DNA of 64,000 nt, taken from positions 186,001-250,000 of the forward strand of contig SSEL01000009.1 of the NCBI GenBank assembly GCA_008012315.1. Reading direction: 5' to 3'. Numbering within the stretch: position 1 is the stretch's first letter; each line of letters begins with the position of its first letter. The DNA comes from Rhodospirillaceae bacterium. Lineage in GTDB: Bacteria > Pseudomonadota > Alphaproteobacteria > Dongiales > Dongiaceae. The notes under the pieces are model-generated. The model did no database searches. It was not told the DNA's origin and worked only from the letters and a program-made list of their open reading frames with translations. Positions 1 through 64,000 of the stretch are shown here, piece after piece. A program made the position numbers and the translations under genes.

Positions 1-299
1 TGCAGCCGTTCCGCCAGACCGGTCTGGGTGGCTGCTTGCATGGCTGCCTGGGCGCTGGCCAATTGCTGGATCTGGCCCGCGAGTTGGGTCAGCCGGGCAT
101 CCGCTGCTGCCGCCTGCTGCAAGGCGGCCTGCTGTGCCGCCGCTTGCTCGGCTGCCAGTTGCTCGACCACCGCCGGATTGGCGGCATTGCCGGTGCCGCG
201 CCGGAGCAGCACCGCCAGGATCGCGACCAGAAGGATGGCCAGACCTGCAAGAATCGCAGCCAGGAGCAGGGTGGAAGAGTCCAACTGTGTGAAATTCAT
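1..299 (-). CDS. rmuC: RmuC-like protein, N-terminal part (runs off left edge)
   Basis: Only the first 99 codons are inside the window; the gene starts with ATG at 299 and reads leftwards off the edge. Residues about 10-33 form one hydrophobic helix, a likely membrane anchor. It is followed by an Ala/Gln-rich stretch (QLAAEQAAAQQAALQQ) typical of a coiled coil. An anchor plus coiled coil ahead of a nuclease-like domain is the layout of RmuC, which limits DNA inversions at repeats. RmuC genes often lie beside def in alphaproteobacteria, and this one is divergent from def. The diagnostic C-terminal domain is not visible, so the name rests on layout and neighbourhood. Confidence 0.6.
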   Translation of the reverse strand, partial: MNFTQLDSSTLLLAAILAGLAILLVAILAVLLRRGTGNAANPAVVEQLAAEQAAAQQAALQQAAAADARLTQLAGQIQQLASAQAAMQAATQTGLAERL

Positions 300-404
300 G
301 CACTTTTTCCAGAAAGAGGCCGCTATCGACTCGGCCTGAAAACGAGGTCTCTCGCTTGACGATACAAGGGGAAAACCATAGGTAAAGCCGAAAGGATATT
401 TGCC

Positions 405-956
405 ATGGCCCTGCTGCCCATTTTGACCGCGCCGGATCCCCGGCTGAAAAAGACCGCCAAGCCCGTCGCCGCCGTCGATGACGCGGTGCGCAAGCTGATG
501 GATGACATGCTGGAGACGATGTACAAGGCGCCCGGTATCGGCCTTGCAGCGCCCCAGGTCGGCGCCCTGCAACGGGTGATCGTGCTGGATATCGCGCGCG
601 AGGATGAGCCGCCGCAGCCGTTGCGCATGGCCAATCCGGAGCTGACCTGGGTTTCGGATGATGACGCGGTCTATAACGAGGGCTGCCTCAGCGTGCCCGA
701 CCACTATGCCGATGTGGCCCGCCCGGCCGCGATCAAGGTCCGCTATCTCGACGAAAAGAACGAAGCCCGGGAACTGGAGGCGGATGGGTTGCTGGCCACC
801 TGCATCCAGCACGAGATCGATCATCTCGACGGCATTCTCTTCATCGACCACCTGACGGCATTGAAGCGCAACATCATCCTGCGGAAGTTGCTGAAGGCGA
901 AGAAAAGTGGTGGCGACAAGGCCGGGGAACCGGCCGGCGTCACCGGCGGTTTCTGA
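405..956 (+). CDS. def: Peptide deformylase
   Basis: Removes the formyl group from the initiator methionine of nascent proteins in the cytoplasm. All three family motifs are present: GIGLAAPQVG at residues 44-53, EGCLSVP at 92-98 with the metal-binding Cys94, and QHEIDHLDG at 135-143 with metal ligands His136 and His140 and catalytic Glu137. The 183-residue length is normal, with a Lys/Gly-rich tail. The ATG is preceded by AAAGGA. It heads a def-fmt-truA run on the plus strand; pairing with fmt, which adds the formyl group to initiator tRNA, is the usual arrangement. Confidence 0.98.
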   Translation: MALLPILTAPDPRLKKTAKPVAAVDDAVRKLMDDMLETMYKAPGIGLAAPQVGALQRVIVLDIAREDEPPQPLRMANPELTWVSDDDAVYNEGCLSVPDHYADVARPAAIKVRYLDEKNEARELEADGLLATCIQHEIDHLDGILFIDHLTALKRNIILRKLLKAKKSGGDKAGEPAGVTGGF

Positions 957-1021
957 CGGGCAGGTCCTGGCCGCCTGACGGATGCAGACCGACAGATGCA
1001 GATGCCTGTTGCGAGGGAGCG

Positions 1022-1996
1022 ATGATGGAAACCGGATCCGGGACCGACAGGCAGAAGCTGCGGATCGTGTTCATGGGCACGCCGGATTTCGCCGCCGTCG
1101 CTTTGCAGGCGCTGATCGCCGCCGGCCATGATATCGTCGCCGTCTATAGCCAGCCGCCGCGCCCGGCCGGACGCGGCCAGCAATTGCAGCCGAGCCCCGT
1201 TCATGCTTTGGCCGAGGGCCGGCGCCTGCCGGTGCTGACGCCGGTATCGTTGCGCGCGCCGGAAGCGGTGGCGGCTTTCGCAGCCCATCACGCGGATGTC
1301 GCCGTGGTGGTCGCCTATGGCCTGCTGCTGCCGAAGGCCATCCTCGATCTGCCGCGCTACGGCTGCCTCAACATCCATGCCTCTTTGCTGCCGCGCTGGC
1401 GCGGCGCGGCGCCGATCCAGCGGGCGATCGCGGCCGGTGATGCGCGCAGCGGTGTCTCGATCATGCAGATGGAAGCCGGGCTCGATACCGGTCCGGTTCT
1501 GCTGGTGGATGACTTGCCGATCACCGACAAGACAACGGCGGAGACCCTGCACGATTCGCTTGCCGAAATGGGGGCGCGCCTCATCCTGGATGTTTTGGAA
1601 AGATTGCCGAAAAGCGATCTCAAGCCGGTGCCGCAACCGGTGGATGGCGTTACCTATGCGGCGAAGCTGAGCCGGGCTGACAGCCAGCTCGATTGGCGCC
1701 GTCCCGCCGAGGAATTGGAGCGCGCCATCCGCGCCTTCACGCCCTGGCCGGGCGCGGTGATGGATTTCGGCAGCGAGAAGATCAAGGTGCTGGCCGCGCA
1801 GGTGGTCAAGCTCGATAAAGCGTCCTCCGTCCCGGGCGCCATCATCGATGATGATCTCACCATCGCTTGCGGCCATGATGCGCTCAGGCCGCTGATCGTT
1901 CAGCGGCCGGGCAAGAAGCCGATGCCCGTCGCGGAGATGCTGCGCGGATTCCAACTACCGCCCGGCCGGCTCTTGCCGCTGCCGGCCGCCGCCTGA
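1022..1996 (+). CDS. fmt: Methionyl-tRNA formyltransferase
   Basis: Transfers a formyl group from 10-formyl-tetrahydrofolate to Met-tRNA(fMet). The N-terminal domain starts at [11 protein letters not shown] (about residue 14) and carries the formyltransferase signature [13 protein letters not shown] with the Asn-Ile-His ahead of it ([10 protein letters not shown]). The C-terminal tRNA-binding OB-like domain follows from about residue 215. Length 324 residues is normal. Two adjacent ATG codons (1022, 1025) follow GAGGGAG; the second would shorten the protein by one residue. The roughly 13 residues before the conserved start are slightly longer than usual. truA begins 5 bases after its stop, so the two are surely co-transcribed. 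Confidence 0.97.
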
Positions 1997-2001
1997 TCGC
2001 G

Positions 2002-2745
2002 ATGACAACCCGTTTCAAACTGCTGATCGAATATGCCGGCAGCAATCTGGTCGGCTGGCAGCGCCAGGATAACGGCCCCAGTGTGCAGCAGGCGATCGAG
2101 GAAGCGATCGAGAAAACCACCGGTGAAACGGTGACCGTGCACGGTGCCGGCCGGACCGATGCCGGCGTGCATGCCTTGGGGCAGGTGGCCCATGCTGATA
2201 TCGCCTATGCGATCCAGCCGGAACGGCTGTGCGAAGCTTTGAATTTTTATCTGCGGCCGGCCGCACCGGTGGCGATTCTGGCCGTCGAGGTCGCGCCAGC
2301 GGAATTTCATGCGCGCTTCAGCGCTACCGGCCGCGCGTATCGATATCGGATCGTCAACCGCCGGGCGCCATTGACCGTCGATCTCGGGCGGGCCTGGCAC
2401 TTGAAGGTGCCGCTCGATGCCGGGGCGATGCATGATGCGGCGCAGCGCCTGATCGGGCAGCACGATTTCTCCACCTTTCGCGCCACATTTTGTCAGGCGA
2501 AATCGCCGATCAAGACGCTCGACAGGCTGGATGTCCGCCGGCTCGGCGAAGAGATCGAAGTGATTGCCGAAGCGCGTTCCTTCCTGCATCACCAGGTCCG
2601 AAACATGGTGGGCAGCCTGTCATTGGTGGGAATCGGCAAATGGTCAGCGGATCGCCTTGTTGCGGCCCTGGCGGCGCGCGACCGCACCAAGGGCGGCCCG
2701 ACCGCTCCGGCGGACGGGCTTTACCTCACCAGTGTCCGGTATTGA
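2002..2745 (+). CDS. truA: tRNA pseudouridine(38-40) synthase TruA
   Basis: Isomerises uridines 38-40 in the anticodon arm of many tRNAs to pseudouridine. The active-site motif [14 protein letters not shown] is at residues 48-61, with catalytic Asp53. RYRI near residue 113 and the HHQVRNMVG element near residue 195 are also typical. Length 247 residues is normal. It is the last gene of the def-fmt-truA run; the next gene is convergent, and no hairpin followed by a T-run was seen in the 34-base gap. Confidence 0.97.
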
Positions 2746-2779
2746 AGCTGTCCGGTTACGATAGCTGATCGGCGCCAAG

Positions 2780-3817
2780 CTATTTATGGCGACGACGCCA
2801 ATCGCCCGGCGTGATCCCCGCCATCTGCCGGAAGCGTTTGCTGAAATGGCTCTGTTCGGCAAAGCCGCAGGCCTCGGCGATCTGCGCCAGGGACATGTCG
2901 CTGGCGACCAACAGGGTTTTCGCGAGATCGAGCCGCTTCGACAAAAGCCAATGGGCCGGCGGCTGCCCCCTCGAAACTTTGAAGGCGCGGGTGAAATGGG
3001 AGACCGAGAGGCCGACCGTCTCCGCCAGCCGCGGCACGCCGATCTGCTTGCCCGGTTCGGCATCGACCAGCAGGTCGATCCGGCGCAGTTGCCAGGCCGA
3101 CAGGCCGCCTTTGCCAGTATTCTTGTCAGCTTCGTTCTTGTCGGGCTCGGCTTGCCGGCCGGCACAGGAATCCGCCAGTATGTCGCATTCCCGAAGCCGT
3201 GCCTCCGACGCAAAGGGAAAGGCATCGGCGCGGGCGCGGGTATCGGCGATCAGTTGATTGAGGCTCCAGATATGCAACTGCATCGTGGCGCCGAGGCGGT
3301 TGGCGAGTTCGGCTGTCAATGCCAGCGCCGCCCATCCGTAATCGCCGTCCGTCGCGGGCTTGCCGCAGCCATGATGCCCGACCAATGTCGCGACCTTCCG
3401 ATGAAGCGACAGGATCTGCTCAAGCCGGGCGGTGAAAATCTCGGCCGTCTGCCAAGACGGTGTGTTTTCCGGGATAGACGGCCAGACGGCGAATTTGAGC
3501 GCGTCCGCCGGCCCGGCGGTCTTTTCCGCGATGCTCGCGCCGAGACTGGCAAGATCCTGACGATGGCGGGTGAAAATGAGCGCCGCCAGACTGGTGGGCG
3601 CATCCGTCAGGTACTGATCGTATCGGCTGATCAAGGCATCGATCTTCTGGCGCAAGCAATCAATTCCCACCGGCCGGCTGGCCATATCGGCAACCGGCCA
3701 GGGCGCCCCGGCACCGTCATCGACGGATGACGAGTTGTGGGCAGACTGATCAGGCGGCGACTGATCGGAAAGGCCGTCTTCTGACCTGGGTGAGGATAAG
3801 TCGATCTCGCAATCCAT
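2780..3817 (-). CDS. AraC-family transcriptional regulator
   Basis: The C-terminal about 105 residues form a typical AraC double helix-turn-helix DNA-binding domain, with VPRLAETVGLSVSHFTRAFK for the first and MSLAQIAEACGFAEQSHFSK for the second. The N-terminal about 240 residues match no sensor domain I can name. I chose ATG at 3817 (345 residues), preceded by GGGGGAC; an upstream TTG at 3832 would add five residues. It is divergent from the iorAB-like genes across a 400-base gap, so it may regulate them. That is an inference from position only. Confidence 0.85.
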   Translation of the reverse strand: MDCEIDLSSPRSEDGLSDQSPPDQSAHNSSSVDDGAGAPWPVADMASRPVGIDCLRQKIDALISRYDQYLTDAPTSLAALIFTRHRQDLASLGASIAEKTAGPADALKFAVWPSIPENTPSWQTAEIFTARLEQILSLHRKVATLVGHHGCGKPATDGDYGWAALALTAELANRLGATMQLHIWSLNQLIADTRARADAFPFASEARLRECDILADSCAGRQAEPDKNEADKNTGKGGLSAWQLRRIDLLVDAEPGKQIGVPRLAETVGLSVSHFTRAFKVSRGQPPAHWLLSKRLDLAKTLLVASDMSLAQIAEACGFAEQSHFSKRFRQMAGITPGDWRRRHK

Positions 3818-4217
3818 GCGGTCCCCCGGCAATAGAAACGAGCAATTGTGGAATGGAATAAGGACTTGATATCGTTATCGCCCGGACCTGTTTCAAGCCA
3901 TGCCTATCGCAGTTGCACAAAACAGCAGGAATAGACCAGGAAGGGCGGGAATGTATCTCGCCGCCGGGCCATCCGCCGGATTAGACTGATCTCCTTCCCA
4001 GGCACCGGCACAGCCTCCAGCCTTGCCGGCGCTTGCGTGATGGCGCCTGGGATGGCGCCCTGTGCCGGTCATAAAAAAAACTTTAATCCACCACCCTAAC
4101 GACAACTGACATCCTTCTGTCACGGAGCGATCCCGTCATGCATGCGCATTGTGATGCCAGTCATTGCCATGTCAGGCAGCGCGGTCAACCGGGGGCAGGC
4201 CGAGAAGGAGAACAAGC
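3818..4217. other. Intergenic control region between AraC gene and iorA-like gene
   Basis: This 400-base divergent gap holds no convincing gene. It contains the 9-base direct repeat GATGGCGCC twice at about 4038-4061, and an A-run at about 4074-4081. It should carry the promoters for both flanking genes, but I could not place a clear -35/-10 pair. The AAGGAG ribosome site of the iorA-like gene is at 4205-4210. Confidence 0.5.
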
Positions 4218-4673
4218 ATGATTCAACTATCCATCAATGGCCAATCTCATGATCTGGACGTGCCGGCGGAGATGCCGCTGCTTTGGGCGATCCGCGATGT
4301 CGTTGGTTTGACGGGAACCAAATTCGGCTGCGGCCAGGCCCTGTGCGGCGCGTGCACGGTACATCTCGACGGTGAACCGACCCGCTCCTGTCAGACCCAG
4401 GTCGGTGATGCTGCCGGCAAGAAGATCACCACCATCGAAGGTGTATCGGGCGATGTCGCCAAGGCGGTGCAGACGGCCTGGCAGAAGCTCGATGTGGTGC
4501 AATGCGGCTATTGCCAGTCGGGACAGATCATGTCGGCGATCGGCCTGTTGAGCGGCAACAAGGCGCCAACCGATGCCGATATCGAGAGCGCGATGGATGG
4601 CAATGTCTGCCGCTGCGCCACCTATGTGCGGATTCGCGCCGCCATTCACGAAGCCGCCAAGTCGCTGGCTTGA
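4218..4673 (+). CDS. (2Fe-2S) subunit of a xanthine-dehydrogenase-family oxidoreductase (IorA-like)
   Basis: Electron-transfer subunit of a molybdenum hydroxylase. Residues 1-75 are a plant-ferredoxin-type domain with cluster ligands Cys38, Cys43, Cys46 and Cys58. The second, all-helical domain carries the other cluster on Cys96, Cys99, Cys131 and Cys133 (motifs CGYCQSGQ and CRCATY). The ATG at 4218 follows AAGGAGAACAAGC, so 151 residues is preferred over longer versions. There is no signal peptide, although the partner has a Tat signal; the small subunit may be exported by hitch-hiking. It resembles isoquinoline 1-oxidoreductase alpha and aldehyde-oxidising relatives; the substrate cannot be read from sequence. 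Confidence 0.93.
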
Positions 4674-4686
4674 AGGAGGGACCGCC

Positions 4687-6906
4687 ATGTATAGCACCCT
4701 GAGATTGACGGCAGCGGCAAAGCCTGAGCTTCCGGCAACGCTGATCCCAAGCTCGCGCCGGGCGTTCCTGAAGGCGTCGGGCGCCATCGCCGGCACGCTG
4801 GTGATCGGCTTTTATCTGCCGTTCCGCAGCGCGGCGGCGGCCGACCTGAAAGATCCGCCGGCGCCCAATGCTTTCGTCAAGATCGCGCCGGACAGCACGG
4901 TCACGGTGATCATCAAGCATCTGGACATGGGGCAGGGCGTCACCACCGGCCTGACCACCATCGTCGCCGAAGAGCTCGACGCCGATTGGGCGCAGATGCG
5001 CAGCGAATTCGCACCGGCCGATGCCAAATTGTACAACAATCTGTTCTTCGGTCCGGTCCAGGGGACGGGTGGGTCGACCGCGGTCGCCAATTCCTGGATG
5101 CAGTTACGCAATGCCGGTGCGGCGGCCCGCGAGATGCTTGTCACTGCCGCTGCCGCCGCGTGGAACCTGCCGGCGGGCGAGATCACGGTGAAGAAAGGCG
5201 TCATCAGCCATGCCTCCGGCAAGACCGGCAACTTCGGCGATTTCGCCGCCAAGGCGGCCACCTTGCCGGTGCCGCAGCAGGTGACGCTGAAGGACCCGAA
5301 GACTTTCACCTTGATCGGCCAGCCGCATCTGCCGCGCATCGATTCCATCGATAAGACCACGGGCAAGGCAATCTATGCGCTGGATGTGCGGCGGCCGAAC
5401 ATGAAGACTGCGGTTCTGCTGCATCCGCCGCGTTTCGGCGGTGTGCCGGGCAAGGTCGACGATGCCGCCGCCAGGAAGATTCCCGGTGTCCTCGATGTCG
5501 TCACCGTTCCCCAAGGTGTAGCGGTGATTGCTGAACATACCTGGGCGGCCCTGCAGGGGCGTGACGCGCTGAAGGTCACCTGGGACGACAGCAAGGCGGA
5601 AATGCGCTCCAGCGCCGAGATGGTGGAAGCCTATAAGGCCATGGCGGCGAAGCCCGGTGCCGTGGCAGTGAAGAAAGGCGATGTCGATCAGGCCCTGTCC
5701 GGCGCGGCCAAAACGGTCGAAGCCGATTTCGTCTTTCCCTATCTCGCCCATGCGCCGATGGAGCCGCTCAATTGCATCATCGAGAAGCAGGCCGATGGCA
5801 GCGTCGAATGCTGGGCCGGCTCGCAGTTCCAGACGGTGGAGCAGATGACGGTGGCGCAGGTTTTCGGCATCAAGCCGGAACAGGTGACGATTCACACCGT
5901 CTGGGCCGGTGGCTCCTTCGGCCGGCGCGCGACACCCAATGCCGATTATTTGGGCGAAGCGGCGGCGATCGTGAAAGCGACCGGCGGCAAATATCCGGTG
6001 CATCTCGTCTATAGCCGCGAAGACGATATTCGCGGCGGGCGCTACCGGCCGATGTTCTACCACAAGCTGCGCGGCGGCCTCGACAAGGACGGCAATCTGG
6101 TGGCCTGGGAGCAGCGCCTGGTCGGGCAGTCCTTCATGATCGGATCGCCGTTCGAGAAGGTGATGGTGAAGGACGGTGTCGATGCGACGGCGGTGGAAGG
6201 TGCCGCAGACATGCCTTATGCCGTGCCGGCGATCCAGGTAGACTGGCATCATGCGACCTCGCCCATCACCACCTTGTGGTGGCGCTCGGTCGGACACACC
6301 CATACCGCCCAGGCGGTGGAGGTGATGATGGACGACCTGGCCCATGAGGCCGGCAAGGATCCGGTGGAATTTCGCCTGGCCTTGCTCAAGGATCATCCGC
6401 GACATGTCGGGGTCCTCAAACTGGCGGCCGAGAAAGCTGGCTGGTCGGGCGACAAGATGCCCACGGGCCGGGGGCGCGGCGTGGCGGTGCATGAAAGCTT
6501 CAACAGCTATGTCGCGATGATTGCCGAGGTGACGGCCAAGGGCGGCGAGGTCAAGGTCGACCGGGTCGTTGCGGCGGTGGATTGCGGCATCGCCGTCAAT
6601 CCCGACGTCATCAAGGCCCAGGTCGAAGGCGGCATCGGCTATGCGCTGGGCGCGGCCTTGCGCGACCAGATCACCCTGACGAAGGGTGTGGTCGATCAGG
6701 CGAATTTCGATACCTATGAGCCTTTGCGCCTCTCCGACATGCCGGCCATCGAGGTGCATATCGTCGAGTCGTCGGAAGCACCGACCGGTATCGGCGAACC
6801 CGGCGTGCCACCGCTGGCGCCGGCGGTATCGAATGCGATCTTCAATGCCACGGGTAAGCGCCTGCGGTCGCTGCCCTTCGATCTGCAGAGCCTGCAGGGG
6901 GCTTGA
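4687..6906 (+). CDS. Molybdopterin-binding subunit of a xanthine-dehydrogenase-family oxidoreductase (IorB-like)
   Basis: Large catalytic subunit holding the molybdenum cofactor, 739 residues from an ATG preceded by GAAGGAGGG. The N-terminus has a twin-arginine export signal ([15 protein letters not shown], Arg24-Arg25), so the enzyme is probably periplasmic. GQGVTTGL near residue 80 and the C-terminal [14 protein letters not shown] motif, with the expected catalytic Glu704, are family hallmarks. It lies 13 bases after the Fe-S subunit. There is no FAD subunit, which fits the two-subunit IorAB branch that passes electrons to a cytochrome. Likely substrates are N-heterocycles or aldehydes; this is not resolvable here. 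Confidence 0.92.
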
Positions 6907-7085
6907 CCCGGGAATAGGCCCCGAACCGAGCCGGGCTCGACCCGTGAAACGGCCGGCCGTGTCATCGTGCTGAGCGAGACCCGGCCGGCCGATCCTATGG
7001 TCGTGTTGCGGATATTTGTCGGTGGCACAGAATTTAATCCGGCAGCCCAGAGCGCGATGGCTTCAAGAAGCATGCATGCTTCGAC

Positions 7086-8232
7086 TTGAACGCTGAATCG
7101 CTCTCTATCTTTTTGAATAGAGGCGGATTCAGCGCGCAAGTGCAATCGCTCCAGCGATCCACGGCGCGCGGCAAGTGGAACCAGGCCGTGCCCTATACGG
7201 CGCAGGAAGACGAGATCGGCCACATGGCGCGCGCCGTCGAGGTCTTCAAGGATAATGGCCTGCCGAATGAGTGGCTGCAGGCGGAACGCGAATTGGCCGC
7301 CCAGGAGCGGGAACGCCGCCAGGTCGAGGTGCAGGAGGCGCTCCTCACCTTCGAGCGGGATGTCTCGGACATCATCGGCTCGGTGGCCAGCGCCTCGACC
7401 CAGCTGCGGGCCAATCCGAATCGCTGATGGCGATGGCCGACCAGACCACGCGCCAATCGACCGATGTGGCGGCCTCGGCGGAACAGGCCCCCGCCAATGT
7501 GCAAACGATTGCCAGCGCGACGGATGAACTCACCTCCAATTCCGAAGAAGTCGGCCGTTAGGCGAGAACGTCGGCAGAAATGTCGGACCAGGGGCCGAAG
7601 TGGCGGACCGCGCCAATACCAATATCCATAGACTTGCCGACGCGGCCAAACGCATCGGCGTGGCCGCCAAGCTGATCGAGGAAATCGCCGGCCAGACCAA
7701 TCTGCTGGCGCTCGATGTGACCATCGAGGCGGCGCGTGCGGGCGAGGCCGGCAAGGGCTTTGCGGTGGTGGCATCGGAAGTGAAGAATCTCGCCACCCAG
7801 ACGGCGCGGGCGACGGAACAGATCAACGGACAGATCACCGATATCCAGGTGTCGACGCAGGAAACCGTCAAGGCGATCGAATCGATCGGCAGCTCGATCA
7901 CCCGCATGGCGCAATCCTCGATGGCGATTGCCGGCGCGGTGGAGGAACGGATCTCGGCCACCGCGAAAATCGCCCGCAGCGTCGATGAAGCGGCACGCGG
8001 CACCGGCAATGTTTCCGATGGCATCCAGAGATTGAATGTTGCGGCGCGCGAAGTGGGCGAGGGGTCGGGGCAGGTTCTTTCCGCCGCGACCGAACTCAAT
8101 CAGCAGGCCGAGTTGCTGCGCAATTCGGTCGACCGCTTCATCCGCGCGGTGAAGGTGGCATCGAACATTTTCGATCGCGCATTTTTGAGCGAAGTGGGTG
8201 CCGGTTCGCGTGAAGGAAGTGCGATGAAATAA
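7086..8232 (+). pseudogene. Methyl-accepting chemotaxis protein remnant
   Basis: Receptor sequence is spread over three reading frames. 7086-7420 encodes the end of a HAMP domain (EDEIGHMARAVEVFKDN) and the start of the signalling helix. A one-base loss near 7415 moves the reading to a second frame (MAMADQTTRQSTDVAASAE), which ends in a stop at 7559-7561. Another shift near 7590 leads into 7600-8232, which carries the conserved signalling tip ([21 protein letters not shown]). The transmembrane and sensory half expected upstream is missing. Two frameshifts, a stop and a lost N-terminus make function unlikely. The codon pattern stays gene-like, so the decay is probably recent. Confidence 0.9.
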
Positions 8233-8236
8233 AGCG

Positions 8237-8896
8237 CTAGATGACCGGCGCAGGGTTTTCCACCGGTTGCCTGGCGAGATGGGCAAAACCGCCGGTGATC
8301 AAGGTGTCGACCCAGCCATGGGCGATGCGGCTGGCTTCCTCGGCGGTGAAGGAGGTCGGGTCCAGGCAGTATTCCAGCCATAACCCGTCCATCATCGCGG
8401 TGAAACCCAGCACGGCCAGCCGTACATCGAGATCGAGCTTGCGGCTTCCGGCGATATCGCCCACCAGCTTTTCCAGGCTTTGGCGGTAACCGCCATAGAT
8501 CTCGGCATGAATGATGCGGATCCGGGGATCGCGCCGCACCAGGCTCCAGAAGGCCAGCCAGACCTGCAAGAGATCGCTGTCCAGCATCGACGACCGGAAG
8601 CTCGCATCGATGAACGCCCGCAACCGCGCCAGCGGATCGTCGCCGGCACCGGCCATCGCATTGTCCAGCATAGCGGCGACCTGATCCCCGACATGGGCAT
8701 AGGCGGCCGCGATCAAATCGTCGATCCCCTCGAAGTGATGGGTGACGAGCCCGGGCGAGACGCCGGCCCGGGCGCAGACCGCGCGCACCGAGGTGCCGGC
8801 ATGGCCGAGCTCGGCCAGGCATCGGAGGGTGGCCTCGATCAATTGACGGCGGCGGACCTCCGGATGGTCGCGGGTGAATTTGCGAGTCTTCTCCAT
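8237..8896 (-). CDS. TetR-family regulator, BetI-like
   Basis: A 219-residue repressor. Residues about 10-60 hold the TetR helix-turn-helix (TSVRAVCARAGVSPGLVTHHF). The ligand domain contains LLQVWLAFWSLV and MMDGLWLEYCL, which closely follow the choline sensor BetI (known for controlling glycine-betaine synthesis). I chose ATG at 8896 with AGGAA just upstream; a longer version from 8974 is possible. It is divergent from a Bcr/CflA efflux pump, and a carnitine-pathway-type dioxygenase lies beyond, so a quaternary-amine ligand is plausible. No choline genes are adjacent. Confidence 0.85.
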   Translation of the reverse strand: MEKTRKFTRDHPEVRRRQLIEATLRCLAELGHAGTSVRAVCARAGVSPGLVTHHFEGIDDLIAAAYAHVGDQVAAMLDNAMAGAGDDPLARLRAFIDASFRSSMLDSDLLQVWLAFWSLVRRDPRIRIIHAEIYGGYRQSLEKLVGDIAGSRKLDLDVRLAVLGFTAMMDGLWLEYCLDPTSFTAEEASRIAHGWVDTLITGGFAHLARQPVENPAPVI

Positions 8897-9291
8897 GCAT
8901 TTCCTATAGCCCATCCGGCATGGCTCGTCTTGAGTCATGATGAAAGGGGCAAATGGTTTCCCTCTGTCGATCAAGCGGTGATCCGGGCGGTGCGGCGCGG
9001 CCTGGCAGCCCGGCGATGTCTAAAGCGTTGAAATACATCGGTCCTGCATGCCGGCCACACCCCTCATGCAATGGGGATGGATTGACAGTTGTCCGATGCC
9101 ATGGCCTTCTCGTCCCCGGCTTGCCTGCAGGCGGTTTCTTTTCACACCAGTTACCGGGCTGCCTCGTGCCATGAGACGTCGGCTTTGTCTCAGCCCCGCA
9201 TCGATCGTTATCGATCCTGCCCGTTGGTTTGCGCGAAGCGCGACGGGCCTTGCAGATGATCGGTGTCCAAACCGAATATAGAGTGCCCGCC
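8897..9291. other. Intergenic region between TetR gene and MFS gene
   Basis: A divergent gap of 395 bases with no convincing gene. It should contain the promoters and operator for the two flanking genes. A short inverted repeat GATCG-TTAT-CGATC near 9202-9216 is the only symmetric element I noticed and is too short to call an operator. TTGACA at 9082-9087 has no matching -10. Confidence 0.4.
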
Positions 9292-10491
9292 ATGTCCAGT
9301 TTTGCCCGCATCGCTCTCGTCCTTGGCCTGCTCGCCGCGATCGGGCCTTTTGCGATCGATATGTATCTGCCGGCGCTGCCGACCGTATCGGAGAACCTGC
9401 ATGCCAGCATCGCCCATGCGCAGGCGACGCTGATGGCCTTCTTCTTCGGCTTCGGCATCACGCAGATCATCTATGGCCCGGTCTCCGATATGGTGGGGCG
9501 CAAGCCGCCGCTTTATTTCGGCCTCGGCGTCTTCATCCTCGGCTCGATCGGCTGCAGCCTGGCGCCCTCGATCGACTGGCTGATCGGCCTGCGCTTCATC
9601 CAGGGCATCGGTGCCGCCGCCATGATGGTGATGCCGCGCGCCGTCATCCGTGACCTGCATACCGGCGTCGAGGCGACCCGGTTGATGTCGCTGGTCATGC
9701 TGGTCTTCAGCGTCTCGCCGATCCTCGCCCCGCTGGTCGGCAGTGCGCTCATCGTGCCCTTCGGCTGGCGCGCGGTCTTTGTTGCCGTCACCATCGCAGC
9801 CCTTCTCGGCCTCCTGCTCACCGCCTTTACCCTGGAGGAAACGCGCCCGCCGGCGCAGCGGATCTCCGCTGACCTGGGGACGGTGCTGTCGCAATACTGG
9901 CTTCTGCTGCGCGACCGGCATTTTCTCGGCGTGACCTTCATCGGCGCCCTCGGCATGTCGAGCTTCTTTACCTTCCTCGCCACCTCCTCCTTCGTCTATA
10001 TCGACCATTTCGGCCTGACGCCGACGCTGTATAGCCTGGCCTTCTCCGTCAATGCGGTCGGTTTCATCGGAGCGTCGCAATTCAGCGCCAGGCTCGGCCT
10101 GCGCTTCGGGATGGGGCGTATGGTGCTCGGCGCCGTCATTGCCTATGCCGCTTCGGCGGTGGTGCTCTTTGCCGTGGTGTTGAGCGGCTTCTACAATCTC
10201 GCCGGGCTGATGGTCCTGCTTTTCGTGACCTTCGCTTTCCTCGGCCTGGTCATCCCGACCACCATGGTCCTGTCGCTGGAACGCCACGGGCCGATCGCCG
10301 GCATGGCCTCGGCGCTGGGCGGCACCCTGCAAATGGCGACCGGGGCCGTCACCATCGCCATCTCCAGCCTGTTCTTCGATGGCTCCGCCCTGCCGATGGT
10401 CACGATCATCGCCATCTGCGCGGCCGGCGCCTTCATCCTGGCGAAGCTCACCCTGACCGATAAGGAAATCGCCGCGCCGGCAACGTCCTGA
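9292..10491 (+). CDS. Bcr/CflA-family multidrug efflux MFS transporter
   Basis: A 12-helix major-facilitator pump of 399 residues, the normal size for Bcr/CflA. The early segment AIDMYLPALPTV and the loop 2-3 motif YGPVSDMVGRKPP are characteristic of this drug:H+ antiporter group. The helix 5 motif follows around residue 140 (SVSPILAPLVGS). The ATG at 9292 gives the usual start a few residues before the first helix. It exports small toxic molecules across the inner membrane. It is divergent from the BetI-like regulator, which may control it. The next gene downstream appears to have its own promoter. Confidence 0.92.
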   Translation: MSSFARIALVLGLLAAIGPFAIDMYLPALPTVSENLHASIAHAQATLMAFFFGFGITQIIYGPVSDMVGRKPPLYFGLGVFILGSIGCSLAPSIDWLIGLRFIQGIGAAAMMVMPRAVIRDLHTGVEATRLMSLVMLVFSVSPILAPLVGSALIVPFGWRAVFVAVTIAALLGLLLTAFTLEETRPPAQRISADLGTVLSQYWLLLRDRHFLGVTFIGALGMSSFFTFLATSSFVYIDHFGLTPTLYSLAFSVNAVGFIGASQFSARLGLRFGMGRMVLGAVIAYAASAVVLFAVVLSGFYNLAGLMVLLFVTFAFLGLVIPTTMVLSLERHGPIAGMASALGGTLQMATGAVTIAISSLFFDGSALPMVTIIAICAAGAFILAKLTLTDKEIAAPATS

Positions 10492-10505
10492 GCGAAGGCC
10501 CGGGC

Positions 10506-10546
10506 TTGCAGGATCGGCAATTTCTATTATACAATCGTACAATAAT
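10506..10546 (+). promoter_or_regulatory. Candidate promoter with overlapping repeats before the dioxygenase gene
   Basis: TTGCAG at 10506-10511 and TATACA at 10528-10533 are 16 bases apart, a fair sigma-70-type pair. The -10 region overlaps a direct repeat TACAATCGTACAAT (10530-10543), flanked by the inverted arms ATTAT and ATAAT (10526-10546). Such an element could bind a regulator. The transcript would start about 55-60 bases before the ATG at 10599. Confidence 0.45.
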
Positions 10547-10598
10547 TCAGAGCCGGCCGAATCGGCCAAGCTGACATGAAAAGGCGAGGGAGAAGCAG

Positions 10599-11735
10599 AT
10601 GACGGCATTACTGCGCGGTGCGACGCTTCGGGACCAGGACGTGGAACTGAATTGGACCGACGGGGAACCGAGTCTCGCTTTGTCGCTGTTCTGGCTGCGC
10701 GACCACTGCCAGTCGCCGCAAAGCCATCATCCGGATACCCGCCAGCGTCTGCACGATACCTTCAAGATCCCAGCCGGCATCGCCGCCCAGGCCGTCGGCC
10801 TTGAGGATAACGGCCGGGTGCTGCGCATCGACTGGGCCGGCGAGGATCATGTCAGCCGCTTTGATGCGGCTTTCTTGGGAGCACTCCGCCGCGATCCCGA
10901 TGTCCTGCCGATCCGCCGCCGCACTTGGGACAGCGATATCATCGCGCGGGTGACGCCGCAGGTTCCCTATGAAGGCTTCCTGAAAGACGATGCGGTCCTG
11001 AAGGACTATCTGGAGAAGGTCGAAAGCTATGGCTTCGCCTTCATCGAGGGCGTTCCCGGCACGCCGGAAGCGACCCAGGCGGTGGCCAGGCGCATCGCCT
11101 ATATCCGCGAAACCATCTTTGGCGGCTATTGGGACTTCACCGCCAATATGGAGCACAAGGACACTGCCTATACCTCGATGGCGATCGGGCCTCATACCGA
11201 CGGCACTTATGCCTTCGATGCGCCCGGCTATCAGATGTTCCATTGCCTGGCGGCCGATTGCACCGGCGGCGAGAATGTTTTGATCGACGGTTTCATGATC
11301 GCCGAGATCATGAAGCGCGATCATCCGGCCGATTACAAGCTGCTGACCGAGATCGCCATTCCCGGCCAGTATCTCGATCATGAGAACGGCATTCATCTGA
11401 TGGCGCGGCGGCCGCTCTTCCGCCTGAACGATGCCGGCGAATTGGCCCAGGTCAGCTATAACAACCACGACCGCGCGCCCTTCACGCTGAGCCCGTCGCA
11501 GCAGACGGCATTCTACCGCGCGCTCGCCACCTTCGCGCGGCTCTGCGCCGATGAGAGCCTGCATTATCGCCGCCGGCTGCTGCCGGGATCGGTGCTGCTG
11601 TTCGATAATTGGCGTGTGCTGCATGCCCGCGATGCCTATACCGGCTATCGCCGTCTGGCGGGCGTCTATCTGAACAAGGAGGACGTCGAAAGCCGCCTGC
11701 GTGTGCTACGTATCAAGGCTGGCGAACCAGTCTGA
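10599..11735 (+). CDS. TauD/TfdA-family dioxygenase, gamma-butyrobetaine-hydroxylase-like
   Basis: An Fe(II)/2-oxoglutarate hydroxylase of 378 residues. Residues 1-95 form the small N-terminal domain found in gamma-butyrobetaine and trimethyllysine hydroxylases (LFWLRDHC). The catalytic jelly-roll carries the metal-binding HxD at His199-Asp201 (IGPHTDGTY) and the distal His342 (VLHARD), with a 2-oxoglutarate-binding Arg just after (YRRLAG). The start follows GAGGGAGAAG. Family members act on trimethylammonium compounds in carnitine synthesis, but bacterial members vary. The next gene is a hydrolase of N-carbamoyl or ureido groups, so the substrate may instead be a modified amino acid. Confidence 0.88.
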   Translation: MTALLRGATLRDQDVELNWTDGEPSLALSLFWLRDHCQSPQSHHPDTRQRLHDTFKIPAGIAAQAVGLEDNGRVLRIDWAGEDHVSRFDAAFLGALRRDPDVLPIRRRTWDSDIIARVTPQVPYEGFLKDDAVLKDYLEKVESYGFAFIEGVPGTPEATQAVARRIAYIRETIFGGYWDFTANMEHKDTAYTSMAIGPHTDGTYAFDAPGYQMFHCLAADCTGGENVLIDGFMIAEIMKRDHPADYKLLTEIAIPGQYLDHENGIHLMARRPLFRLNDAGELAQVSYNNHDRAPFTLSPSQQTAFYRALATFARLCADESLHYRRRLLPGSVLLFDNWRVLHARDAYTGYRRLAGVYLNKEDVESRLRVLRIKAGEPV

Positions 11736-11745
11736 TAGGGTAACC

Positions 11746-13008
11746 ATGGCACCCAAGGGTACATTGCCGACGATCAATCCGGATCGTCTGATGAAAGATC
11801 TCCGGCGGTTGCGCCAGTTCGGCGCCCAGGGCAGCGGCGTTGTGCGGCTGGCCTTGTCGCCGGTCGATCTGGAAGCCCGCCACTGGCTGGTGGAGCGCAT
11901 GAGCGAAGCCGGGCTCGATGCGGCAATCGACGGTGTCGGTACGGTCTTCGGCCGGTCGCGCAAACCGGGACCGGCGCTGCTGATCGGCTCGCATAGCGAC
12001 ACGCAGCCGACCGGTGGCTGGCTCGACGGGGCGATGGGCGTGGTTTTCGGGTTGGAAATCGCGCGGGCCCTCAGCGAATGCCCGGAAACCAGCAATCTCG
12101 CCGTCGATGTCGCCTCCTGGATCGATGAGGAAGGCACGTTTGCCGGCTATCTCGGCAGCCGCAGCTTCATCGGCGAGCCGGTCGAGGCCAGCATCCGCAC
12201 GGCGACCAACCGTGGCGGCGAGCGCCTGGAAGACGTGCTGCAGGCAGCCGGTTTGCGTGACCGGCCGCGGGCGCAATTCGACCCAGGCCGCCACGTTGCC
12301 TATCTGGAGCCGCATATCGAACAAGGCGGCCGTTTGGAGGCTGCCGGCAAATCGATCGGCGTTGTCACCACCATCGTCGGCATCCGGGAAAAGCGCATCA
12401 CCTTCACCGGCCAGCGCAATCATGCCGGCACCACGCCCATGGCGATCCGCCGCGATGCCGGAGCCGCTTTGATCGCTTTCGCTCATGACCTCAACCAGGC
12501 CTTCCAGCGCCTGGCCGATGCCGACACGGTCTGGACCGTCGGGCGGATCGAACTCGATCCGGGCTCCTTCAGCGTCGTGCCGGGCAAGGCCGAATTGCTG
12601 CTGCAATATCGCGACGCCAAAGCCGACCGCCTGCGGGCGATGGATGCCGCCCTGGCGGATCTGGTGCGCCGTACCGATTCGGCCGGTCCTGTCCGCGTTT
12701 CCCTGGAAGATGCCGATCCGCCTTGCGAGCCGGTCGATATGGCGGCGGCCTTGCAGGCACATATCGCGGCGGCGGCGGACGCCATCGCGCCCGGCCAATG
12801 GACCCGCATGCCCAGCGGCGCCGGCCATGACGCCCAGTTGATCGCCGAAAAGCTGCCCAGCGGCATGCTCTTCGTGCCGAGCATCGGCGGCGTCAGCCAT
12901 GATTTCACCGAGGATACGGCGGAAGAGCATATCGTTCTCGGCTGCCGGGTCGCGGCGGCCGCGGCGGTTGCGATCTTGCGCGACCGGCAGGTCGCGACGC
13001 GCGCCTGA
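11746..13008 (+). CDS. M20-family Zn-dependent amidohydrolase (hydantoinase/carbamoylase type)
   Basis: A 420-residue binuclear metalloamidase related to N-carbamoyl-L-amino-acid hydrolase and allantoate amidohydrolase. Expected metal ligands are all visible: His83 in GSHSDTQPTGG, Asp94 in LDGAMG, Glu129 in WIDEEGTF, His190 in PHIEQG, and His385 in GVSHDFTED. GAGHDAQ is also typical. It cleaves a C-N bond in ureido-type compounds and releases ammonia or carbamate-derived products. It begins 10 bases after the dioxygenase stop, so the two probably work in one pathway. The precise substrate is unknown; peptidase T-like relatives are excluded by the motif set. Confidence 0.9.
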   Translation: MAPKGTLPTINPDRLMKDLRRLRQFGAQGSGVVRLALSPVDLEARHWLVERMSEAGLDAAIDGVGTVFGRSRKPGPALLIGSHSDTQPTGGWLDGAMGVVFGLEIARALSECPETSNLAVDVASWIDEEGTFAGYLGSRSFIGEPVEASIRTATNRGGERLEDVLQAAGLRDRPRAQFDPGRHVAYLEPHIEQGGRLEAAGKSIGVVTTIVGIREKRITFTGQRNHAGTTPMAIRRDAGAALIAFAHDLNQAFQRLADADTVWTVGRIELDPGSFSVVPGKAELLLQYRDAKADRLRAMDAALADLVRRTDSAGPVRVSLEDADPPCEPVDMAAALQAHIAAAADAIAPGQWTRMPSGAGHDAQLIAEKLPSGMLFVPSIGGVSHDFTEDTAEEHIVLGCRVAAAAAVAILRDRQVATRA

Positions 13009-13028
13009 CCCCGCTCAGGCGCTCTCCA

Positions 13029-13604
13029 TTAAAACAGGGAAGCGGCGCCCATCCGGTCGGCCAGGCTGAAGACGAGCTGGCCGAGGATGAAATCCAGCAT
13101 GACCAGAGCGGCAGCCGACAGGCCGGGAATCTGCAGGGCGATGGCGAGGATATAGCCTTCGCAGATCAGCGCGACCAGGAAGGTGGCGAGATCGAGCAAT
13201 TGCAGGATCGACCAGTCCAGGCCGATCAAGGCCAGCAGGATGATCGGCACGTTCAGCAGGATCAGCAGCAGCGACAGCCAGTTATAGACGGCGATCGTGC
13301 CGATCACCTGGGCTTCCCGTTTGAGCAAAGGGCCAAGGCCAAGCAGCACCAGCGGGAAGGCCATCCAGTTGATCGCATAGGCGATCAGGACCGAGGCCAG
13401 CATGCGCCCGTCGATCGGCAGGTCCCTGGGATCGTGCAGGACATAGAACCGGATCATGAAGACCGGCAGGAACACCGCCGCCATCCAGAATGATCGTCCG
13501 GCGCCGGCACGGCTGCGGTCGAAATAATGGAGGAAACCTCGGTCGAAACGCAGGATGCGGCCGATGCCGCGCAGGGCGATGCCGGTCTCAGCGAGGCTGA
13601 TCAT
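13029..13604 (-). CDS. Conserved integral membrane protein of unknown function
   Basis: About 191 residues with four to five hydrophobic helices, roughly at 35-55, 70-95, 105-135, 140-160 and 165-185. I recognise no catalytic motif. I chose ATG at 13604, which overlaps the end of dapE by 17 bases; a longer start at 13631 is possible. It is the last gene of the 5'-nucleotidase-dapD-dapE operon. The overlap suggests translational coupling, but this says little about function. It resembles generic Yip1-like multi-pass proteins only in layout. Confidence 0.75.
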   Translation of the reverse strand: MISLAETGIALRGIGRILRFDRGFLHYFDRSRAGAGRSFWMAAVFLPVFMIRFYVLHDPRDLPIDGRMLASVLIAYAINWMAFPLVLLGLGPLLKREAQVIGTIAVYNWLSLLLILLNVPIILLALIGLDWSILQLLDLATFLVALICEGYILAIALQIPGLSAAALVMLDFILGQLVFSLADRMGAASLF

Positions 13605-14781
13605 CAAAGAAGGCCTCAAGCACGCTCTCATAGATCCGGCTCAGGGCCTGGATATCGGCAACCGGCACGTTCTCATCGACCTTGTGCATGGTCTGGCCGG
13701 CCAGGCCGAATTCGATGACCGGGCAGTAATCCTTGATGAAGCGCGCATCGGAGGTGCCGCCGGTGGTGGAGAGTTCCGGCGTACGGCCAAGCTCGCGGGC
13801 GATGGCGCCGCTGACGATCTCGCTCAGCCGGCCGACCGGGGTGAGGAAGGATTCGCTGGACGAGCCGATCGTCAGGTCATATTCGCCGCCGACCTCATCC
13901 AGCCGGCGGCGGATCTCCGCCTCGAAGCTCTCGATGGTGAAGCTGTCGTTGAAGCGGGCGTTGAAGGTGGCCTGAACCTCGCCGGGGATGACATTGCTGG
14001 CCGGGTTGCCGACATCGACGGTGGTGAATTGCAGCGAGGTCGGCTGGAAATGCTCGGTGCCCCGGTCCAGCGGGATTTCCGTCAAGGCGGCGACCATCTT
14101 CGACAGGCGATGGATCGGGTTATCGGCGAGATGCGGATAGGCGGTATGGCCCTGGATGCCGCGGATCCGCAAATGGCCGGTGAAACTGCCGCGCCGGCCG
14201 ATCTTCGCCATCTCGCCCAGCTTCTGCGGATTGGTCGGTTCGCCGACCAGGCAGGCATCCCAGGCCTCGCCCTCGGCGGCCAGGGTTTCCAGCATCGGCT
14301 TGGTGCCGTTATAAGCGGGGCCTTCCTCGTCGCCAGTGATCAACAACGAGATGCTGCCGCTGAAGGCGCTGCCGCGCTTGGTGAGGAAACGTCCGGCGGC
14401 GGCGGCAAAGGCCGCCACGGCGCCCTTCATGTCGGCCGCACCGCGGCCATAGAGCCGGCCATTGGCGATCTCGCCGCCGAACGGATCGATCGACCAGGCT
14501 TCGCGCTTGCCGACGGGCACGACATCGACATGGCCGGCGAAGCAGAAATGGCGCGGCTTGTTCTGCCGGCCGGCGCCCGATTGGGTGACTTTGGCGTAGA
14601 GATTATCGACGCGTTCGGTGTCCGGCTGCTGGAACGGCATGCGGCGACAGGTGAAGCCGATCATCTCCAGGGCGGTCGACAGCGTATCGAGCGCTCCGGC
14701 CTCGGCCGGCGTAACGCTGGGTCGCCGGATCAGTTCGGCGGCCAGCTTGACGGGGTCGAGGACGGGTGCGCTCAAGATCAA
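13588..14781 (-). CDS. dapE: Succinyl-diaminopimelate desuccinylase
   Basis: Hydrolyses N-succinyl-LL-diaminopimelate to LL-diaminopimelate and succinate, for lysine and peptidoglycan. Metal ligands are present: His84 and Asp86 in FAGHVDVVPVG, Asp117 in GRGAADMKG, and the Glu152-Glu153 pair in ITGDEEGPA. Length 397 residues is slightly above the usual 375-385. The start is a TTG: one at 14781 lies 2 bases after the dapD stop, and another at 14775 sits 6 bases after GAGG, so translation probably begins at one of these. It acts directly after DapD and DapC, and the dapD gene is immediately upstream. Confidence 0.96.
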   Translation of the reverse strand: MILSAPVLDPVKLAAELIRRPSVTPAEAGALDTLSTALEMIGFTCRRMPFQQPDTERVDNLYAKVTQSGAGRQNKPRHFCFAGHVDVVPVGKREAWSIDPFGGEIANGRLYGRGAADMKGAVAAFAAAAGRFLTKRGSAFSGSISLLITGDEEGPAYNGTKPMLETLAAEGEAWDACLVGEPTNPQKLGEMAKIGRRGSFTGHLRIRGIQGHTAYPHLADNPIHRLSKMVAALTEIPLDRGTEHFQPTSLQFTTVDVGNPASNVIPGEVQATFNARFNDSFTIESFEAEIRRRLDEVGGEYDLTIGSSSESFLTPVGRLSEIVSGAIARELGRTPELSTTGGTSDARFIKDYCPVIEFGLAGQTMHKVDENVPVADIQALSRIYESVLEAFFDDQPR

Positions 14782-14783
14782 CC

Positions 14784-15668
14784 TCAGGCCTTGATCCGCT
14801 GGTCGGAATCGCGCAGGAGATCGTTGATCGAGGTCTTGGAGCGGGTCTTTTCATCGACCCGCTTGACGATGACGGCGCAATAGAGGCTCGGGCCCGGTTC
14901 GCCATTGGGCAGCGGCTTGCCCGGCATGGTGCCGGAAACCACCACGGAATAGGCCGGCACTCGGCCGTAATAAACTTCGCCGGTCGCACGGTCGACGATC
15001 TTGGTCGAGGCGCCAAGATAGACGCCCATGGACAGCACCGAGCCTTCTTCGACAATGACGCCCACGGCCACTTCGGCGCGGGCGCCGATGAAGCAGTTGT
15101 CTTCGATCACCACCGGCCCGGCCTGCAGTGGCTCCAGGACACCGCCGATCCCGGCGCCGCCGGAAATATGGCAGTTCTTGCCGATCTGCGCGCAGGATCC
15201 CACCGTGGCCCAGGTATCGACCATGGTGCCGGAATCGACATAGGCACCGACATTGACGAAGCTCGGCATCAGCACCACGCCCGGGGCGATATAGGCGCTG
15301 CGGCGCACGACGCAATTCGGCACGGCGCGGAAGCCGGCATCGTCGAACTCGGCCTTGCCCCAGCCGGCGAATTTCGACGGCACCTTATCGAACCAGGCAG
15401 CCTTGCCGGTGCCCAAGGAAGCATAGTCGCCGCCACCGGGAATCGCCTGGGAATCGTTCAGCCGGAAGGACAGCAGCACGGCCTTCTTCAGCCACTGGTT
15501 GGTTTCCCATTTGCCGTCACGTTTCTCGGCAACGCGGAGCTCGCCGCGATCCAGCGCATCGAGGACCGCCGTCACCGCCTGGCGGGTATCGCCGCCGGTC
15601 GCGCTATTGATCTCAGCGCGCTTTTCCCAGGCGGTATCGATCGTGCCCTGTAACTGCGAAATGTTCAT
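14784..15668 (-). CDS. dapD: Tetrahydrodipicolinate N-succinyltransferase
   Basis: Transfers a succinyl group from succinyl-CoA to tetrahydrodipicolinate in the succinylase branch of lysine/diaminopimelate synthesis. The N-terminal helical domain is followed from about residue 110 by a left-handed beta-helix of hexapeptide repeats ([30 protein letters not shown]), typical of trimeric acyltransferases. The C-terminus ([18 protein letters not shown]) matches DapD. Length 294 residues is normal for alphaproteobacteria. It lies 9 bases downstream of the nucleotidase gene and 2 bases upstream of dapE, in one operon. Confidence 0.97.
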
Positions 15669-15677
15669 CCCGGTTTC

Positions 15678-16361
15678 CTATCCCTGGTTCGTTGTCTTCT
15701 TGATGACCGTGTCGTTGAGCCAGCCCGCCAGATCGGCCGTGGCATGGTGCACGAAGCCCATGTCGTCCAGCGCCTGCGCCCAGTCATTATGGGTCTGGAT
15801 CCAGACCGTCGTCATGCCCAGATCCGCCGCCGGCTGCAGATTACGCGGCATGTCATCGAACATCGCCGAGCGTTCGGGCGCGATGCCGAAGCGCTCGATC
15901 ATGGCGCGATAGCTGCCGAGATCCGGCTTGGGGATGAAATTGGCATCGGCGATGTCGAACATGTCCTGGAAATGATGCGCGATACCCAGCCGGTTCATGA
16001 CATTCTCGGCATGCTTCACCGTGCCGTTGGTGAAGATGACCTTGCGCCCCGGCAGGTCGGTCAGGGCGGCGGCGAGGCGCGCATCGGGCTGAACGCCGCT
16101 GACATCGATCTGATGGACGAAGTCCAGGAAATCACCCGGCTCGATGCCATGATTTATCATCAGGCCGCGCAGGGTGGTGGTGTGTTCGCGGAAATACTTC
16201 TTCTGCAGTGCGCGCGCCTCTTCCGGCGGCAGGTTGAGCAGTTGCTGTACATAGAGGCCGATTCGCTGGTCCACCTGGTCGAACAGGCGGCAGGAAGCCG
16301 GGTAGAGCGTATTGTCCAGGTCGAAAACCCAGCAATCGATCTCTGAGAGCGACGTCGGCAT
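15678..16361 (-). CDS. HAD-superfamily pyrimidine 5'-nucleotidase
   Basis: A 227-residue haloacid-dehalogenase hydrolase with a small alpha-helical cap. Motif I FDLDNTLYP supplies nucleophile Asp14 and acid/base Asp16; motif II is IFTNGT near residue 115; motif III/IV includes KPD near 147 and MFDDMPRNL near 168. This set matches the yeast Sdt1-like pyrimidine 5'-nucleotidases, which dephosphorylate UMP/CMP or similar small phosphates. Members of this family commonly precede dapD in alphaproteobacteria, with no known link to lysine synthesis. It appears to be first in the operon. True substrate uncertain. Confidence 0.88.
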   Translation of the reverse strand: MPTSLSEIDCWVFDLDNTLYPASCRLFDQVDQRIGLYVQQLLNLPPEEARALQKKYFREHTTTLRGLMINHGIEPGDFLDFVHQIDVSGVQPDARLAAALTDLPGRKVIFTNGTVKHAENVMNRLGIAHHFQDMFDIADANFIPKPDLGSYRAMIERFGIAPERSAMFDDMPRNLQPAADLGMTTVWIQTHNDWAQALDDMGFVHHATADLAGWLNDTVIKKTTNQG

Positions 16362-16481
16362 CTATTCCTCATTCATTGAATGAGGCGCACCTTAAGAGCA
16401 GCCGGTAGCGATGGCAAGCGAAGTGACGGCTCTCCCGGCAAATTGACGGCGCCGATGCCGTTCAAGGATGATCCGGAGAAG

Positions 16482-16510
16482 AAAAAGCGCGGCACCGGGG
16501 GATGCCGCGC
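16482..16510 (-). terminator. Rho-independent terminator after the small exported protein gene
   Basis: On the minus strand the stem GCGCGGCA/TGCCGCGC (8 perfect pairs, 16487-16510) with an 8-base loop is followed by TTTTT. It lies 36 bases past the stop of the gene at 16546-16818 and should end its transcript ahead of the nucleotidase-dap operon. Confidence 0.85.
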
Positions 16511-16545
16511 GCTCAGGGAAGGACAAATGAGCAGATCGGATGCGA

Positions 16546-16818
16546 TTAGACGCGCGGCTTCAGGCCGAGATCCTTGATGGCTTCCTGAAGCTTCTTCACG
16601 CCATCGGCCTGCTTGCCGGACTTGCACATATCGCCGCCACTGGCGCGGGCCTGCTTGGCGTCCATCGCCTTCGGCGCATTGGCGTGCTTCTTGATCGCGG
16701 TGTCGAACTGATGTTCCAGCGTGGTGCACTGTTTCGCCGGGGTAGTGGTGGCGGCGAAGGCGGAGCCGCTGACGGCCATCAGAGCGCCGGCGGCCAGGAC
16801 CAGAGAAAGCTTCTTCAT
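16546..16818 (-). CDS. Small exported protein of unknown function
   Basis: A 90-residue protein with a clear Sec signal peptide (MKKLSLVLAAGALMAVSGSAFA, cut after AFA). The mature part is about 68 residues, Lys/Ala-rich, with two cysteines (CTTLEH and MCKSGK) that could form one disulfide in the periplasm. The body looks like two or three helices. I recognise no family. It has its own strong terminator, so it is probably transcribed alone and well. The bases upstream of the ATG include AAGAGGATAACC, giving a reasonable ribosome site. Confidence 0.85.
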   Translation of the reverse strand: MKKLSLVLAAGALMAVSGSAFAATTTPAKQCTTLEHQFDTAIKKHANAPKAMDAKQARASGGDMCKSGKQADGVKKLQEAIKDLGLKPRV

Positions 16819-17139
16819 GACGGTTATCCTCTTCTTGTGCCCCGCTATCGCGTGCGAGGCAGGATGATCGCGAAAATCACGTCCAGCCCACAGCTCTCGT
16901 CTCCTGCCGCTTTGGATCGGATATCTGCCGATGGCGGATGGAGGATCGCCGTCCCGTGCCGCCGACGGATGCAGAGTGAAAACCGGCCGACGGTACGTGC
17001 TGTTGGAGGAAGGCTAAGCGCCGTGTGTAACGTCGAAATGTCCGGCGAATCGGAATTTGTAACTATCTGCAACAAGGCCAGGGCTGTTACGCGGCGTTAC
17101 CATTTTCCGGCACGGAACGGGCGATCACGAGGTGCGTGA
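16819..17139. other. Intergenic region between the antiporter gene and the small exported protein gene
   Basis: 321 bases without a convincing gene; both neighbours read leftwards. It should hold the promoter of the small exported protein gene. I saw GTTAC-like repeats at about 17084-17101 (TGTTACGCGGCGTTACC) but no convincing -35/-10 pair. Confidence 0.4.
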
Positions 17140-18951
17140 TCAGGGGCGCATGCCCGTCTGGCGCAACAGCCAGTCCACCAGCCGGATTGCCTGTACATGC
17201 TTACGCCTGGTTTCCAGTTCCAAGCCGACCGAGCTGACCCGGCCATCCTTTATTTCGCGCACCACCAGCTCGACGTCGCCCAGTTCCAGGCGATCGCCGA
17301 CCACCAGGGTCTTGCCCAGGCGCTGATGCAGCAGATCGCCCAATGTCTCGTCCCAGATCGGCTGGAACACCTCGCCGTCGCGCTTGCCGAGGCTGTCGAC
17401 CGGCAAGCCGTAGAGCAAGGCGAGGTCGCGGGCGGGCGTGTCGGCGGCAAAAACGAATTCACCGAAGCCGACCAGTTCCGCGACCTTGTCCTGCTGCCGC
17501 TCGCCGAACAGGCGCTGCAGGTTGATGATGTCCTCCGCCGGCGCCAGGGCGATGACATAATCGGCGATGGCGGGCCGCTTGCCGGTGAAATGATCGAGCG
17601 GGTGATTGCCGCGAATGACCGAGAGGAGATGGCTGCCTTCCGGTAAAGGGAGCTTGTTATAATCCAAGGTAAGTGCCCGCGCCCGGGCACCGATCCGAAT
17701 GCCGCACAATTCGCGGGTGCCTGCAGCGCCGAGGCCCAGATCGGGGTAATCCTCGTCATGCGGCTGATCTGGGACTTCCAGGCCGAAGAATCGGCCGGCG
17801 CGGGATGCGGTCCAGCCCTGTATCAGCAGGGAGGCCAGCACCGTGACGAAAGCGACGTTGAAATAACTCTGGGCATTCGGCAGCCCGGCCAGGATCGGGA
17901 TGGAGGCAAGGAAAATCGGCACCGCGCCGCGTAATCCAACCCAGGCAATATAGCCTTTCTCCCGCCAATCGAAGCGAAAGGGAGTCAGGCAGAGATAAAC
18001 CGCCACTGGCCGGGCGATGAAGATCAGGCCGAAGGCGATGGCAAGCGCGAAACCGAGATCGGCGACTAGCGCAGAGGGCGTCACCAGCAGGCCGAGCAGC
18101 AGGAACATGGTGATCTGCGCCAGCCAGGCAAGCCCGTCGAGGAAGCGGCCGATCACTTGCTGCGCGCGATGCGGCGCCGAGGCCAGCATGACCCCCATCA
18201 AGTAAACCGCGAGGAAGCCGCTGCCGCCGGCCAGATTGGCACCGGCAAAGACCGTCAGCACCGAAGCGGCGGCCAGTACCGGATAGAGGCCGAGCGACAG
18301 GGTCAGGCGTTCCAGCATCACCCGCAAGGCGAGGCCGCCGCCGATGCCGAAGACCACGCCGCCGACCAGCTCCAGCAAGAATTCCTTCAGGACAAACCAG
18401 CCGACACTCAGGTCCGGATGTCCGACCAGTTCGATGCAGATCAGGGTCAGCAGCACCGCGACCGGATCGTTGATCCCGGATTCCATCTCCAAGGTGCCGG
18501 TAACGCGCCGATTGATCGCCTGGCCCTTGCCGTGCAGCAGCATGAAGACGGCGGCGGCATCGGTCGAGGCGAGGACCGCGCCGACCAGCAGGCCTTCCTG
18601 CGGGGTCCGTCCGCCGAACCAGACGGCTGCCAAGGCAACGATGGCGGCGGTGATCAGCACGCCCAGGGTGGCCAGGGTGAAGGCCGGCGGGCCCACCAGC
18701 CGGGCGACGTCGCGCGGCATCTTCAAGCCACCCTCGAACAGGATGATGGCCAAGGCGACGCTGCCGACCGCGAAGGTCAGGCGGAAATTGCTGAAATGCA
18801 GGCCGCCGATCCCGTCTTCTCCGGCCAGCATGCCGAGGACGAGGAAGATCAGAAGCAGTGGGGCGCCCAGTCGAGCTGACAGCCGGGTGGCGAGGATACT
18901 GATGACCGCGAGCCCGCCGCCAAGAAAAATCAACTGATTGACGACATCCAC
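17140..18951 (-). CDS. nhaP2: K+/H+ antiporter, CPA1/NhaP2 (CvrA) type
   Basis: Exchanges cytoplasmic K+ (or Na+) for H+ at the inner membrane. The first about 390 residues carry around 12 helices, with the ion-site segment ESGINDPVAV typical of CPA1 antiporters and the acidic STDAAAVF element before it. After a linker, a TrkA-C (RCK_C) domain covers roughly residues 410-490 and a transporter-associated CBS-like tail follows. This is the NhaP2/CvrA domain order. Length 603 residues is near the usual 570-580. Translation starts at GTG 18951. It is flanked by short gaps and seems monocistronic. Confidence 0.93.
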   Translation of the reverse strand: MDVVNQLIFLGGGLAVISILATRLSARLGAPLLLIFLVLGMLAGEDGIGGLHFSNFRLTFAVGSVALAIILFEGGLKMPRDVARLVGPPAFTLATLGVLITAAIVALAAVWFGGRTPQEGLLVGAVLASTDAAAVFMLLHGKGQAINRRVTGTLEMESGINDPVAVLLTLICIELVGHPDLSVGWFVLKEFLLELVGGVVFGIGGGLALRVMLERLTLSLGLYPVLAAASVLTVFAGANLAGGSGFLAVYLMGVMLASAPHRAQQVIGRFLDGLAWLAQITMFLLLGLLVTPSALVADLGFALAIAFGLIFIARPVAVYLCLTPFRFDWREKGYIAWVGLRGAVPIFLASIPILAGLPNAQSYFNVAFVTVLASLLIQGWTASRAGRFFGLEVPDQPHDEDYPDLGLGAAGTRELCGIRIGARARALTLDYNKLPLPEGSHLLSVIRGNHPLDHFTGKRPAIADYVIALAPAEDIINLQRLFGERQQDKVAELVGFGEFVFAADTPARDLALLYGLPVDSLGKRDGEVFQPIWDETLGDLLHQRLGKTLVVGDRLELGDVELVVREIKDGRVSSVGLELETRRKHVQAIRLVDWLLRQTGMRP

Positions 18952-19066
18952 GCGGCGGCTGCTCCCTCTGGCTCGGATCGGTTGATGGCACTCAAGGTGC
19001 CGGATCGACGATATCAGATCAACGGGCGAATGGCGCGGAACGTTAGATTGTTGTCATCGGCGTGTT

Positions 19067-19957
19067 TCAACCGCGGGTGACCAGCGTGCCCTGGCCGGCC
19101 GGCGTGAAAATTTCCAGCAGCATGGAATGCGGCACCCGGCCATCGAGAATGACGGCGGCCTCGACACCGCTTTCTACCGCCATCAGGCAGGTTTCAAGTT
19201 TCGGAATCATGCCGCCGGAAATCGTGCCGTCGGCGGTGAGGGCGCGCACCTGGCTGGCCGTCAGGTCGGCCACCAGCTTGCCGGATTTGTCCAGCACGCC
19301 GGCAACATCGGTCAGCATGACCAGGCGCACGGCACCGACAGCGGCCGCGATGGCACCCGCCGCCGTATCGGCATTGATGTTGTAGGTCTGGCCGTCGGGC
19401 CCGAAACCGACGGGCGAAATGACGGGGATGATGCCGGCCTGTTCGAGGCAGGAAATGATGCGCGGATTGACCGTCGAGGGTTCGCCGACCAGGCCGAGGT
19501 CGACCGGCTTGCCGTCCTTCACCATCTCCGCCCGCTTGGCCAGCAACAGGTTGTCGTCCTTGCCGCTGATGCCGACGGCATGGCCGCCGGCGGCATTGAT
19601 GGCGGCGACGATCTGCTTGTTGATGGTGCCGGCCAGCACCATCTCGACCACTTCCACCGCGGCGGCATCGGTCACCCGCAGGCCGTCGATGAAACTCGAC
19701 TGGATATTCAGGCGCTTCAGCATCTCGCCGATCTGCGGCCCGCCGCCATGCACGACGATCGGCAGGATGCCGACCTGGCGCAGCAGCGTGATGTCGTCAG
19801 CGAAAACCTTGGCCAGTTCCGGGTTCACCATGGCATGGCCGCCATATTTGATGACCAAGCGGCGCCCGGCATATTTCTGCATATAGGGCAGCGCTTCGGT
19901 CAGCGTGCGGGCAGTCCGCAGCCAGTGCTTGGTATCGGTGAAGTTGATCTGGGACAT
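19067..19957 (-). CDS. argB: Acetylglutamate kinase
   Basis: Phosphorylates N-acetyl-L-glutamate in arginine synthesis. Amino-acid-kinase motifs: VIKYGGHAM near residue 36, [13 protein letters not shown] near 70, and [12 protein letters not shown] near 195. Length 296 residues is normal from ATG 19957, which has AGGT 8 bases upstream; a further start at 19981 is less likely. It is the last gene in the rpmH-rnpA-yidD-yidC-yihA-argB series, an order conserved across many alphaproteobacteria. Feedback by arginine is known for hexameric relatives with an extended N-terminal helix, which this protein has. Confidence 0.97.
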
Positions 19958-20072
19958 CGGCGTGACCTGACCCCTGTTCAAATGGGTGGCTGTCTAATAG
20001 GTGGCTGATGGATGATGCATGCGCATTAGCGCGTGCAGAAAGTGCGGTTTCCCGCCGCGGAAATCAACAGGG

Positions 20073-20708
20073 TTAAGCCTGACCCTTGGCGATCAGCGCC
20101 AAATTGTCACGCAATTCCGTCATGCCGATGCCGTCATGGGCGCTGGTGACCAGGATTTCCGGGTGGCAGGCGCGCCGCTTCGACAAATGCGCCGCCAGCT
20201 TGGCGCGCATCGCCTCAAGCTCCGGCGCCTTGACCTTGTCGGCCTTGGTCATCACGACCTGGTAGGACAAGGCGGCCTCGTCCATCAGGTCCATCAGCTT
20301 CTCATCCGATGCTTTGGTGCCATGCCGGCTGTCGACCAGCAGCATGACGCGACGCAGGCTTGGACGGGTGCGGATATAGGTTTCCGTCACCGCGCCCCAT
20401 TGCTTTTTCTGGGCCTTGGAAACCTCGGCATAGCCGTGGCCGGGCAGATCGACCAGCCAGAGATGCTGGCCAAGCTGAAAGAAATTGAGCTGCTGGGTCC
20501 GGCCCGGCGTGTGCGAGACCCGGGCCAGGTGGTTGCGGCCGGTCAGGGCATTGAGCAGGCTGGATTTGCCGACATTGGAGCGGCCGGCGAAAGCCACTTC
20601 GGTCAGGCCGAGCGGCGGCAGGGCCGATGCGCGGTCCGCGCCGGCGACGAACTGGCATTCCTGGGCAAACAGCCAGGTGCCGTCATAATCGTCGCCGGGT
20701 CGGCTCAT
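20073..20708 (-). CDS. yihA: Ribosome-biogenesis GTPase YihA/YsxC (EngB)
   Basis: A GTPase needed for late assembly of the large ribosomal subunit. The G1 loop GRSNVGKSSLLN is near residue 42, the G3 motif DLPGHGYAE near 92, and G4 TKADK near 155. The short length (211 residues) with little beyond the G domain is characteristic. It follows yidC by about 63 bases, the common alphaproteobacterial order. Confidence 0.97.
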   Translation of the reverse strand: MSRPGDDYDGTWLFAQECQFVAGADRASALPPLGLTEVAFAGRSNVGKSSLLNALTGRNHLARVSHTPGRTQQLNFFQLGQHLWLVDLPGHGYAEVSKAQKKQWGAVTETYIRTRPSLRRVMLLVDSRHGTKASDEKLMDLMDEAALSYQVVMTKADKVKAPELEAMRAKLAAHLSKRRACHPEILVTSAHDGIGMTELRDNLALIAKGQA

Positions 20709-20771
20709 CTCGCTTCCTCTCGCTGGTGAACGGCGCGCTGCCGCCTCACGCTTTCACGTCGTCTCACGCCA

Positions 20772-22559
20772 TCACACCTTCACGCCCATGCGCCACATGA
20801 TGAAGCGCTGCTGCAGGATCGACAGCGTGTTGTTCCAGGCCCAGTAGATCACCAGGCCGGCCGGCATGGTACCCAGCATGAAGGTGAAGATGATCGGCAT
20901 GGCAGTGAACAGCTTCGCCTGGACCGGATCCGGCGGGGTCGGGTTGAGGCGCTGCTGCAGCCACATCGTCAAGCCCATGATCAGCGGCCAGATGCCGATC
21001 GAGAGGATGTGGATGACGCTGCCCACCACCGGCATGGTGACGTAATGCGACGGGTCCCAGGGCAGCAGGCCGAACAGGTTCATCCAGTTGGTCGGATCGG
21101 GCGCACTCAAATCCTTGATCCAGCCGAAGAACGGCGCCTGGCGCATCTCCATGGTCACGTAGAAGACCTTGTAGAGCGAGAAGAAGACGGGGATCTGCAC
21201 GAAGACGGGCAAGCAGCCGGCGGCCGGATTGACCTTCTCCTTCTTGTAAAGCGCCATCATCTCCTGATTGAGCTTCATCTTGTCGTCGCCGAACTTCTCG
21301 CGCATCGCCTGGATCTGCGGCGTGAGCTGCTTCATCCGGCTCATCGACTTGTAGGACTTGTTGGCGAGTGGGAACATCAGCGCCTTGACCATGACGGTCA
21401 GGATCAGAATGGCGATGCCGAAATTGCCGACATGGTGATAGAGCCAATCGAGCAGCAGCATCAGCGGCTTGGTGAAGAACCAGTACCAGCCGAAATCGAT
21501 CGCCAGGTCGAAATTGCTGATCTGCTGATTGTCGCGATAGGCGCGCAGCAGATTCACTTCCTTGGCGCCGGCGAAGAGCCGCTGCCGCGTATCGACGCTG
21601 GCGCCGGGCGCGATGCTGCGTTCGCTGCCGACATAATCGGCCTGATAGGAATCGGTCTTCGGCTCGTAGAAATACTCGCCGGTGAGCGCCTCCTGGTTAT
21701 CGGCGATCTGCGCGACCAGCCAGTATTTATCGGTGATGCCGGCCCAGCCGCCGGTGCTGGCATAACTGTAGAGCTTTTCCGGCTCCTCGGCCCGGTCCCG
21801 GACCTTGCCGTAGGACGGATCGGCCAGGGTGCCGTTGAAATCGCCGATCATGCCTTCATGCAGCACATAGCTCTGGCTGGGATGGGCCGGCGTGCCGAAA
21901 CGCTTCACCCGCGCATAGGGACGCAATTTCACCTCGGCGCCGGTCTTGTTCTCCACCGATTGCGTGACGGTGAACATGTAATTGTCGTCGATGGCATAGG
22001 CCCGCTTGAAAAGCAGGCCCTGGCCGTTATCCCAGCTCAAGGTCACGGTCTTGCCAGCCGCCAGATCGTTGCCATCCGCCTGCCACAGCGTATCGGCGCC
22101 CGGCACGGCGGTTTTCGGATCGGCGCTGGTCCAGCCGGAATCGGCGTAATAGGCTTCCTTGGTGCCGAGCGGCGAGAGCAGCACGACATTCGGGCTCCCC
22201 TTGTCGACGGTCTCCCGGTAGTCCTTCAGGATGAGGTCGTCGAGCCGGCCGCCTTTCAGCGAGATGGAGCCCTTGAGGCGCGGGCTGTCGATCGTCACGC
22301 GCGGGCTCTGTGTCAGTGCGGTAGCGCGGTCCACGGTCTGGGGCGCCGACTGCTCCGTCGGCACGCTCGCCTGGCCGGGTGTCGCGCCGCTTTGCGCGGC
22401 CTGGCTGTCCGGCGATTTGCCCTCTTTGGCCAATTGTTCGGCAGCCTGCTGCTGGGCGGCCTGATGCGCCCGCATCTTCGGCGCTTCATACAGGAATTGC
22501 CAGCCGAGCAGAATCGCGACGGTCAAAGCGACGGCAATAAGTAAGTTTTTTTGTTCCAT
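20772..22559 (-). CDS. yidC: Membrane protein insertase YidC
   Basis: Inserts and folds inner-membrane proteins, alone or with SecYEG. The 595-residue protein has the Gram-negative layout: an N-terminal anchor helix (LLIAVALTVAILLGWQFLYE), a long periplasmic domain up to about residue 350, and the conserved five-helix core (FGIAILILTVMVKALMFPLA). The N-terminal periplasmic linker is rich in Ala/Gln. It starts 31 bases after yidD, whose product works in the same insertion process, and lies in the rpmH-led operon. Confidence 0.98.
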   Translation of the reverse strand: MEQKNLLIAVALTVAILLGWQFLYEAPKMRAHQAAQQQAAEQLAKEGKSPDSQAAQSGATPGQASVPTEQSAPQTVDRATALTQSPRVTIDSPRLKGSISLKGGRLDDLILKDYRETVDKGSPNVVLLSPLGTKEAYYADSGWTSADPKTAVPGADTLWQADGNDLAAGKTVTLSWDNGQGLLFKRAYAIDDNYMFTVTQSVENKTGAEVKLRPYARVKRFGTPAHPSQSYVLHEGMIGDFNGTLADPSYGKVRDRAEEPEKLYSYASTGGWAGITDKYWLVAQIADNQEALTGEYFYEPKTDSYQADYVGSERSIAPGASVDTRQRLFAGAKEVNLLRAYRDNQQISNFDLAIDFGWYWFFTKPLMLLLDWLYHHVGNFGIAILILTVMVKALMFPLANKSYKSMSRMKQLTPQIQAMREKFGDDKMKLNQEMMALYKKEKVNPAAGCLPVFVQIPVFFSLYKVFYVTMEMRQAPFFGWIKDLSAPDPTNWMNLFGLLPWDPSHYVTMPVVGSVIHILSIGIWPLIMGLTMWLQQRLNPTPPDPVQAKLFTAMPIIFTFMLGTMPAGLVIYWAWNNTLSILQQRFIMWRMGVKV

Positions 22560-22590
22560 GACTGTCCCAAATCGGCTCGTCTACTGAATG

Positions 22591-22908
22591 TCAGGCTCGG
22601 TCCATCGGATAGCTTGACGGATGATGCGTGTGATTGTGGCCATTACAGGCCGGCGGCACCGGATCGAAGCCACTACCGCCCCAGGGATGGCAACGCAAGA
22701 GGCGTCGCAGGGTCAGCCAACCACCGGCCAGCACGCCATGCCGGGTGATGGCCTCGACCGCATAGGCAGAGCAGGTCGGCTGATACCGGCAGGCCGGCGG
22801 CAGCATCGGCGAAATGACCCATTGATAGAATCGAATCGGCAGCAGGACCGACAGGCGCAGCGTCGCGCGGAAAAACGCCGCCAGATCGCGTCCCGGTTGC
22901 TCTTTCAT
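22591..22908 (-). CDS. yidD: Membrane protein insertion efficiency factor YidD
   Basis: A small membrane-associated protein that aids YidC-dependent insertion. The family signature is clear: [20 protein letters not shown], then the conserved [13 protein letters not shown] near the C-terminus. Length 105 residues, slightly longer than average because of a His-rich tail. Its start overlaps the rnpA stop by 4 bases, so translation is likely coupled. Confidence 0.96.
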
Positions 22909-23402
22909 GTCGGGCTGTTCCCGGCAGTCTGCTCCGCCTGCGGCCCGGCTTCAATCTGATAGGCGCCCAGCTTGCGCAGGCCCCGCGTCAGGTCCGCCAC
23001 GAGATCGGTGAAAGCGCGATCCAGTGTTGATTGGCGGGCGATCAGGACGATGTCATGACCCGGCGCACCATGGATCGGCACGACCAGCTCGGCGGCAGCT
23101 TTCAGTCGACGGCGCGCCCGGTTACGCCGGACGGCGTTGCCGACCTTGCGGCTGGCGGTGAAGCCGACACGCATCGGCACCGCTAGGCGCGGGGAGAGCA
23201 TTTGCTGAGAGGATGTGCAGGCGCTGTCAGCATCGCTGACGATTGGCCGCAGAACATCATCGCCACCGCGATGGGTGGCGTTGACATTCCCCGAAGTGCG
23301 GCTGTGGCGGCAGACCTGCAGGATCAAGCCGGGGGCAACCCACTTCTTGTTGGCCGCCGCGACTTGAAGGTACTCGGCCCGCCGCTTCAGGCGGCCGAAC
23401 AC
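22905..23402 (-). CDS. rnpA: Ribonuclease P protein component
   Basis: Protein partner of the RNase P ribozyme in tRNA 5' maturation. The conserved RNR segment [20 protein letters not shown] is at about residues 79-98 and the N-terminal [11 protein letters not shown] fits the family. Translation starts with GTG at 23402. At 165 residues it is longer than the usual about 120: residues 34-76 are an extra Ser/Asp/Gly-rich stretch between the first strands and the RNR helix. It lies 11 bases from rpmH and overlaps yidD. Confidence 0.94.
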
Positions 23403-23413
23403 TGCCGAGGCCC

Positions 23414-23548
23414 TTAGGCGCTGAGACGCTTGCGGCCCTTTGCGCGGCGAGCGGCAACAACCTTACGGCCGCCGACAGTTGCCATGCGCGAACGGAAGCC
23501 ATGACGGCGCTTGCGGACAAGCACGCTGGGCTGATAGGTGCGCTTCAC
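23414..23548 (-). CDS. rpmH: 50S ribosomal protein L34
   Basis: A 44-residue, strongly basic protein starting at [23 protein letters not shown] at the N-terminus and ending in KGRKRLSA, the classic L34 sequence. GGAG sits 8 bases before the start codon. It leads the rnpA-yidD-yidC-yihA-argB series and has a strong promoter directly upstream. It is a structural protein of the large ribosomal subunit. Confidence 0.98.
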
Positions 23549-23933
23549 GGTAATTCTCCACTATTTCAGCATGTTGCAATTGCGGCGGGTGTATAAAGAA
23601 AGGCCTCGCCAGAGTCAATTGCGCGACACGTCCCAGGCACGGGTTTTGCTGGCTCATCGCCGTCCGCCGATGGTCCTCTATCTGCCTCAGGCTTTGTCTT
23701 TAGTCAAGAAAATGTCAATTAACTACTTGATAAAATTGAAGAGTCGCGGTAGCTACGCGGTCCGGGCAAAATTGGCCGGCGGTGGCGTCGACGAAATTTA
23801 TAAAAGATGCCGGATGGTGCCCGTATCAACCGTCTTCCGCCCGCATCGATGCATATGATTTCATGAAGCGGTTTTGAGTTTCCGGGACAAGCTGAACCAG
23901 CGGACCGGATAGCAGGAGGGTGCCACGCGTAAA
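23549..23933. other. Divergent region between rpmH and the histidine kinase gene
   Basis: 385 bases with no gene. The rpmH promoter occupies 23590-23618. The rest includes an AT-rich patch at about 23700-23745. No dnaA gene and no obvious cluster of DnaA boxes is present, so there is no support for an origin, although rpmH is next to dnaA in many bacteria. I could not place a clear promoter for the kinase gene. Confidence 0.5.
23590..23618 (-). promoter_or_regulatory. sigma-70-type promoter of the rpmH operon
   Basis: Reading leftwards: TTGACT (23618-23613), exactly 17 bases, then TATACA (23595-23590). Both hexamers are near consensus. The transcript would start near 23583, about 35 bases before the rpmH GTG. 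Such a strong promoter fits a ribosomal-protein operon. Confidence 0.85.
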
Positions 23934-25334
23934 ATGGCGGAGCCGGACGTCACCTTGCCTGGATTTGGCCGTGGCCTCTCGGCGCGCGTGCTGATACTCA
24001 CCATCCTGTTCGTGATGGTCAGCGAGATCCTGATCTACACGCCCTCGATCGCCCGTTTCCGGATGTCCTGGCTGGAAGCCAAGCTGAACACCGCTCATCT
24101 CGCCATCCTCGCACTGGAGGCAACCCCCAATTACATGATCGACCCGCAGCTCGAACTGAAGCTGCTGGACCATGTCGGGGCCTATCTGGTCGCCCTGCGT
24201 ACCACCGACGGCAAGAATCTGATGCTGCGCGGGTCTTCGCCGCCCTTGATCGTCAATGCCACGGTCGATCTCGACAATCGCAGCTGGACCGACGATTTCA
24301 GTGAGGCGATCCAGACCCTGGGGCAATCGGAGAAGAGGCTGCTACGGGTCAAGGGTTATGCCGACCGGGCGCCGGATACCCAGGTCGAGATGGTGATCGA
24401 CGAATGGCCCCTGCGCCAGGCCATGATCGCCTATTCCTGGCGGATCCTCGGTGTTTCCATCGTCATTTCGCTGATCACCGCCGGGCTTATCTTCGGCGCC
24501 CTGCAATGGCTCATGATCCGGCCGATGCGGCGGCTGACCAAGCGCATCCTGCGCTTCCGCAAGAATCCCGAAGTGGCGGTGGATGATTTCGGCATGAGCC
24601 GGCGCAGCGATGAAATCGGCGTTGCCGAGCGCGAATTGACGGAAATGGAAGACAAGGTCCGGCAGGCCCTGACGCAGCATGCCCGCCTTGCCGCGCTCGG
24701 CACGGCGGTCGGCAAGATCAATCACGATCTGCGCGGCATCCTGGCGACGGCGCGGCTGGTCGCCGACCGGATCGTGGAAAGCGATGCACCGGAAGTGGCC
24801 AAGGCGGCGCCGGCCTTGGTGCGTGCCCTGGACCGGGCGGTCGATCTCTGCTCGGACACCCTTAATTTCACCCGCGAGGGGCCGCCGAAGCCGGAACTGT
24901 CGCAGTTCTCGCTGGCCGACCTGCATAGCGAGATCGGCGAAAGCCTGGCCGCGCAATTGAACGGCAGCGGTGCCTGGCAGGCCGATTTTCCGACTGATTT
25001 CAGCCTGACGGCCGATCGCGAGCAATTGTTCCGGGTGATCCGCAACCTCACCGAAAATGCCCTGCAGGTCGGGGCGCAGCATGTCTGCCTCAGCGCCGAC
25101 CGCGCCGATGGCTGGATCAGGCTGCAGGTGCGGGATGACGGCCCGGGCCTGCCACCCAAGGCCCTGGACAATCTTTTCGTGCCGTTTCGTGGCTCGGCGC
25201 GGGCCGGCGGCACCGGCCTTGGCCTGGCGATCGCGCGGGAATTGGTGCGGGGGCAGGGCGGCGATCTGAAATTGACCAAGAATGACAGCAGCGGCGCCAC
25301 CTTCCGGCTGGAACTGCCGGACCGGATGGCCTGA
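23934..25334 (+). CDS. HAMP-domain sensor histidine kinase (orphan)
   Basis: A 466-residue inner-membrane sensor kinase. Helix 1 is at about 17-38, a periplasmic domain of about 130 residues follows, helix 2 is at about 170-195, then a HAMP linker (LMIRPMRRLTKRI). The phospho-acceptor region is LGTAVGKINHDLRG with His264. The ATP-binding domain has the N box (NLTENALQVG), G1 (VRDDGPGLP) and G2 (GGTGLGLAIARELV). The stimulus is unknown. No response regulator lies nearby, so its partner is elsewhere. Confidence 0.93.
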   Translation: MAEPDVTLPGFGRGLSARVLILTILFVMVSEILIYTPSIARFRMSWLEAKLNTAHLAILALEATPNYMIDPQLELKLLDHVGAYLVALRTTDGKNLMLRGSSPPLIVNATVDLDNRSWTDDFSEAIQTLGQSEKRLLRVKGYADRAPDTQVEMVIDEWPLRQAMIAYSWRILGVSIVISLITAGLIFGALQWLMIRPMRRLTKRILRFRKNPEVAVDDFGMSRRSDEIGVAERELTEMEDKVRQALTQHARLAALGTAVGKINHDLRGILATARLVADRIVESDAPEVAKAAPALVRALDRAVDLCSDTLNFTREGPPKPELSQFSLADLHSEIGESLAAQLNGSGAWQADFPTDFSLTADREQLFRVIRNLTENALQVGAQHVCLSADRADGWIRLQVRDDGPGLPPKALDNLFVPFRGSARAGGTGLGLAIARELVRGQGGDLKLTKNDSSGATFRLELPDRMA

Positions 25335-25453
25335 CGGGGCACCGCGCGCCTGAGGGGGGCAATAAGCTGCGACGATCGGCCGATTGCGCGGCCTTTGCCC
25401 CTGGCCTATAACCGTGGCGATTTTTGATCTTTCCTGGGATGGGGCGACAGGTG

Positions 25454-25636
25454 ATGCAGGACCTTGTTCGAATCGGCATGACTTTCTTGATCGGCATTTT
25501 CGGCGTTGCCGGTCTTTTCGTCGCGGCGAATGCCGGACATGGCGTGCCCTATTGGGGCGGCCTTTTGTTCTTCCTGTTCGCCATCCTGCTGATGTTCTGG
25601 CAGATCGCCAAGGGCGACCAGCACACCGCCCACTGA
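25454..25636 (+). CDS. Small two-helix membrane protein of unknown function
   Basis: About 60 residues with two hydrophobic helices (IGMTFLIGIFGVAGLFVAA and GGLLFFLFAILLMFWQIA) and a short loop. The start is uncertain: ATG 25454 is chosen because it opens just before the first helix; ATG 25439 or TTG 25424 are alternatives. A clean terminator follows, which supports it as a real transcribed gene. No family recognised. Confidence 0.65.
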   Translation: MQDLVRIGMTFLIGIFGVAGLFVAANAGHGVPYWGGLLFFLFAILLMFWQIAKGDQHTAH

Positions 25637-25660
25637 CAGGCGTTCGGACGATTGATGAAA

Positions 25661-25690
25661 GGGCGCGGCTGGCCGCGCCCTTCTGTTTTG
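25661..25690 (+). terminator. Rho-independent terminator
   Basis: GGGCGCGGC-TG-GCCGCGCCC, a perfect 9-pair stem at 25661-25680, is followed by TTCTGTTTTG. It lies 25 bases past the small membrane protein gene and may also slow transcription from the opposing methyltransferase gene. Confidence 0.75.
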
Positions 25691-25709
25691 TGGAGGATAT
25701 CCGCCCGGC

Positions 25710-26894
25710 TTAATCGAGCTGCAGGGTCAATGCCTTGAGATAGGCGCTTTCCGGCAAGGCCGGATGCACCGGATGATCCGGCGCGGCGAAGGTCTGGAAC
25801 AGGATGCGGCCCAGGCGATTGGCGTCGTTAAGGCCCCGCGCCACCTGCCGGCCGAATTCATCCACCGGCATGTTATGCGAGCAGGAGGCGATGAACAGGA
25901 TGCCGCCCGGTGCGACCCGCGCGGCGGCAAGACGCGCCAGTTTGCGATAGGCGCGGGCCCCCTGGTTGAAATCCTTCTTCGACTTCACGAAAGCCGGGGG
26001 ATCAGCCACCACCACATCATAGGTCGGCGAGGTCGCGGTCGCTTCGAGAAACTCGAACACCTCCGCCCGTTCGGTGCCGAAGCGACCGGCGACATCATTC
26101 TGCGCCGCCGCTGCCGTGGCGGTGCGTAGCGCGAGCTCCGAGCGATCCACCGCCAGCACCGATTGCGCTCCGGCCAGCGTCGATTGCAGCGCGAAACCGC
26201 CCATATAGGTGTAGAGATCGAGCACCCGCCGGCCGGCGGCAAAGCGGGCGACCAGAGCGCGGTTGTCGCGCTGATCGAAGAACCAGCCGGTCTTCTGGCC
26301 CTCACGGGGATCGGCGAGGAAATGCGCCTGGTGCTCGATCACCGGCACCGGACCGTCGATCACGCCTTTCAGCATCCGGCTATAGGCCGGCAGGCCTTCC
26401 ATCTCGCGGGCCGGGCCGTCGCCGCGCATCAGGATGGCGCGCGGCTTGACGACATCATCAAGCGCTTCCGCCAAGGGCTCCGCCAATCGCTCCATGCCGG
26501 CGCCGGCGGCATGGATGACGATGACATCGCCATAGCGATCGATCACCGCACCGGGCAGGCCATCGGCCTCGGCATGGGCGAGCCGGTAATGCGGCACGCC
26601 GATCAACCGCTCGCGCAACGCAAGGGCATGCTTGAGCCGATCGCGCAGAAACGCGGCATCGATCACAGCCGCGGGATCGCGGCTCAGCAAGCGCGCGCTG
26701 ATCAACGGTTTCGGATTGAAGAAAGCCGTGCCGAGCGGCTTGCCGTCGGCACGCTGCAGGGTGACGATGCTGCCCGGCGCCAGCGCCTTGGCGGCCTGGC
26801 TCATCTCGATTTCGTTGGAATAGATCCAGGGATGGCCCGTCAGCAGGCGCCGGTCACCACCAGCTTTCAGGCGCAGGGTCGCGCGGTCGGTCAT
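25710..26894 (-). CDS. rlmI: Class I rRNA (cytosine-C5) methyltransferase, RlmI type
   Basis: Likely methylates 23S rRNA at C1962 using S-adenosylmethionine. The N-terminal PUA-like RNA-binding domain (HPWIYSNEI at about 21-29) is followed by the linker domain and a Rossmann methyltransferase. Motif I is VLDLYTYMGGFAL; the catalytic motif IV is ADPPAFVKSKK; and SCSHNM supplies the cysteine of motif VI. This PUA-EEHEE-MTase layout with 394 residues matches RlmI/YccW. It appears monocistronic; the neighbouring gamma-glutamyltransferase gene is upstream on the same strand. Confidence 0.9.
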   Translation of the reverse strand: MTDRATLRLKAGGDRRLLTGHPWIYSNEIEMSQAAKALAPGSIVTLQRADGKPLGTAFFNPKPLISARLLSRDPAAVIDAAFLRDRLKHALALRERLIGVPHYRLAHAEADGLPGAVIDRYGDVIVIHAAGAGMERLAEPLAEALDDVVKPRAILMRGDGPAREMEGLPAYSRMLKGVIDGPVPVIEHQAHFLADPREGQKTGWFFDQRDNRALVARFAAGRRVLDLYTYMGGFALQSTLAGAQSVLAVDRSELALRTATAAAAQNDVAGRFGTERAEVFEFLEATATSPTYDVVVADPPAFVKSKKDFNQGARAYRKLARLAAARVAPGGILFIASCSHNMPVDEFGRQVARGLNDANRLGRILFQTFAAPDHPVHPALPESAYLKALTLQLD

Positions 26895-26924
26895 GTGTCA
26901 CTCCGTGGGCGGCGGCCCATATCA

Positions 26925-28661
26925 TCAATCGCCAAGCGCCACGCCGTCACGCCGGGGATCGCTGGCGCCGATCAACTGGCTGCGGCGGAAGGCGACGATA
27001 TTGAGGCCGCTCATCAAAGGCTTTGTTTCGATCTTCTGCCCAAGCTGCTCCAGCGCCGGCACCAGTTTCTCTGCCGAGGTTCCCTGCTCGATCAAGGTTG
27101 GGCCGTTGCGGTTCAGGACATGCGGGGCGGCCGCGGCCTCGCCTGGCGTCGCCTGCCAATCCAGCATCAGGATCAGGGATTGTGCGACATAGCCGATGAT
27201 ATTGGGGCCGCCGGGTGAACCGACCGCCAGGACCGGGCGATTACGCTGGTCGAGCACGATCGTCGGCGCCATCGAGCTGCGCGGACGCTTGCCGCCCTCC
27301 ACGCGATTGGCGACGGCGCGTCCTTTATCGGCCGGGCGGAAGGAAAAATCGGTCAGCTCGTTATTGAGCACGAAGCCGTCCACCATGAGATGTGAGCCGA
27401 AAGCGCTTTCGATGCTACTGGTGAAGCTGACGATATTGCCGCTGTCATCCACCACCACCAGATGGCTGGTGGAAGGCGGCTCGAACTGATGCTGGCTCGC
27501 CTGGCCGACCGTGAGCGGATCGCTGATCCGGCCCGGCCGCGCCACATCCATCGCTTGGTGTTTGTGAATCTGCCCTGCGCGTCCGGCCAGATATTCCGGC
27601 GCCAGCAAGGCCCGCACCGGCACCCGCACTTTCGCCGGATCGCCGACATAGCGGTCGCGGTCGGCAAAGGCTAGTTTACTGGCCTCGATCAGCAGATGCG
27701 TGGCGGCGACGTCATTGGGTGGCAGGCTGGCGAGATCGCTGTGATTGAGGATGCCGAGAATTTGCGCGACGGCGAGGCCGCCGGAGCTGGGCGGCCCCAT
27801 GCCGCAGACGCGGTAGGCACGATAGGTGCTGCAGAGCGGCTCTCGTTTGACGGCGCGATACGCCTTGAAATCGCTCACCTGCATGGCCGTCGGTCGGCCC
27901 GCATGGGCATTGACGGTGGCGACGATATCCTGGGCGAAACGGCCGAAATAGAAAGCATCGGCGCCGTGAGTCGCGATCTCGCGGAACGTCGCCGCCAAAG
28001 CGGGATTGTGCAGGATCGCCCCTTCCGCCAGCGGCTTGCCATCCCGGCCGTAGAAGTACCTGCGCATGGTGGGCAGATGGGCGATGTCGGGATCTTCTGC
28101 GATCGCCGCCGCCAGGCGCGGCGGCACCGGGAAGCCCTGTTCCGCCAGACGGATCGCGGGCCGGAAAAGGGTCGCCCAAGGCAGCCGGCCATGATCCCGA
28201 TGGGCCAGGTCCAGCATGCGCAGGACACCCGGCACGCCGGTCGATTGACCGCCGATCTGGGCGCTATGGAAATCGATCGGCTGGCCGTTCTTGTCGAGGA
28301 ACAGGTCGGTGCTGGTCCGGGCCGGCGCGGTTTCGCGGCCGTCATAGCTCTCGATCTGCTGGCGCGCGGCATTATAGTGCAGCAGGAAGCCGCCGCCGCC
28401 GATGCCCGAGGATTGCGGTTCGACCAAGGTCAGCACGGCCTGCATGGCGATTGCCGCGTCGATGGCATTGCCGCCTTCTCGCAGGATTTCCAGCCCCGCC
28501 GCGCTGGCCAGCGGATTGGCCGATGCCACTATATGGCGATTGGCAATAACCTCCGGCGCCCGCGTCGAGGCAAGTACGGCCATTGTCGGTGGCGGTGCCG
28601 TCTGGTCGCTGCCGCAACCGGCCAGCAGCAACAAGCCCAGGCCGAGAAGCAATCCTTTCAA
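26925..28661 (-). CDS. ggt: Gamma-glutamyltransferase, lipoprotein form
   Basis: Hydrolyses or transfers the gamma-glutamyl group of glutathione and related compounds. It is made as a precursor that cleaves itself before the catalytic Thr, here Thr398 in PPSTSHLVVVDD; the small subunit also shows GSPGGPNIIGYV. The N-terminus (KGLLLGLGLLLLAGC) is a lipoprotein signal with a lipobox, so the enzyme is probably membrane-anchored in the periplasm. I chose TTG 28661 because it places this signal at the very start; GTG 28736 would put 25 extra residues before it. Full length, 578 residues from this start. Confidence 0.92.
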   Translation of the reverse strand: MKGLLLGLGLLLLAGCGSDQTAPPPTMAVLASTRAPEVIANRHIVASANPLASAAGLEILREGGNAIDAAIAMQAVLTLVEPQSSGIGGGGFLLHYNAARQQIESYDGRETAPARTSTDLFLDKNGQPIDFHSAQIGGQSTGVPGVLRMLDLAHRDHGRLPWATLFRPAIRLAEQGFPVPPRLAAAIAEDPDIAHLPTMRRYFYGRDGKPLAEGAILHNPALAATFREIATHGADAFYFGRFAQDIVATVNAHAGRPTAMQVSDFKAYRAVKREPLCSTYRAYRVCGMGPPSSGGLAVAQILGILNHSDLASLPPNDVAATHLLIEASKLAFADRDRYVGDPAKVRVPVRALLAPEYLAGRAGQIHKHQAMDVARPGRISDPLTVGQASQHQFEPPSTSHLVVVDDSGNIVSFTSSIESAFGSHLMVDGFVLNNELTDFSFRPADKGRAVANRVEGGKRPRSSMAPTIVLDQRNRPVLAVGSPGGPNIIGYVAQSLILMLDWQATPGEAAAAPHVLNRNGPTLIEQGTSAEKLVPALEQLGQKIETKPLMSGLNIVAFRRSQLIGASDPRRDGVALGD

Positions 28662-29033
28662 GGGATTGGTGCGGTAGCTGGATGGTTCCGGATGATTGCC
28701 GCTACCGGCGTTTCTGAGGAGGGATAAGCTGCCCACAGCACGCTGCCAGTCGAAGTGATCTGCGAGCCGCCTAGAGCCGGATGGTCACAAATGGCATCGC
28801 TTCCGTGACGTTCATAGCGGCTTTGTCGCTGCAGGGAAAGCATTGTGACCAAAGCGGCAAGCTTACGCATCGATGGGATGTCAGGCTTGTTATGCAATCG
28901 GCGCCGGTCAATTGGCCGGAAAGACTATTGTGCAGCGCAATAGGATCGCCGAAAATACCGTATCGGACATCGGTTGCCCGGTCAGTTCGACCATCTGGGT
29001 TATGCGAGGCCGGGTTATGCGTGGGAGGGAAGC
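28662..29033. other. Divergent region between ggt and panB
   Basis: 372 bases with no convincing gene; up to 75 bases at the left could belong to ggt if its GTG at 28736 is used. It should hold both promoters. I saw an 8-base inverted repeat (GGTCACAA/TTGTGACC) 52 bases apart, not convincing as an operator. Confidence 0.4.
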
Positions 29034-29915
29034 GTGAGCGTTCATCTGCCGGAAGGACAAAGCACAACTGGTCAGAAAACGGGTGCGCAAACCGGCGCCC
29101 GTCAGATGCGCGTTTCCTGTCCCGAGCTGACGGCGCGCAAAGGCGGCGAACCGATCGTCTGCCTCACGGCTTATACGGCGCCGATGGCGCAGCTTCTCGA
29201 TCCCCATGTCGATCTGCTCATGGTTGGGGATTCCCTTGGCATGGTGCTCTACGGTTTCGACAGCACCTTGCCGGTGACCATGGAGATGATGATCGCCCAT
29301 GGCGCCGCCGTACGCCGTGGCTCGCAGCATGCCTGCATCGTCGTCGACCTGCCTTTCGGCAGCTATCAGGAAAGCACTGAACAGGCCTATCGCAACGCCG
29401 TCCGCCTGATGCAGGAGACCGGCTGTTCGGCGGTGAAGATGGAAGGTGGCCGCGACCTGGCGCCGACCGTGGAATTCCTGGTGAAGCGCGGCATTCCGGT
29501 CATGGGCCATGTCGGGCTGATGCCGCAATCCGTGAACGCGCAGGGTGGCTATCGCGCGCGCGGCCGCGCCACGGATGAGGCGGCGGCGGTCATGGCCGAT
29601 GCCATCGCGATCTCCGAGGCAGGCGCCTTCGCCATCGTCGTCGAAGGCGTGATGGAGCAACTGGCCGAGGCGATCACTGCCCGTATCGCCGCACCGACGA
29701 TCGGCATCGGCGCTTCCGCCGGCTGCGACGGCCAGGTCCTGGTGGTGGATGACATGCTGGGCCTCTTCAGCAGCTTCAAGCCGCGTTTCGTCAAACGCTA
29801 TGCCGAACTCGGCAAGACCGTCAGCGAGGCGGTCCAGGCCTATGCCGCCGATGTCCGCAGCCGCCGCTTCCCAGGCCCCGAACATATTTTCGGCAGCATC
29901 AAGAAGAGCAGCTGA
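29034..29915 (+). CDS. panB: 3-methyl-2-oxobutanoate hydroxymethyltransferase
   Basis: First step of pantothenate synthesis: adds a hydroxymethyl group from methylene-tetrahydrofolate to 2-oxoisovalerate. Family motifs include [12 protein letters not shown] near residue 64, VKMEGG near 138, GHVGLMPQ near 160 and [16 protein letters not shown] near 223. The GTG at 29034 has GGGAGGGAAGC just upstream and gives 293 residues; a longer TTG start at 28974 is less likely. panC follows by 47 bases, the usual pairing. Confidence 0.96.
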
Positions 29916-29962
29916 ACCGGGTTCCGCTGTTCGCGCATTGCCTATCAGGATTTGGTTTTCAG

Positions 29963-30808
29963 ATGACGCTATACGTCACGCGCACCATTGCCGATCTGCG
30001 CGCCGCGATCGGTTCCTTCCGGCGTGCCGGGGCCGGTATCGGCCTCGTGCCGACTATGGGCGCGCTGCATGACGGGCATCTCGCTTTGATCGGCGCCGCC
30101 AAGGCGCGCGGTCTGAAAACGGTCGCGACGATCTTCGTCAATCCCCGGCAATTCGGTCCGCGCGAGGATCTCGCCACCTATCCGCGCGACGAGGCCGGCG
30201 ATCTCGCCAAGCTGGACCAGGCCGGGACCGATCTGCTCTTCGTGCCCGATGTGACGGAGATGTATCCACAAGGCTTCTCGACCGCGGTCAGCGTCAGCGG
30301 CATCACCGAGCACCTTTGCGGCGCCATGCGGCCGCATTTTTTTGGCGGCGTGGCGACGGTGGTCACCAAACTGCTGCTGCAGGCTTCGCCCGATGCCGCC
30401 TTTTTCGGCGAAAAGGATTTCCAGCAATTGCAGGTGATCCGCCGCTTCACGCGTGATCTCAACATTCCGGTGGAGATCGTCGGCGTGCCGACCGTGCGCG
30501 AGGCGGATGGCCTTGCCATGTCCTCGCGCAACCGCTACCTGTCGCCGGACCAGCGCCGGATCGCCGGTCACCTGCCGCGCGTTTTACGGGCTTTGTCTGC
30601 GGAGCTTGCCGATGGCAAGGTGGCGGGGGCACGCCTCGATGCTGCCCGGAACGACTTGCTCTCGGCCGGCTTTGATAAGATCGATTATCTTGAGCTTTGC
30701 GATGTCGAGCATCTGCAGCCGATCCCGGCGGCAATCGCGCCCAGCCGGGTATTTGCCGCGGCGTTCATCGGCAACACCCGGTTGATCGATAACTGGCCGG
30801 TAGGCTGA
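29963..30808 (+). CDS. panC: Pantothenate synthetase
   Basis: ATP-dependent ligation of pantoate and beta-alanine. The nucleotidyl-transferase HIGH-like motif is PTMGALHDGHLALI at about residues 30-43; FGEKDFQQLQVI binds pantoate; and the C-terminal MSSRNRYLSPDQR is the KMSKS-like loop. Length 281 residues is normal. It follows panB and is 20 bases ahead of a small conserved protein gene. Confidence 0.97.
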   Translation: MTLYVTRTIADLRAAIGSFRRAGAGIGLVPTMGALHDGHLALIGAAKARGLKTVATIFVNPRQFGPREDLATYPRDEAGDLAKLDQAGTDLLFVPDVTEMYPQGFSTAVSVSGITEHLCGAMRPHFFGGVATVVTKLLLQASPDAAFFGEKDFQQLQVIRRFTRDLNIPVEIVGVPTVREADGLAMSSRNRYLSPDQRRIAGHLPRVLRALSAELADGKVAGARLDAARNDLLSAGFDKIDYLELCDVEHLQPIPAAIAPSRVFAAAFIGNTRLIDNWPVG

Positions 30809-30828
30809 CGAAAGTGCTGGCAGGAAAG

Positions 30829-31122
30829 ATGGATCTGACCGCGTTCAAAGCGACCCTTACCCAATCCCAGCCGCCGGCGGATCTCGCCCCGGCGCTGCAG
30901 GCCTTGTGGTGGGATGCCAAGGGGAATTGGGACCAGGCGCATGCTTGTGCCCAGATCCGGGAGGATATGCCGGGCAATTGGGTGCATGCCTATCTGCACC
31001 GCAAGGAAGGCGATCTCAGCAATGCCGGCTACTGGTATCGCCGCGCCGGCCAGCCGGTTGCCACGACGACCCTGGCTGATGAATGGGCCGAGATCGTCAC
31101 CACGCTGCTACCGGCTGCTTGA
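30829..31122 (+). CDS. Conserved small protein of unknown function
   Basis: A 97-residue soluble protein, rich in Trp, Ala and His, with a conserved-looking core (DMPGNWVHAYLHRKEGDLSN then AGYWYRRAG). I believe similar unnamed proteins occur in other bacteria, but I cannot name a family. ATG 30829 has AGGAAAG directly before it; GTG 30814 is an alternative. It follows panC by 20 bases and is probably co-transcribed with panBC. It converges on the gpt gene 9 bases away. Confidence 0.8.
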   Translation: MDLTAFKATLTQSQPPADLAPALQALWWDAKGNWDQAHACAQIREDMPGNWVHAYLHRKEGDLSNAGYWYRRAGQPVATTTLADEWAEIVTTLLPAA

Positions 31123-31131
31123 AGCCGGCTT

Positions 31132-31614
31132 TCAGCCGCGCTTCATCTTGGCGATCGGCTGCACGAATTGCGGCTCGATGTCCCAGGGGAAATAGATCCA
31201 GGTATCCTGGCTGACCTCGGTGATGAAAGTATCGACCAGGGGCCGGCCGGCCGGCTTGGCGTAAATGGTGGCGAAATGCGCCTTGGGCAGCATCTCACGC
31301 ACATATTTCGCCGTGCGGCCGGTATCGACCAGGTCGTCGATGATCAGCCAGCCCTCGCCGTCGCCACCGACACCTTTCAGCAGGTTGATCTCGCCCTGCC
31401 GGTGATCGTCGGAATAGCTGGTCATGCAGACCGTATCGATCAGGCGGATATCAAGCTCACGGGCGATAATCGCGGCCGGCACCAGGCCGCCGCGGGTGAT
31501 GGCGATGATGCCTTTCCATTCGCCGATGCCGATCAGGCGCCAGGCCAGGGCTTTGGCGGTACGATGCAGTTCCTCCCAGGAAACCGGGAAGTGTTTCTGC
31601 TGACTGACGGACAT
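31132..31614 (-). CDS. gpt: Xanthine(-guanine) phosphoribosyltransferase
   Basis: Purine salvage enzyme that joins xanthine or guanine to PRPP. The PRPP-binding loop is [14 protein letters not shown] at about residues 87-100, and ITRGGLVPA near 41 is typical of Gpt. The C-terminal FPWDIEPQ fits the family. ATG 31614 gives 160 residues, the normal size; a longer frame to 31683 is unlikely. Soluble or loosely membrane-associated. Confidence 0.94.
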
Positions 31615-31711
31615 GGGGCCCTCTCGGCTGGCGGTGGTGGAGAATTGGCCGGGATGATTACTCCAGGATGGCGGGCCCGGCAAGATGCAGGTGACGGATC
31701 AGCGACCCGGG

Positions 31712-31744
31712 TAAAACGAAACCGGCGCCTGTATGGGCGCCGGT
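31712..31744 (-). terminator. Rho-independent terminator after the OmpA-like lipoprotein gene
   Basis: ACCGGCGCC/GGCGCCGGT, a perfect 9-pair stem (31721-31744) with a 6-base loop, is followed on the minus strand by TTCGTTTTA. It lies about 70 bases past the stop at 31813. Confidence 0.8.
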
Positions 31745-31812
31745 CCGGTTCGGGGTTACGCCTGACCGCGATCAGGGCGTAGAGGGTTAACTTGCTTGCC
31801 GCTGGCGATCGT

Positions 31813-32928
31813 TCAGCGGACGTAAATCTGGACCTCGTTGGTCGGGACATTCGGGTCCGTCACCTGGGTGACGTTCACCCGGTCGGCCGGCAGCCCCATG
31901 TTCAACAACGAGCGCATCACCTTATTAGCATTGGTGCGGGAGATGTCGCTGTTCAAGGCCACTTCCGCCGGACTGCCATTGGCCGGGGCCACGGCGACCA
32001 GGTCGAAACCGGCATTGGGGCGGCGCTCCAGCGCCTTGCTGGCGGCTTCATAGAGCGCCTGCTCGTAATTCACCGTGCTGCGGTCGAAGCGGATGACCAC
32101 CAGCGGCCGGCCGGAACTCATGCCGGTACCGGGCTGGGCGACCGGCGCGGGGACGGGCTCGGTCCGGCCCGCCAGGGAAGTGCCATAGAATTCGCCGTTA
32201 TTCACCGCCATCGCCAGCTGGGTCAGGTTGCTGCGCTCGATCCCGAGGAACCGGTTCTGGCGGTTGATGTCGTCGCTCAGCTGGTTGAGCAGGCGATCGA
32301 TGGAGACCGCCGTCTGCTGGGTGGAATCTTCCAGGATCCGCAACTGCCGGTGATCCTCATCCACCGCGCCCGAGGCGGTATAGGCGGCGCGGATCGAATC
32401 CAGCAGGTAAGAGGCGAAAGAAGCGTTGTTGGCGGCATCATTCGCCAGCAGGTTCATCTGCGCCACATCGGTCTCGACGCCGCGCAGCTGGCCTTCGGCC
32501 TGGCGCCAGGCCTTGATCACGCCGGGATTGCCCCGCGTGGTGCCGAGCTGCAGCTTCGCATTGATCGCCCCGACGGTCGTCTGATACCCGCCGGCATTGC
32601 TTTCGGCGTCCTGGCGCAATTGCTGGTGCCGGGTTGCCTGTTCCTGCACGCCCTGCTGCAGCTTGGTCAGATCGTCACGGAATTGAATCACCCGCTGGCC
32701 GACCAGGGTGCCGGTCGGCTTGCCGGGCTGAGAGATATCCAATTGTGCCGCTGTCAAGGACCCGCTCGACGCGCCGTTATTGACGGCATCTGTCGGCGCA
32801 CCCACCGGGGCCCCGGATGCCGTCGAGGCGTCCAAAGTCGTTGATCCGGTTGAGTTTTGTGTCGATTGACAGGCGCCCAACGCCATCGCCGCGGTGATCA
32901 GGACCGCGATTTGCCCCAGCTTATTCAT
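31813..32928 (-). CDS. Lipoprotein with coiled-coil middle and OmpA-like C-terminal domain
   Basis: A 371-residue protein with a lipoprotein signal (MNKLGQIAVLITAAMALGAC; Cys20 lipidated). Residues about 25-60 are a Ser/Thr/Gly/Ala-rich linker. Residues about 75-250 are helical with heptad character (RDDLTKLQQGVQEQATRHQQ). The last about 95 residues resemble an OmpA-type peptidoglycan-binding fold (VVIRFDRSTVNYEQAL, then RTNANKVMRSLLNMGLPADR). It probably tethers the envelope to peptidoglycan. The exact family is not recognised, and the OmpA match is moderate. Its own terminator suggests a single-gene transcript. Confidence 0.8.
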   Translation of the reverse strand: MNKLGQIAVLITAAMALGACQSTQNSTGSTTLDASTASGAPVGAPTDAVNNGASSGSLTAAQLDISQPGKPTGTLVGQRVIQFRDDLTKLQQGVQEQATRHQQLRQDAESNAGGYQTTVGAINAKLQLGTTRGNPGVIKAWRQAEGQLRGVETDVAQMNLLANDAANNASFASYLLDSIRAAYTASGAVDEDHRQLRILEDSTQQTAVSIDRLLNQLSDDINRQNRFLGIERSNLTQLAMAVNNGEFYGTSLAGRTEPVPAPVAQPGTGMSSGRPLVVIRFDRSTVNYEQALYEAASKALERRPNAGFDLVAVAPANGSPAEVALNSDISRTNANKVMRSLLNMGLPADRVNVTQVTDPNVPTNEVQIYVR

Positions 32929-33282
32929 TGATGCCCGAACCCCACCAAGCGGCCGTCGACGATGACCGATTCTTCATTAATAGTTCTTGGCAGTTTTTGG
33001 GTAAAGAATCAACCGCCTTCCCCCTGATGCGAGAGGGGCGATAGAGGATGGGTCCGGCAACGGCGCCATCGTTCCGGCTTGTCCGGGACGCTGTCGAACC
33101 CGTCTTTGAAGGCCTGTCCGGGCCCGGTTAAATCCAGGCGGATCAGACGATTAGAGCGTGTGAACCGGATTTTGCAGGGAAGCTGCATTCGGGACTTGCC
33201 AGCACGCCAGCGGACGTGTAGGTTCCGCCACCGAAATGAGGACGGTGGGCCTTCCGGCCCCTTCTCGACCGTCCCGGCCAGT
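32929..33282. other. Intergenic region between the lipoprotein gene and tRNA-Arg
   Basis: 354 bases without a convincing gene. The left part, with TTTACC and TATTAA 17 bases apart on the minus strand (near 32980-33005), may be a weak promoter for the lipoprotein gene. The right part should contain the tRNA promoter, which I could not place. Confidence 0.35.
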
Positions 33283-33359
33283 GCGCCCGTAGCTCAATTG
33301 GATAGAGCATCTGACTACGGATCAGAAGGTTAGGAGTTCGAATCTTCTCGGGCGCGCCA
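33283..33359 (+). tRNA. tRNA-Arg (anticodon ACG)
   Basis: A complete cloverleaf of 77 bases. The acceptor arms GCGCCCG and CGGGCGC pair fully, followed by discriminator G and encoded CCA. The D loop has AGCTCAATTGGATAGAGC, the anticodon arm is TCTGA-CTACGGA-TCAGA with anticodon ACG, and the T arm holds GTTCGAAT. A34 is presumably edited to inosine to read CGU/CGC/CGA. Confidence 0.97.
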
Positions 33360-33663
33360 TCGCTTTCCATGGCAGGCGATCTTTGTTCTTCCGTTGGTAA
33401 ACGCGATCAGACCTTGCTCGGCTCCAGTGCTGCTTCCTGGCGACTGCCTTCTGCGTCCTTCCGCTCGGATAGATACCAGCCGTGTTGCGGCGACCATGTT
33501 GGCGACTTCTTCCTGAACATGCTATCTGGGCCTGATCTTGTCGTGATCTGGCCGCAGGTTGCGTCGGCACCGCATCCGGGATCGCGGCGCTTATCGGTTG
33601 TCTCGCTGCTGCCGCCGGCACGACAGATGGATCACAGCGTCACGAGATATATGCAGGATGAAT
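33360..33663. other. Intergenic region downstream of tRNA-Arg
   Basis: 304 bases between the tRNA and a YjdM-like gene. I found no convincing gene, no duplicated tRNA 3' end and no integrase, so there is no sign of an element inserted at this tRNA. Confidence 0.45.
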
Positions 33664-33966
33664 ATGAACGGCCAGGAAGACGACTACGTCTATGATGAGG
33701 CAATCGGCGAGTGGCGACCTGCTTCCGAGATCGCGGCGGAGAAAGCCAAAGCCGCCGAGGTGCGCGATGCATCCGGCAATGTTCTCGCAGATGGCGATTC
33801 GGTCATCCTGATCAAGGATCTCAAGGTCAAGGGCGCCGGCCAGACGCTCAAGCAGGGGACGGTCATCAGGTCGATCCGGCTCACGGACAACCCGGAAGAA
33901 ATCGACTGCCGCCACGATGCGATCAAAGGCCTGGTTCTGCGCACCGAGTTCGTGCGTAAGCGGTGA
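33664..33966 (+). CDS. YjdM/PhnA-like protein lacking the zinc ribbon
   Basis: The last about 70 of 100 residues match the C-terminal domain of YjdM (old name PhnA): VRDASGNVLADGDSVILIKD and LKVKGAGQTLKQGTVIRSIR, then IDCRHDAIKGLVLRTEFVRK. Full-length YjdM has an N-terminal zinc ribbon with CxxC pairs; here that region is replaced by an acidic segment (YVYDEAIGEWRPASEIAAEK) with no cysteines. I chose ATG 33664, preceded by AGGATGAAT. The function of the family is unclear despite the alkylphosphonate label; no phosphonate genes are nearby. Confidence 0.85.
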   Translation: MNGQEDDYVYDEAIGEWRPASEIAAEKAKAAEVRDASGNVLADGDSVILIKDLKVKGAGQTLKQGTVIRSIRLTDNPEEIDCRHDAIKGLVLRTEFVRKR

Positions 33967-34022
33967 TCGAGCATCTATATCGCCTTTTGATAAATATTTG
34001 AAATATAATGTAAAATGATGCT

Positions 34023-34054
34023 GGATATTCGGGGAACGCCTCCCCCGGATATCC
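34023..34054. other. Strong hairpin after the YjdM-like gene
   Basis: GGATATTCGGGG pairs with CCCCGGATATCC over 12 positions (one G-U in RNA) with an 8-base loop. It follows an AT-rich patch (33984-34018). No T-run follows on either strand, so it is not a standard terminator; it may be a 3'-end stabilising or Rho-assisted structure, or chance. Confidence 0.4.
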
Positions 34055-34247
34055 TGGCGAAAATCGACCTGCCCCAGCCGTCTTGACGGCGGCCGGCGTC
34101 ACGGTTGCCGGTCGCGCCACCCTTCCATGCCGAATACTCGGTTGTCATCGCCAGTTGCGATGACGATTCTGCTCACCGATTTCACGCCGTTTTCCCAGCC
34201 CCCAGCGCAAACCGGCACCGGACCCCTCAGCACGGGCACATCAGTAT

Positions 34248-35723
34248 ATGACCGCTCCAGAAGACCAGCCCGAGCAGCTTTTTGCGACTCAGCGTGATCC
34301 CCGACTGCGGCTGCTCATCCCCCTGGTCGTCGCCTTCGCCTTCCTGATGGAGCAGATCGATTCCACCATCATCACCACAGCCATCCCGCAGATGGCGGTG
34401 GAGCTCCATACCAGCGTCCTGCGGATGAATCTGGCGGTGACGGCCTATGTGCTCACCTTGGCGGTCTTCATTCCAATCAGCGGCTGGTTCGCGGACCGGT
34501 TCGGCGCGCGGCGGATCTTCATTCTGTCCCTGCTGGTCTTCACGCTCAGTTCCGTGCTCTGCGGCATGGTGCAGAATTTCACCATGCTGGTGGCGACCCG
34601 GGCGCTGCAAGGCCTGGGCGGGGCGATGATGACGCCGGTCGGCCGGCTTATCCTGCTGCGCAGCTTCCCGCGCAGCGAGCTCGTGACCGCCATGATCTAT
34701 ATGAGCTTACCGGCGCTGCTGGGGCCGGTCATCGGCCCGCTGCTGGGCGGCCTGCTGACCAGCTATGTGTCCTGGCGCTGGATCTTCTTCATCAACCTGC
34801 CCTTCGGCATCGTCGGCATCATCCTGGCCTTGCGCTATGTCGAGGATTTCCCCCGCGACCGGAGCATACGATTCGATATCTGGGGCTTCCTGATGGTTGG
34901 ATCGGCCTTGGCGCTGGTTCAATTCGGCATCGAGAATATGAGCCGGCCGGTGATCTCATCGACGATGCTCTATGCGGTCATGGCCGTTGCCGTCATGTTG
35001 TTATTCGCCTTCGTCTGGCATGCCGGCAGGATCAGCTTCGCGGCGGTCGATCTCTCCTTGTTCAAATTCCGCTCCTTCCGCATCGGGACTTTGTCCGGCG
35101 GTCTGTGCCGGATCGGCATGAACGGCGTGCCCTTTTTGCTGCCGCTGATGTTGCAGGTCGGCTTCGGCATGAGCTCGATCGAATCGGGATCGCTCACCTT
35201 CGTCACCAGCGTCGGCGCCCTGGTGATCCGTCCCATTTCGACGCGGCTGCTGAAGAGCTTCGGCTTCGACCGGGTCCTGCTCTATAGCGCGATCATGTCA
35301 TCGCTGGTGATCGCCGGATTTGCGCTGATGGATGCGAATACGCCGCGCTGGTGGATCATCGTCTATGTCAGCATTTTCGGCCTGGTCCGCACGCTGCAGT
35401 TCATGAGTTCGAACACGCTGTCTTACGCCGATATGCCGGCCGGTCAGTTGAGCAAAGCCACCAGCCTCGGCGGCGTATTGCAGCAGCTCAGCGTCAGTTT
35501 CGGCGTCTCCTTCAGCGCCATGCTGCTTGAATTCGTGGCGCGGCCCTCGGCAGTTCTGTCGCAGCAGGATTTCCATGAAGCCTTCCTGCTGGTGGCGCTT
35601 ATCCCCCTGTTGTCGATCCCGGGCTTCCTGCTGCTGAAACCGGAAGACGGCGTGGCGGTGAGCGGCCATATGCGCGGGAAGCACCCTCGGGACAAGAAGC
35701 CGACGGAGACTGAGCAGGGATAG
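34248..35723 (+). CDS. DHA2-family MFS efflux transporter (EmrB/QacA type)
   Basis: A 491-residue, 14-helix drug:H+ antiporter. Helix 1 has EQIDSTIITTAIPQMA, a variant of the DHA2 pattern; loop 2-3 has SGWFADRFGARR; helix 5 has the antiporter motif (LPALLGPVIGPLLGGLL). It starts at ATG 34248. No membrane-fusion partner (EmrA-like) gene is beside it, so it either works alone at the inner membrane or uses a remote partner. It converges on the P450 gene 3 bases away. Confidence 0.92.
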   Translation: MTAPEDQPEQLFATQRDPRLRLLIPLVVAFAFLMEQIDSTIITTAIPQMAVELHTSVLRMNLAVTAYVLTLAVFIPISGWFADRFGARRIFILSLLVFTLSSVLCGMVQNFTMLVATRALQGLGGAMMTPVGRLILLRSFPRSELVTAMIYMSLPALLGPVIGPLLGGLLTSYVSWRWIFFINLPFGIVGIILALRYVEDFPRDRSIRFDIWGFLMVGSALALVQFGIENMSRPVISSTMLYAVMAVAVMLLFAFVWHAGRISFAAVDLSLFKFRSFRIGTLSGGLCRIGMNGVPFLLPLMLQVGFGMSSIESGSLTFVTSVGALVIRPISTRLLKSFGFDRVLLYSAIMSSLVIAGFALMDANTPRWWIIVYVSIFGLVRTLQFMSSNTLSYADMPAGQLSKATSLGGVLQQLSVSFGVSFSAMLLEFVARPSAVLSQQDFHEAFLLVALIPLLSIPGFLLLKPEDGVAVSGHMRGKHPRDKKPTETEQG

Positions 35724-35726
35724 CGG

Positions 35727-36931
35727 TCAGGGCGCGATGACAGGCAATTTGTCGATCGCTTTCATGCCCGGGCGAGTACGCCAGCGGATTTGCGTCTCGT
35801 CCACCGCCAGCGCCAGATCCGGCCAGCGTTCGAACAGGGCCTGCAAGGCGCATTTGCCTTCGATCCGCGCCAGTTGATGACCCAGGCAAAAGTGAATGCC
35901 GGTACCGAAAGCGAGATGCCGGTTGGGCTTTCGCGTGAGGTCGAGGCGCTCCGGATGCGGATTTGCGCCAGGGTCCAGGTTGGCGGCGGCCAGCATGGGC
36001 ATGATCTTCTCGCCCTTCTTCAGCCGGACGCCGGCAAGCTCGATATCCTTGCGGATATAGCGCGCTTGGTGAATTGCACGGGCGAGATGAAGCGGAGAAA
36101 TTCTTCGACGGCGGTTTCGGCATGGCTCCAGTCTTCGGCGAGCCAGTTGCGCAGGCCGGGGTTTTTCACGAGTTCATAGACCGATCCGCTGATCAGATGC
36201 GTGGTCGTTTCATGGCCGGCGAAGAGCAGCAGGAAAACCATCGCCACGATTTCATCGCCGCTGATCCGCCCGCCTTCCTTTTCTGCACGGACCAGCTCGG
36301 CGATCAATCCCTCGCCGCCATCTTGGCGCACGGCCTCGAGATGCCGCTGCATATAGCGCTTCATGGCAAGGATATTGGGGATCACGCTCAGGAAGCCGAG
36401 GGCGCCGGTGAAACGCGTGAAACCGCTGGCCCAGGCGCTGAATTTGGGCCGGTCGGCCAGCGGCAGGCCGAGCAGCTCGCAGATCACCGAAAGCGGCAGT
36501 TTGCGTGCATATTGGTCGATGAGATCGGCGGGGCTCCCCGCCGCGAACAGCTCAGCCGCCAGCTCGCGGCCAAGCGCCAGGATGCGCGGCTCCATCTCCA
36601 GCACGGCCCGGCGGCGAAAGGCTTCGTCGACGATGTCCCGCAGGCGGCGGTGATCCGGCTCATCCATCGACAGCATGTTATTGGCAAGCGTCCGCAAGAG
36701 GCCGGGCATCCACCAGCGAAAGCCGGCAACAACACCGTCATCCTTGCGCAGCGTGAACGTCTCGCTGTCCTTCAGGACCAGATCGGCCAGGTCCTGCGTG
36801 GTCGTCGTCCAGACCGTTCCGACAATGGGGAAGCGGACCTCGACGACCGGTCCGGCTGCTCGCAGCTTTTCGATCTCGGCTGCGGGATTGCGAAAATACG
36901 CCTGGCTGCTGAAGTCCGCCTGCAAAGCCAT
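35727..36931 (-). pseudogene. Cytochrome P450 interrupted by a frameshift
   Basis: Two overlapping frames together make one normal bacterial P450 of about 400 residues. The first frame (36931 to about 36065) has the oxygen-binding I helix LLFAGHETTTHL and the ExxR helix (EEFLRFISP), then PVQFTKRA, and runs into a stop at 36020. The second frame continues YIRKDIELAGVRLKKGEKI and the heme-binding loop FGTGIHFCLGHQLAR. The shift lies near 36060-36066, where GC seems duplicated (CGCGCTAT versus expected CGCTAT). Without repair the protein lacks the heme cysteine. It could be a sequencing error. Substrate unknown. Confidence 0.88.
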
Positions 36932-37040
36932 GATAGATCCCTAGCCGTGGCGAGGACTGCCTATTTAGGCCGTAATTCCTTCGTCATGCAAATGGCGAGG
37001 CGTCGAGCCACGCCGGCCGTCGGTAAAGCGGGCGACAGGC

Positions 37041-37079
37041 AAAAAAACGGGGCGAGATCGCCCATGGCCATCTCGCCCC
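37041..37079 (-). terminator. Rho-independent terminator of the amidase/solute-binding-protein operon
   Basis: GGGGCGAGAT/ATCTCGCCCC, 10 perfect pairs (37049-37079) with an 11-base loop, is followed on the minus strand by a G and then seven T residues. It lies 29 bases past the stop at 37108. Confidence 0.92.
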
Positions 37080-37107
37080 CGGGAGGGTTCATATCTCCGG
37101 CAGAGGG

Positions 37108-38682
37108 TTACACGACCCACCAGCGTTCGACAGCGCGCCGGCCATCGAAGCTGTTGTTCGAGGCGATCGGACCATGACCGACCGAGGCGTTGCGGCCCAT
37201 GATGTAATTGGCAAAGCAGGGGATCAGCGCGCCGCCTTGTTCGTTCAGGATCTTCTGCATGTCGTCATACATGCTCTTGCGCTTGGCCTCGTCCAGCTCG
37301 GCGATCGCCTCCTGGCGCAGCGATTCGAATTTCTCCTCGGTCCAATAGGTATCGTTCCAGGGCGCTTTCGGCGCATAGCCGAGCGCGAACATCTCGCCTT
37401 CAGTCGGATAGCCGCCCCAATAGCAGACGGAGAAGGGCTTCTTCATCCAGACATCGTCCCAGTAGCCGTCCGATGGTTCGCGCCGGACATTGATGTTGAT
37501 GCCTGCCTTCGCGGCGTGCTGCTGGAACAGCAAGGCGGCATCGACCGCGCTGGCAAAGGCGGCGTCGGATGCGCTGAGATCGATCTTGAGGCCATCCATG
37601 CCGGCTTTCTTCAGCAGGAAGCGTGCCTTCTCGGGATCATAGGTGGCCTGCGGCAGGTCTTTCGCGAAGTAACGATAGGAAGGACCGATCGGCGTATCGT
37701 TGCCGATATGGCCATGGCCAAGCAGGATCCGATCGAGCAGGTCCTGCCGGTCGAGCGCATGCTTGATCGACTGGCGGACATTGTTGTCGGTGAAGGGCGC
37801 CTTGTCGGTGCGCATCGGGAAGTCGTAATGCAGCGGGCCTGCCGCTTCGTCGATGGTGATGCCGGGGCTCTGCTTGATAAGCTCGACAGTCTTCGGATCG
37901 ATGCCCTCGATCGCCATGACCTGCCCGGTGATCAGGGCGTTCATGCGGGTGGCGGAATCGGCGATGGTCAGCAGCTCGACTTCATCGGCAAAGGCGCGGT
38001 CATCGCGCCAGTAATTCGGATCGCGCTTCAGCAAGGTGCGGACGCCCGGCTGATGTTCGGCGATGGTATAGCCGCCGGTGCCGATGCGGCTCTTCCAGTC
38101 AATGCTGTCGCCATCCGCCGGGAAGATGGTGAAGCCCGGCGTGTTGAGGCTGGCCGGCAAATCGGCATTTGGGCTTTTCAGGACGATGATGAGATCCTCG
38201 CCATCGGCTTTGACCGTGTCGAAGAGATCGGCGATGGGCTTGACGAAGGATTTCGACGTCTCGCCGCGATGATAGTTGAGCGAGGCGACGACATCCGCCG
38301 GCGTCATGGTCTTGCCGTTATGGAAGCTGACGCCGCGACGCAGCTTGAAATGCCAGGTCTTGGCGTCCTTGCTGTCCCAGCTTTCGGCCAGCACCGGGCC
38401 GATGCTGCCGTCGGGCAGGATCTCTGTCAGCGTGTTGCTATAGGCAAAGGCCAGCAGCCACTGGAAACCGTTGACCAGCAAGGCCGGATCGGTGGTATCC
38501 GTGGTCGATCCCTGGCCGCTGCCGAGAATCAGCCGGCCGCCGCGCTTCGGTGTATCTGCTTGGGCCTTGCCGGCCGATAAAGTCAAAGCGGGCAAAGCCA
38601 GGGCGGCGCCGGCACCGGCGGTCAGCCGCAATGCCTGGCGCCTGGACAGGCTGAACGTTGGCAAATGCCATGAGCTCGTCAT
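37108..38682 (-). CDS. ABC transporter substrate-binding protein, peptide/nickel (SBP family 5) type
   Basis: A 524-residue periplasmic binding protein of the DppA/OppA family. The N-terminus has a twin-arginine signal (SLSRRQALRLTAGAGAALAL). Family landmarks include the LAESWDSKDAKTWHFKLRRG segment and VSFHNGKTMTPADVV. RBS GGGAGGAAATCAC precedes the ATG. It follows the amidase by 38 bases and is in the same operon, but no permease or ATPase gene is close; it must use components elsewhere. Likely ligands are small peptides or amide compounds that the amidase then hydrolyses (inference). Confidence 0.92.
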   Translation of the reverse strand: MTSSWHLPTFSLSRRQALRLTAGAGAALALPALTLSAGKAQADTPKRGGRLILGSGQGSTTDTTDPALLVNGFQWLLAFAYSNTLTEILPDGSIGPVLAESWDSKDAKTWHFKLRRGVSFHNGKTMTPADVVASLNYHRGETSKSFVKPIADLFDTVKADGEDLIIVLKSPNADLPASLNTPGFTIFPADGDSIDWKSRIGTGGYTIAEHQPGVRTLLKRDPNYWRDDRAFADEVELLTIADSATRMNALITGQVMAIEGIDPKTVELIKQSPGITIDEAAGPLHYDFPMRTDKAPFTDNNVRQSIKHALDRQDLLDRILLGHGHIGNDTPIGPSYRYFAKDLPQATYDPEKARFLLKKAGMDGLKIDLSASDAAFASAVDAALLFQQHAAKAGININVRREPSDGYWDDVWMKKPFSVCYWGGYPTEGEMFALGYAPKAPWNDTYWTEEKFESLRQEAIAELDEAKRKSMYDDMQKILNEQGGALIPCFANYIMGRNASVGHGPIASNNSFDGRRAVERWWVV

Positions 38683-38720
38683 GTGATTTCCTCCCGGATT
38701 ATCGAATTGTCATTGAAGTT

Positions 38721-40157
38721 TCAGGCGGCAACATGGATCGGCGGCCGCAGCCCAGACCAGGGGCGCGCCCGCTCCAATTGTCCGCCGAGCTGGAACAAGG
38801 TCGCCTCATCGCCATTGGCCCCCGTCAGCTGAATGCCCACGGGCAGCGGGCAGCCATCGACGAAATGCGGCAGGACCAAAGCCGGCTGGCCAGTGATGCT
38901 GGCCAGCGGCGAGAAGGCATAGAGCTCGCCCTCTTTGCGCCAGAAGCTGGTATCGCCCTGCTTGTATGTGCTTGCATGATATTTGCCGACCTCGCAGGGG
39001 AGCTGTGAGACCGCCGGTGTCAGCAGCACATCGTAGCGCTGATGCAGTTTCCCCATCTCGCGGCTCATCCACACCGCCCGGTCGAGGGCGCGGCGCAATT
39101 CGTCGGTGGTCTGCCGGCGCGACTTCTGCAGCGTCGCTAAAGTCGGCGGCTCCAGCGTGTCCTCGCTTGCCGGGATGCCGGTCATAGCGCTGACCGCCAG
39201 CACACCGTCCGACATGCCGGGCAGGAACAGCTCGAAACAGACATCGGTCATTTCGAGATAGGAAATGTCCGGCCGGACTTCCTCGACGATATGGCCGAGG
39301 CGCTCGAAACATTTGGCCGCCTCGGTTGCGGCCTGGACGCAGGTCGGATCGGTCGGCGAGGCATCCAGCCAGTTGGTGCAAAGGGCGATGCGCAACTGGC
39401 GCGGCTTGCGCGAGACTTCCGAGAGAAAGGTCTTTGCCGGCCTCGGAACCGGGATGAAATCGCCGGACAGCGGCCCACAGGTCGCATCCAAGGCGGCGGC
39501 GGTATCGCGCAGCGAGCGCGAGACGACATGCTGGGCAACCACCCAGGCATTGCCATCGCTCATGGCAGCGCTTGCATAGGGATTGCGGCCACGCGACGGT
39601 TTCAGGCCGACGAGACCGCACCAGGCGGCCGGCTGGCGGATTGATCCGCCGCCATCGGTGGCATGGGCGACCGGCACGATCCCGGCTGCCACCGCCGCGG
39701 CACCGCCGCCGCTCGATCCGCCGGTCGACCGGGTGACGTCCCAAGGATTGCGGGTTGGCCCATGCAGCACCGATTCGGTGACGGCATTCATGCCGAATTC
39801 GGAACTGGCGGCGACCCCCATCAATTGGAAGCCCGCCTGCTTGAAGCGCGCGGCGATCGGCCCGTCTTCGCTGAATTTGAGGCCGACCCCAAGCCGGCTG
39901 CTCATCGATGACGGCGCACCGGCCCAGCGATGGCCAAGATCCTTGAGGACGAAGGGCACGCCGGCAAAGGCGCCGGCTTCATTGGCAACGGGATGCACCG
40001 CCGGATCGACCAGATGCACCACGGCATTCAGCGGTCCATTGACGGCGTCCAACGCCTTCTCGGCAGCCGCAGTGACCTCCGCCTTGGAAACCGTCTTGGT
40101 CGCAATCAGCTCGGCAAGGCCGAGTCCGTCAAAACGGCTGTATTCCTCTAAATTCAT
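38721..40157 (-). CDS. Amidase-signature-family hydrolase
   Basis: A 478-residue amidase with the Ser-cisSer-Lys triad: Lys72 in VPFVLKDLG, Ser148 in TGGSSGGG and nucleophile Ser172 in [12 protein letters not shown], at the expected 24-residue spacing. It hydrolyses a carboxamide to acid and ammonia; substrates range widely. ATG 40157 with GGGGATGAG just upstream is chosen over a longer TTG start at 40274. Not a GatA: gatB/gatC are absent and the context is a transport protein. First gene of a two-gene operon divergent from an HTH regulator. Confidence 0.9.
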
Positions 40158-40254
40158 CTCATCCCCTGATGCCAAATCTCTGCCGGCGAACATGGCCACG
40201 GATGGCCCCTTTGTCCGTGTCGAACAATCAGGGAAGGGGTGAAATCTTGTCAAA

Positions 40255-40310
40255 GTCGCGACTTGCTGTAACATGACGCGAATTGTCCTTAACTCGCGTC
40301 AAGTCGCGTC
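40255..40310. promoter_or_regulatory. Repeated TCGCG motif between the amidase gene and HTH regulator gene
   Basis: Four related sites lie within 56 bases: palindrome GTCGCGAC (40255-40262), GACGCGA (40275-40281), TCGCGTC (40294-40300) and TCGCGTC again (40304-40310). The second and third form a perfect 7-base inverted repeat, and the last two are 10 bases apart, one helical turn. They end 4 bases before the regulator start, so the regulator may bind here and control both itself and the amidase operon. Confidence 0.6.
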
Positions 40311-40313
40311 TAA

Positions 40314-41138
40314 ATGAGATCCAACGACTCACTGCCCCATAATTTGAAACTGCTTTGTTCGATGCATAGCTCCGTCTCGGATGTCTGCCGGCGCATCGGC
40401 ATGAACCGGCAGCAATTCAACAAGTATCTCTCGGGCGAAAGCCTGCCGTCTGCACATAATCTGCGTCGCATCGCGCTCTATTTCGACGTGGCTTCCGACG
40501 AGTTGTTCCTGCCGGCTGCCGAGTTCAATACGCGCCATGGCGGCCGCATTGCCCGGCCCGATCCCCAGAAAGGCGATGCTTTTTCCCGGATCATGGCGCA
40601 GGCCTTCCCCGGCGATCTGCGGCGGCTGCGCCCCTTGCTCGGCTTCTATCACAGCTATTTCCTGGTGCCGCACTCCCCGAAAAGCATCGTGCGGGCGCTG
40701 TTATGTCTGGAGGAGAATGATGGGCGCGTCTATTCGAAAGATATCGAACGCAGCAGCATCGGCACCAGCATCCGGCAGCGCGGCTATCTATCGAAATATG
40801 ACGGCATCGTCAGCTATCTCGGCAATTGCATCTTCATTCTCGAATTTGAATCGCTGACCGCCGATACCCTGACCGAGACCATTCTGTTTCCCTCTTATCG
40901 CAAGCGGCTGGATATCCTGACCGGCATGACGCTGGGCGTCACTTCGCGGGTGCATCGCCAGCCGTTCAGTTCCCTCATTGCCTGGAAATATCTCGGCCAG
41001 AACATCGATATGCGCCGGGCGCTGTCGCAGTGCGGCTCTCTCGCGGAAAGCGACCGGTCGATCGATCCCAATATCCGCGCATTTCTGCTCTCCGGCGATC
41101 AGCCGACCAGCATGAGCTTCGATCCGCGCGACCATTGA
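40314..41138 (+). CDS. XRE-like helix-turn-helix transcriptional regulator
   Basis: A 274-residue protein. Residues about 8-65 form a lambda-repressor-like HTH (SVSDVCRRIGMNRQQFNKYL, then HNLRRIALYFDVASDELFL). The remaining about 200 residues are a domain I cannot name (RLRPLLGFYHSYFLVPHSPK ...). It is divergent from the amidase operon with repeated motif sites in between, suggesting local control. The start is at ATG 40314; no strong ribosome site is seen, and an almost leaderless transcript is possible. It converges on the RidA-fusion gene 4 bases away. Confidence 0.82.
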   Translation: MRSNDSLPHNLKLLCSMHSSVSDVCRRIGMNRQQFNKYLSGESLPSAHNLRRIALYFDVASDELFLPAAEFNTRHGGRIARPDPQKGDAFSRIMAQAFPGDLRRLRPLLGFYHSYFLVPHSPKSIVRALLCLEENDGRVYSKDIERSSIGTSIRQRGYLSKYDGIVSYLGNCIFILEFESLTADTLTETILFPSYRKRLDILTGMTLGVTSRVHRQPFSSLIAWKYLGQNIDMRRALSQCGSLAESDRSIDPNIRAFLLSGDQPTSMSFDPRDH

Positions 41139-41142
41139 CCCG

Positions 41143-42390
41143 TCAGTCTGTATTCCGATTGGCGGAATCCGGCGTGGCCATGGCGAAGGTGTCGATCTCG
41201 ATGATCATGCCGGGATAGGCCAGGGCCGGGAACGGAATGCCGGTCGTGGCGGGCCCTGGCGCACTGAAATAGGAGGAGCGGATCAGCAGATTGTTGTGGA
41301 GCTCATCCGCATCGCTGCGTCCCTCATACATCGTGGTGATCTTGCAGACATCGGTGAAATCGGCACCCAGCTCGCGCAGGATGGTACCGATATGGGTCAT
41401 CGCTTGGCGGGTCTGCCGCCGCATATTGCCGGGATCGACCGCGCGCCCCTGCTTGTCGAGCGAGACCTGGCCGCCGAGGAAAATCATGTCGTGGCATTTG
41501 AGGCCGTGCCGATAGGGCAGATGCACGGTCCAGTCCCACAGGCTTTCGGGCCAGACGTGCCGCCGCGGCAAACGCTTGCCATCCTCGCCCAGCATCGCCA
41601 CCACCTCGATCTTGATCGCCTGGCCGTCGCGCGGGAAATGCGGCACGGGGATGCCGGTGGCGGCGGGTCCCGGCTCGTTGAAATGCGCGGCGCAGGCAAG
41701 GGCGGCCGGTTCGAAATCCTCGATGCTGCCTTGTCCCAGATACCAGCGATTGAGCTTCACCACATCGTCGAAATCGGCGCCGAAGTCGGACAAGGCGCGG
41801 CCGATCTGGCGCATCACTTGCTTGGTCTGGGCGACGATATCGCCGGGATGAGCGAGCCGGCCGTCTTCCATCGCCGTCTGGCCGCTGACGAAGATCATCT
41901 TGCCGCAGCGCACGGCCTGGACGAAAGGCGCGGGCAGCGGAGAGAGGTCGGGGGCGGTGTTGAGCTGGCGTGGCAGTTCCGCACCATCGGTGCCGCGCAT
42001 CGCATAACCTTCGATGGCGACCGCCATGCCGGGATAAGCGAGATAGGGAAGCGGAATCGCGGTAACAGCCGGCCGGACATTGGCGGGCAAAGCGGCGGCA
42101 ACCAGTTCCAGAAAAGCGGTCTCGCCGACCGAGCCGTCATCCACATAGAAGCACAGCAGCTTGACGAGGTCGGTGAACCGGCAATCCAGGTCTTCGAGCA
42201 CCTGGCGGAAATAATCCAGGCTGTTGGCGATCTGCCGTGAGAGATCATGCGGGTTCCGCACGGTGCCCTCGGCGGTGAGATCGGCCTGTCCGCCAACCCA
42301 GATCATCTGGCCGCACCGCACGCCATGCTGATGGCTGACCTCGACCGGCCAATCCCAGTGGTCGTGCGGCCAGGCATATCGCTTTTCCAT
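41143..42390 (-). CDS. Triple RidA-domain fusion protein
   Basis: 415 residues made of three tandem RidA/YjgF-like units, at about 5-135, 150-270 and 280-405. Each repeats the pattern of a glycine-rich strand (MIWVGGQADL, MIFVSGQTAM, MIFLGGQVSL) and a C-terminal strand after a GIP/AIP turn. RidA normally forms a trimer of about 130-residue chains with active sites between subunits and hydrolyses reactive enamines/imines. The key arginine (E. coli Arg105) is kept only in unit 1 (Arg106, NVRPAVTAI); units 2 and 3 have Ala. Start ATG 42390 follows GGGAG. Divergent from the GntR gene. Confidence 0.88.
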   Translation of the reverse strand: MEKRYAWPHDHWDWPVEVSHQHGVRCGQMIWVGGQADLTAEGTVRNPHDLSRQIANSLDYFRQVLEDLDCRFTDLVKLLCFYVDDGSVGETAFLELVAAALPANVRPAVTAIPLPYLAYPGMAVAIEGYAMRGTDGAELPRQLNTAPDLSPLPAPFVQAVRCGKMIFVSGQTAMEDGRLAHPGDIVAQTKQVMRQIGRALSDFGADFDDVVKLNRWYLGQGSIEDFEPAALACAAHFNEPGPAATGIPVPHFPRDGQAIKIEVVAMLGEDGKRLPRRHVWPESLWDWTVHLPYRHGLKCHDMIFLGGQVSLDKQGRAVDPGNMRRQTRQAMTHIGTILRELGADFTDVCKITTMYEGRSDADELHNNLLIRSSYFSAPGPATTGIPFPALAYPGMIIEIDTFAMATPDSANRNTD

Positions 42391-42454
42391 CGGCTCTCCC
42401 CTGACTGGTCGCTCGGCTGTCGATTCGTGCTCTTGATAATTCCAGCCGAGGAGG

Positions 42455-42464
42455 TGTTATAACA
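42455..42464. promoter_or_regulatory. Palindrome TGTTATAACA, probable GntR operator (copy 1)
   Basis: A perfect 10-base palindrome within GTGTTATAACATAT, in the 112-base divergent gap between the RidA fusion and the GntR/FCD gene. The same 14-base string recurs at 43247-43260 before the ABC operon. FCD-type GntR regulators are known to bind short AT-rich palindromes, so autoregulation and joint control are likely. Confidence 0.7.
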
Positions 42465-42502
42465 TATTTCGAAAATCCGTCAGATCGCCAGGTGCCGAAT
42501 AG

Positions 42503-43162
42503 ATGTCGGTTATGCAGCCTCTCTCCCTCGAACCCTTACACGAGCGCGCCTATAACGCGTTGCGCGGTGCGTTGCGCTCAGGCCGCTTCCGCCCCGGCGA
42601 GGCCATGACGATTCGCGGGCTTGGCAAGGAGCTCGGCATCTCGGCGACGCCGGTGCGTGAGGCATTGCAGCGTTTGATCGCTGCGCAGGCGCTGCAGCTT
42701 CTGCCCAACCGCACCATCATCGTGCCGGTCCTGACGCGCGGCCGCTTCGAAGAAATCACCAAGATCCGGGTGCGGCTGGAAGGCCTTGCGGCGCAGGAAG
42801 CGGCGGGGCGCATGTCACCGGCGGATATGCGGGTCCTGGAAGACCACACGAGCGAAATGGAGACGGCGCTCGCCGAGCGGCGTTTCAACGATTACCTGTC
42901 GCATAACGAACGCTTCCATTTCGCCATCTATGAAGCGGCCGACATGCCCTATCTGCGGCAGATGATCGAATTGTCCTGGCTGCAGACCGGGCCTTGGCTG
43001 AACATGCTGGCGAGCGAAGGCCGGTTCCGGGAAATCGCGAATTCGATCCACGATGAAATCATCAGGGGATTGGTGGCACGGGATCCGGATGCTACCCGTG
43101 AAGCTGTGCAACGCGATATCCTGGAGGCCGCCCGACACCTTGCCCATTTCCTGCCGGAATAG
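42503..43162 (+). CDS. GntR-family regulator, FCD type
   Basis: A 219-residue repressor/activator. The N-terminal winged helix covers residues about 10-75 (MTIRGLGKELGISATPVREA). The all-helical FCD ligand domain follows, with Asp/His metal or ligand residues (LSHNERFHFAIYEAADM, SIHDEIIRGLVARD). FCD regulators usually sense small carboxylates or sugar acids. It sits between the two palindromes and immediately ahead of the ABC/diol-dehydratase operon, so it is the likely pathway regulator. ATG 42503 or 42512 could start translation. Confidence 0.92.
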   Translation: MSVMQPLSLEPLHERAYNALRGALRSGRFRPGEAMTIRGLGKELGISATPVREALQRLIAAQALQLLPNRTIIVPVLTRGRFEEITKIRVRLEGLAAQEAAGRMSPADMRVLEDHTSEMETALAERRFNDYLSHNERFHFAIYEAADMPYLRQMIELSWLQTGPWLNMLASEGRFREIANSIHDEIIRGLVARDPDATREAVQRDILEAARHLAHFLPE

Positions 43163-43247
43163 ATAATTCATTGATATAATGTTGTTAATTCAGAAATGAC
43201 GGTCCGGTGACAGAAACCTGTTGCCATCTGGAAAGTCTTTGCTCTAG

Positions 43248-43257
43248 TGTTATAACA
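43248..43257. promoter_or_regulatory. Palindrome TGTTATAACA, probable GntR operator (copy 2)
   Basis: Second copy of the perfect palindrome, in the same 14-base context as copy 1, located 97 bases before the first permease gene. Its TATAAC could overlap a -10 element, which would fit repression by blocking RNA polymerase. No clear -35 was found 16-18 bases upstream. Confidence 0.7.
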
Positions 43258-43353
43258 TATATCAGACACCATATTGTGAGGCAGTATGGCGAAGCCACCC
43301 GCTCTCTTGCAGCGGCACGGCCGGTCTGAAAACAGGATGGGAGGAGAGCGGCC

Positions 43354-44178
43354 TTGATCGACGAGCCGAAATGGCTGCGTGTCGCCACGCATGCGATTTT
43401 GATTTTTGCCAGCGCGGTCATTCTGCTGCCCCTGCTCTGGGTGCTGCGGACCTCCTTTGCCGATAAGGTCATCGCCTACAAGATTCCGCCGGATCTCTTC
43501 TTCACGCCGACCTTCGACAATTATCGGGACATCCTGCTGCAATTCGATTTCGGCAGTTTCTTCCTGAACAGCCTGCTGATCGCCGTGATGACGACACTGA
43601 TCGCCTTGGCGATCGGTGCTTTGGCGGCTTATGTGATCGATCGTCATCGCACCGGCGGCCCGGTGGCGCCGATCGCCATTCTAGCAACGCAGATGATGCC
43701 GCCGATCGTGCTGGTGATCCCTTTCTTTCTGATCTTCAAGAAGATCGGCCTGACCGATACCCATGCCGGCCTGGTGATTTCCTATCTCACCTTCAATCTG
43801 CCTTACGTCATCTGGCTGCTGATGAGCTTCTTCAAGCGGGTGCCGCGCGAATTGGATGAAGCCGGCCTGATCGACGGCTGCTCGCCCTTCACCGTCTTTC
43901 TGCGCATCGTGCTGCCGGCGGCCCTGCCGGGCATCGGCGCCGCGGCGGTGTTGAGCTTCGTTCTCTGCTGGAATGAATTTCTCTTCGCGCTGATGCTGAC
44001 CGGCCAGGAGACGAAGACGCTGCCGGTTGCGATCTCCAGCCTGGTGACGCAGCAGGGCACGGCGATCGGCGCCGTTTCAGCCGCAACGATGCTGGCGATC
44101 ACGCCGATGGTCATCGTCTATTTCGCGATCCGCAAGCTGCTGGTTGCCGGTCTCAGCCTGGGGGCGGTGAAGGGATAA
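43354..44178 (+). CDS. ABC transporter permease, MalG/CUT1 type
   Basis: Inner-membrane permease of 274 residues with six helices. The cytoplasmic EAA loop that docks the ATPase is DEAGLIDGCSPFTVFLRIVL near residue 170. The first helix is near 11-31. Translation starts at TTG 43354 after GGGAGGAGAG. CUT1 systems import sugars, polyols and glycerol phosphodiesters. Unusually, this second-type permease gene comes first in the operon, ahead of the binding protein. Confidence 0.92.
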   Translation: MIDEPKWLRVATHAILIFASAVILLPLLWVLRTSFADKVIAYKIPPDLFFTPTFDNYRDILLQFDFGSFFLNSLLIAVMTTLIALAIGALAAYVIDRHRTGGPVAPIAILATQMMPPIVLVIPFFLIFKKIGLTDTHAGLVISYLTFNLPYVIWLLMSFFKRVPRELDEAGLIDGCSPFTVFLRIVLPAALPGIGAAAVLSFVLCWNEFLFALMLTGQETKTLPVAISSLVTQQGTAIGAVSAATMLAITPMVIVYFAIRKLLVAGLSLGAVKG

Positions 44179-44251
44179 TCCTTTCGGTCAAGCCGGCCAG
44201 GGGCCGGACATCTTCAGATTACTTCATGAAATCAAAACGGGAGGTTGGCTC

Positions 44252-45559
44252 ATGCGTAAGTTTCTCAGTTCAGCCGCTCTGGTGGCGATGGCATTGCCAT
44301 TGCTGACCGGCGGCGCGAATGCAGCGGCAAGCGATGTCTGTAAAGGCCAGGACATCAATATCCTGATGGAAACCGTGCCGGATACGACGGCCTTGCAGGG
44401 CGTGAAGGACGAGTTCGAAAAGCAGTCTGGCGCCAAGGTCAATATCGAGGCCGTCAACTACTCGCTGATGCATGAAAAGCTGGTGCCCAGCCTGACTGCT
44501 TCGACCGGCACCTATAATGTGCTGATCGTCGACAGCTACTGGGTCGGCGAATTCAAGACGGCGGGCTGGATCATGCCGCTGGACGACCTGATCGCACGAG
44601 ACAAGGTCGATACCGGCGTCTATGTGCCGAGCTTGATGGAGCTGAACGGCAAGGTCGACGGCACGACCTATATGCTGCCTTTCTGGCAGTATGCGATGGG
44701 CCTGCTCTACCGCAAAGATATCGTCGACGATCCGGCTTTCCAGGCGGCCTATAAGGAAAAGTTCCAGCGCGACTGGCGCCTGCCGGAAAGCTTGGAGGAA
44801 TATGCCGAGGTCGCCAAATGGGCCGGCGAATACAAGAAGATGTATGGCGTCGCCATGGCAGGCCAGCGCGCCGATCCGGTGGTGATGGAAGCGACCAACT
44901 ATCTTTTCAGTGAAGGCGGCGATTTCTATGACCGCAACAGCTGGAAGTCGACGATGGACAGCCCGGAAGCGGCGAAGGCCGTCGGCGTCTATGCCGATCT
45001 AATGAAAAATGCCGCACAGCCGGGCGCGCTCGGCGCCAATTTCGACGATGTTGCCAACACGCTGAAACAGGGCAAGGCGATCTTCTCCATCAGCTATCTC
45101 TTCCTTTTCCCGACCTTGCAGGATCCGAAGGACTCGCAAGTCGTCGACAAGATGATGTTCGCGCCGATGCCCGGCAAGGACAGCTTCCTCGGCGCCTGGG
45201 GCTGGGCGATCCCGAGCAATGCGCCGAACAAGGATTGCTCCTGGGAGTTCCTGAAATGGGTCGAGTCGAAGGATGTCGCGCTCAAGCGCGCCATGGCTGG
45301 CGGCCAGCCGACCCAGGCCTGGATCTATGACGATAAGGATTTCATCGCCAAATGGCCAATGATGGCGCAAGTCGGTGACGCCCTGAAGCATGCGAAGGGG
45401 CTGCCGATCATGTCGCGCTCGACCCAGTTGGTTGAAACCTTTGCCGAAGTACTGGGTGCGGTATTGGCCGATGGCGCAAAGCCGGAAGAGGCACTGGAAG
45501 AATCGGTGCCGAAGTTCAACCGGCTTGTGAAGGGCGATCCGCTTCTGCATAAGCAGTAA
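44252..45559 (+). CDS. Extracellular solute-binding protein (SBP family 1)
   Basis: A 435-residue periplasmic binding protein with a Sec signal (MRKFLSSAALVAMALPLL, cut near GGANA-AA). The fold-1 pattern of sugar-type binding proteins is visible (VKDEFEKQSGAKVNIEAVNY, then YKEKFQRDWRLPESLEEYAEV and GAWGWAIPSNAPN). It delivers the ligand to the permease pair encoded on either side. GGGAGGTTGGCTC precedes the ATG. Ligand unknown; the enzymes in the same operon suggest a polyol or amino-alcohol rather than a plain sugar. Confidence 0.93.
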   Translation: MRKFLSSAALVAMALPLLTGGANAAASDVCKGQDINILMETVPDTTALQGVKDEFEKQSGAKVNIEAVNYSLMHEKLVPSLTASTGTYNVLIVDSYWVGEFKTAGWIMPLDDLIARDKVDTGVYVPSLMELNGKVDGTTYMLPFWQYAMGLLYRKDIVDDPAFQAAYKEKFQRDWRLPESLEEYAEVAKWAGEYKKMYGVAMAGQRADPVVMEATNYLFSEGGDFYDRNSWKSTMDSPEAAKAVGVYADLMKNAAQPGALGANFDDVANTLKQGKAIFSISYLFLFPTLQDPKDSQVVDKMMFAPMPGKDSFLGAWGWAIPSNAPNKDCSWEFLKWVESKDVALKRAMAGGQPTQAWIYDDKDFIAKWPMMAQVGDALKHAKGLPIMSRSTQLVETFAEVLGAVLADGAKPEEALEESVPKFNRLVKGDPLLHKQ

Positions 45560-45581
45560 GCGCGAGGGGCAGTAAGCGCGA
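45553..45581. repeat. 13-base direct repeat at the end of the binding-protein gene
   Basis: GCAGTAAGCGCGA occurs at 45553-45565 and again at 45569-45581. The first copy contains the stop codon of the binding-protein gene. It looks like a small tandem duplication; no function is evident. Confidence 0.8.
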
Positions 45582-45595
45582 TAGGTTCGGAGAGA

Positions 45596-46528
45596 ATGAC
45601 GGTGACGACCGACACGGTGAGAACTGACCATGGGGTGCCGGGCGCCCGTAACCGGGCAAAACGGAGCGGCGCCCGGCACCGCCTCGTGACCCATTATCTG
45701 TTCATGGCGCCGACGATTATCGTGCTGGCTCTGGTTGTCGCCGCACCGTTATTCTACTCCTTCTATCTCAGCTTCCACGAATTCATCATCACCTACGGCC
45801 AGGGCGATTTCATCGGCTTCGACAATTATGTCGGCGCCCTGGCCGATGATTTCGGCGAGGTGTCCTGGGTCACGATGAAACTGACCTTCTTTGCGGTTGC
45901 CCTCGAATTCCTGGTGGCTTTCGGCCTCGCTCTCCTGCTGAACCGGCCGACCCTGCGCTTCCGTGAAGGCTATCTTGTCATCCTGATGATTCCCATCCTC
46001 ATGACGCCGGTCGCTGTGGCCTTGATGTTCCGGCTGATGTTCAATCCCAATCTCGGCATCATCAACTGGGTGCTCAGTCTGCTTTACATCCCCGGCCAGG
46101 GTTGGTTTGGCGATCCCGCCATGGCGCTTCCCACCGTGATCTTCGTCGATGTCTGGCATGAGACCTCGCTGATGCTGCTGATGCTCTATGCCGGCCTGAA
46201 ATCGCTGCCCAGCGAGCCGATCGAAGCGGCCCGTATCGACGGCGCCTCCCGGCTGCAGATCATCTGGTATGTCATCGTGCCGCTGATGCGTCCGATCATT
46301 CTGGTGACCCTGTTGATCCGGATGATTTCCGCCCTGAAGAGCTACGATCTCATCTACATGCTGACCCAGGGCGGGCCCGGCAAAGCGACGGAGACCATCA
46401 GCTTCTATGCCTATCGGCTTGGCTTCCGCTTTCTCGATATCGGCCAGGCGGCCGCGGTCTCCTTTGTGCTGCTCGGCGTCGTCATCATCCTGACCCTGCT
46501 GCTGCTGCGGGTCATGCGGGAGAATTGA
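45596..46528 (+). CDS. ABC transporter permease, MalF/CUT1 type
   Basis: A 310-residue permease with about six helices. The EAA loop is IEAARIDGASRLQIIWYVIV near residue 205, and the tail has LTQGGPGKATETISFYAYR, typical of MalF-like CUT1 permeases. GGAGAGA lies directly before the ATG. It pairs with the permease encoded before the binding protein. The dehydratase large-subunit ATG begins 2 bases after its stop. Confidence 0.92.
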   Translation: MTVTTDTVRTDHGVPGARNRAKRSGARHRLVTHYLFMAPTIIVLALVVAAPLFYSFYLSFHEFIITYGQGDFIGFDNYVGALADDFGEVSWVTMKLTFFAVALEFLVAFGLALLLNRPTLRFREGYLVILMIPILMTPVAVALMFRLMFNPNLGIINWVLSLLYIPGQGWFGDPAMALPTVIFVDVWHETSLMLLMLYAGLKSLPSEPIEAARIDGASRLQIIWYVIVPLMRPIILVTLLIRMISALKSYDLIYMLTQGGPGKATETISFYAYRLGFRFLDIGQAAAVSFVLLGVVIILTLLLLRVMREN

Positions 46529-46530
46529 TC

Positions 46531-48795
46531 ATGGCCGATACACCCAACCGCTGGCGTCGCTTCGATGAATGGGATGACCGGCCGCTGCGCTTCGATCGTT
46601 TCGCGGTGGACAATGCCGAAGCCGGTTTCGCCGTCTTCCGCAGTCCCTATGATCCCGACGCCTCGGTCGGCATTGCCGGCGGCAAGGTCGTCATGCTCGA
46701 TGGCCGGCCGGCACCTGACTTCGACATCATCGACGAATTCATCGCCAACCATCATCTCGACCAGGATGTGGTCGAGGAAGCGATGGCGATGGACCCGGCG
46801 GCGGTTGCCCGCATGCTGGTGGATATCAATGTTCCCCGCGCCGAGCTGGAACGGCTGGCGCGCGGCATGACACCGGCCAAGCTGGCCGAGGTTGTCGGCA
46901 GCATGTCGGCGCTGGAAATCACCTTCGCCTATGCCAAGATGCGCCAGCGCCGCACACCCGGCAACCAGGCGCATGTCACCAATGCCAAGGACGATCCCCT
47001 GCAATTGGCGGCGGATTCGGCAACCGCCGTGGCGCTCGGCTTCGATGAGATCGAGACGACCATGCGGGTTGCCAGCAACAGCTGGTCCAATGCCCTGGCC
47101 TGTACGGTCGGCGCTGCCGTCGGCCGTGGCGGCGTCTTGTTCCAGTGTTCGATCGAGGAAGCCGAAGAGCTGCAGATCGGCCTCGCCGGTCTCGCCTCCT
47201 ATGCCGAAACGGTCTCGGTCTATGGCACCGAGCGGGCCTTCATCGATGGCGACGATACGCCCTGGTCGAAGGCTTTCCTGACGGCTGCTTATGCCTCGCG
47301 CGGCATCAAGGCGCGCTGCACCTCGGGTGCCGCGTCGGAATTGCTGATGGGTTTCCATGAGAAGCGCTCGCTGCTTTATCTCGAAGCTCGTTGCCTCTGC
47401 GTGCAACGTGCCATGGGGGTCCAGGGGACGCAGAATGGTGGCATCGACGGTGCGCCGCTGACCGCCTCCATGGCCGGCGGGTTGCGCGAATTGATGGCGG
47501 AAAACCTGCTGGCGGTCTGGCTCGGCCTGGAATGCGCCTCGGGAAACGATACGCGGGTGAGCGAGTCGGAGATCCGGGTCGGTGCCAAGATCACGCCTTA
47601 TCTCTTGGCTGGTTCAGATCTCATCTGCTCGGGCTTTGGCTCGGTCAAGAAATACGACAACTCCTTCAATGCCTCGCTGTTCAACGGCGAGGAGATCGAG
47701 GATTACCTGGTCCTGCAACGCGATTTCGAAGCGGATGGCGGTTTGACGCCGATCGCCGAAGACCGCGTGCTCGATCTGCGCAGCCGGGCGACGGAAGCCC
47801 TTGCCGCGGTATTCGATGAGCTTGGCCTCGCCATCGTCGATCGCGAGATGATCAGTTCGGTGATCTTCGCGTCCGGCTCGGATGAGACGGCGAGCTTCAC
47901 CGCCGGCGAAGCGACGCAGATCAGCGAGCGCATTCAGGCCGACCGGATCACCGCCTTGGATGTCGTCGCGGCGCTGGCACGGCGCGGCTTCCGCCAGGAG
48001 GCGGAAAATCTGCTGCTGATGCTCCGCCAGCGTATTTCCGGCGATTACCTGCAGACCTCGGCGATCATTCGCGACGGCCATGTCATCAGTGCGATCAACG
48101 ATCCCAACGACTATGCCGGACCGGCAACCGGCTATCGGATGCCGCCGGCCCGCTGGGATGCGGTGCGCGGAATCCGTGGCACCGTCTCGCGCGAGTCGGT
48201 TCTGGCCACGGAAGCGGTCGGCGATCATGTGCCGGCGTCGTCGATGCGGCTGGTCGAGAGCGGGCCGGCGACGCAAGGCAGCGACAAGCACGAAGTCGTC
48301 ATCGGCATCAGCCCCGCTTTCGGCGAGAAGCTGCATCGCACCACGGCCGGCCATGCCGTGTCTGATGTGCTGGCTGCTTTGATGGCTGGCATCAGCGAGG
48401 GTGGCGGCAAGCCGCGCATCGTCCGTCTGCGGCACACCGCGGATACGTCCTTCCTCGGGCTCTCGGCGGCTCGTCTCTCCGGCTCGGGCTACGGCATCGG
48501 CATTCAGGCCAAGGGCACGAGCGTTCTGCATCAGGCCGACCGGCTGCCGCATCTCAATCTAGAACTCTTTTCCAATGCGCCGCTGGCCAGCCTGGATCAC
48601 TACCGGGCGCTGGGGCGCAACGCCGCGCGGCACACCTATGGCGAAAAGCCGGAGCCGGTGGTGGTACCGGTCCGTGGCGAGGCCCTGGGCGCGCGCTTCC
48701 ATGTGCGGGTGGCCATGCTTTACGCTATCGAAACCGATCTGGTCGACCCGGCGGCAGCGCCGGTGACGATCGATATCCTGCATGACGGGGCATGA
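46531..48795 (+). CDS. Coenzyme-B12-dependent diol/glycerol dehydratase, fused large and medium subunits
   Basis: A 754-residue radical enzyme that converts a vicinal diol to an aldehyde using adenosylcobalamin. Residues 1-575 match the large subunit (PduC/PddA). Every active-site residue known from Klebsiella oxytoca diol dehydratase (Gln141, His143, Glu170, Glu221, Gln296, Asp335, Ser362) is present at a constant offset of five: Gln146, His148, Glu175, Glu226, Gln301, Asp340, Ser367. From about residue 585 (DKHEVVIGISPAFGEK) the medium subunit (PduD) follows in the same chain, with RLSGSGYGIGIQAKGTSVLH. In the enteric pdu operon these are separate genes. ATG 46531 follows GGGAG. It sits inside an ABC importer operon; no microcompartment genes are near. 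Confidence 0.94.
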   Translation: MADTPNRWRRFDEWDDRPLRFDRFAVDNAEAGFAVFRSPYDPDASVGIAGGKVVMLDGRPAPDFDIIDEFIANHHLDQDVVEEAMAMDPAAVARMLVDINVPRAELERLARGMTPAKLAEVVGSMSALEITFAYAKMRQRRTPGNQAHVTNAKDDPLQLAADSATAVALGFDEIETTMRVASNSWSNALACTVGAAVGRGGVLFQCSIEEAEELQIGLAGLASYAETVSVYGTERAFIDGDDTPWSKAFLTAAYASRGIKARCTSGAASELLMGFHEKRSLLYLEARCLCVQRAMGVQGTQNGGIDGAPLTASMAGGLRELMAENLLAVWLGLECASGNDTRVSESEIRVGAKITPYLLAGSDLICSGFGSVKKYDNSFNASLFNGEEIEDYLVLQRDFEADGGLTPIAEDRVLDLRSRATEALAAVFDELGLAIVDREMISSVIFASGSDETASFTAGEATQISERIQADRITALDVVAALARRGFRQEAENLLLMLRQRISGDYLQTSAIIRDGHVISAINDPNDYAGPATGYRMPPARWDAVRGIRGTVSRESVLATEAVGDHVPASSMRLVESGPATQGSDKHEVVIGISPAFGEKLHRTTAGHAVSDVLAALMAGISEGGGKPRIVRLRHTADTSFLGLSAARLSGSGYGIGIQAKGTSVLHQADRLPHLNLELFSNAPLASLDHYRALGRNAARHTYGEKPEPVVVPVRGEALGARFHVRVAMLYAIETDLVDPAAAPVTIDILHDGA

Positions 48796-49229
48796 CGGCG
48801 ATGACATCTCCAGCCAATCCGCTCGATCTCTATCCGGTGGCCGAAAAGGCGCCGGACCGGGTTCAGACGCCCAATGGCCTCAAGCTGACCGATCTGACGG
48901 TCGAGGCGGTGCTGGCCGGCAAGGTCAAGCGCGAAGACATCGCCATTACACCGCAAGCCCTGATGCTGCAGGCGGAAATCGCGCGGGCGGCGGGCCGGGA
49001 AGCTCTGGCGCGCAACTTCGAGCGCGCGGCGGATCTCGTCCGCGTGCCGCAGGATCTGTTGCTCGACACCTATGAATTGCTGCGTCCGGGCCGTGCCGTC
49101 GGTGCCGATGCCTTGCGGGCGCGTGCCGCCGAGTTGCGGCGCGATTTCGGTGCCGAGCGGGTTGCCGATTTGATTGAAGAGGCTGCCGCCACGTATGAGC
49201 GGCGCGGCCTGTTCGCGAAAAGATTTTAG
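48792..49229 (+). CDS. Diol/glycerol dehydratase small subunit
   Basis: A 145-residue PduE/DhaE-type subunit completing the dehydratase. The segment NPLDLYPVAEKAPDRVQTPN and KLTDLTVEAVLAGKVKREDI match the family start, and LRPGRAVGADALRARAAELR matches its helical end. Its ATG overlaps the stop of the fused large/medium subunit gene (ATGA), so translation is coupled. It has no N-terminal targeting extension for a microcompartment. Confidence 0.94.
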   Translation: MTAMTSPANPLDLYPVAEKAPDRVQTPNGLKLTDLTVEAVLAGKVKREDIAITPQALMLQAEIARAAGREALARNFERAADLVRVPQDLLLDTYELLRPGRAVGADALRARAAELRRDFGAERVADLIEEAAATYERRGLFAKRF

Positions 49230-49242
49230 AAAGGAGATCGCC

Positions 49243-50340
49243 TTGGCCAGCGTGACAGTCAATCAGGTCACCAAGCGTTTCGGCGCTGTCGGCGTCCTGG
49301 AGAAGCTCGACCTCTCGGTCGCCGATGGGGAATTCGTCGTCCTGGTCGGGCCGTCGGGCTGCGGCAAGACGACATTGTTGCGGATGATCGCCGGTCTCGA
49401 GCCGGTGACCGACGGTGAGATTCGCATCGGCGAGCGGGACGTCACCTGGGCCGCACCGAAGGACCGCGACATCGCCATGGTGTTCCAATCCTACGCGCTC
49501 TATCCGCATATGACGGCGGCGGAAAACATGAGCTTCTGCCTGCGTCTCAACAAGACGCCGAAACCGGAGGTCGAAAGCCAGATCGGCCGCGCCGCGCGCA
49601 TGCTGAAGATCGAGCAACTGCTTGGCCGCAAGCCGCGCGAATTGTCCGGCGGCCAGCGCCAGCGTGTCGCCATGGGGCGCGCCATCGTCCGCCGTCCCGC
49701 ACTCTATCTGTTCGACGAGCCGCTCTCCAATCTCGATGCGCAATTGCGCACCAGCATGCGGACCGAGATCAAGCGCATGCATCTCGCCGAAAAGCAGACC
49801 GTCATCTATGTGACGCATGACCAGATCGAGGCGATGACCTTGGCCGACCGCATCGTCGCGATGAATAAGGGCGAGATTCAGCAGATCGGCTCGCCCGACG
49901 ATCTCTATAACCGGCCCGCTTCCCTGTTCGTTGCCTCCTTTATCGGCTCACCGGCGATGAATTTCCTGCCGGGCACGGTTACCGGTGGTGGAATCAGCCT
50001 GGGGGCAACCGGAAACGGCGCGGGGCAGGTCGTTCCCGTGCCGCAGGCCTGGCAATCGGCCTTGGCTGGCCATGAGGGCCGCCGCGTGGTGTTCGGCATC
50101 CGTCCCGAAGCGGTGACCTATGGCGAGCGTGCGGGCTGGCCGAGCTTGCAGATGACGGTCGGCGTCATCGAACCCTGCGGCGCGGAGGTCTATGTCATCG
50201 GCGAGGTGCTTGGCACCGAGATGACGGCGCGTTGCGCGCCGGGGCAGGTGCCGGCCTTGGGCGAGGTCGCGCGGTTCTCGCTGAACATCGACCAGATGCA
50301 TGTCTTCGATGCCGAAAGCGGACGGAGCCTCAGAGCATGA
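49243..50340 (+). CDS. ABC transporter ATP-binding protein, UgpC/MalK type
   Basis: The ATPase of the importer, 365 residues. Walker A is GPSGCGKTT near residue 38; the signature is LSGGQRQRVAMGRAI; Walker B is LYLFDEPLSNLD; the switch His is in YVTHDQIEAMT. A C-terminal TOBE/OB regulatory domain follows from about residue 240. It starts at TTG 49243, 7 bases after AAAGGAG. Its place after the dehydratase genes rather than beside the permeases shows that enzyme genes lie inside the transporter operon. Confidence 0.94.
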   Translation: MASVTVNQVTKRFGAVGVLEKLDLSVADGEFVVLVGPSGCGKTTLLRMIAGLEPVTDGEIRIGERDVTWAAPKDRDIAMVFQSYALYPHMTAAENMSFCLRLNKTPKPEVESQIGRAARMLKIEQLLGRKPRELSGGQRQRVAMGRAIVRRPALYLFDEPLSNLDAQLRTSMRTEIKRMHLAEKQTVIYVTHDQIEAMTLADRIVAMNKGEIQQIGSPDDLYNRPASLFVASFIGSPAMNFLPGTVTGGGISLGATGNGAGQVVPVPQAWQSALAGHEGRRVVFGIRPEAVTYGERAGWPSLQMTVGVIEPCGAEVYVIGEVLGTEMTARCAPGQVPALGEVARFSLNIDQMHVFDAESGRSLRA

Positions 50341-51119
50341 TGCTGAAAGAGCGTATCGCCATCGTCACGGCGGCAGGATCGGGGATCGGCCGCGCCGCAG
50401 CCCAGATCATGTCGGCCAATGGCGCCCATGTCGTCGTGACCGATTTGTCGCCGGCCGGTGCGGCCGAAACGGTGGAGGAGATCCGGCGACAGGGCGGGAA
50501 GGCCGAAGCGCTGGGCCTCAATGTTGCCGATGGCGACGCGGTCAACAAGCTGCTGAGCGATGTCCGCCAGCGTCACGGCCGGATCGACATCCTGCACAAC
50601 CATGCCGGCATCCAGGTTGCCGGCGAGCTGGAACAGATCACGACGGAACAATTCGACCGGTCCTGGGCGATCAATGTCCGGGCGCAATTCGAGGCCTGCC
50701 GTGCAGTCGCGCCAATCATGCGTGAGCAAGGTGGTGGCGTTATCCTGAACACGGCCTCGAATGCCGGGGTTTTTCTCGACAAGGGCATGCTGGCCTATAT
50801 CACCACCAAATCGGCGGTGATCACCATGACCAAGCAGATCGCCCTGGACTATGCGCGCCATAATATCCGGGTGAACGCGTTGTGTCCGGGCTGGATTGAC
50901 ACGCCCTTCAACGCCCCTTACACGCAACAGCTCGGCGGCCGGCCGGCACTGGAGAATGTGGTCGCGAATATGGTGCCGATGGGCCGGTTCGGCCGGCCGG
51001 AAGAGGTCGCGGAAGCGGTCCTGTTCCTGGTGTCGGATCGATCCTCCTTCATCACCGGTCATGCCCTGGTCGTCGATGGCGGCGAATGCCTGGCCGGCGG
51101 TGTGAACTCGACACCTTGA
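50337..51119 (+). CDS. Short-chain dehydrogenase/reductase
   Basis: A 260-residue NAD(P)-dependent oxidoreductase. The cofactor loop is TAAGSGIGRAAA near residue 11, and HNHAG replaces the usual NNAG. The catalytic Ser is in NTASNAG and the YxxxK pair in AYITTKSAV. The acidic residue at the end of strand 2 (VVTDLS) suggests NAD rather than NADP. The start overlaps the ATPase stop (ATGATGA). It probably oxidises an alcohol of the imported compound or reduces an aldehyde; this is an inference from context. Confidence 0.92.
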   Translation: MMLKERIAIVTAAGSGIGRAAAQIMSANGAHVVVTDLSPAGAAETVEEIRRQGGKAEALGLNVADGDAVNKLLSDVRQRHGRIDILHNHAGIQVAGELEQITTEQFDRSWAINVRAQFEACRAVAPIMREQGGGVILNTASNAGVFLDKGMLAYITTKSAVITMTKQIALDYARHNIRVNALCPGWIDTPFNAPYTQQLGGRPALENVVANMVPMGRFGRPEEVAEAVLFLVSDRSSFITGHALVVDGGECLAGGVNSTP

Positions 51120-51241
51120 CCGGGGCATCTTGATCGGCTGGCCCCGATACGATAACCCGGCAGCAATCATCAACGAAGAACGGCGGCAACCCTTTGAGCG
51201 ACATCATCCATACGGCCGGGCAATCGGCCGCCGGGAAAGTT

Positions 51242-52315
51242 ATGCCGATACTCGGTATGCCGGATTCATCCGATTCCGGAAGTAACAACGCCTCGCTGTC
51301 CTCGCCACCGCCGGTTTTTTCGGAAAGCGAGGCAGAGGGACTGGCAAAAACCCATTTCGGCGTGATCGGCACGGCGTCACGTCTGACCAGCGAACGTGAT
51401 GCCAATTTCCGCCTCAAGACCGCTAGCGGCGTTAGTTATGTGCTGAAGATCGCCAATCCGGCGGAAGATCCGCTGGTCACCAATCTGCAGACCAAGGCGC
51501 TGCTGCATATCGCCGCCATCGATTCCAAGATCCCGGTGCAGCGCATCCATCCGACGCTGGACGGCGCGCCGGAATACGCGCTGCCGGACGGCACCGGCCG
51601 CCACATGATCGTCAGGTTGTTTTCATATTTGGAAGGCGAACCGCTGTATCAGGTGAAAAGCCGCCCCGCCTTGCGCCGCAATCTGGGCGCCGCTTTGGCG
51701 GAACTTGGCTTCGCCCTGCGCGGCTTCTTCCACCCGGCGGCGGGTCATGAGCTTCTCTGGGATATCAAGAATGCCGGCCGCATGTGGGATCTGCTGTCCT
51801 TCGTCGAGGAGCCGTCGCAACGAGCGCTGCTCGAGCTGATCCTGACGCGCTTCAACGAGCATGTCACGCCGGCTTTGCCGAGATTGCGGGCACAGATCGT
51901 CCATAACGATCTCAATCCCTATAACGTGCTGGTCGATGCCCAGGATCATAGCCACATCACCGGCATCCTCGATTTCGGCGACATGGTGCATACATCATTG
52001 ATCAATGATGTCGCCGTTGCGGCCTCCTACCAGTTATCGCTGGAGGGTGATCCGCTGGCTGATGCCGGAGATTTCGTTGCCGCCTATCACGCGGTCACGC
52101 CGCTGGAGCCGATCGAGATCGACCTGCTCTATGATCTGATCGGGGCGCGGCTGGCGACGACGGCAACCATCACCAGTTGGCGCGCCGCCCGCTATCCGGA
52201 GAATCGCGCTTACATTCTACGCAACGCACCGCGCGCCTGGGCCGGGCTGGAAGCATTTGCCGCTTTGCCACGGGCGCAGGCGCAGGAGCGGCTGCGTCGT
52301 ATCTGTGGTCTTTAA
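51242..52315 (+). CDS. APH-fold kinase of the hydroxylysine kinase family
   Basis: A 357-residue kinase. The phosphotransferase loop is VHNDLNPYNVL with catalytic Asp223, and the metal site is GILDFGDM with Asp244. Many stretches follow human hydroxylysine kinase (HYKK/AGPHD1): FSESEAEGLAKTHFG, SYVLKIANP, LFSYLEGEP, LWDIKNA, and YPENRAYIL near the end. That enzyme phosphorylates the hydroxyl of 5-hydroxylysine with GTP. Here the true acceptor is probably an amino-alcohol, because the next gene encodes the matching phospho-lyase type. I chose ATG 51242; a TTG at 51194 would add 16 residues. Aminoglycoside resistance is not implied. Confidence 0.88.
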   Translation: MPILGMPDSSDSGSNNASLSSPPPVFSESEAEGLAKTHFGVIGTASRLTSERDANFRLKTASGVSYVLKIANPAEDPLVTNLQTKALLHIAAIDSKIPVQRIHPTLDGAPEYALPDGTGRHMIVRLFSYLEGEPLYQVKSRPALRRNLGAALAELGFALRGFFHPAAGHELLWDIKNAGRMWDLLSFVEEPSQRALLELILTRFNEHVTPALPRLRAQIVHNDLNPYNVLVDAQDHSHITGILDFGDMVHTSLINDVAVAASYQLSLEGDPLADAGDFVAAYHAVTPLEPIEIDLLYDLIGARLATTATITSWRAARYPENRAYILRNAPRAWAGLEAFAALPRAQAQERLRRICGL

Positions 52316-52343
52316 CGCGCCGCGCGGCGGCTGGAGGTCTTGA

Positions 52344-53657
52344 ATGTCGATGGTGAATGCCTATATCTCGGGCCGCGAAGGGGACCTCAATGCCCGCGAT
52401 GCCGATCTGATCCGGCGGCGGGAGAAGCTGCTGGGGCCGGCCTATCGTCTGTTCTATGAGCAGCCGCTGCACATCGTGCGGGGCGAGGGGGTCTGGCTCT
52501 ACGATCCCGAGGGCAATGCCTATCTCGACGTCTACAACAATGTCGCCTCGGTCGGCCATTGCCATCCGAAGGTGGTGGAGGCGCTGACCCGGCAGGCCGG
52601 CATCCTCAACACCCATACGCGCTATCTGCATGAAACCATCGTCGATTACGCCGAACGGCTGCTGGCCAAGTTTCCGTCTGAACTGCAGCATGTCATGTTC
52701 ACCTGCACGGGGAGCGAGGCCAATGACCTCGCCTTGCGCATCGCCCGTTCCTATACCAAGCGGACCGGCTTCATCGTCACCAAGCTCGCCTATCACGGCC
52801 TGACCAGCGCGGTGGCTGAATTGTCGCCCTCGCTTGGCGATTATGTGCAGCGCGGCGATCATGTGCGCCTGGTCGCGGCCCCGGATACCTATCGCGGCGG
52901 CCGCGACATCGGCGAGGAATTCGCCGCCGGGGTGAAGGCGGCGATTGCCGATATGCAGGCCAAGGGGATTGAGCCGGCGGCCCTGCTGGTCGACAGCATC
53001 TTCTCCAGCGACGGCATCTTCCCCGATCCGGCCGGCTTCCTGCGCCCGGCAGTCGAGGCCGTGCGCGCCGCCGGCGGCCTCTATATCGCCGATGAAGTGC
53101 AGCCCGGCTTCGGTCGCGTGGGGCCGGCCTGGTGGGGCTTTGCCCGCCACAATCTGGTGCCCGACATGGTGACGATCGGCAAGCCGATGGGGAACGGCCA
53201 TCCGATCGCCGGCGCTGTGATGCAGCCGCATCTGGTCGAGGAATTCGGCAACAGGTCCCGCTACTTCAACACCTTCGGCGGCAATCCCGTCTCTTGCGCC
53301 GTGGGGCGCGCGGTGCTGGAGGTGATTGAGGGAGAGGGGTTGGCGGAGAATGCCGGCACGGTCGGCAAGTATATGCTCGACGGCCTGAAGACGCTCGCCG
53401 CCCGCCATGCGATCATCGGCGATGTGCGGGGGGCGGGCTTGTTCCTCGGCGTGGAATTCGTCAAGGACCGGGCGATCAAGGAAGCTGCTCCGGAAGAGAC
53501 CGCGCGCGTGGTGAATGATCTGCGCCGCCGCCGCATTCTCATCAGCGCCACCGGACCGCGCGCGAATATCCTGAAGATCCGCCCGCCGCTGGTCTTCAGC
53601 CGCGAGAATGCCGATATGTTCCTCGCAACAATGGATGATGTGCTGAAAGCGATCTGA
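52344..53657 (+). CDS. Class III PLP enzyme, ethanolamine-phosphate/phosphohydroxylysine phospho-lyase type
   Basis: 437 residues with the PLP lysine Lys280 in TIGKPMGNGHPIAG. The opening (VWLYDPEGNAYLDVYNNVAS then VGHCHPKVV) and FTCTGSEANDLALRIAR follow the AGXT2L1/AGXT2L2 branch. Those enzymes eliminate phosphate and ammonia from O-phospho-amino-alcohols to give aldehydes; they are not true aminotransferases. The kinase gene lies 28 bases upstream, so the pair makes a kinase/phospho-lyase module. The start follows GGAGGTCTTGA. A conventional omega-aminotransferase role is the main alternative. Last gene of the operon, convergent with paoC. Confidence 0.88.
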   Translation: MSMVNAYISGREGDLNARDADLIRRREKLLGPAYRLFYEQPLHIVRGEGVWLYDPEGNAYLDVYNNVASVGHCHPKVVEALTRQAGILNTHTRYLHETIVDYAERLLAKFPSELQHVMFTCTGSEANDLALRIARSYTKRTGFIVTKLAYHGLTSAVAELSPSLGDYVQRGDHVRLVAAPDTYRGGRDIGEEFAAGVKAAIADMQAKGIEPAALLVDSIFSSDGIFPDPAGFLRPAVEAVRAAGGLYIADEVQPGFGRVGPAWWGFARHNLVPDMVTIGKPMGNGHPIAGAVMQPHLVEEFGNRSRYFNTFGGNPVSCAVGRAVLEVIEGEGLAENAGTVGKYMLDGLKTLAARHAIIGDVRGAGLFLGVEFVKDRAIKEAAPEETARVVNDLRRRRILISATGPRANILKIRPPLVFSRENADMFLATMDDVLKAI

Positions 53658-53660
53658 GGC

Positions 53661-55892
53661 TCAGCTCTCCACAGCCAGCAGATCTTCCAGCCGGATCGGC
53701 AGGTCGCGGATGCGGAAGCCCGTTGCGTGATAGACGGCATTGGCGACGGCAGCATTCGTGCCGACATTGCCAAGCTCGCCGAGGCCTTTGATGCCGAGAT
53801 CGTTGATGGCCTTGTCCTCTTCGGGAACGAAGATGACCTCGACCTCGCGCACATCGGCATTGACCGGAATCAGATATTCGGCAAGGTCGTCGTTATAATA
53901 GCGCGCCGAGGCTTGATCGATTTCGGTTTCCTCATGCAGGGCGGAAGACAGCCCCCAGATCAAGCCGCCCATCAACTGGCTTCTGGCCGTGCGCGGATTG
54001 ACGATGCGCCCGCAGGCAAAGGCGCCGATCAGCCGGGAGCAGCGGATTTCCTTGGTCAGCCGATGGATGCGCAGTTCGACGAATTCAGCGCCGAAGGCGA
54101 ATTGTATCCGGTCCTTCAGTTCTGAACCTCCGGCAAGCATGGAATGACCGTGATAAAGCTTGCCGATACCTTCCTGTGTGGTGCCATGGGGCAGGTTCTC
54201 GGCATAGGCTTCGATACCGTCCTTCGGCAGATCGTTGAGAACCGCATCCAACGGCATGCCTGAGATATCTGTCGCGCTGGCGGCATTTGACTGTTGAAAG
54301 AGCTGCTGCCGCAAGCGGTCGCAGGCCTTTGCAACAACGTTGCAGACACTCGCTGTAGTATTCGATCCGCCGGCAACCGGGGCCGGCGGCAAGTCGGAAT
54401 CGCCGATCTGCACCTCAATATTCGCCAGCGGCAGGCCCAATCTCTCGGCCGCCACCTGGCCGATCACGGTATAAGCACCCGTGCCGATATCATGCGCTGC
54501 CGTCTGTACGATGGCTTTTCCATCCGGCATCAGCCGCACTTTGGCCGCAGCCGGCGCAACGGCCGTGGGATACATGGTGCTGGCGCAGCCCCATCCGACC
54601 AGCCAGTCGCCGTCGCGCATGGCGCCCGGTTTCGGATTCCGCTCATGCCATCCGAAGGCCTTTGCCCCGGCATCGAAACAGGCCATCAAGGATCGGCTGG
54701 TATAGGGCAGTCCCTTGATCGGCTCGACCTGCGTATCATTGATGCGCCGCAGCTCGATGGGGTCGATCCCTGTCGCCACGGCGAGCTCATCCATGGCGCT
54801 TTCCAAGGCAAAGAGATACGGAAGTTCGGGCGGCGAGCGCATGAAGCCCGGCGTGTTCCGGTCGGCATGGGTGATGGAAACCTTGGAATAGATATTGGGA
54901 CACTGGTAGAGCCGTGTCGTCGCCTTGGTGCCGGACACCATGTAATTATCCGGCCGGCTGGTGACTTCCCACGCCTCATGCGAGAGGGAGACAAGCTTGC
55001 CGTCCGGTGTGGCTCCCAGCTTCACATGATGCCGGGTCTCTGCCCGGTAGGTGGCAATGGTGAAACCCTGATCGCGCGTCGGCACCAGTTTCACCGGGCG
55101 TCCCAGCTGCCGGGCGATCTCGGCGATGATCGCCGTGCGCGGCGTCAATGAACCGCGCGACCCGAAAGCACCGCCGATAAAGGGCGATAGGACGCGGATG
55201 TCATTGGGATCGATGCCGAGCTGTTCCGCCAGGCCATATTTGTAGCCCCAGACATTCTGCGACGATTCCCAGACCGTCAGTTTCCCGTCCGACCAATGGC
55301 ACAAAGTGGTGAAAAGCTCGATGGGATTATGGTGCTGTGTCGGCGTGCTGTATGAAACATCGATACGGAGAGCGGCTTGCTGAAAAGCCGTTTCCGCATC
55401 GCCGACCTTTGGATCCTCGTGCGTCTTCGATGCCTCGCTGGCGGCAACGGTCTCGACGCTCGCATCGTCGAAGCTGGCGCTTGCCGGCTGCCGCTCATAG
55501 GCGACATCCAGGCGATAAGCACCTTCCCGGGCGGATTCGAAGCTCTCGCCGATGACGACGGCGACGATCTGGCCGTCATGCAGGATATCGGGCGAGGTCA
55601 GCGGCTGAATGCTCGTTCCCAGATACCCGCCATCGGCCATCAGCTTCCCCGCTTTGACTTTGCCGGCGATGTCGCGATGCGTGTATATGCCGATGACGCC
55701 GGGCACGCGGCGCGCGGCGGTTTCGTCAATGTGGCGGATGCGGCCACGTGCAATCGTGCTCGTCACCAGAAACGCATAGGTCTGGTCCGGCAGGGCGAAA
55801 TCGGAACCATAGGAAGCCGCACCGGTGACTTTGCGCGCGCCATCGATCCGGGCAACATCCTTGCCTATAACGCCTTCGGCTGTCTCGGCCAT
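53661..55892 (-). CDS. paoC: Aldehyde oxidoreductase molybdenum-binding subunit, PaoC type
   Basis: A 743-residue catalytic subunit of a molybdenum hydroxylase. The sequence tracks E. coli PaoC, for example NDTQVEPIKGLPY, GDWLVGWG and the C-terminal KGLGELGNVG with catalytic Glu706. PaoABC oxidises a broad set of aldehydes to acids in the periplasm. The chain has no signal peptide; in E. coli the complex is exported folded using the Tat signal on PaoA. It starts directly at the paoB stop with no gap. Confidence 0.93.
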   Translation of the reverse strand: MAETAEGVIGKDVARIDGARKVTGAASYGSDFALPDQTYAFLVTSTIARGRIRHIDETAARRVPGVIGIYTHRDIAGKVKAGKLMADGGYLGTSIQPLTSPDILHDGQIVAVVIGESFESAREGAYRLDVAYERQPASASFDDASVETVAASEASKTHEDPKVGDAETAFQQAALRIDVSYSTPTQHHNPIELFTTLCHWSDGKLTVWESSQNVWGYKYGLAEQLGIDPNDIRVLSPFIGGAFGSRGSLTPRTAIIAEIARQLGRPVKLVPTRDQGFTIATYRAETRHHVKLGATPDGKLVSLSHEAWEVTSRPDNYMVSGTKATTRLYQCPNIYSKVSITHADRNTPGFMRSPPELPYLFALESAMDELAVATGIDPIELRRINDTQVEPIKGLPYTSRSLMACFDAGAKAFGWHERNPKPGAMRDGDWLVGWGCASTMYPTAVAPAAAKVRLMPDGKAIVQTAAHDIGTGAYTVIGQVAAERLGLPLANIEVQIGDSDLPPAPVAGGSNTTASVCNVVAKACDRLRQQLFQQSNAASATDISGMPLDAVLNDLPKDGIEAYAENLPHGTTQEGIGKLYHGHSMLAGGSELKDRIQFAFGAEFVELRIHRLTKEIRCSRLIGAFACGRIVNPRTARSQLMGGLIWGLSSALHEETEIDQASARYYNDDLAEYLIPVNADVREVEVIFVPEEDKAINDLGIKGLGELGNVGTNAAVANAVYHATGFRIRDLPIRLEDLLAVES

Positions 55893-56903
55893 CTAAACCT
55901 CCATCTCGGCAAGCTGGAGCAGTGCACGGGTCAGGGTCTGCTGGCCGAGATCGACCTTATAGCGATTGCCCGGGCGCGTTACGGCAGCGGCAAAGGCGAC
56001 CTTCGATGCCGCTTCAAATGCCGGAAGATCGGGCCGCCTGCCGATCAGTTGCTGTTCGGCTTCATGAGCCCGCCATGGCTTCGTCGCCACCCCGCCCAAG
56101 GCAATGCGCACATCCCGGATGACGTTGTCGTCCAGATGCATGGCGACGGCGGCGGAGACCAAGGCGAATTCGTAGGATTCCCGGTCGCGGATCTTCAGAT
56201 AGAGCGACCGTCTGGTCCAGGGGCCGATTGGCACATGGAAACCGGTGATGAGCTCACCGGGCAGCAGGACGGTTTCGCGTTCCGGTTCGCTGCCCGGCGC
56301 CAGGTGCAGTTGATGAAAGGGAAGCGTCCGTGTTCCATGGAAGCCGAGAATATCGACGCGCGCCTCCAGCGCGACCAGCGCCTGGCCAAAGTCGCCGGGA
56401 TAGGCGGCGATACAATGGTCGCTGACCCCCAGAATGGCGTGCTTGCGATTGACACCCTCCATCGCCGCGCATCCCGATCCCGGCTGGCGCTTGTTGCAGG
56501 CCGTCCAGCCGGTTTGGCGGAAGTAATTGCAGCGGGTCCGCTGCAGCACGTTGCCGCCAAGGCTGGCCATGTTGCGGATCTGCGGGCTGGCCGCCAGGTC
56601 GAGCGACTGGGCGATGACGGGGAAGTCGCTGCGAATGCGGGGATGATCGGCGGCCGCGCTCATGCGGACAAGCGCGCCCAGTCTCAATTCATCATCCGCC
56701 CAGGAAATATCGCCATAGTCATGGGCGAGGCCATTGATATCGAGAATCTCGGCCGGGGCGAGCGTGCCGAGCTTCATGAGGTCAAGCAGTGTCGTCCCCC
56801 CGGCCAGGTAGCTGACCGCTTTGTCGGCTTCGCCTCGCTGGCGCTGCTGCGCCGCCTTGAGAGCTTGCGGCGTGTCGATACGCTGATAGCCGAAGGGATA
56901 CAT
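55893..56903 (-). CDS. paoB: Aldehyde oxidoreductase FAD-binding subunit, PaoB type
   Basis: A 336-residue flavin subunit. FAD contacts are in the loops SYLAGGTTLLDLMKLG (about 31-46) and ASLGGNVLQRTRC (about 113-125). Like E. coli PaoB it has an insertion with cysteines (Cys125, Cys136, Cys145, Cys164) that in PaoB binds an extra [4Fe-4S] cluster. It passes electrons from the Fe-S subunit to the acceptor. It lies between paoA and paoC in one operon. Confidence 0.93.
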   Translation of the reverse strand: MYPFGYQRIDTPQALKAAQQRQRGEADKAVSYLAGGTTLLDLMKLGTLAPAEILDINGLAHDYGDISWADDELRLGALVRMSAAADHPRIRSDFPVIAQSLDLAASPQIRNMASLGGNVLQRTRCNYFRQTGWTACNKRQPGSGCAAMEGVNRKHAILGVSDHCIAAYPGDFGQALVALEARVDILGFHGTRTLPFHQLHLAPGSEPERETVLLPGELITGFHVPIGPWTRRSLYLKIRDRESYEFALVSAAVAMHLDDNVIRDVRIALGGVATKPWRAHEAEQQLIGRRPDLPAFEAASKVAFAAAVTRPGNRYKVDLGQQTLTRALLQLAEMEV

Positions 56904-56930
56904 CGCATGCTCCCGTCAAATGTTGTGTGG

Positions 56931-57566
56931 TCAGGTGCTGGTCATCTCGCCTTTGGCCTGTTCGATGGCGGCGACGATGTTGGGATAGGCGGCGCAGCGG
57001 CAGAGGTTGCCGCTCATATATTCGCGAATGGCATCGCGTGTATCCGCATGGCCCTCATTGACGCAGGCGATCGCCGATAGAATCTGGCCCGGCGTGCAAT
57101 AACCGCATTGAAAGGCGTCGTGATCGATGAAGGCCTTCTGCATGGGGTGCAGCTCGCCAGTCGCTTGCTGCAGGCCTTCGATCGTCGTAACCGGCTCCCG
57201 GACGCCCGCGGCCAGGGTGAGGCATGACAGGACTCGCTGTCCGCCAACCAGGACGGTGCAGGCGCCGCATTGACCGTGGTCACAACCTTTCTTCGTCCCC
57301 GTGAGGTGCAAGGTCTCGCGCAGAACATCGAGCAATGATGTTCTTGTGTCCAGCGCCAGTTGATGCGGCCGTCCATTGACATGGAGCTCGGTATAGGCAG
57401 CTTGAGGGGTCGACAGGGTCGTCATTTTTCCCTCGGCGGGGTGGCTGAGGAGGCTTGCGAAAGCGGGAGTCACGGCAATAACGGCTGTGCCGGAAAGAAG
57501 CTGTCGGCGGTTCATGCCAATGCCGGTTGGCAAAACGCTGTCAATCGTGCCGTGATCGCATTGCAT
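56931..57566 (-). CDS. paoA: Aldehyde oxidoreductase (2Fe-2S) subunit with Tat signal, PaoA type
   Basis: A 211-residue subunit. After a twin-arginine-type leader (GMNRRQLLSGTAVIAV) comes a ferredoxin domain with Cys95, Cys100, Cys103 and Cys115, and a helical domain with Cys154, Cys157, Cys189 and Cys191. LHLTGTKKGCDHGQCGACTV is almost identical in style to E. coli PaoA. Start choice: ATG 57566 has GGAG 9 bases upstream; ATG 57575 and ATG 57515 are alternatives. Its signal probably carries the whole PaoABC complex to the periplasm. It begins only about 30 bases after katE on the same strand. Confidence 0.92.
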   Translation of the reverse strand: MQCDHGTIDSVLPTGIGMNRRQLLSGTAVIAVTPAFASLLSHPAEGKMTTLSTPQAAYTELHVNGRPHQLALDTRTSLLDVLRETLHLTGTKKGCDHGQCGACTVLVGGQRVLSCLTLAAGVREPVTTIEGLQQATGELHPMQKAFIDHDAFQCGYCTPGQILSAIACVNEGHADTRDAIREYMSGNLCRCAAYPNIVAAIEQAKGEMTST

Positions 57567-57595
57567 GACGGTCATCTCCGTCGGAAACGAGGATC

Positions 57596-59758
57596 CTATT
57601 TACTGGCGGCAGCACCACGCACCGACGGCTCCCGCGCCCAGATACGTTGCTGCTTGGCCATGTCGAGGAAGGTGCCTATGCCGCCCGTATTGCCATCCAG
57701 CACGACAATGCCTTCATCCGCCGCCACATCGATTTGCGCTTTTTCGAAAAGAAGCTCCGCGGCCGTATGGTAGGCGATGATCTTGAGATGGGCGAAAGCG
57801 TCCCTCAGCCAATCGATGGCGGCGGCCTCCTGGGCCAAGGCCACGACGCCCTCTTTCGACGGAAGGATGGCGACGGCGTCGAACAGCACGGAGGGCCCCG
57901 CATACAGCGCGTGATCCGCCGCGATGTGGCTGCCGTCACTGGCGCGAACGCCGCCAATGCGCGGTGCCACAATTGCCGTCTCGGCGCCGGCACTCGTGAT
58001 CTGCCGTTTCAGCTTGCCAATCAGATCGGTCTCACTGCCATCGGTGACGAGAAGACCGATCTTGCGTCCTTGCAGTGTTTTCGGCGCCTTCGCCAAAATG
58101 CTGAGAGCAGGCGAGGGCTTGTCGTCCCGCGGCTTCACCGCCGGTTTCGCCGGTTCCGTCCGTTCCATTCCCAAGGTCGTCGCGACCCGCTGGCCCAGTT
58201 CGGGGTGGATCGTCATCAGATGACCGAGCATCCGTTGCCGGATGGCCGGCCGCGCGACCTTGCCGAGTTCGAAGGAAAACGCGCTGACGATATGTTGCTG
58301 CTCGGGCGGGGTCATCGAGGCCCAGAAAAGCCGCGCCTGGCTATAATGATCGGCAAAGCTCTCGGCGCGGATGCGCCGCTTTTCGCTACCGCCATCGGCA
58401 GGATAATTCGCCGGATATGTCTGGAATCCGGTTTCCGGGCATTCGCGTGGCGCGTCCTTCGCGATGCTGTTCGGCTCATAGGCGACCTCACCGGGTGCGA
58501 CCGTCATGCGCATATGCCCGTCGCGCTGGAAGTTGCGCCAGGGGCAGACCGGGCGGTTGATCGGGATTTCGTGGAAGTTGGGACCGCCCAGGCGGATGAG
58601 CTGCGTGTCGAGATAGGAGAACAGCCGTCCCTGTAGAAGCGGATCGTTGGTGAAATCGATTCCAGGAACGACATGGCCGGGATGAAAGGCCACCTGCTCC
58701 GTTTCGGCGAAGAAGTTGTCAGGATTGCGATCCAGGATGAGTTTGCCGACCATCTGCAGCGGCAGGATCTCTTCCGGAATCAGCTTGGTCGCATCGAGGA
58801 TGTCAAAGTCCAGTTTTTCGGCGAAATCTTCATCGAAGACCTGCAAGCCCAGTTCGAATTCCGGGAAGTGCCCCTTGTCGATTGCATCCCACAAGTCGCG
58901 GCGATGGAAATCAAAATCCGCGCCACCGAGTTTGACGGCCTCGTCCCAGATCAGTGAAGCCGCACCGATGGTGGGGCGCCAATGAAACTTGACGAATTTG
59001 GCTTTGCCCCGCGCGTTGATCAGCCGGAACGTATGGACGCCGAATCCCTCCATCATGCGAAAGGACCTGGGAATCGCGCGGTCCGACATGGCCCACATCA
59101 ACATATGCATGCTCTCAGGTGTCAGCGAGACGAAATCCCAGAATGTGTCATGGGCACTTGCCGCCTGGGGAAAGCCGCGATCCGGCTCCATTTTTACCGC
59201 ATGGACCAGATCCGGAAATTTCATCGCATCCTGGATGAAGAAGACCGGTATGTTGTTGCCGACCAGATCGAAATTGCCTTCCGAGGTGTAGAACTTGACG
59301 GCAAAGCCGCGCACATCGCGCGGCGTGTCGATAGAGCCGGCGCCCCCGGCGACTGTCGAGAAGCGGACGAAGACGCGTGTACGTTCCCGCGGGTTTTGCA
59401 GGAAGGCGGCTTTAGTGATGGTCGACAGCGATTCATAGACCTGGAAATAGCCGTGTGCGGCCGAGCCGCGCGCATGAACGATGCGCTCCGGAATGCGTTC
59501 ATGGTCGAAATGGGTAATCTTCTCGCGAAGGATGAAATCTTCCAGCAAGGTCGGGCCACGCTCGCCGAGCCGCAGTGAATTCTGGTTGTCGGCGATGACG
59601 ACACCTTGATTGGTCGTCAAACGGCCATGAATGTTGCCGGAGGCCGTTTGGTGTAACTCTCCGCCGTGCCCGGTATGCGCGGGAATCGTGGGATCGGGTT
59701 TCTTTCCGGGAGATCCGGAAGATTTTGGCTCTTTCGATTTCCCTGGATCCTTTGCCAT
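57596..59758 (-). CDS. katE: Large-subunit monofunctional catalase, HPII type
   Basis: Breaks hydrogen peroxide to water and oxygen. The catalytic His95 is in [14 protein letters not shown], the distal Asn in [13 protein letters not shown], and the proximal heme-ligand Tyr in [13 protein letters not shown]. At 720 residues it is a clade 2 catalase: the last about 150 residues ([17 protein letters not shown] onwards) are the flavodoxin-like/DJ-1-type domain of HPII. A Lys/Pro/Ser-rich N-terminal tail precedes the core. It may be co-transcribed with paoABC, whose enzyme type can generate peroxide. An EcfG-like promoter candidate lies upstream. Confidence 0.95.
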
Positions 59759-59898
59759 GACAATTCCTCAGTCGCGGAAGATGGAAAGCGGTATGGAGCG
59801 AGTCCGGAAACGGCGTTGGCGAGAGGAAGTCGCCAAGCAAGCTTACGCCGGGTAATGAAGGCGGCCATGCCGACTCGCAGTACCCAATCGCATTAGGT

Positions 59899-59923
59899 AA
59901 CTATTCGCTGCTGGGATTGTTCC
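59899..59923 (-). promoter_or_regulatory. Candidate EcfG (general stress) promoter for katE
   Basis: On the minus strand GGAAC (59923-59919), 16 bases, then AGTT (59902-59899). The alphaproteobacterial stress sigma factor EcfG recognises GGAAC-N16/17-CGTT, so this differs at one base. It is 140 bases before the katE start. Clade 2 catalases are often under stress control. Confidence 0.35.
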
Positions 59924-60010
59924 AAGATGAGAGTCGGACTCGCTGCTGACATCGTCTTGGCCAGGCCGCTCCGAGACACCAGGCCACATAAAGCAATATG
60001 AGGGATGTGT

Positions 60011-60289
60011 TTAACTGCGCTTCCGTCGGCGCGGCGCGTGTGGCTGCTCTTCGCCCTGATCGGCCATGCCCGGAAAGTCGCCTTGATTTTCAATCGCCTC
60101 CGGCGGCTCAACAGGCGTAGATGTCGCGCTCTCACCGGTGGCTGGCCTCGATTTGGTTGCGAGAGACTGGTTCTCTTCGATTGCGGCCAGTTCTTTTGCC
60201 CGCTCCCAGAACTCCCTATCCCGTCCGTTGGGCTTGCCGGCCTCTTCCCATAACTGATACGCGTGGCGACGGATACGTTCCTCGTCCAT
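60011..60289 (-). CDS. DUF2934-domain protein
   Basis: A 92-residue soluble protein. The N-terminal EERIRRHAYQLWEEAGKPNG then DREFWERAKELAAIE is the DUF2934 signature (a short helical domain of unknown function, common in alphaproteobacteria and often tied to stress). The C-terminal half is low-complexity, rich in Pro, Glu, Ala and ends in basic RRRKRS. Start uncertain: ATG 60289 (chosen) or ATG 60310. A candidate stress promoter is just upstream. Confidence 0.8.
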   Translation of the reverse strand: MDEERIRRHAYQLWEEAGKPNGRDREFWERAKELAAIEENQSLATKSRPATGESATSTPVEPPEAIENQGDFPGMADQGEEQPHAPRRRKRS

Positions 60290-60792
60290 TGATCGATATT
60301 CCCGCTGCATGAGATTCGACGCTTCGCTTCGGTTGCGTTTGAAAAGAAACATGAGAGATTGCAAATCGTTCCGCGACGTGGAAAATGTGCCCAGAAGACA
60401 CGGGATTTTAGACTCACGGGATTTCCCATCATCCTCCGCTGTTTCACGCCCGCCATGGTTGGTGAGGTGGGACAGCATTCAAATTGTCCCAAAGATGTGG
60501 CGCCGCCGCGTGACAGCGAAGCCGCGGCGCGCAGAGCAGAAAGAAACTGAATATAAATCTTTGGGTCCTAGGCTGACGGATAGTCCCCTATGCGCATGAG
60601 CATGATGTGCAAGTGCGGCGATGTGTGGACGCGGCGAGATCGTTCGCTGTCGTCTTTAGCGGGAAAAGCCATCTATTGCTCGCCGCGTTAAGTACAGGAC
60701 CGCACCAGCTTCTGAAATAGACGGTGCTATTGCGTAAGCCCCATGGGCTCGGTTGATAGCTCCCAAGAAGGAAGGATTGTACCGGTTTGACG
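60290..60792. other. Divergent region between the DUF2934 gene and glgP
   Basis: About 500 bases with no convincing gene. The left part holds the candidate EcfG promoter of the DUF2934 gene. The right part should hold the glgP promoter, which I could not place; GAAGGAAGGA at 60768-60777 is the nearest purine-rich element to the glgP start but is about 15 bases away from the ATG. Confidence 0.45.
60348..60372 (-). promoter_or_regulatory. Candidate EcfG (general stress) promoter for the DUF2934 gene
   Basis: On the minus strand GGAAC (60372-60368), 16 bases, then TGTT (60351-60348), one base off the EcfG consensus GGAAC-N16/17-CGTT. It lies 38-59 bases before the possible starts, a good distance. 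Confidence 0.4.
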
Positions 60793-63246
60793 ATGTTCTC
60801 CGATTTGTCCAAGCTCAAGGACAAAGAAGCCATCCGCCGCTCGCTCGAACGGCATCTCCTGCAATCGACGGGCATGGAGCCGGAAGCGGCGCAGGCGCAG
60901 CATTGGCTTGGCGCCACCATCGGCCTTGCCCGGGAATTGGTGTTCGAAAGATGGGCCGAAGCCCGGCGCAAGAAGGAGCGCCAAGGGGCCAAAGAAGCCT
61001 GCTATTTCTCCATGGAATTCCTCATCGGCCGCCTGTTGACCGATACCTTGCGCAGTCTCGGTGTCTATGACGTTTGCGCCGAGATGCTGGCCGGGGTTGG
61101 TTACAATATCGAGGATATCGCCGAGCTTGAAGTCGATCCCGGTCTTGGCAATGGCGGGCTCGGCCGGTTGGCGGCCTGTTTGCTCGATAGCACGGCGGCG
61201 GTCGGCATTCCCGCTTATGGCTATGGCCTGCGTTACGAATTCGGCATGTTCGCCCAGCGGATCAAGGAAGGCTGGCAGAACGAAGAACCCGAGCAATGGC
61301 TTCGTTTCGGCGGGCGCTGGGAATTCGCGCGGCCCGATCTCACCTATCCGGTAAGGTTCCATGGCCGTCTCGCAGAAAGCGGCAAGGATGGCGCCACGGC
61401 ATCTGATCAATGGATCGAATGCGCGACGGTACTCGCGACCGCCTTCGATATTCCGGCTGCCGGCTATCGTTCCGATACGGTCAATACCCTGCGGCTATGG
61501 TCCGCGCGAGCGATGCAGGAACTCGACCTTGCGCGCTTCAATGCCGGCGATCATCTCGGCGCTGTGCTGGACAAGGCGCAGTGGGAAAGCCTGACGCGCG
61601 TTCTCTATCCGCATGATGGAACGGATGCCGGCCGCGAGTTGCGTTTCAAGCAGCAGTATTTCCTGGTCAGCGCCTCCCTGCAGGATATCATCGCTCGCAT
61701 GAAGCGTCAGGGTTGCAGCCTGGAGATGCTGCCCACACGAATCGCCGTGCAGATCAACGACACGCATCCCGCCATGACGGTGGCGGAATTGATGCGGTTG
61801 CTGGTGGATGAGAACGGCCTCACCTGGGATCATGCCTGGGATATCACGCGGCGGGTGATTTCCTACACCAACCATACCTTGATGCCGGAGGCGCTGGAGC
61901 GCTGGCCGCTCAAATTCTTCGAAATCATCCTTCCGCGGCATCTTCAGATCATCTATCGGATCAACGATGCCTTCCTGAAGGAAGTCGCCGCCCGCTATCC
62001 CGGCGATATCGATCTGCTGCGGCGCGTCTCCTTCATCGACGAGGATGGCGGTCGGCATGTTCGCATGGCCAATCTCGCTTTCGTCGGCAGTCACCGGATC
62101 AATGGTGTTTCGAAGATCCATACGGAATTGATGAAGCGGACGGTCTTTGCCGATCTCGATCGTCTGCTGCCGGGACGGATCATCAATATCACCAATGGTG
62201 TTGCGCCGCGGCGCTGGCTGGCCCAGGCCAATCCGGATCTCCGCGACCTGATCGCCGGTAAGATCGGCGATGGCTGGATGCGTGACCTGTCGGAGCTGAA
62301 ACGGCTTCTCCCCTTCGTGGAGGATGCGGCGTTCAGAGCGGATTTCCGCGCCGCCAAAGTGGCAAACAAGCAGCGCCTGGCCAATTATATCGAGGCGGAA
62401 ACCGGCCTTTCGATCTCAACCACCTCGATTTTCGATGCGCAGATCAAGCGCATTCACGAATATAAGCGCCAGTTGCTGAAGCTGCTTCACGCCATCGCGC
62501 TCTATAATCGCATCCGGAACAATCCCGGCGCCGACCATACGGCGCGAACGGTGATTTTCGCCGGCAAGGCAGCGCCGGGATATGCGATGGCGAAGCTGTT
62601 CATCAAGTTGATCAATGACGTGGCGCATGTCGTTAACCAGGATCCCATGGTCGGCGATCGCCTGAAGGTGCTTTTCCTCCCCAATTACAGCGTCAGCTTG
62701 GCGGAGCGCATCGTGCCTGCCGTCGATCTGTCGGAACAGATATCTACGGCCGGCACGGAAGCCTCCGGCACCGGCAATATGAAAATGGCCATGAACGGCG
62801 CCTTGACCGTCGGCACGCTGGATGGCGCGAATATCGAGATTCGCGATGCGGTCGGTGCCGAGAATTTCTTTGCCTTCGGCCTGACAACGGATGAAGTCGC
62901 CTATCTCGAGAAGGGGCATTACGATGCCCTCTCTTATCTGCGGCGCGACAATGACTTGCAGCAGGCGCTCGATATGATCGGCAATGGCTTCTTTTCGCCG
63001 AACGATCGGGATTTGTTCCAGCCGATCATCCAGAGCCTGACCCGTGGCGGCGACCGTTTCTTCGTGCTGGCCGATTTCACGTCTTATATGGAAACTCAGG
63101 CACAGATCGAAGCCTGCTATACCGACCAGGAGGAATGGTCCCGGCGCGCGATCATCAACACGGCCAATATGGGAGCATTCTCCAGTGACCGGGCCGTGGT
63201 CGATTATGCCCGGGATATCTGGCAAGCGCGGCCTCTCGCGGAATAG
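60793..63246 (+). CDS. glgP: Glycogen/starch phosphorylase
   Basis: Releases glucose 1-phosphate from glycogen or maltodextrins. The 817-residue chain shows ACYFSMEFLIGR near residue 74, DPGLGNGGLGRLAACLLDS near 117, and the PLP-binding segment EASGTGNMKMAMNGAL with Lys664. Length is that of bacterial GlgP/MalP. ATG 60793 begins the conserved protein; TTG 60787 is possible. A trehalose-synthesis gene converges from the right, so storage-glucan use and trehalose formation are linked here. Confidence 0.96.
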   Translation: MFSDLSKLKDKEAIRRSLERHLLQSTGMEPEAAQAQHWLGATIGLARELVFERWAEARRKKERQGAKEACYFSMEFLIGRLLTDTLRSLGVYDVCAEMLAGVGYNIEDIAELEVDPGLGNGGLGRLAACLLDSTAAVGIPAYGYGLRYEFGMFAQRIKEGWQNEEPEQWLRFGGRWEFARPDLTYPVRFHGRLAESGKDGATASDQWIECATVLATAFDIPAAGYRSDTVNTLRLWSARAMQELDLARFNAGDHLGAVLDKAQWESLTRVLYPHDGTDAGRELRFKQQYFLVSASLQDIIARMKRQGCSLEMLPTRIAVQINDTHPAMTVAELMRLLVDENGLTWDHAWDITRRVISYTNHTLMPEALERWPLKFFEIILPRHLQIIYRINDAFLKEVAARYPGDIDLLRRVSFIDEDGGRHVRMANLAFVGSHRINGVSKIHTELMKRTVFADLDRLLPGRIINITNGVAPRRWLAQANPDLRDLIAGKIGDGWMRDLSELKRLLPFVEDAAFRADFRAAKVANKQRLANYIEAETGLSISTTSIFDAQIKRIHEYKRQLLKLLHAIALYNRIRNNPGADHTARTVIFAGKAAPGYAMAKLFIKLINDVAHVVNQDPMVGDRLKVLFLPNYSVSLAERIVPAVDLSEQISTAGTEASGTGNMKMAMNGALTVGTLDGANIEIRDAVGAENFFAFGLTTDEVAYLEKGHYDALSYLRRDNDLQQALDMIGNGFFSPNDRDLFQPIIQSLTRGGDRFFVLADFTSYMETQAQIEACYTDQEEWSRRAIINTANMGAFSSDRAVVDYARDIWQARPLAE

Positions 63247-63270
63247 TGTCCCTCAGCGTTGAGGCATGCC

Positions 63271-64000
63271 TTATCTTTCGTGGCCAACCAGGATGGCGAT
63301 TGGCAGGTGAGCGAACGCATCATCGATCCGCAGTTCGCCGTCCTGGATCTTCTGTGACGCGCCTGTCGTGACATCGACCAGCTCGGTTTGTTTCACCGGC
63401 AAGGTGGCCGAACAGCCAGCCCAGGATGATTGCTGGGGCGATTGCCTGGCATCGATGTCGCCGGCATCTTCCGTCGCGCCGGCAAAAAGGCGGCCGCATA
63501 AGGTGACGCAAATCTTGTCGCCATAGCGCCGGGCGAAACCAAACAGGCGGCTTGCGGCTTCGCCGCTGATATTGAGCGGCTCATAGCTGCCATGGAAAAA
63601 CAGTTCCGGCTCACGGCGGCGCAAATTGAGAACCGTGCTGGTCAGGGCCTGCTTGATTCGGCCATCCTGCCAGTTGGTCAGCCATTGCCGTATCTGTATC
63701 TGCCGTTCCGGTGGCGGCCGCATCATGGCGGCATCCACCTTCGCCAGGGCGTCGCGCCGCTTCTCGAAATCGACCGCACGACGGTTATCTGGGTCCATCA
63801 TACTGAGATCCCACAATTCGCCGCCCTGGTAAATATCCGGAACGCCGGGGATGGTCAGTGACACGCCAAGCTGGGCAAGGCTTTTCATCATGCCCAGCCT
63901 CGCTATGCGGGCCTGGAACGGCCGGAAGTCATCGAGAAAGGGATTGCGCTGGTTGACGTCGATGATCTTCTCGAGAAAGCTGAGGCAGGCGGCTTCATAT
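63271..64000 (-). CDS. treY: Malto-oligosyltrehalose synthase, C-terminal part (runs off right edge)
   Basis: The last 243 codons of a gene that enters from the right edge and stops at 63271. PGVPDIYQGGELWDLSMMDP followed by DNRRAVDF is characteristic of TreY, which turns the reducing end of a maltodextrin into a trehalosyl unit. The C-terminal beta domain (FARRYGDKICVTLCGRLFAG) follows. TreZ, the partner that releases trehalose, and other glycogen genes may lie beyond the edge. Convergent with glgP, 24 bases apart. Confidence 0.9.
   Translation of the reverse strand, partial: YEAACLSFLEKIIDVNQRNPFLDDFRPFQARIARLGMMKSLAQLGVSLTIPGVPDIYQGGELWDLSMMDPDNRRAVDFEKRRDALAKVDAAMMRPPPERQIQIRQWLTNWQDGRIKQALTSTVLNLRRREPELFFHGSYEPLNISGEAASRLFGFARRYGDKICVTLCGRLFAGATEDAGDIDARQSPQQSSWAGCSATLPVKQTELVDVTTGASQKIQDGELRIDDAFAHLPIAILVGHER

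Follow-up and report, generated by a model that had tools for sequence, protein, structure and literature searches.

Two things chiefly limit B12-dependent diol dehydratases, both in our understanding of them and in industry: their suicide inactivation and their dependence on an ATP-driven reactivase. Ordinary enzymes of this type are inactivated in turnover and repaired by DdrAB or GdrAB, and in the accepted model the small reactivase subunit, which resembles beta, is thought to replace beta by subunit swap (2020 review, PMC7674605). Since reactivation is modelled as an exchange of beta, a covalent fusion of alpha and beta should hinder it. How, then, could a natural dehydratase with both subunits in one chain be kept active? 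The question is raised by two genes in the window, by which we mean the whole analysed stretch of 64,000 nucleotides from a Rhodospirillaceae bacterium:

46531-48795, + strand: fused alpha-beta (large and medium) subunit of an AdoCbl-dependent diol dehydratase (Pfam large- and medium-subunit domains, NCBIfam, PDB alignment, residue check)
48792-49229, + strand: small (gamma) subunit, 145 aa (Pfam Dehydratase_SU, PF02287, 138 bits)

The first is a single open reading frame of 754 aa with an ATG start behind a Shine-Dalgarno-like run, GGGAGAA; the start of the gamma gene at 48792 overlaps its stop codon in the sequence ATGA. Homology of the long chain to diol dehydratase is well past chance (E 7e-211). 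Pfam Dehydratase_LU (PF02286) covers residues 7-554 with 702 bits and Dehydratase_MU (PF02288) residues 594-707 with 85 bits, and together with the small subunit all three domains score above the Pfam cut-off in the window. The large and medium subunits thus share one chain, as the initial annotation had read it. Its placement of the medium subunit after about residue 585 needs a correction, however: the NCBIfam medium-subunit model spans 560-748, so that alpha occupies about 1-556 and beta begins somewhat earlier, near 560-568, and extends to about 750. In a phmmer search against the PDB, residues 7-749 align end to end with 9vi2 and its variants. The 9vi2 chains have 754 residues and are named for both the alpha and the beta subunit of glycerol dehydratase; they appear to be engineered Klebsiella alpha-beta fusions. 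The small subunit of the reactivase belongs to the same Pfam family as beta and was considered as an identity for the C-terminal domain. It was rejected on the extent of the NCBIfam medium-subunit match and on the beta subunits 1iwp_B and 1dio_B, which align over 182-190 residues. An AlphaFold2 model built on an alignment of fused relatives was weak (mean pLDDT 65) and supports no structural claim.

Alignment to 1DIO finds Q141, H143, E170, E221, Q296, D335 and S362 (1DIO numbering) identical in the window protein at a constant offset of +5, exactly as proposed from the sequence earlier, and E208 follows at the same offset. Across 96 fused homologues the seven catalytic and metal-binding residues are invariant, and E208 is kept in 94. 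A gene for cobalamin adenosyltransferase was found in the same genome. With the catalytic residues, the small subunit and this adenosyltransferase all present, the predicted catalytic competence is supported, and the window protein is a fused dehydratase of known type that very probably is catalytically active.

The fusion itself is not new, because Liu et al. 2010 described it and many alphaproteobacterial relatives were found here. According to the summary of that work in PMC7674605, the dehydratase alpha subunits of Mesorhizobium loti and Mycobacterium smegmatis carry an added beta-like part. A scan of one-genome-per-species contigs returned 214 relatives of the query, and all of the 80 that were kept showed one continuous match across alpha and beta. 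Altogether we collected 97 fused loci, two of them incomplete, and the arrangement is common in alphaproteobacteria. In the tree the fused sequences form one or two groups (single-clade support 78/58), which suggests a single fusion event or, at most, two. The second fused lineage, a small one (L089/L136 in G128, L090/L137 in G350, also G891), is closer to the split enzymes, with about 53% identity to Klebsiella and 44% to the window protein, and stands without an amino-alcohol operon. A scan of viral contigs gave one locus (L144, 8001-10262) with a fused dehydratase at 66% identity, which may be host DNA. Less expected than the fusion are three other features: a missing reactivase, changes at positions 301 and 336 and a shell-free operon of amino-alcohol type.

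A profile search of the window's genome found no protein of the reactivase family PF08841 and no free PF02288 domain; its only two PF02288 domains lie inside two fused dehydratases. The search was extended to 44 genome handles, of which 41 are distinct after removal of repeats with identical coordinates (G139/G409 and G350/G408) and of a fragment case (G137). PF08841 was absent from all 44 handles, thus from 41 of 41 distinct genomes with fused enzymes. None of the 41 encodes a stand-alone medium or reactivase-small domain either, every PF02288 match being part of a frame that is 759 aa or longer. The fragment case (L098/L138, G137:C2) is an apparently decayed fused dehydratase with only the first 250 profile positions in frame; it sits beside UgpC-like and permease-like genes.

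As a control, 119 genomes of Enterobacteriaceae were searched, and PF08841 was present in all 14 with a split enzyme, 13 of these carriers being intact at 530 bits or more and one having both genes broken. Reactivase genes are likewise annotated in six of six split plasmid operons (Citrobacter, Klebsiella, Cetobacterium, Ilyobacter, Halomarina and Haladaptatus), archaeal and fusobacterial ones included. The separate alpha and beta genes that had been ascribed to enteric operons are indeed seen in the split operons inspected. Of 387 alphaproteobacterial genomes sampled across the class, nine contained a complete fused dehydratase and none a genuine PF08841 protein (best match 24.6 bits). The association of fused enzyme and absent reactivase is complete in the genomes sampled. 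All tested genomes with fused enzymes are alphaproteobacteria, and because fused and split forms are nested in the phylogeny, the association counts as one or two evolutionary events and not as dozens.

A different, unrecognised protein might reactivate the fused enzyme. Radical B12 enzymes normally need reactivation (PMC7674605), and a profile search finds known families only. However, the conserved neighbours are transporters, an SDR, a kinase, a PLP enzyme and hydrolases, none of which resembles an ATP-driven chaperone, and neither PF08841 nor free PF02288 occurs anywhere in the searched genomes with fused enzymes, so that we regard such a protein as rather doubtful. We favour the reading that the fused family runs without a Ddr- or Gdr-type reactivase, the tether hindering beta exchange. 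For an engineered alpha-beta fusion, slower inactivation has been reported, while the effect of fusion on reactivation is given as unknown (PMC7674605).

The second unexpected feature concerns two residues on the C3 side of the substrate that are not the same in split enzymes as in fused ones. The split reference enzymes conserve Ser301 and Gln336, whereas the window protein has Asp306 and Thr341 at these places. Among 96 fused sequences, 94 have Asp instead of Ser at position 301, and Gln336 is replaced in 95, most often by Ala (65) or Thr (22), more rarely by Cys (5) or Ser (2). In L089 and L090 of the second lineage, whose genomes both lack PF08841, Ser301 is kept and position 336 is Ala. 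Both residues are unneeded for the chemistry and affect substrate C3 contacts and inactivation. When glycerol is bound in the orientation that leads to inactivation, Ser301 touches its 3-OH. In the Klebsiella enzyme with glycerol, kcat/k_inact is about 0.025 for S301A and about 0.022 for Q336A versus 0.009 for the unmutated enzyme (PMC7674605; PMC9850924), a gain of about 2.5-fold (PMC7674605); the double mutant S301A/Q336A shows no gain (0.006; PMC7674605). The sites which engineers mutated against suicide inactivation are thus already altered naturally in the fused family. The Asp at 301 may in addition bind an ammonium group of the substrate.

Alternatively, the window enzyme could be an ordinary dehydratase that acts on 1,2-propanediol or glycerol: the gene fusion would be neutral, and a reactivase would be dispensable at low flux or with a weakly inactivating substrate. 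In favour of this, all catalytic residues are conserved, gene fusions do not require a functional reason, and for the Klebsiella enzyme 1,2-propanediol is a much weaker inactivator than glycerol (k_inact 0.025 versus 1.15 per min; PMC7674605). It fits less well that the C3-side residues are altered almost throughout the fused family and that the neighbourhood is not of pdu or dha type, since propanol or propanediol dehydrogenase, PduL and dha genes are not among the conserved neighbours of the fused loci. We consider this account possible, though somewhat unlikely. The preferred reading, a reactivase-free fused family in an amino-alcohol-type operon, takes up the genes that surround the dehydratase. 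In operon order, eight further genes flank the alpha-beta and gamma genes, four on either side:

42503-43162, + strand: GntR/FCD-family regulator (Pfam; retained in other genera that have this type of operon)
43354-44178, + strand: ABC transporter permease, sugar type (cluster c15, conserved in related loci; "carbohydrate ABC transporter permease" in the Shinella and Agrobacterium counterparts)
44252-45559, + strand: ABC transporter solute-binding protein (Pfam SBP_bac_1)
45596-46528, + strand: ABC transporter permease, sugar type (counterpart annotated "sugar ABC transporter permease" in Shinella and Agrobacterium)
49174-50340, + strand: UgpC-type ABC ATPase (ugpC counterpart annotated in Shinella and Agrobacterium; conserved order); the coordinates are those of the open frame, and translation probably starts a little further downstream, past the gamma gene
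50337-51119, + strand: short-chain dehydrogenase/reductase, SDR (Pfam adh_short_C2)
51194-52315, + strand: APH-family small-molecule kinase, predicted amino-alcohol kinase (Pfam APH; N-terminal part of NCBIfam PRK06148 matched)
52344-53657, + strand: class-III PLP enzyme, predicted O-phospho-amino-alcohol phospho-lyase (best PDB matches)

The PLP enzyme matches the phospho-lyases 5g4i (400 bits) and 6tor (381 bits), the latter being human ethanolamine-phosphate phospho-lyase, far better than aminotransferases (at most 186 bits). For the kinase, the PDB search gave no relative at E<=0.001. Kinase and phospho-lyase together form a known route from an amino alcohol to an aldehyde, ammonia and phosphate. 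The same gene set is annotated on plasmids of Shinella and Agrobacterium, and the operon also occurs in a Parvibaculaceae MAG and in Ancylobacter, Rhizobium and Pseudogemmobacter. Of 71 long loci, 34 have genes for PLP enzyme, kinase and SDR together. The link to amino alcohols does not hold throughout, because kinase and phospho-lyase are both missing within the fetched flanks in 24 of the 71. Near the operon neither a cobalamin riboswitch nor any other Rfam match was found; compared with shuffled sequences, promoter-like sites fell short of the background and terminator-like sites barely exceeded it.

Other operon types occur around fused dehydratases. L012-L018 and similar loci combine a sugar-type ABC transporter and an SDR without kinase or phospho-lyase, some with an aldehyde dehydrogenase. 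In a second type, seen at many fused loci, an isochorismatase-family hydrolase adjoins the dehydratase (e.g. L059, 12688-13392, cluster c3), or a class-I glutamine amidotransferase takes its place (e.g. L053, 12651-13427, cluster c22). In the window, the operon is flanked by a gene for three RidA (L-PSP) domains in one chain (41143-42390, - strand) and adjoined by a three-gene xanthine-dehydrogenase-type oxidoreductase (53661-57575, - strand), neither of which is conserved with the operon in other genomes.

None of the operon genes encodes a shell protein. A free cytoplasmic enzyme had been proposed initially from the lack of targeting extensions. This argument fails, because fused enzymes whose genes lie next to shell genes have small subunits with equally short N-termini, which makes a missing extension non-discriminating. 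The conclusion itself stays plausible from the shell-free context and because all six genomes that were tested for this operon type (Ancylobacter, Rhizobium, Pseudogemmobacter and Shinella) lack any BMC-domain gene.

The window's genome does contain a second fused dehydratase, at G000:C13, in a complete RMM2-like microcompartment locus (about 27900-44200; L135 13902-19187, L083 1-11987). Its shell genes are a BMC-H, two BMC-T-like and a EutN-type gene, accompanied by an acylating-type aldehyde dehydrogenase, a class-III PLP enzyme, a kinase, an SDR, a PotABCD-type importer and a class-I glutamine amidotransferase. The SDR is close (298 bits) to the M. smegmatis RMM enzyme 6ci9, which we take to be 1-amino-2-propanol dehydrogenase. 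Overall, shell genes lie within the flanks of 13 of 71 long fused loci. The window enzyme might accordingly be cargo of a microcompartment encoded elsewhere in its own genome, as fused enzymes beside shell genes also lack long targeting extensions. However, this shell locus adjoins the fused paralog, the window operon is without shell genes, and the same operon exists in the six genomes free of BMC-domain genes; we judge cargo status improbable, and a shell-free version of enzyme and operon is likely.

Taken together, the following explanation is proposed. The window enzyme belongs to an alphaproteobacterial family with beta covalently tied to alpha, and the alpha-beta chain with the adjacently encoded gamma subunit would convert a 1,2-diol to an aldehyde and water by the usual AdoCbl radical route. 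The changed residues 301 and 336 plus the tether might lower the inactivation rate so far that a reactivase becomes dispensable. The operon, with its ABC importer, SDR, APH-type kinase and phospho-lyase, resembles an RMM amino-alcohol pathway minus the shell; kinase and lyase would form aldehydes from amino alcohols, and the dehydratase would form them from a diol, perhaps an amino-diol that Asp306 keeps in place. As a whole, a reactivase-free fused family in a shell-free operon of amino-alcohol type is the explanation we hold to be probable; the activity of the enzyme, its independence from a reactivase and its amino-diol substrate are what we infer from these genes. The boldest version, a self-sufficient B12 dehydratase in which tether, Asp301 and a small residue 336 replace the reactivase, an amino-diol substrate is anchored through its ammonium group at Asp301 and the operon is the shell-free counterpart of an RMM, is put forward tentatively, and we would count it as unlikely in its full extent.

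A large natural family that is fused, has no recognisable reactivase in any of the tested genomes and is altered at the two positions that control inactivation makes the question of fusion and reactivation directly testable on proteins that already exist. It also gives a hint on the substrate, with an acidic residue at the site of the substrate C3 group in enzymes from amino-alcohol operons.

Among known systems, Klebsiella DhaB123 and PduCDE (1IWP, 1DIO) share the subunit families, the catalytic residues and about 45-48% identity over alpha-beta with the window enzyme, but have separate alpha and beta genes, Ser301 and Gln336, and a linked reactivase, DdrA or GdrA with DdrB or GdrB. The engineered Klebsiella fusions (Wang 2009, Gibson 2013 and Maddock 2017, as cited in PMC7674605) likewise join the alpha C-terminus to the beta N-terminus; as described there they are artificial, and their parent enzyme has Ser301 and Gln336. 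The natural fused glycerol dehydratases of M. loti and M. smegmatis (Liu et al. 2010, via PMC7674605) have the same fusion, and the window system, with alpha joined to beta and gamma encoded on its own, conforms to this class. The summary in PMC7674605 mentions neither a missing reactivase nor residues 301 and 336 for them. The Mesorhizobium loci in our collection (L056-L071) reach 67% identity to the window protein, but differ from it in operon type. RMM2 loci (Axen 2014, PMC4207490) combine genes for SDR, phosphotransferase, aminotransferase, permease and GntR regulator with those for a diol dehydratase. The window operon likewise holds SDR, kinase and class-III PLP enzyme next to its dehydratase, but the RMM2 shell and core aldehyde dehydrogenase are absent from it; the RMM2-like locus of this genome is that of the paralog. 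The ethanolamine-phosphate phospho-lyases 6tor and 5g4i, finally, are the closest solved relatives of the PLP enzyme, which differs from them in being encoded together with a diol dehydratase.
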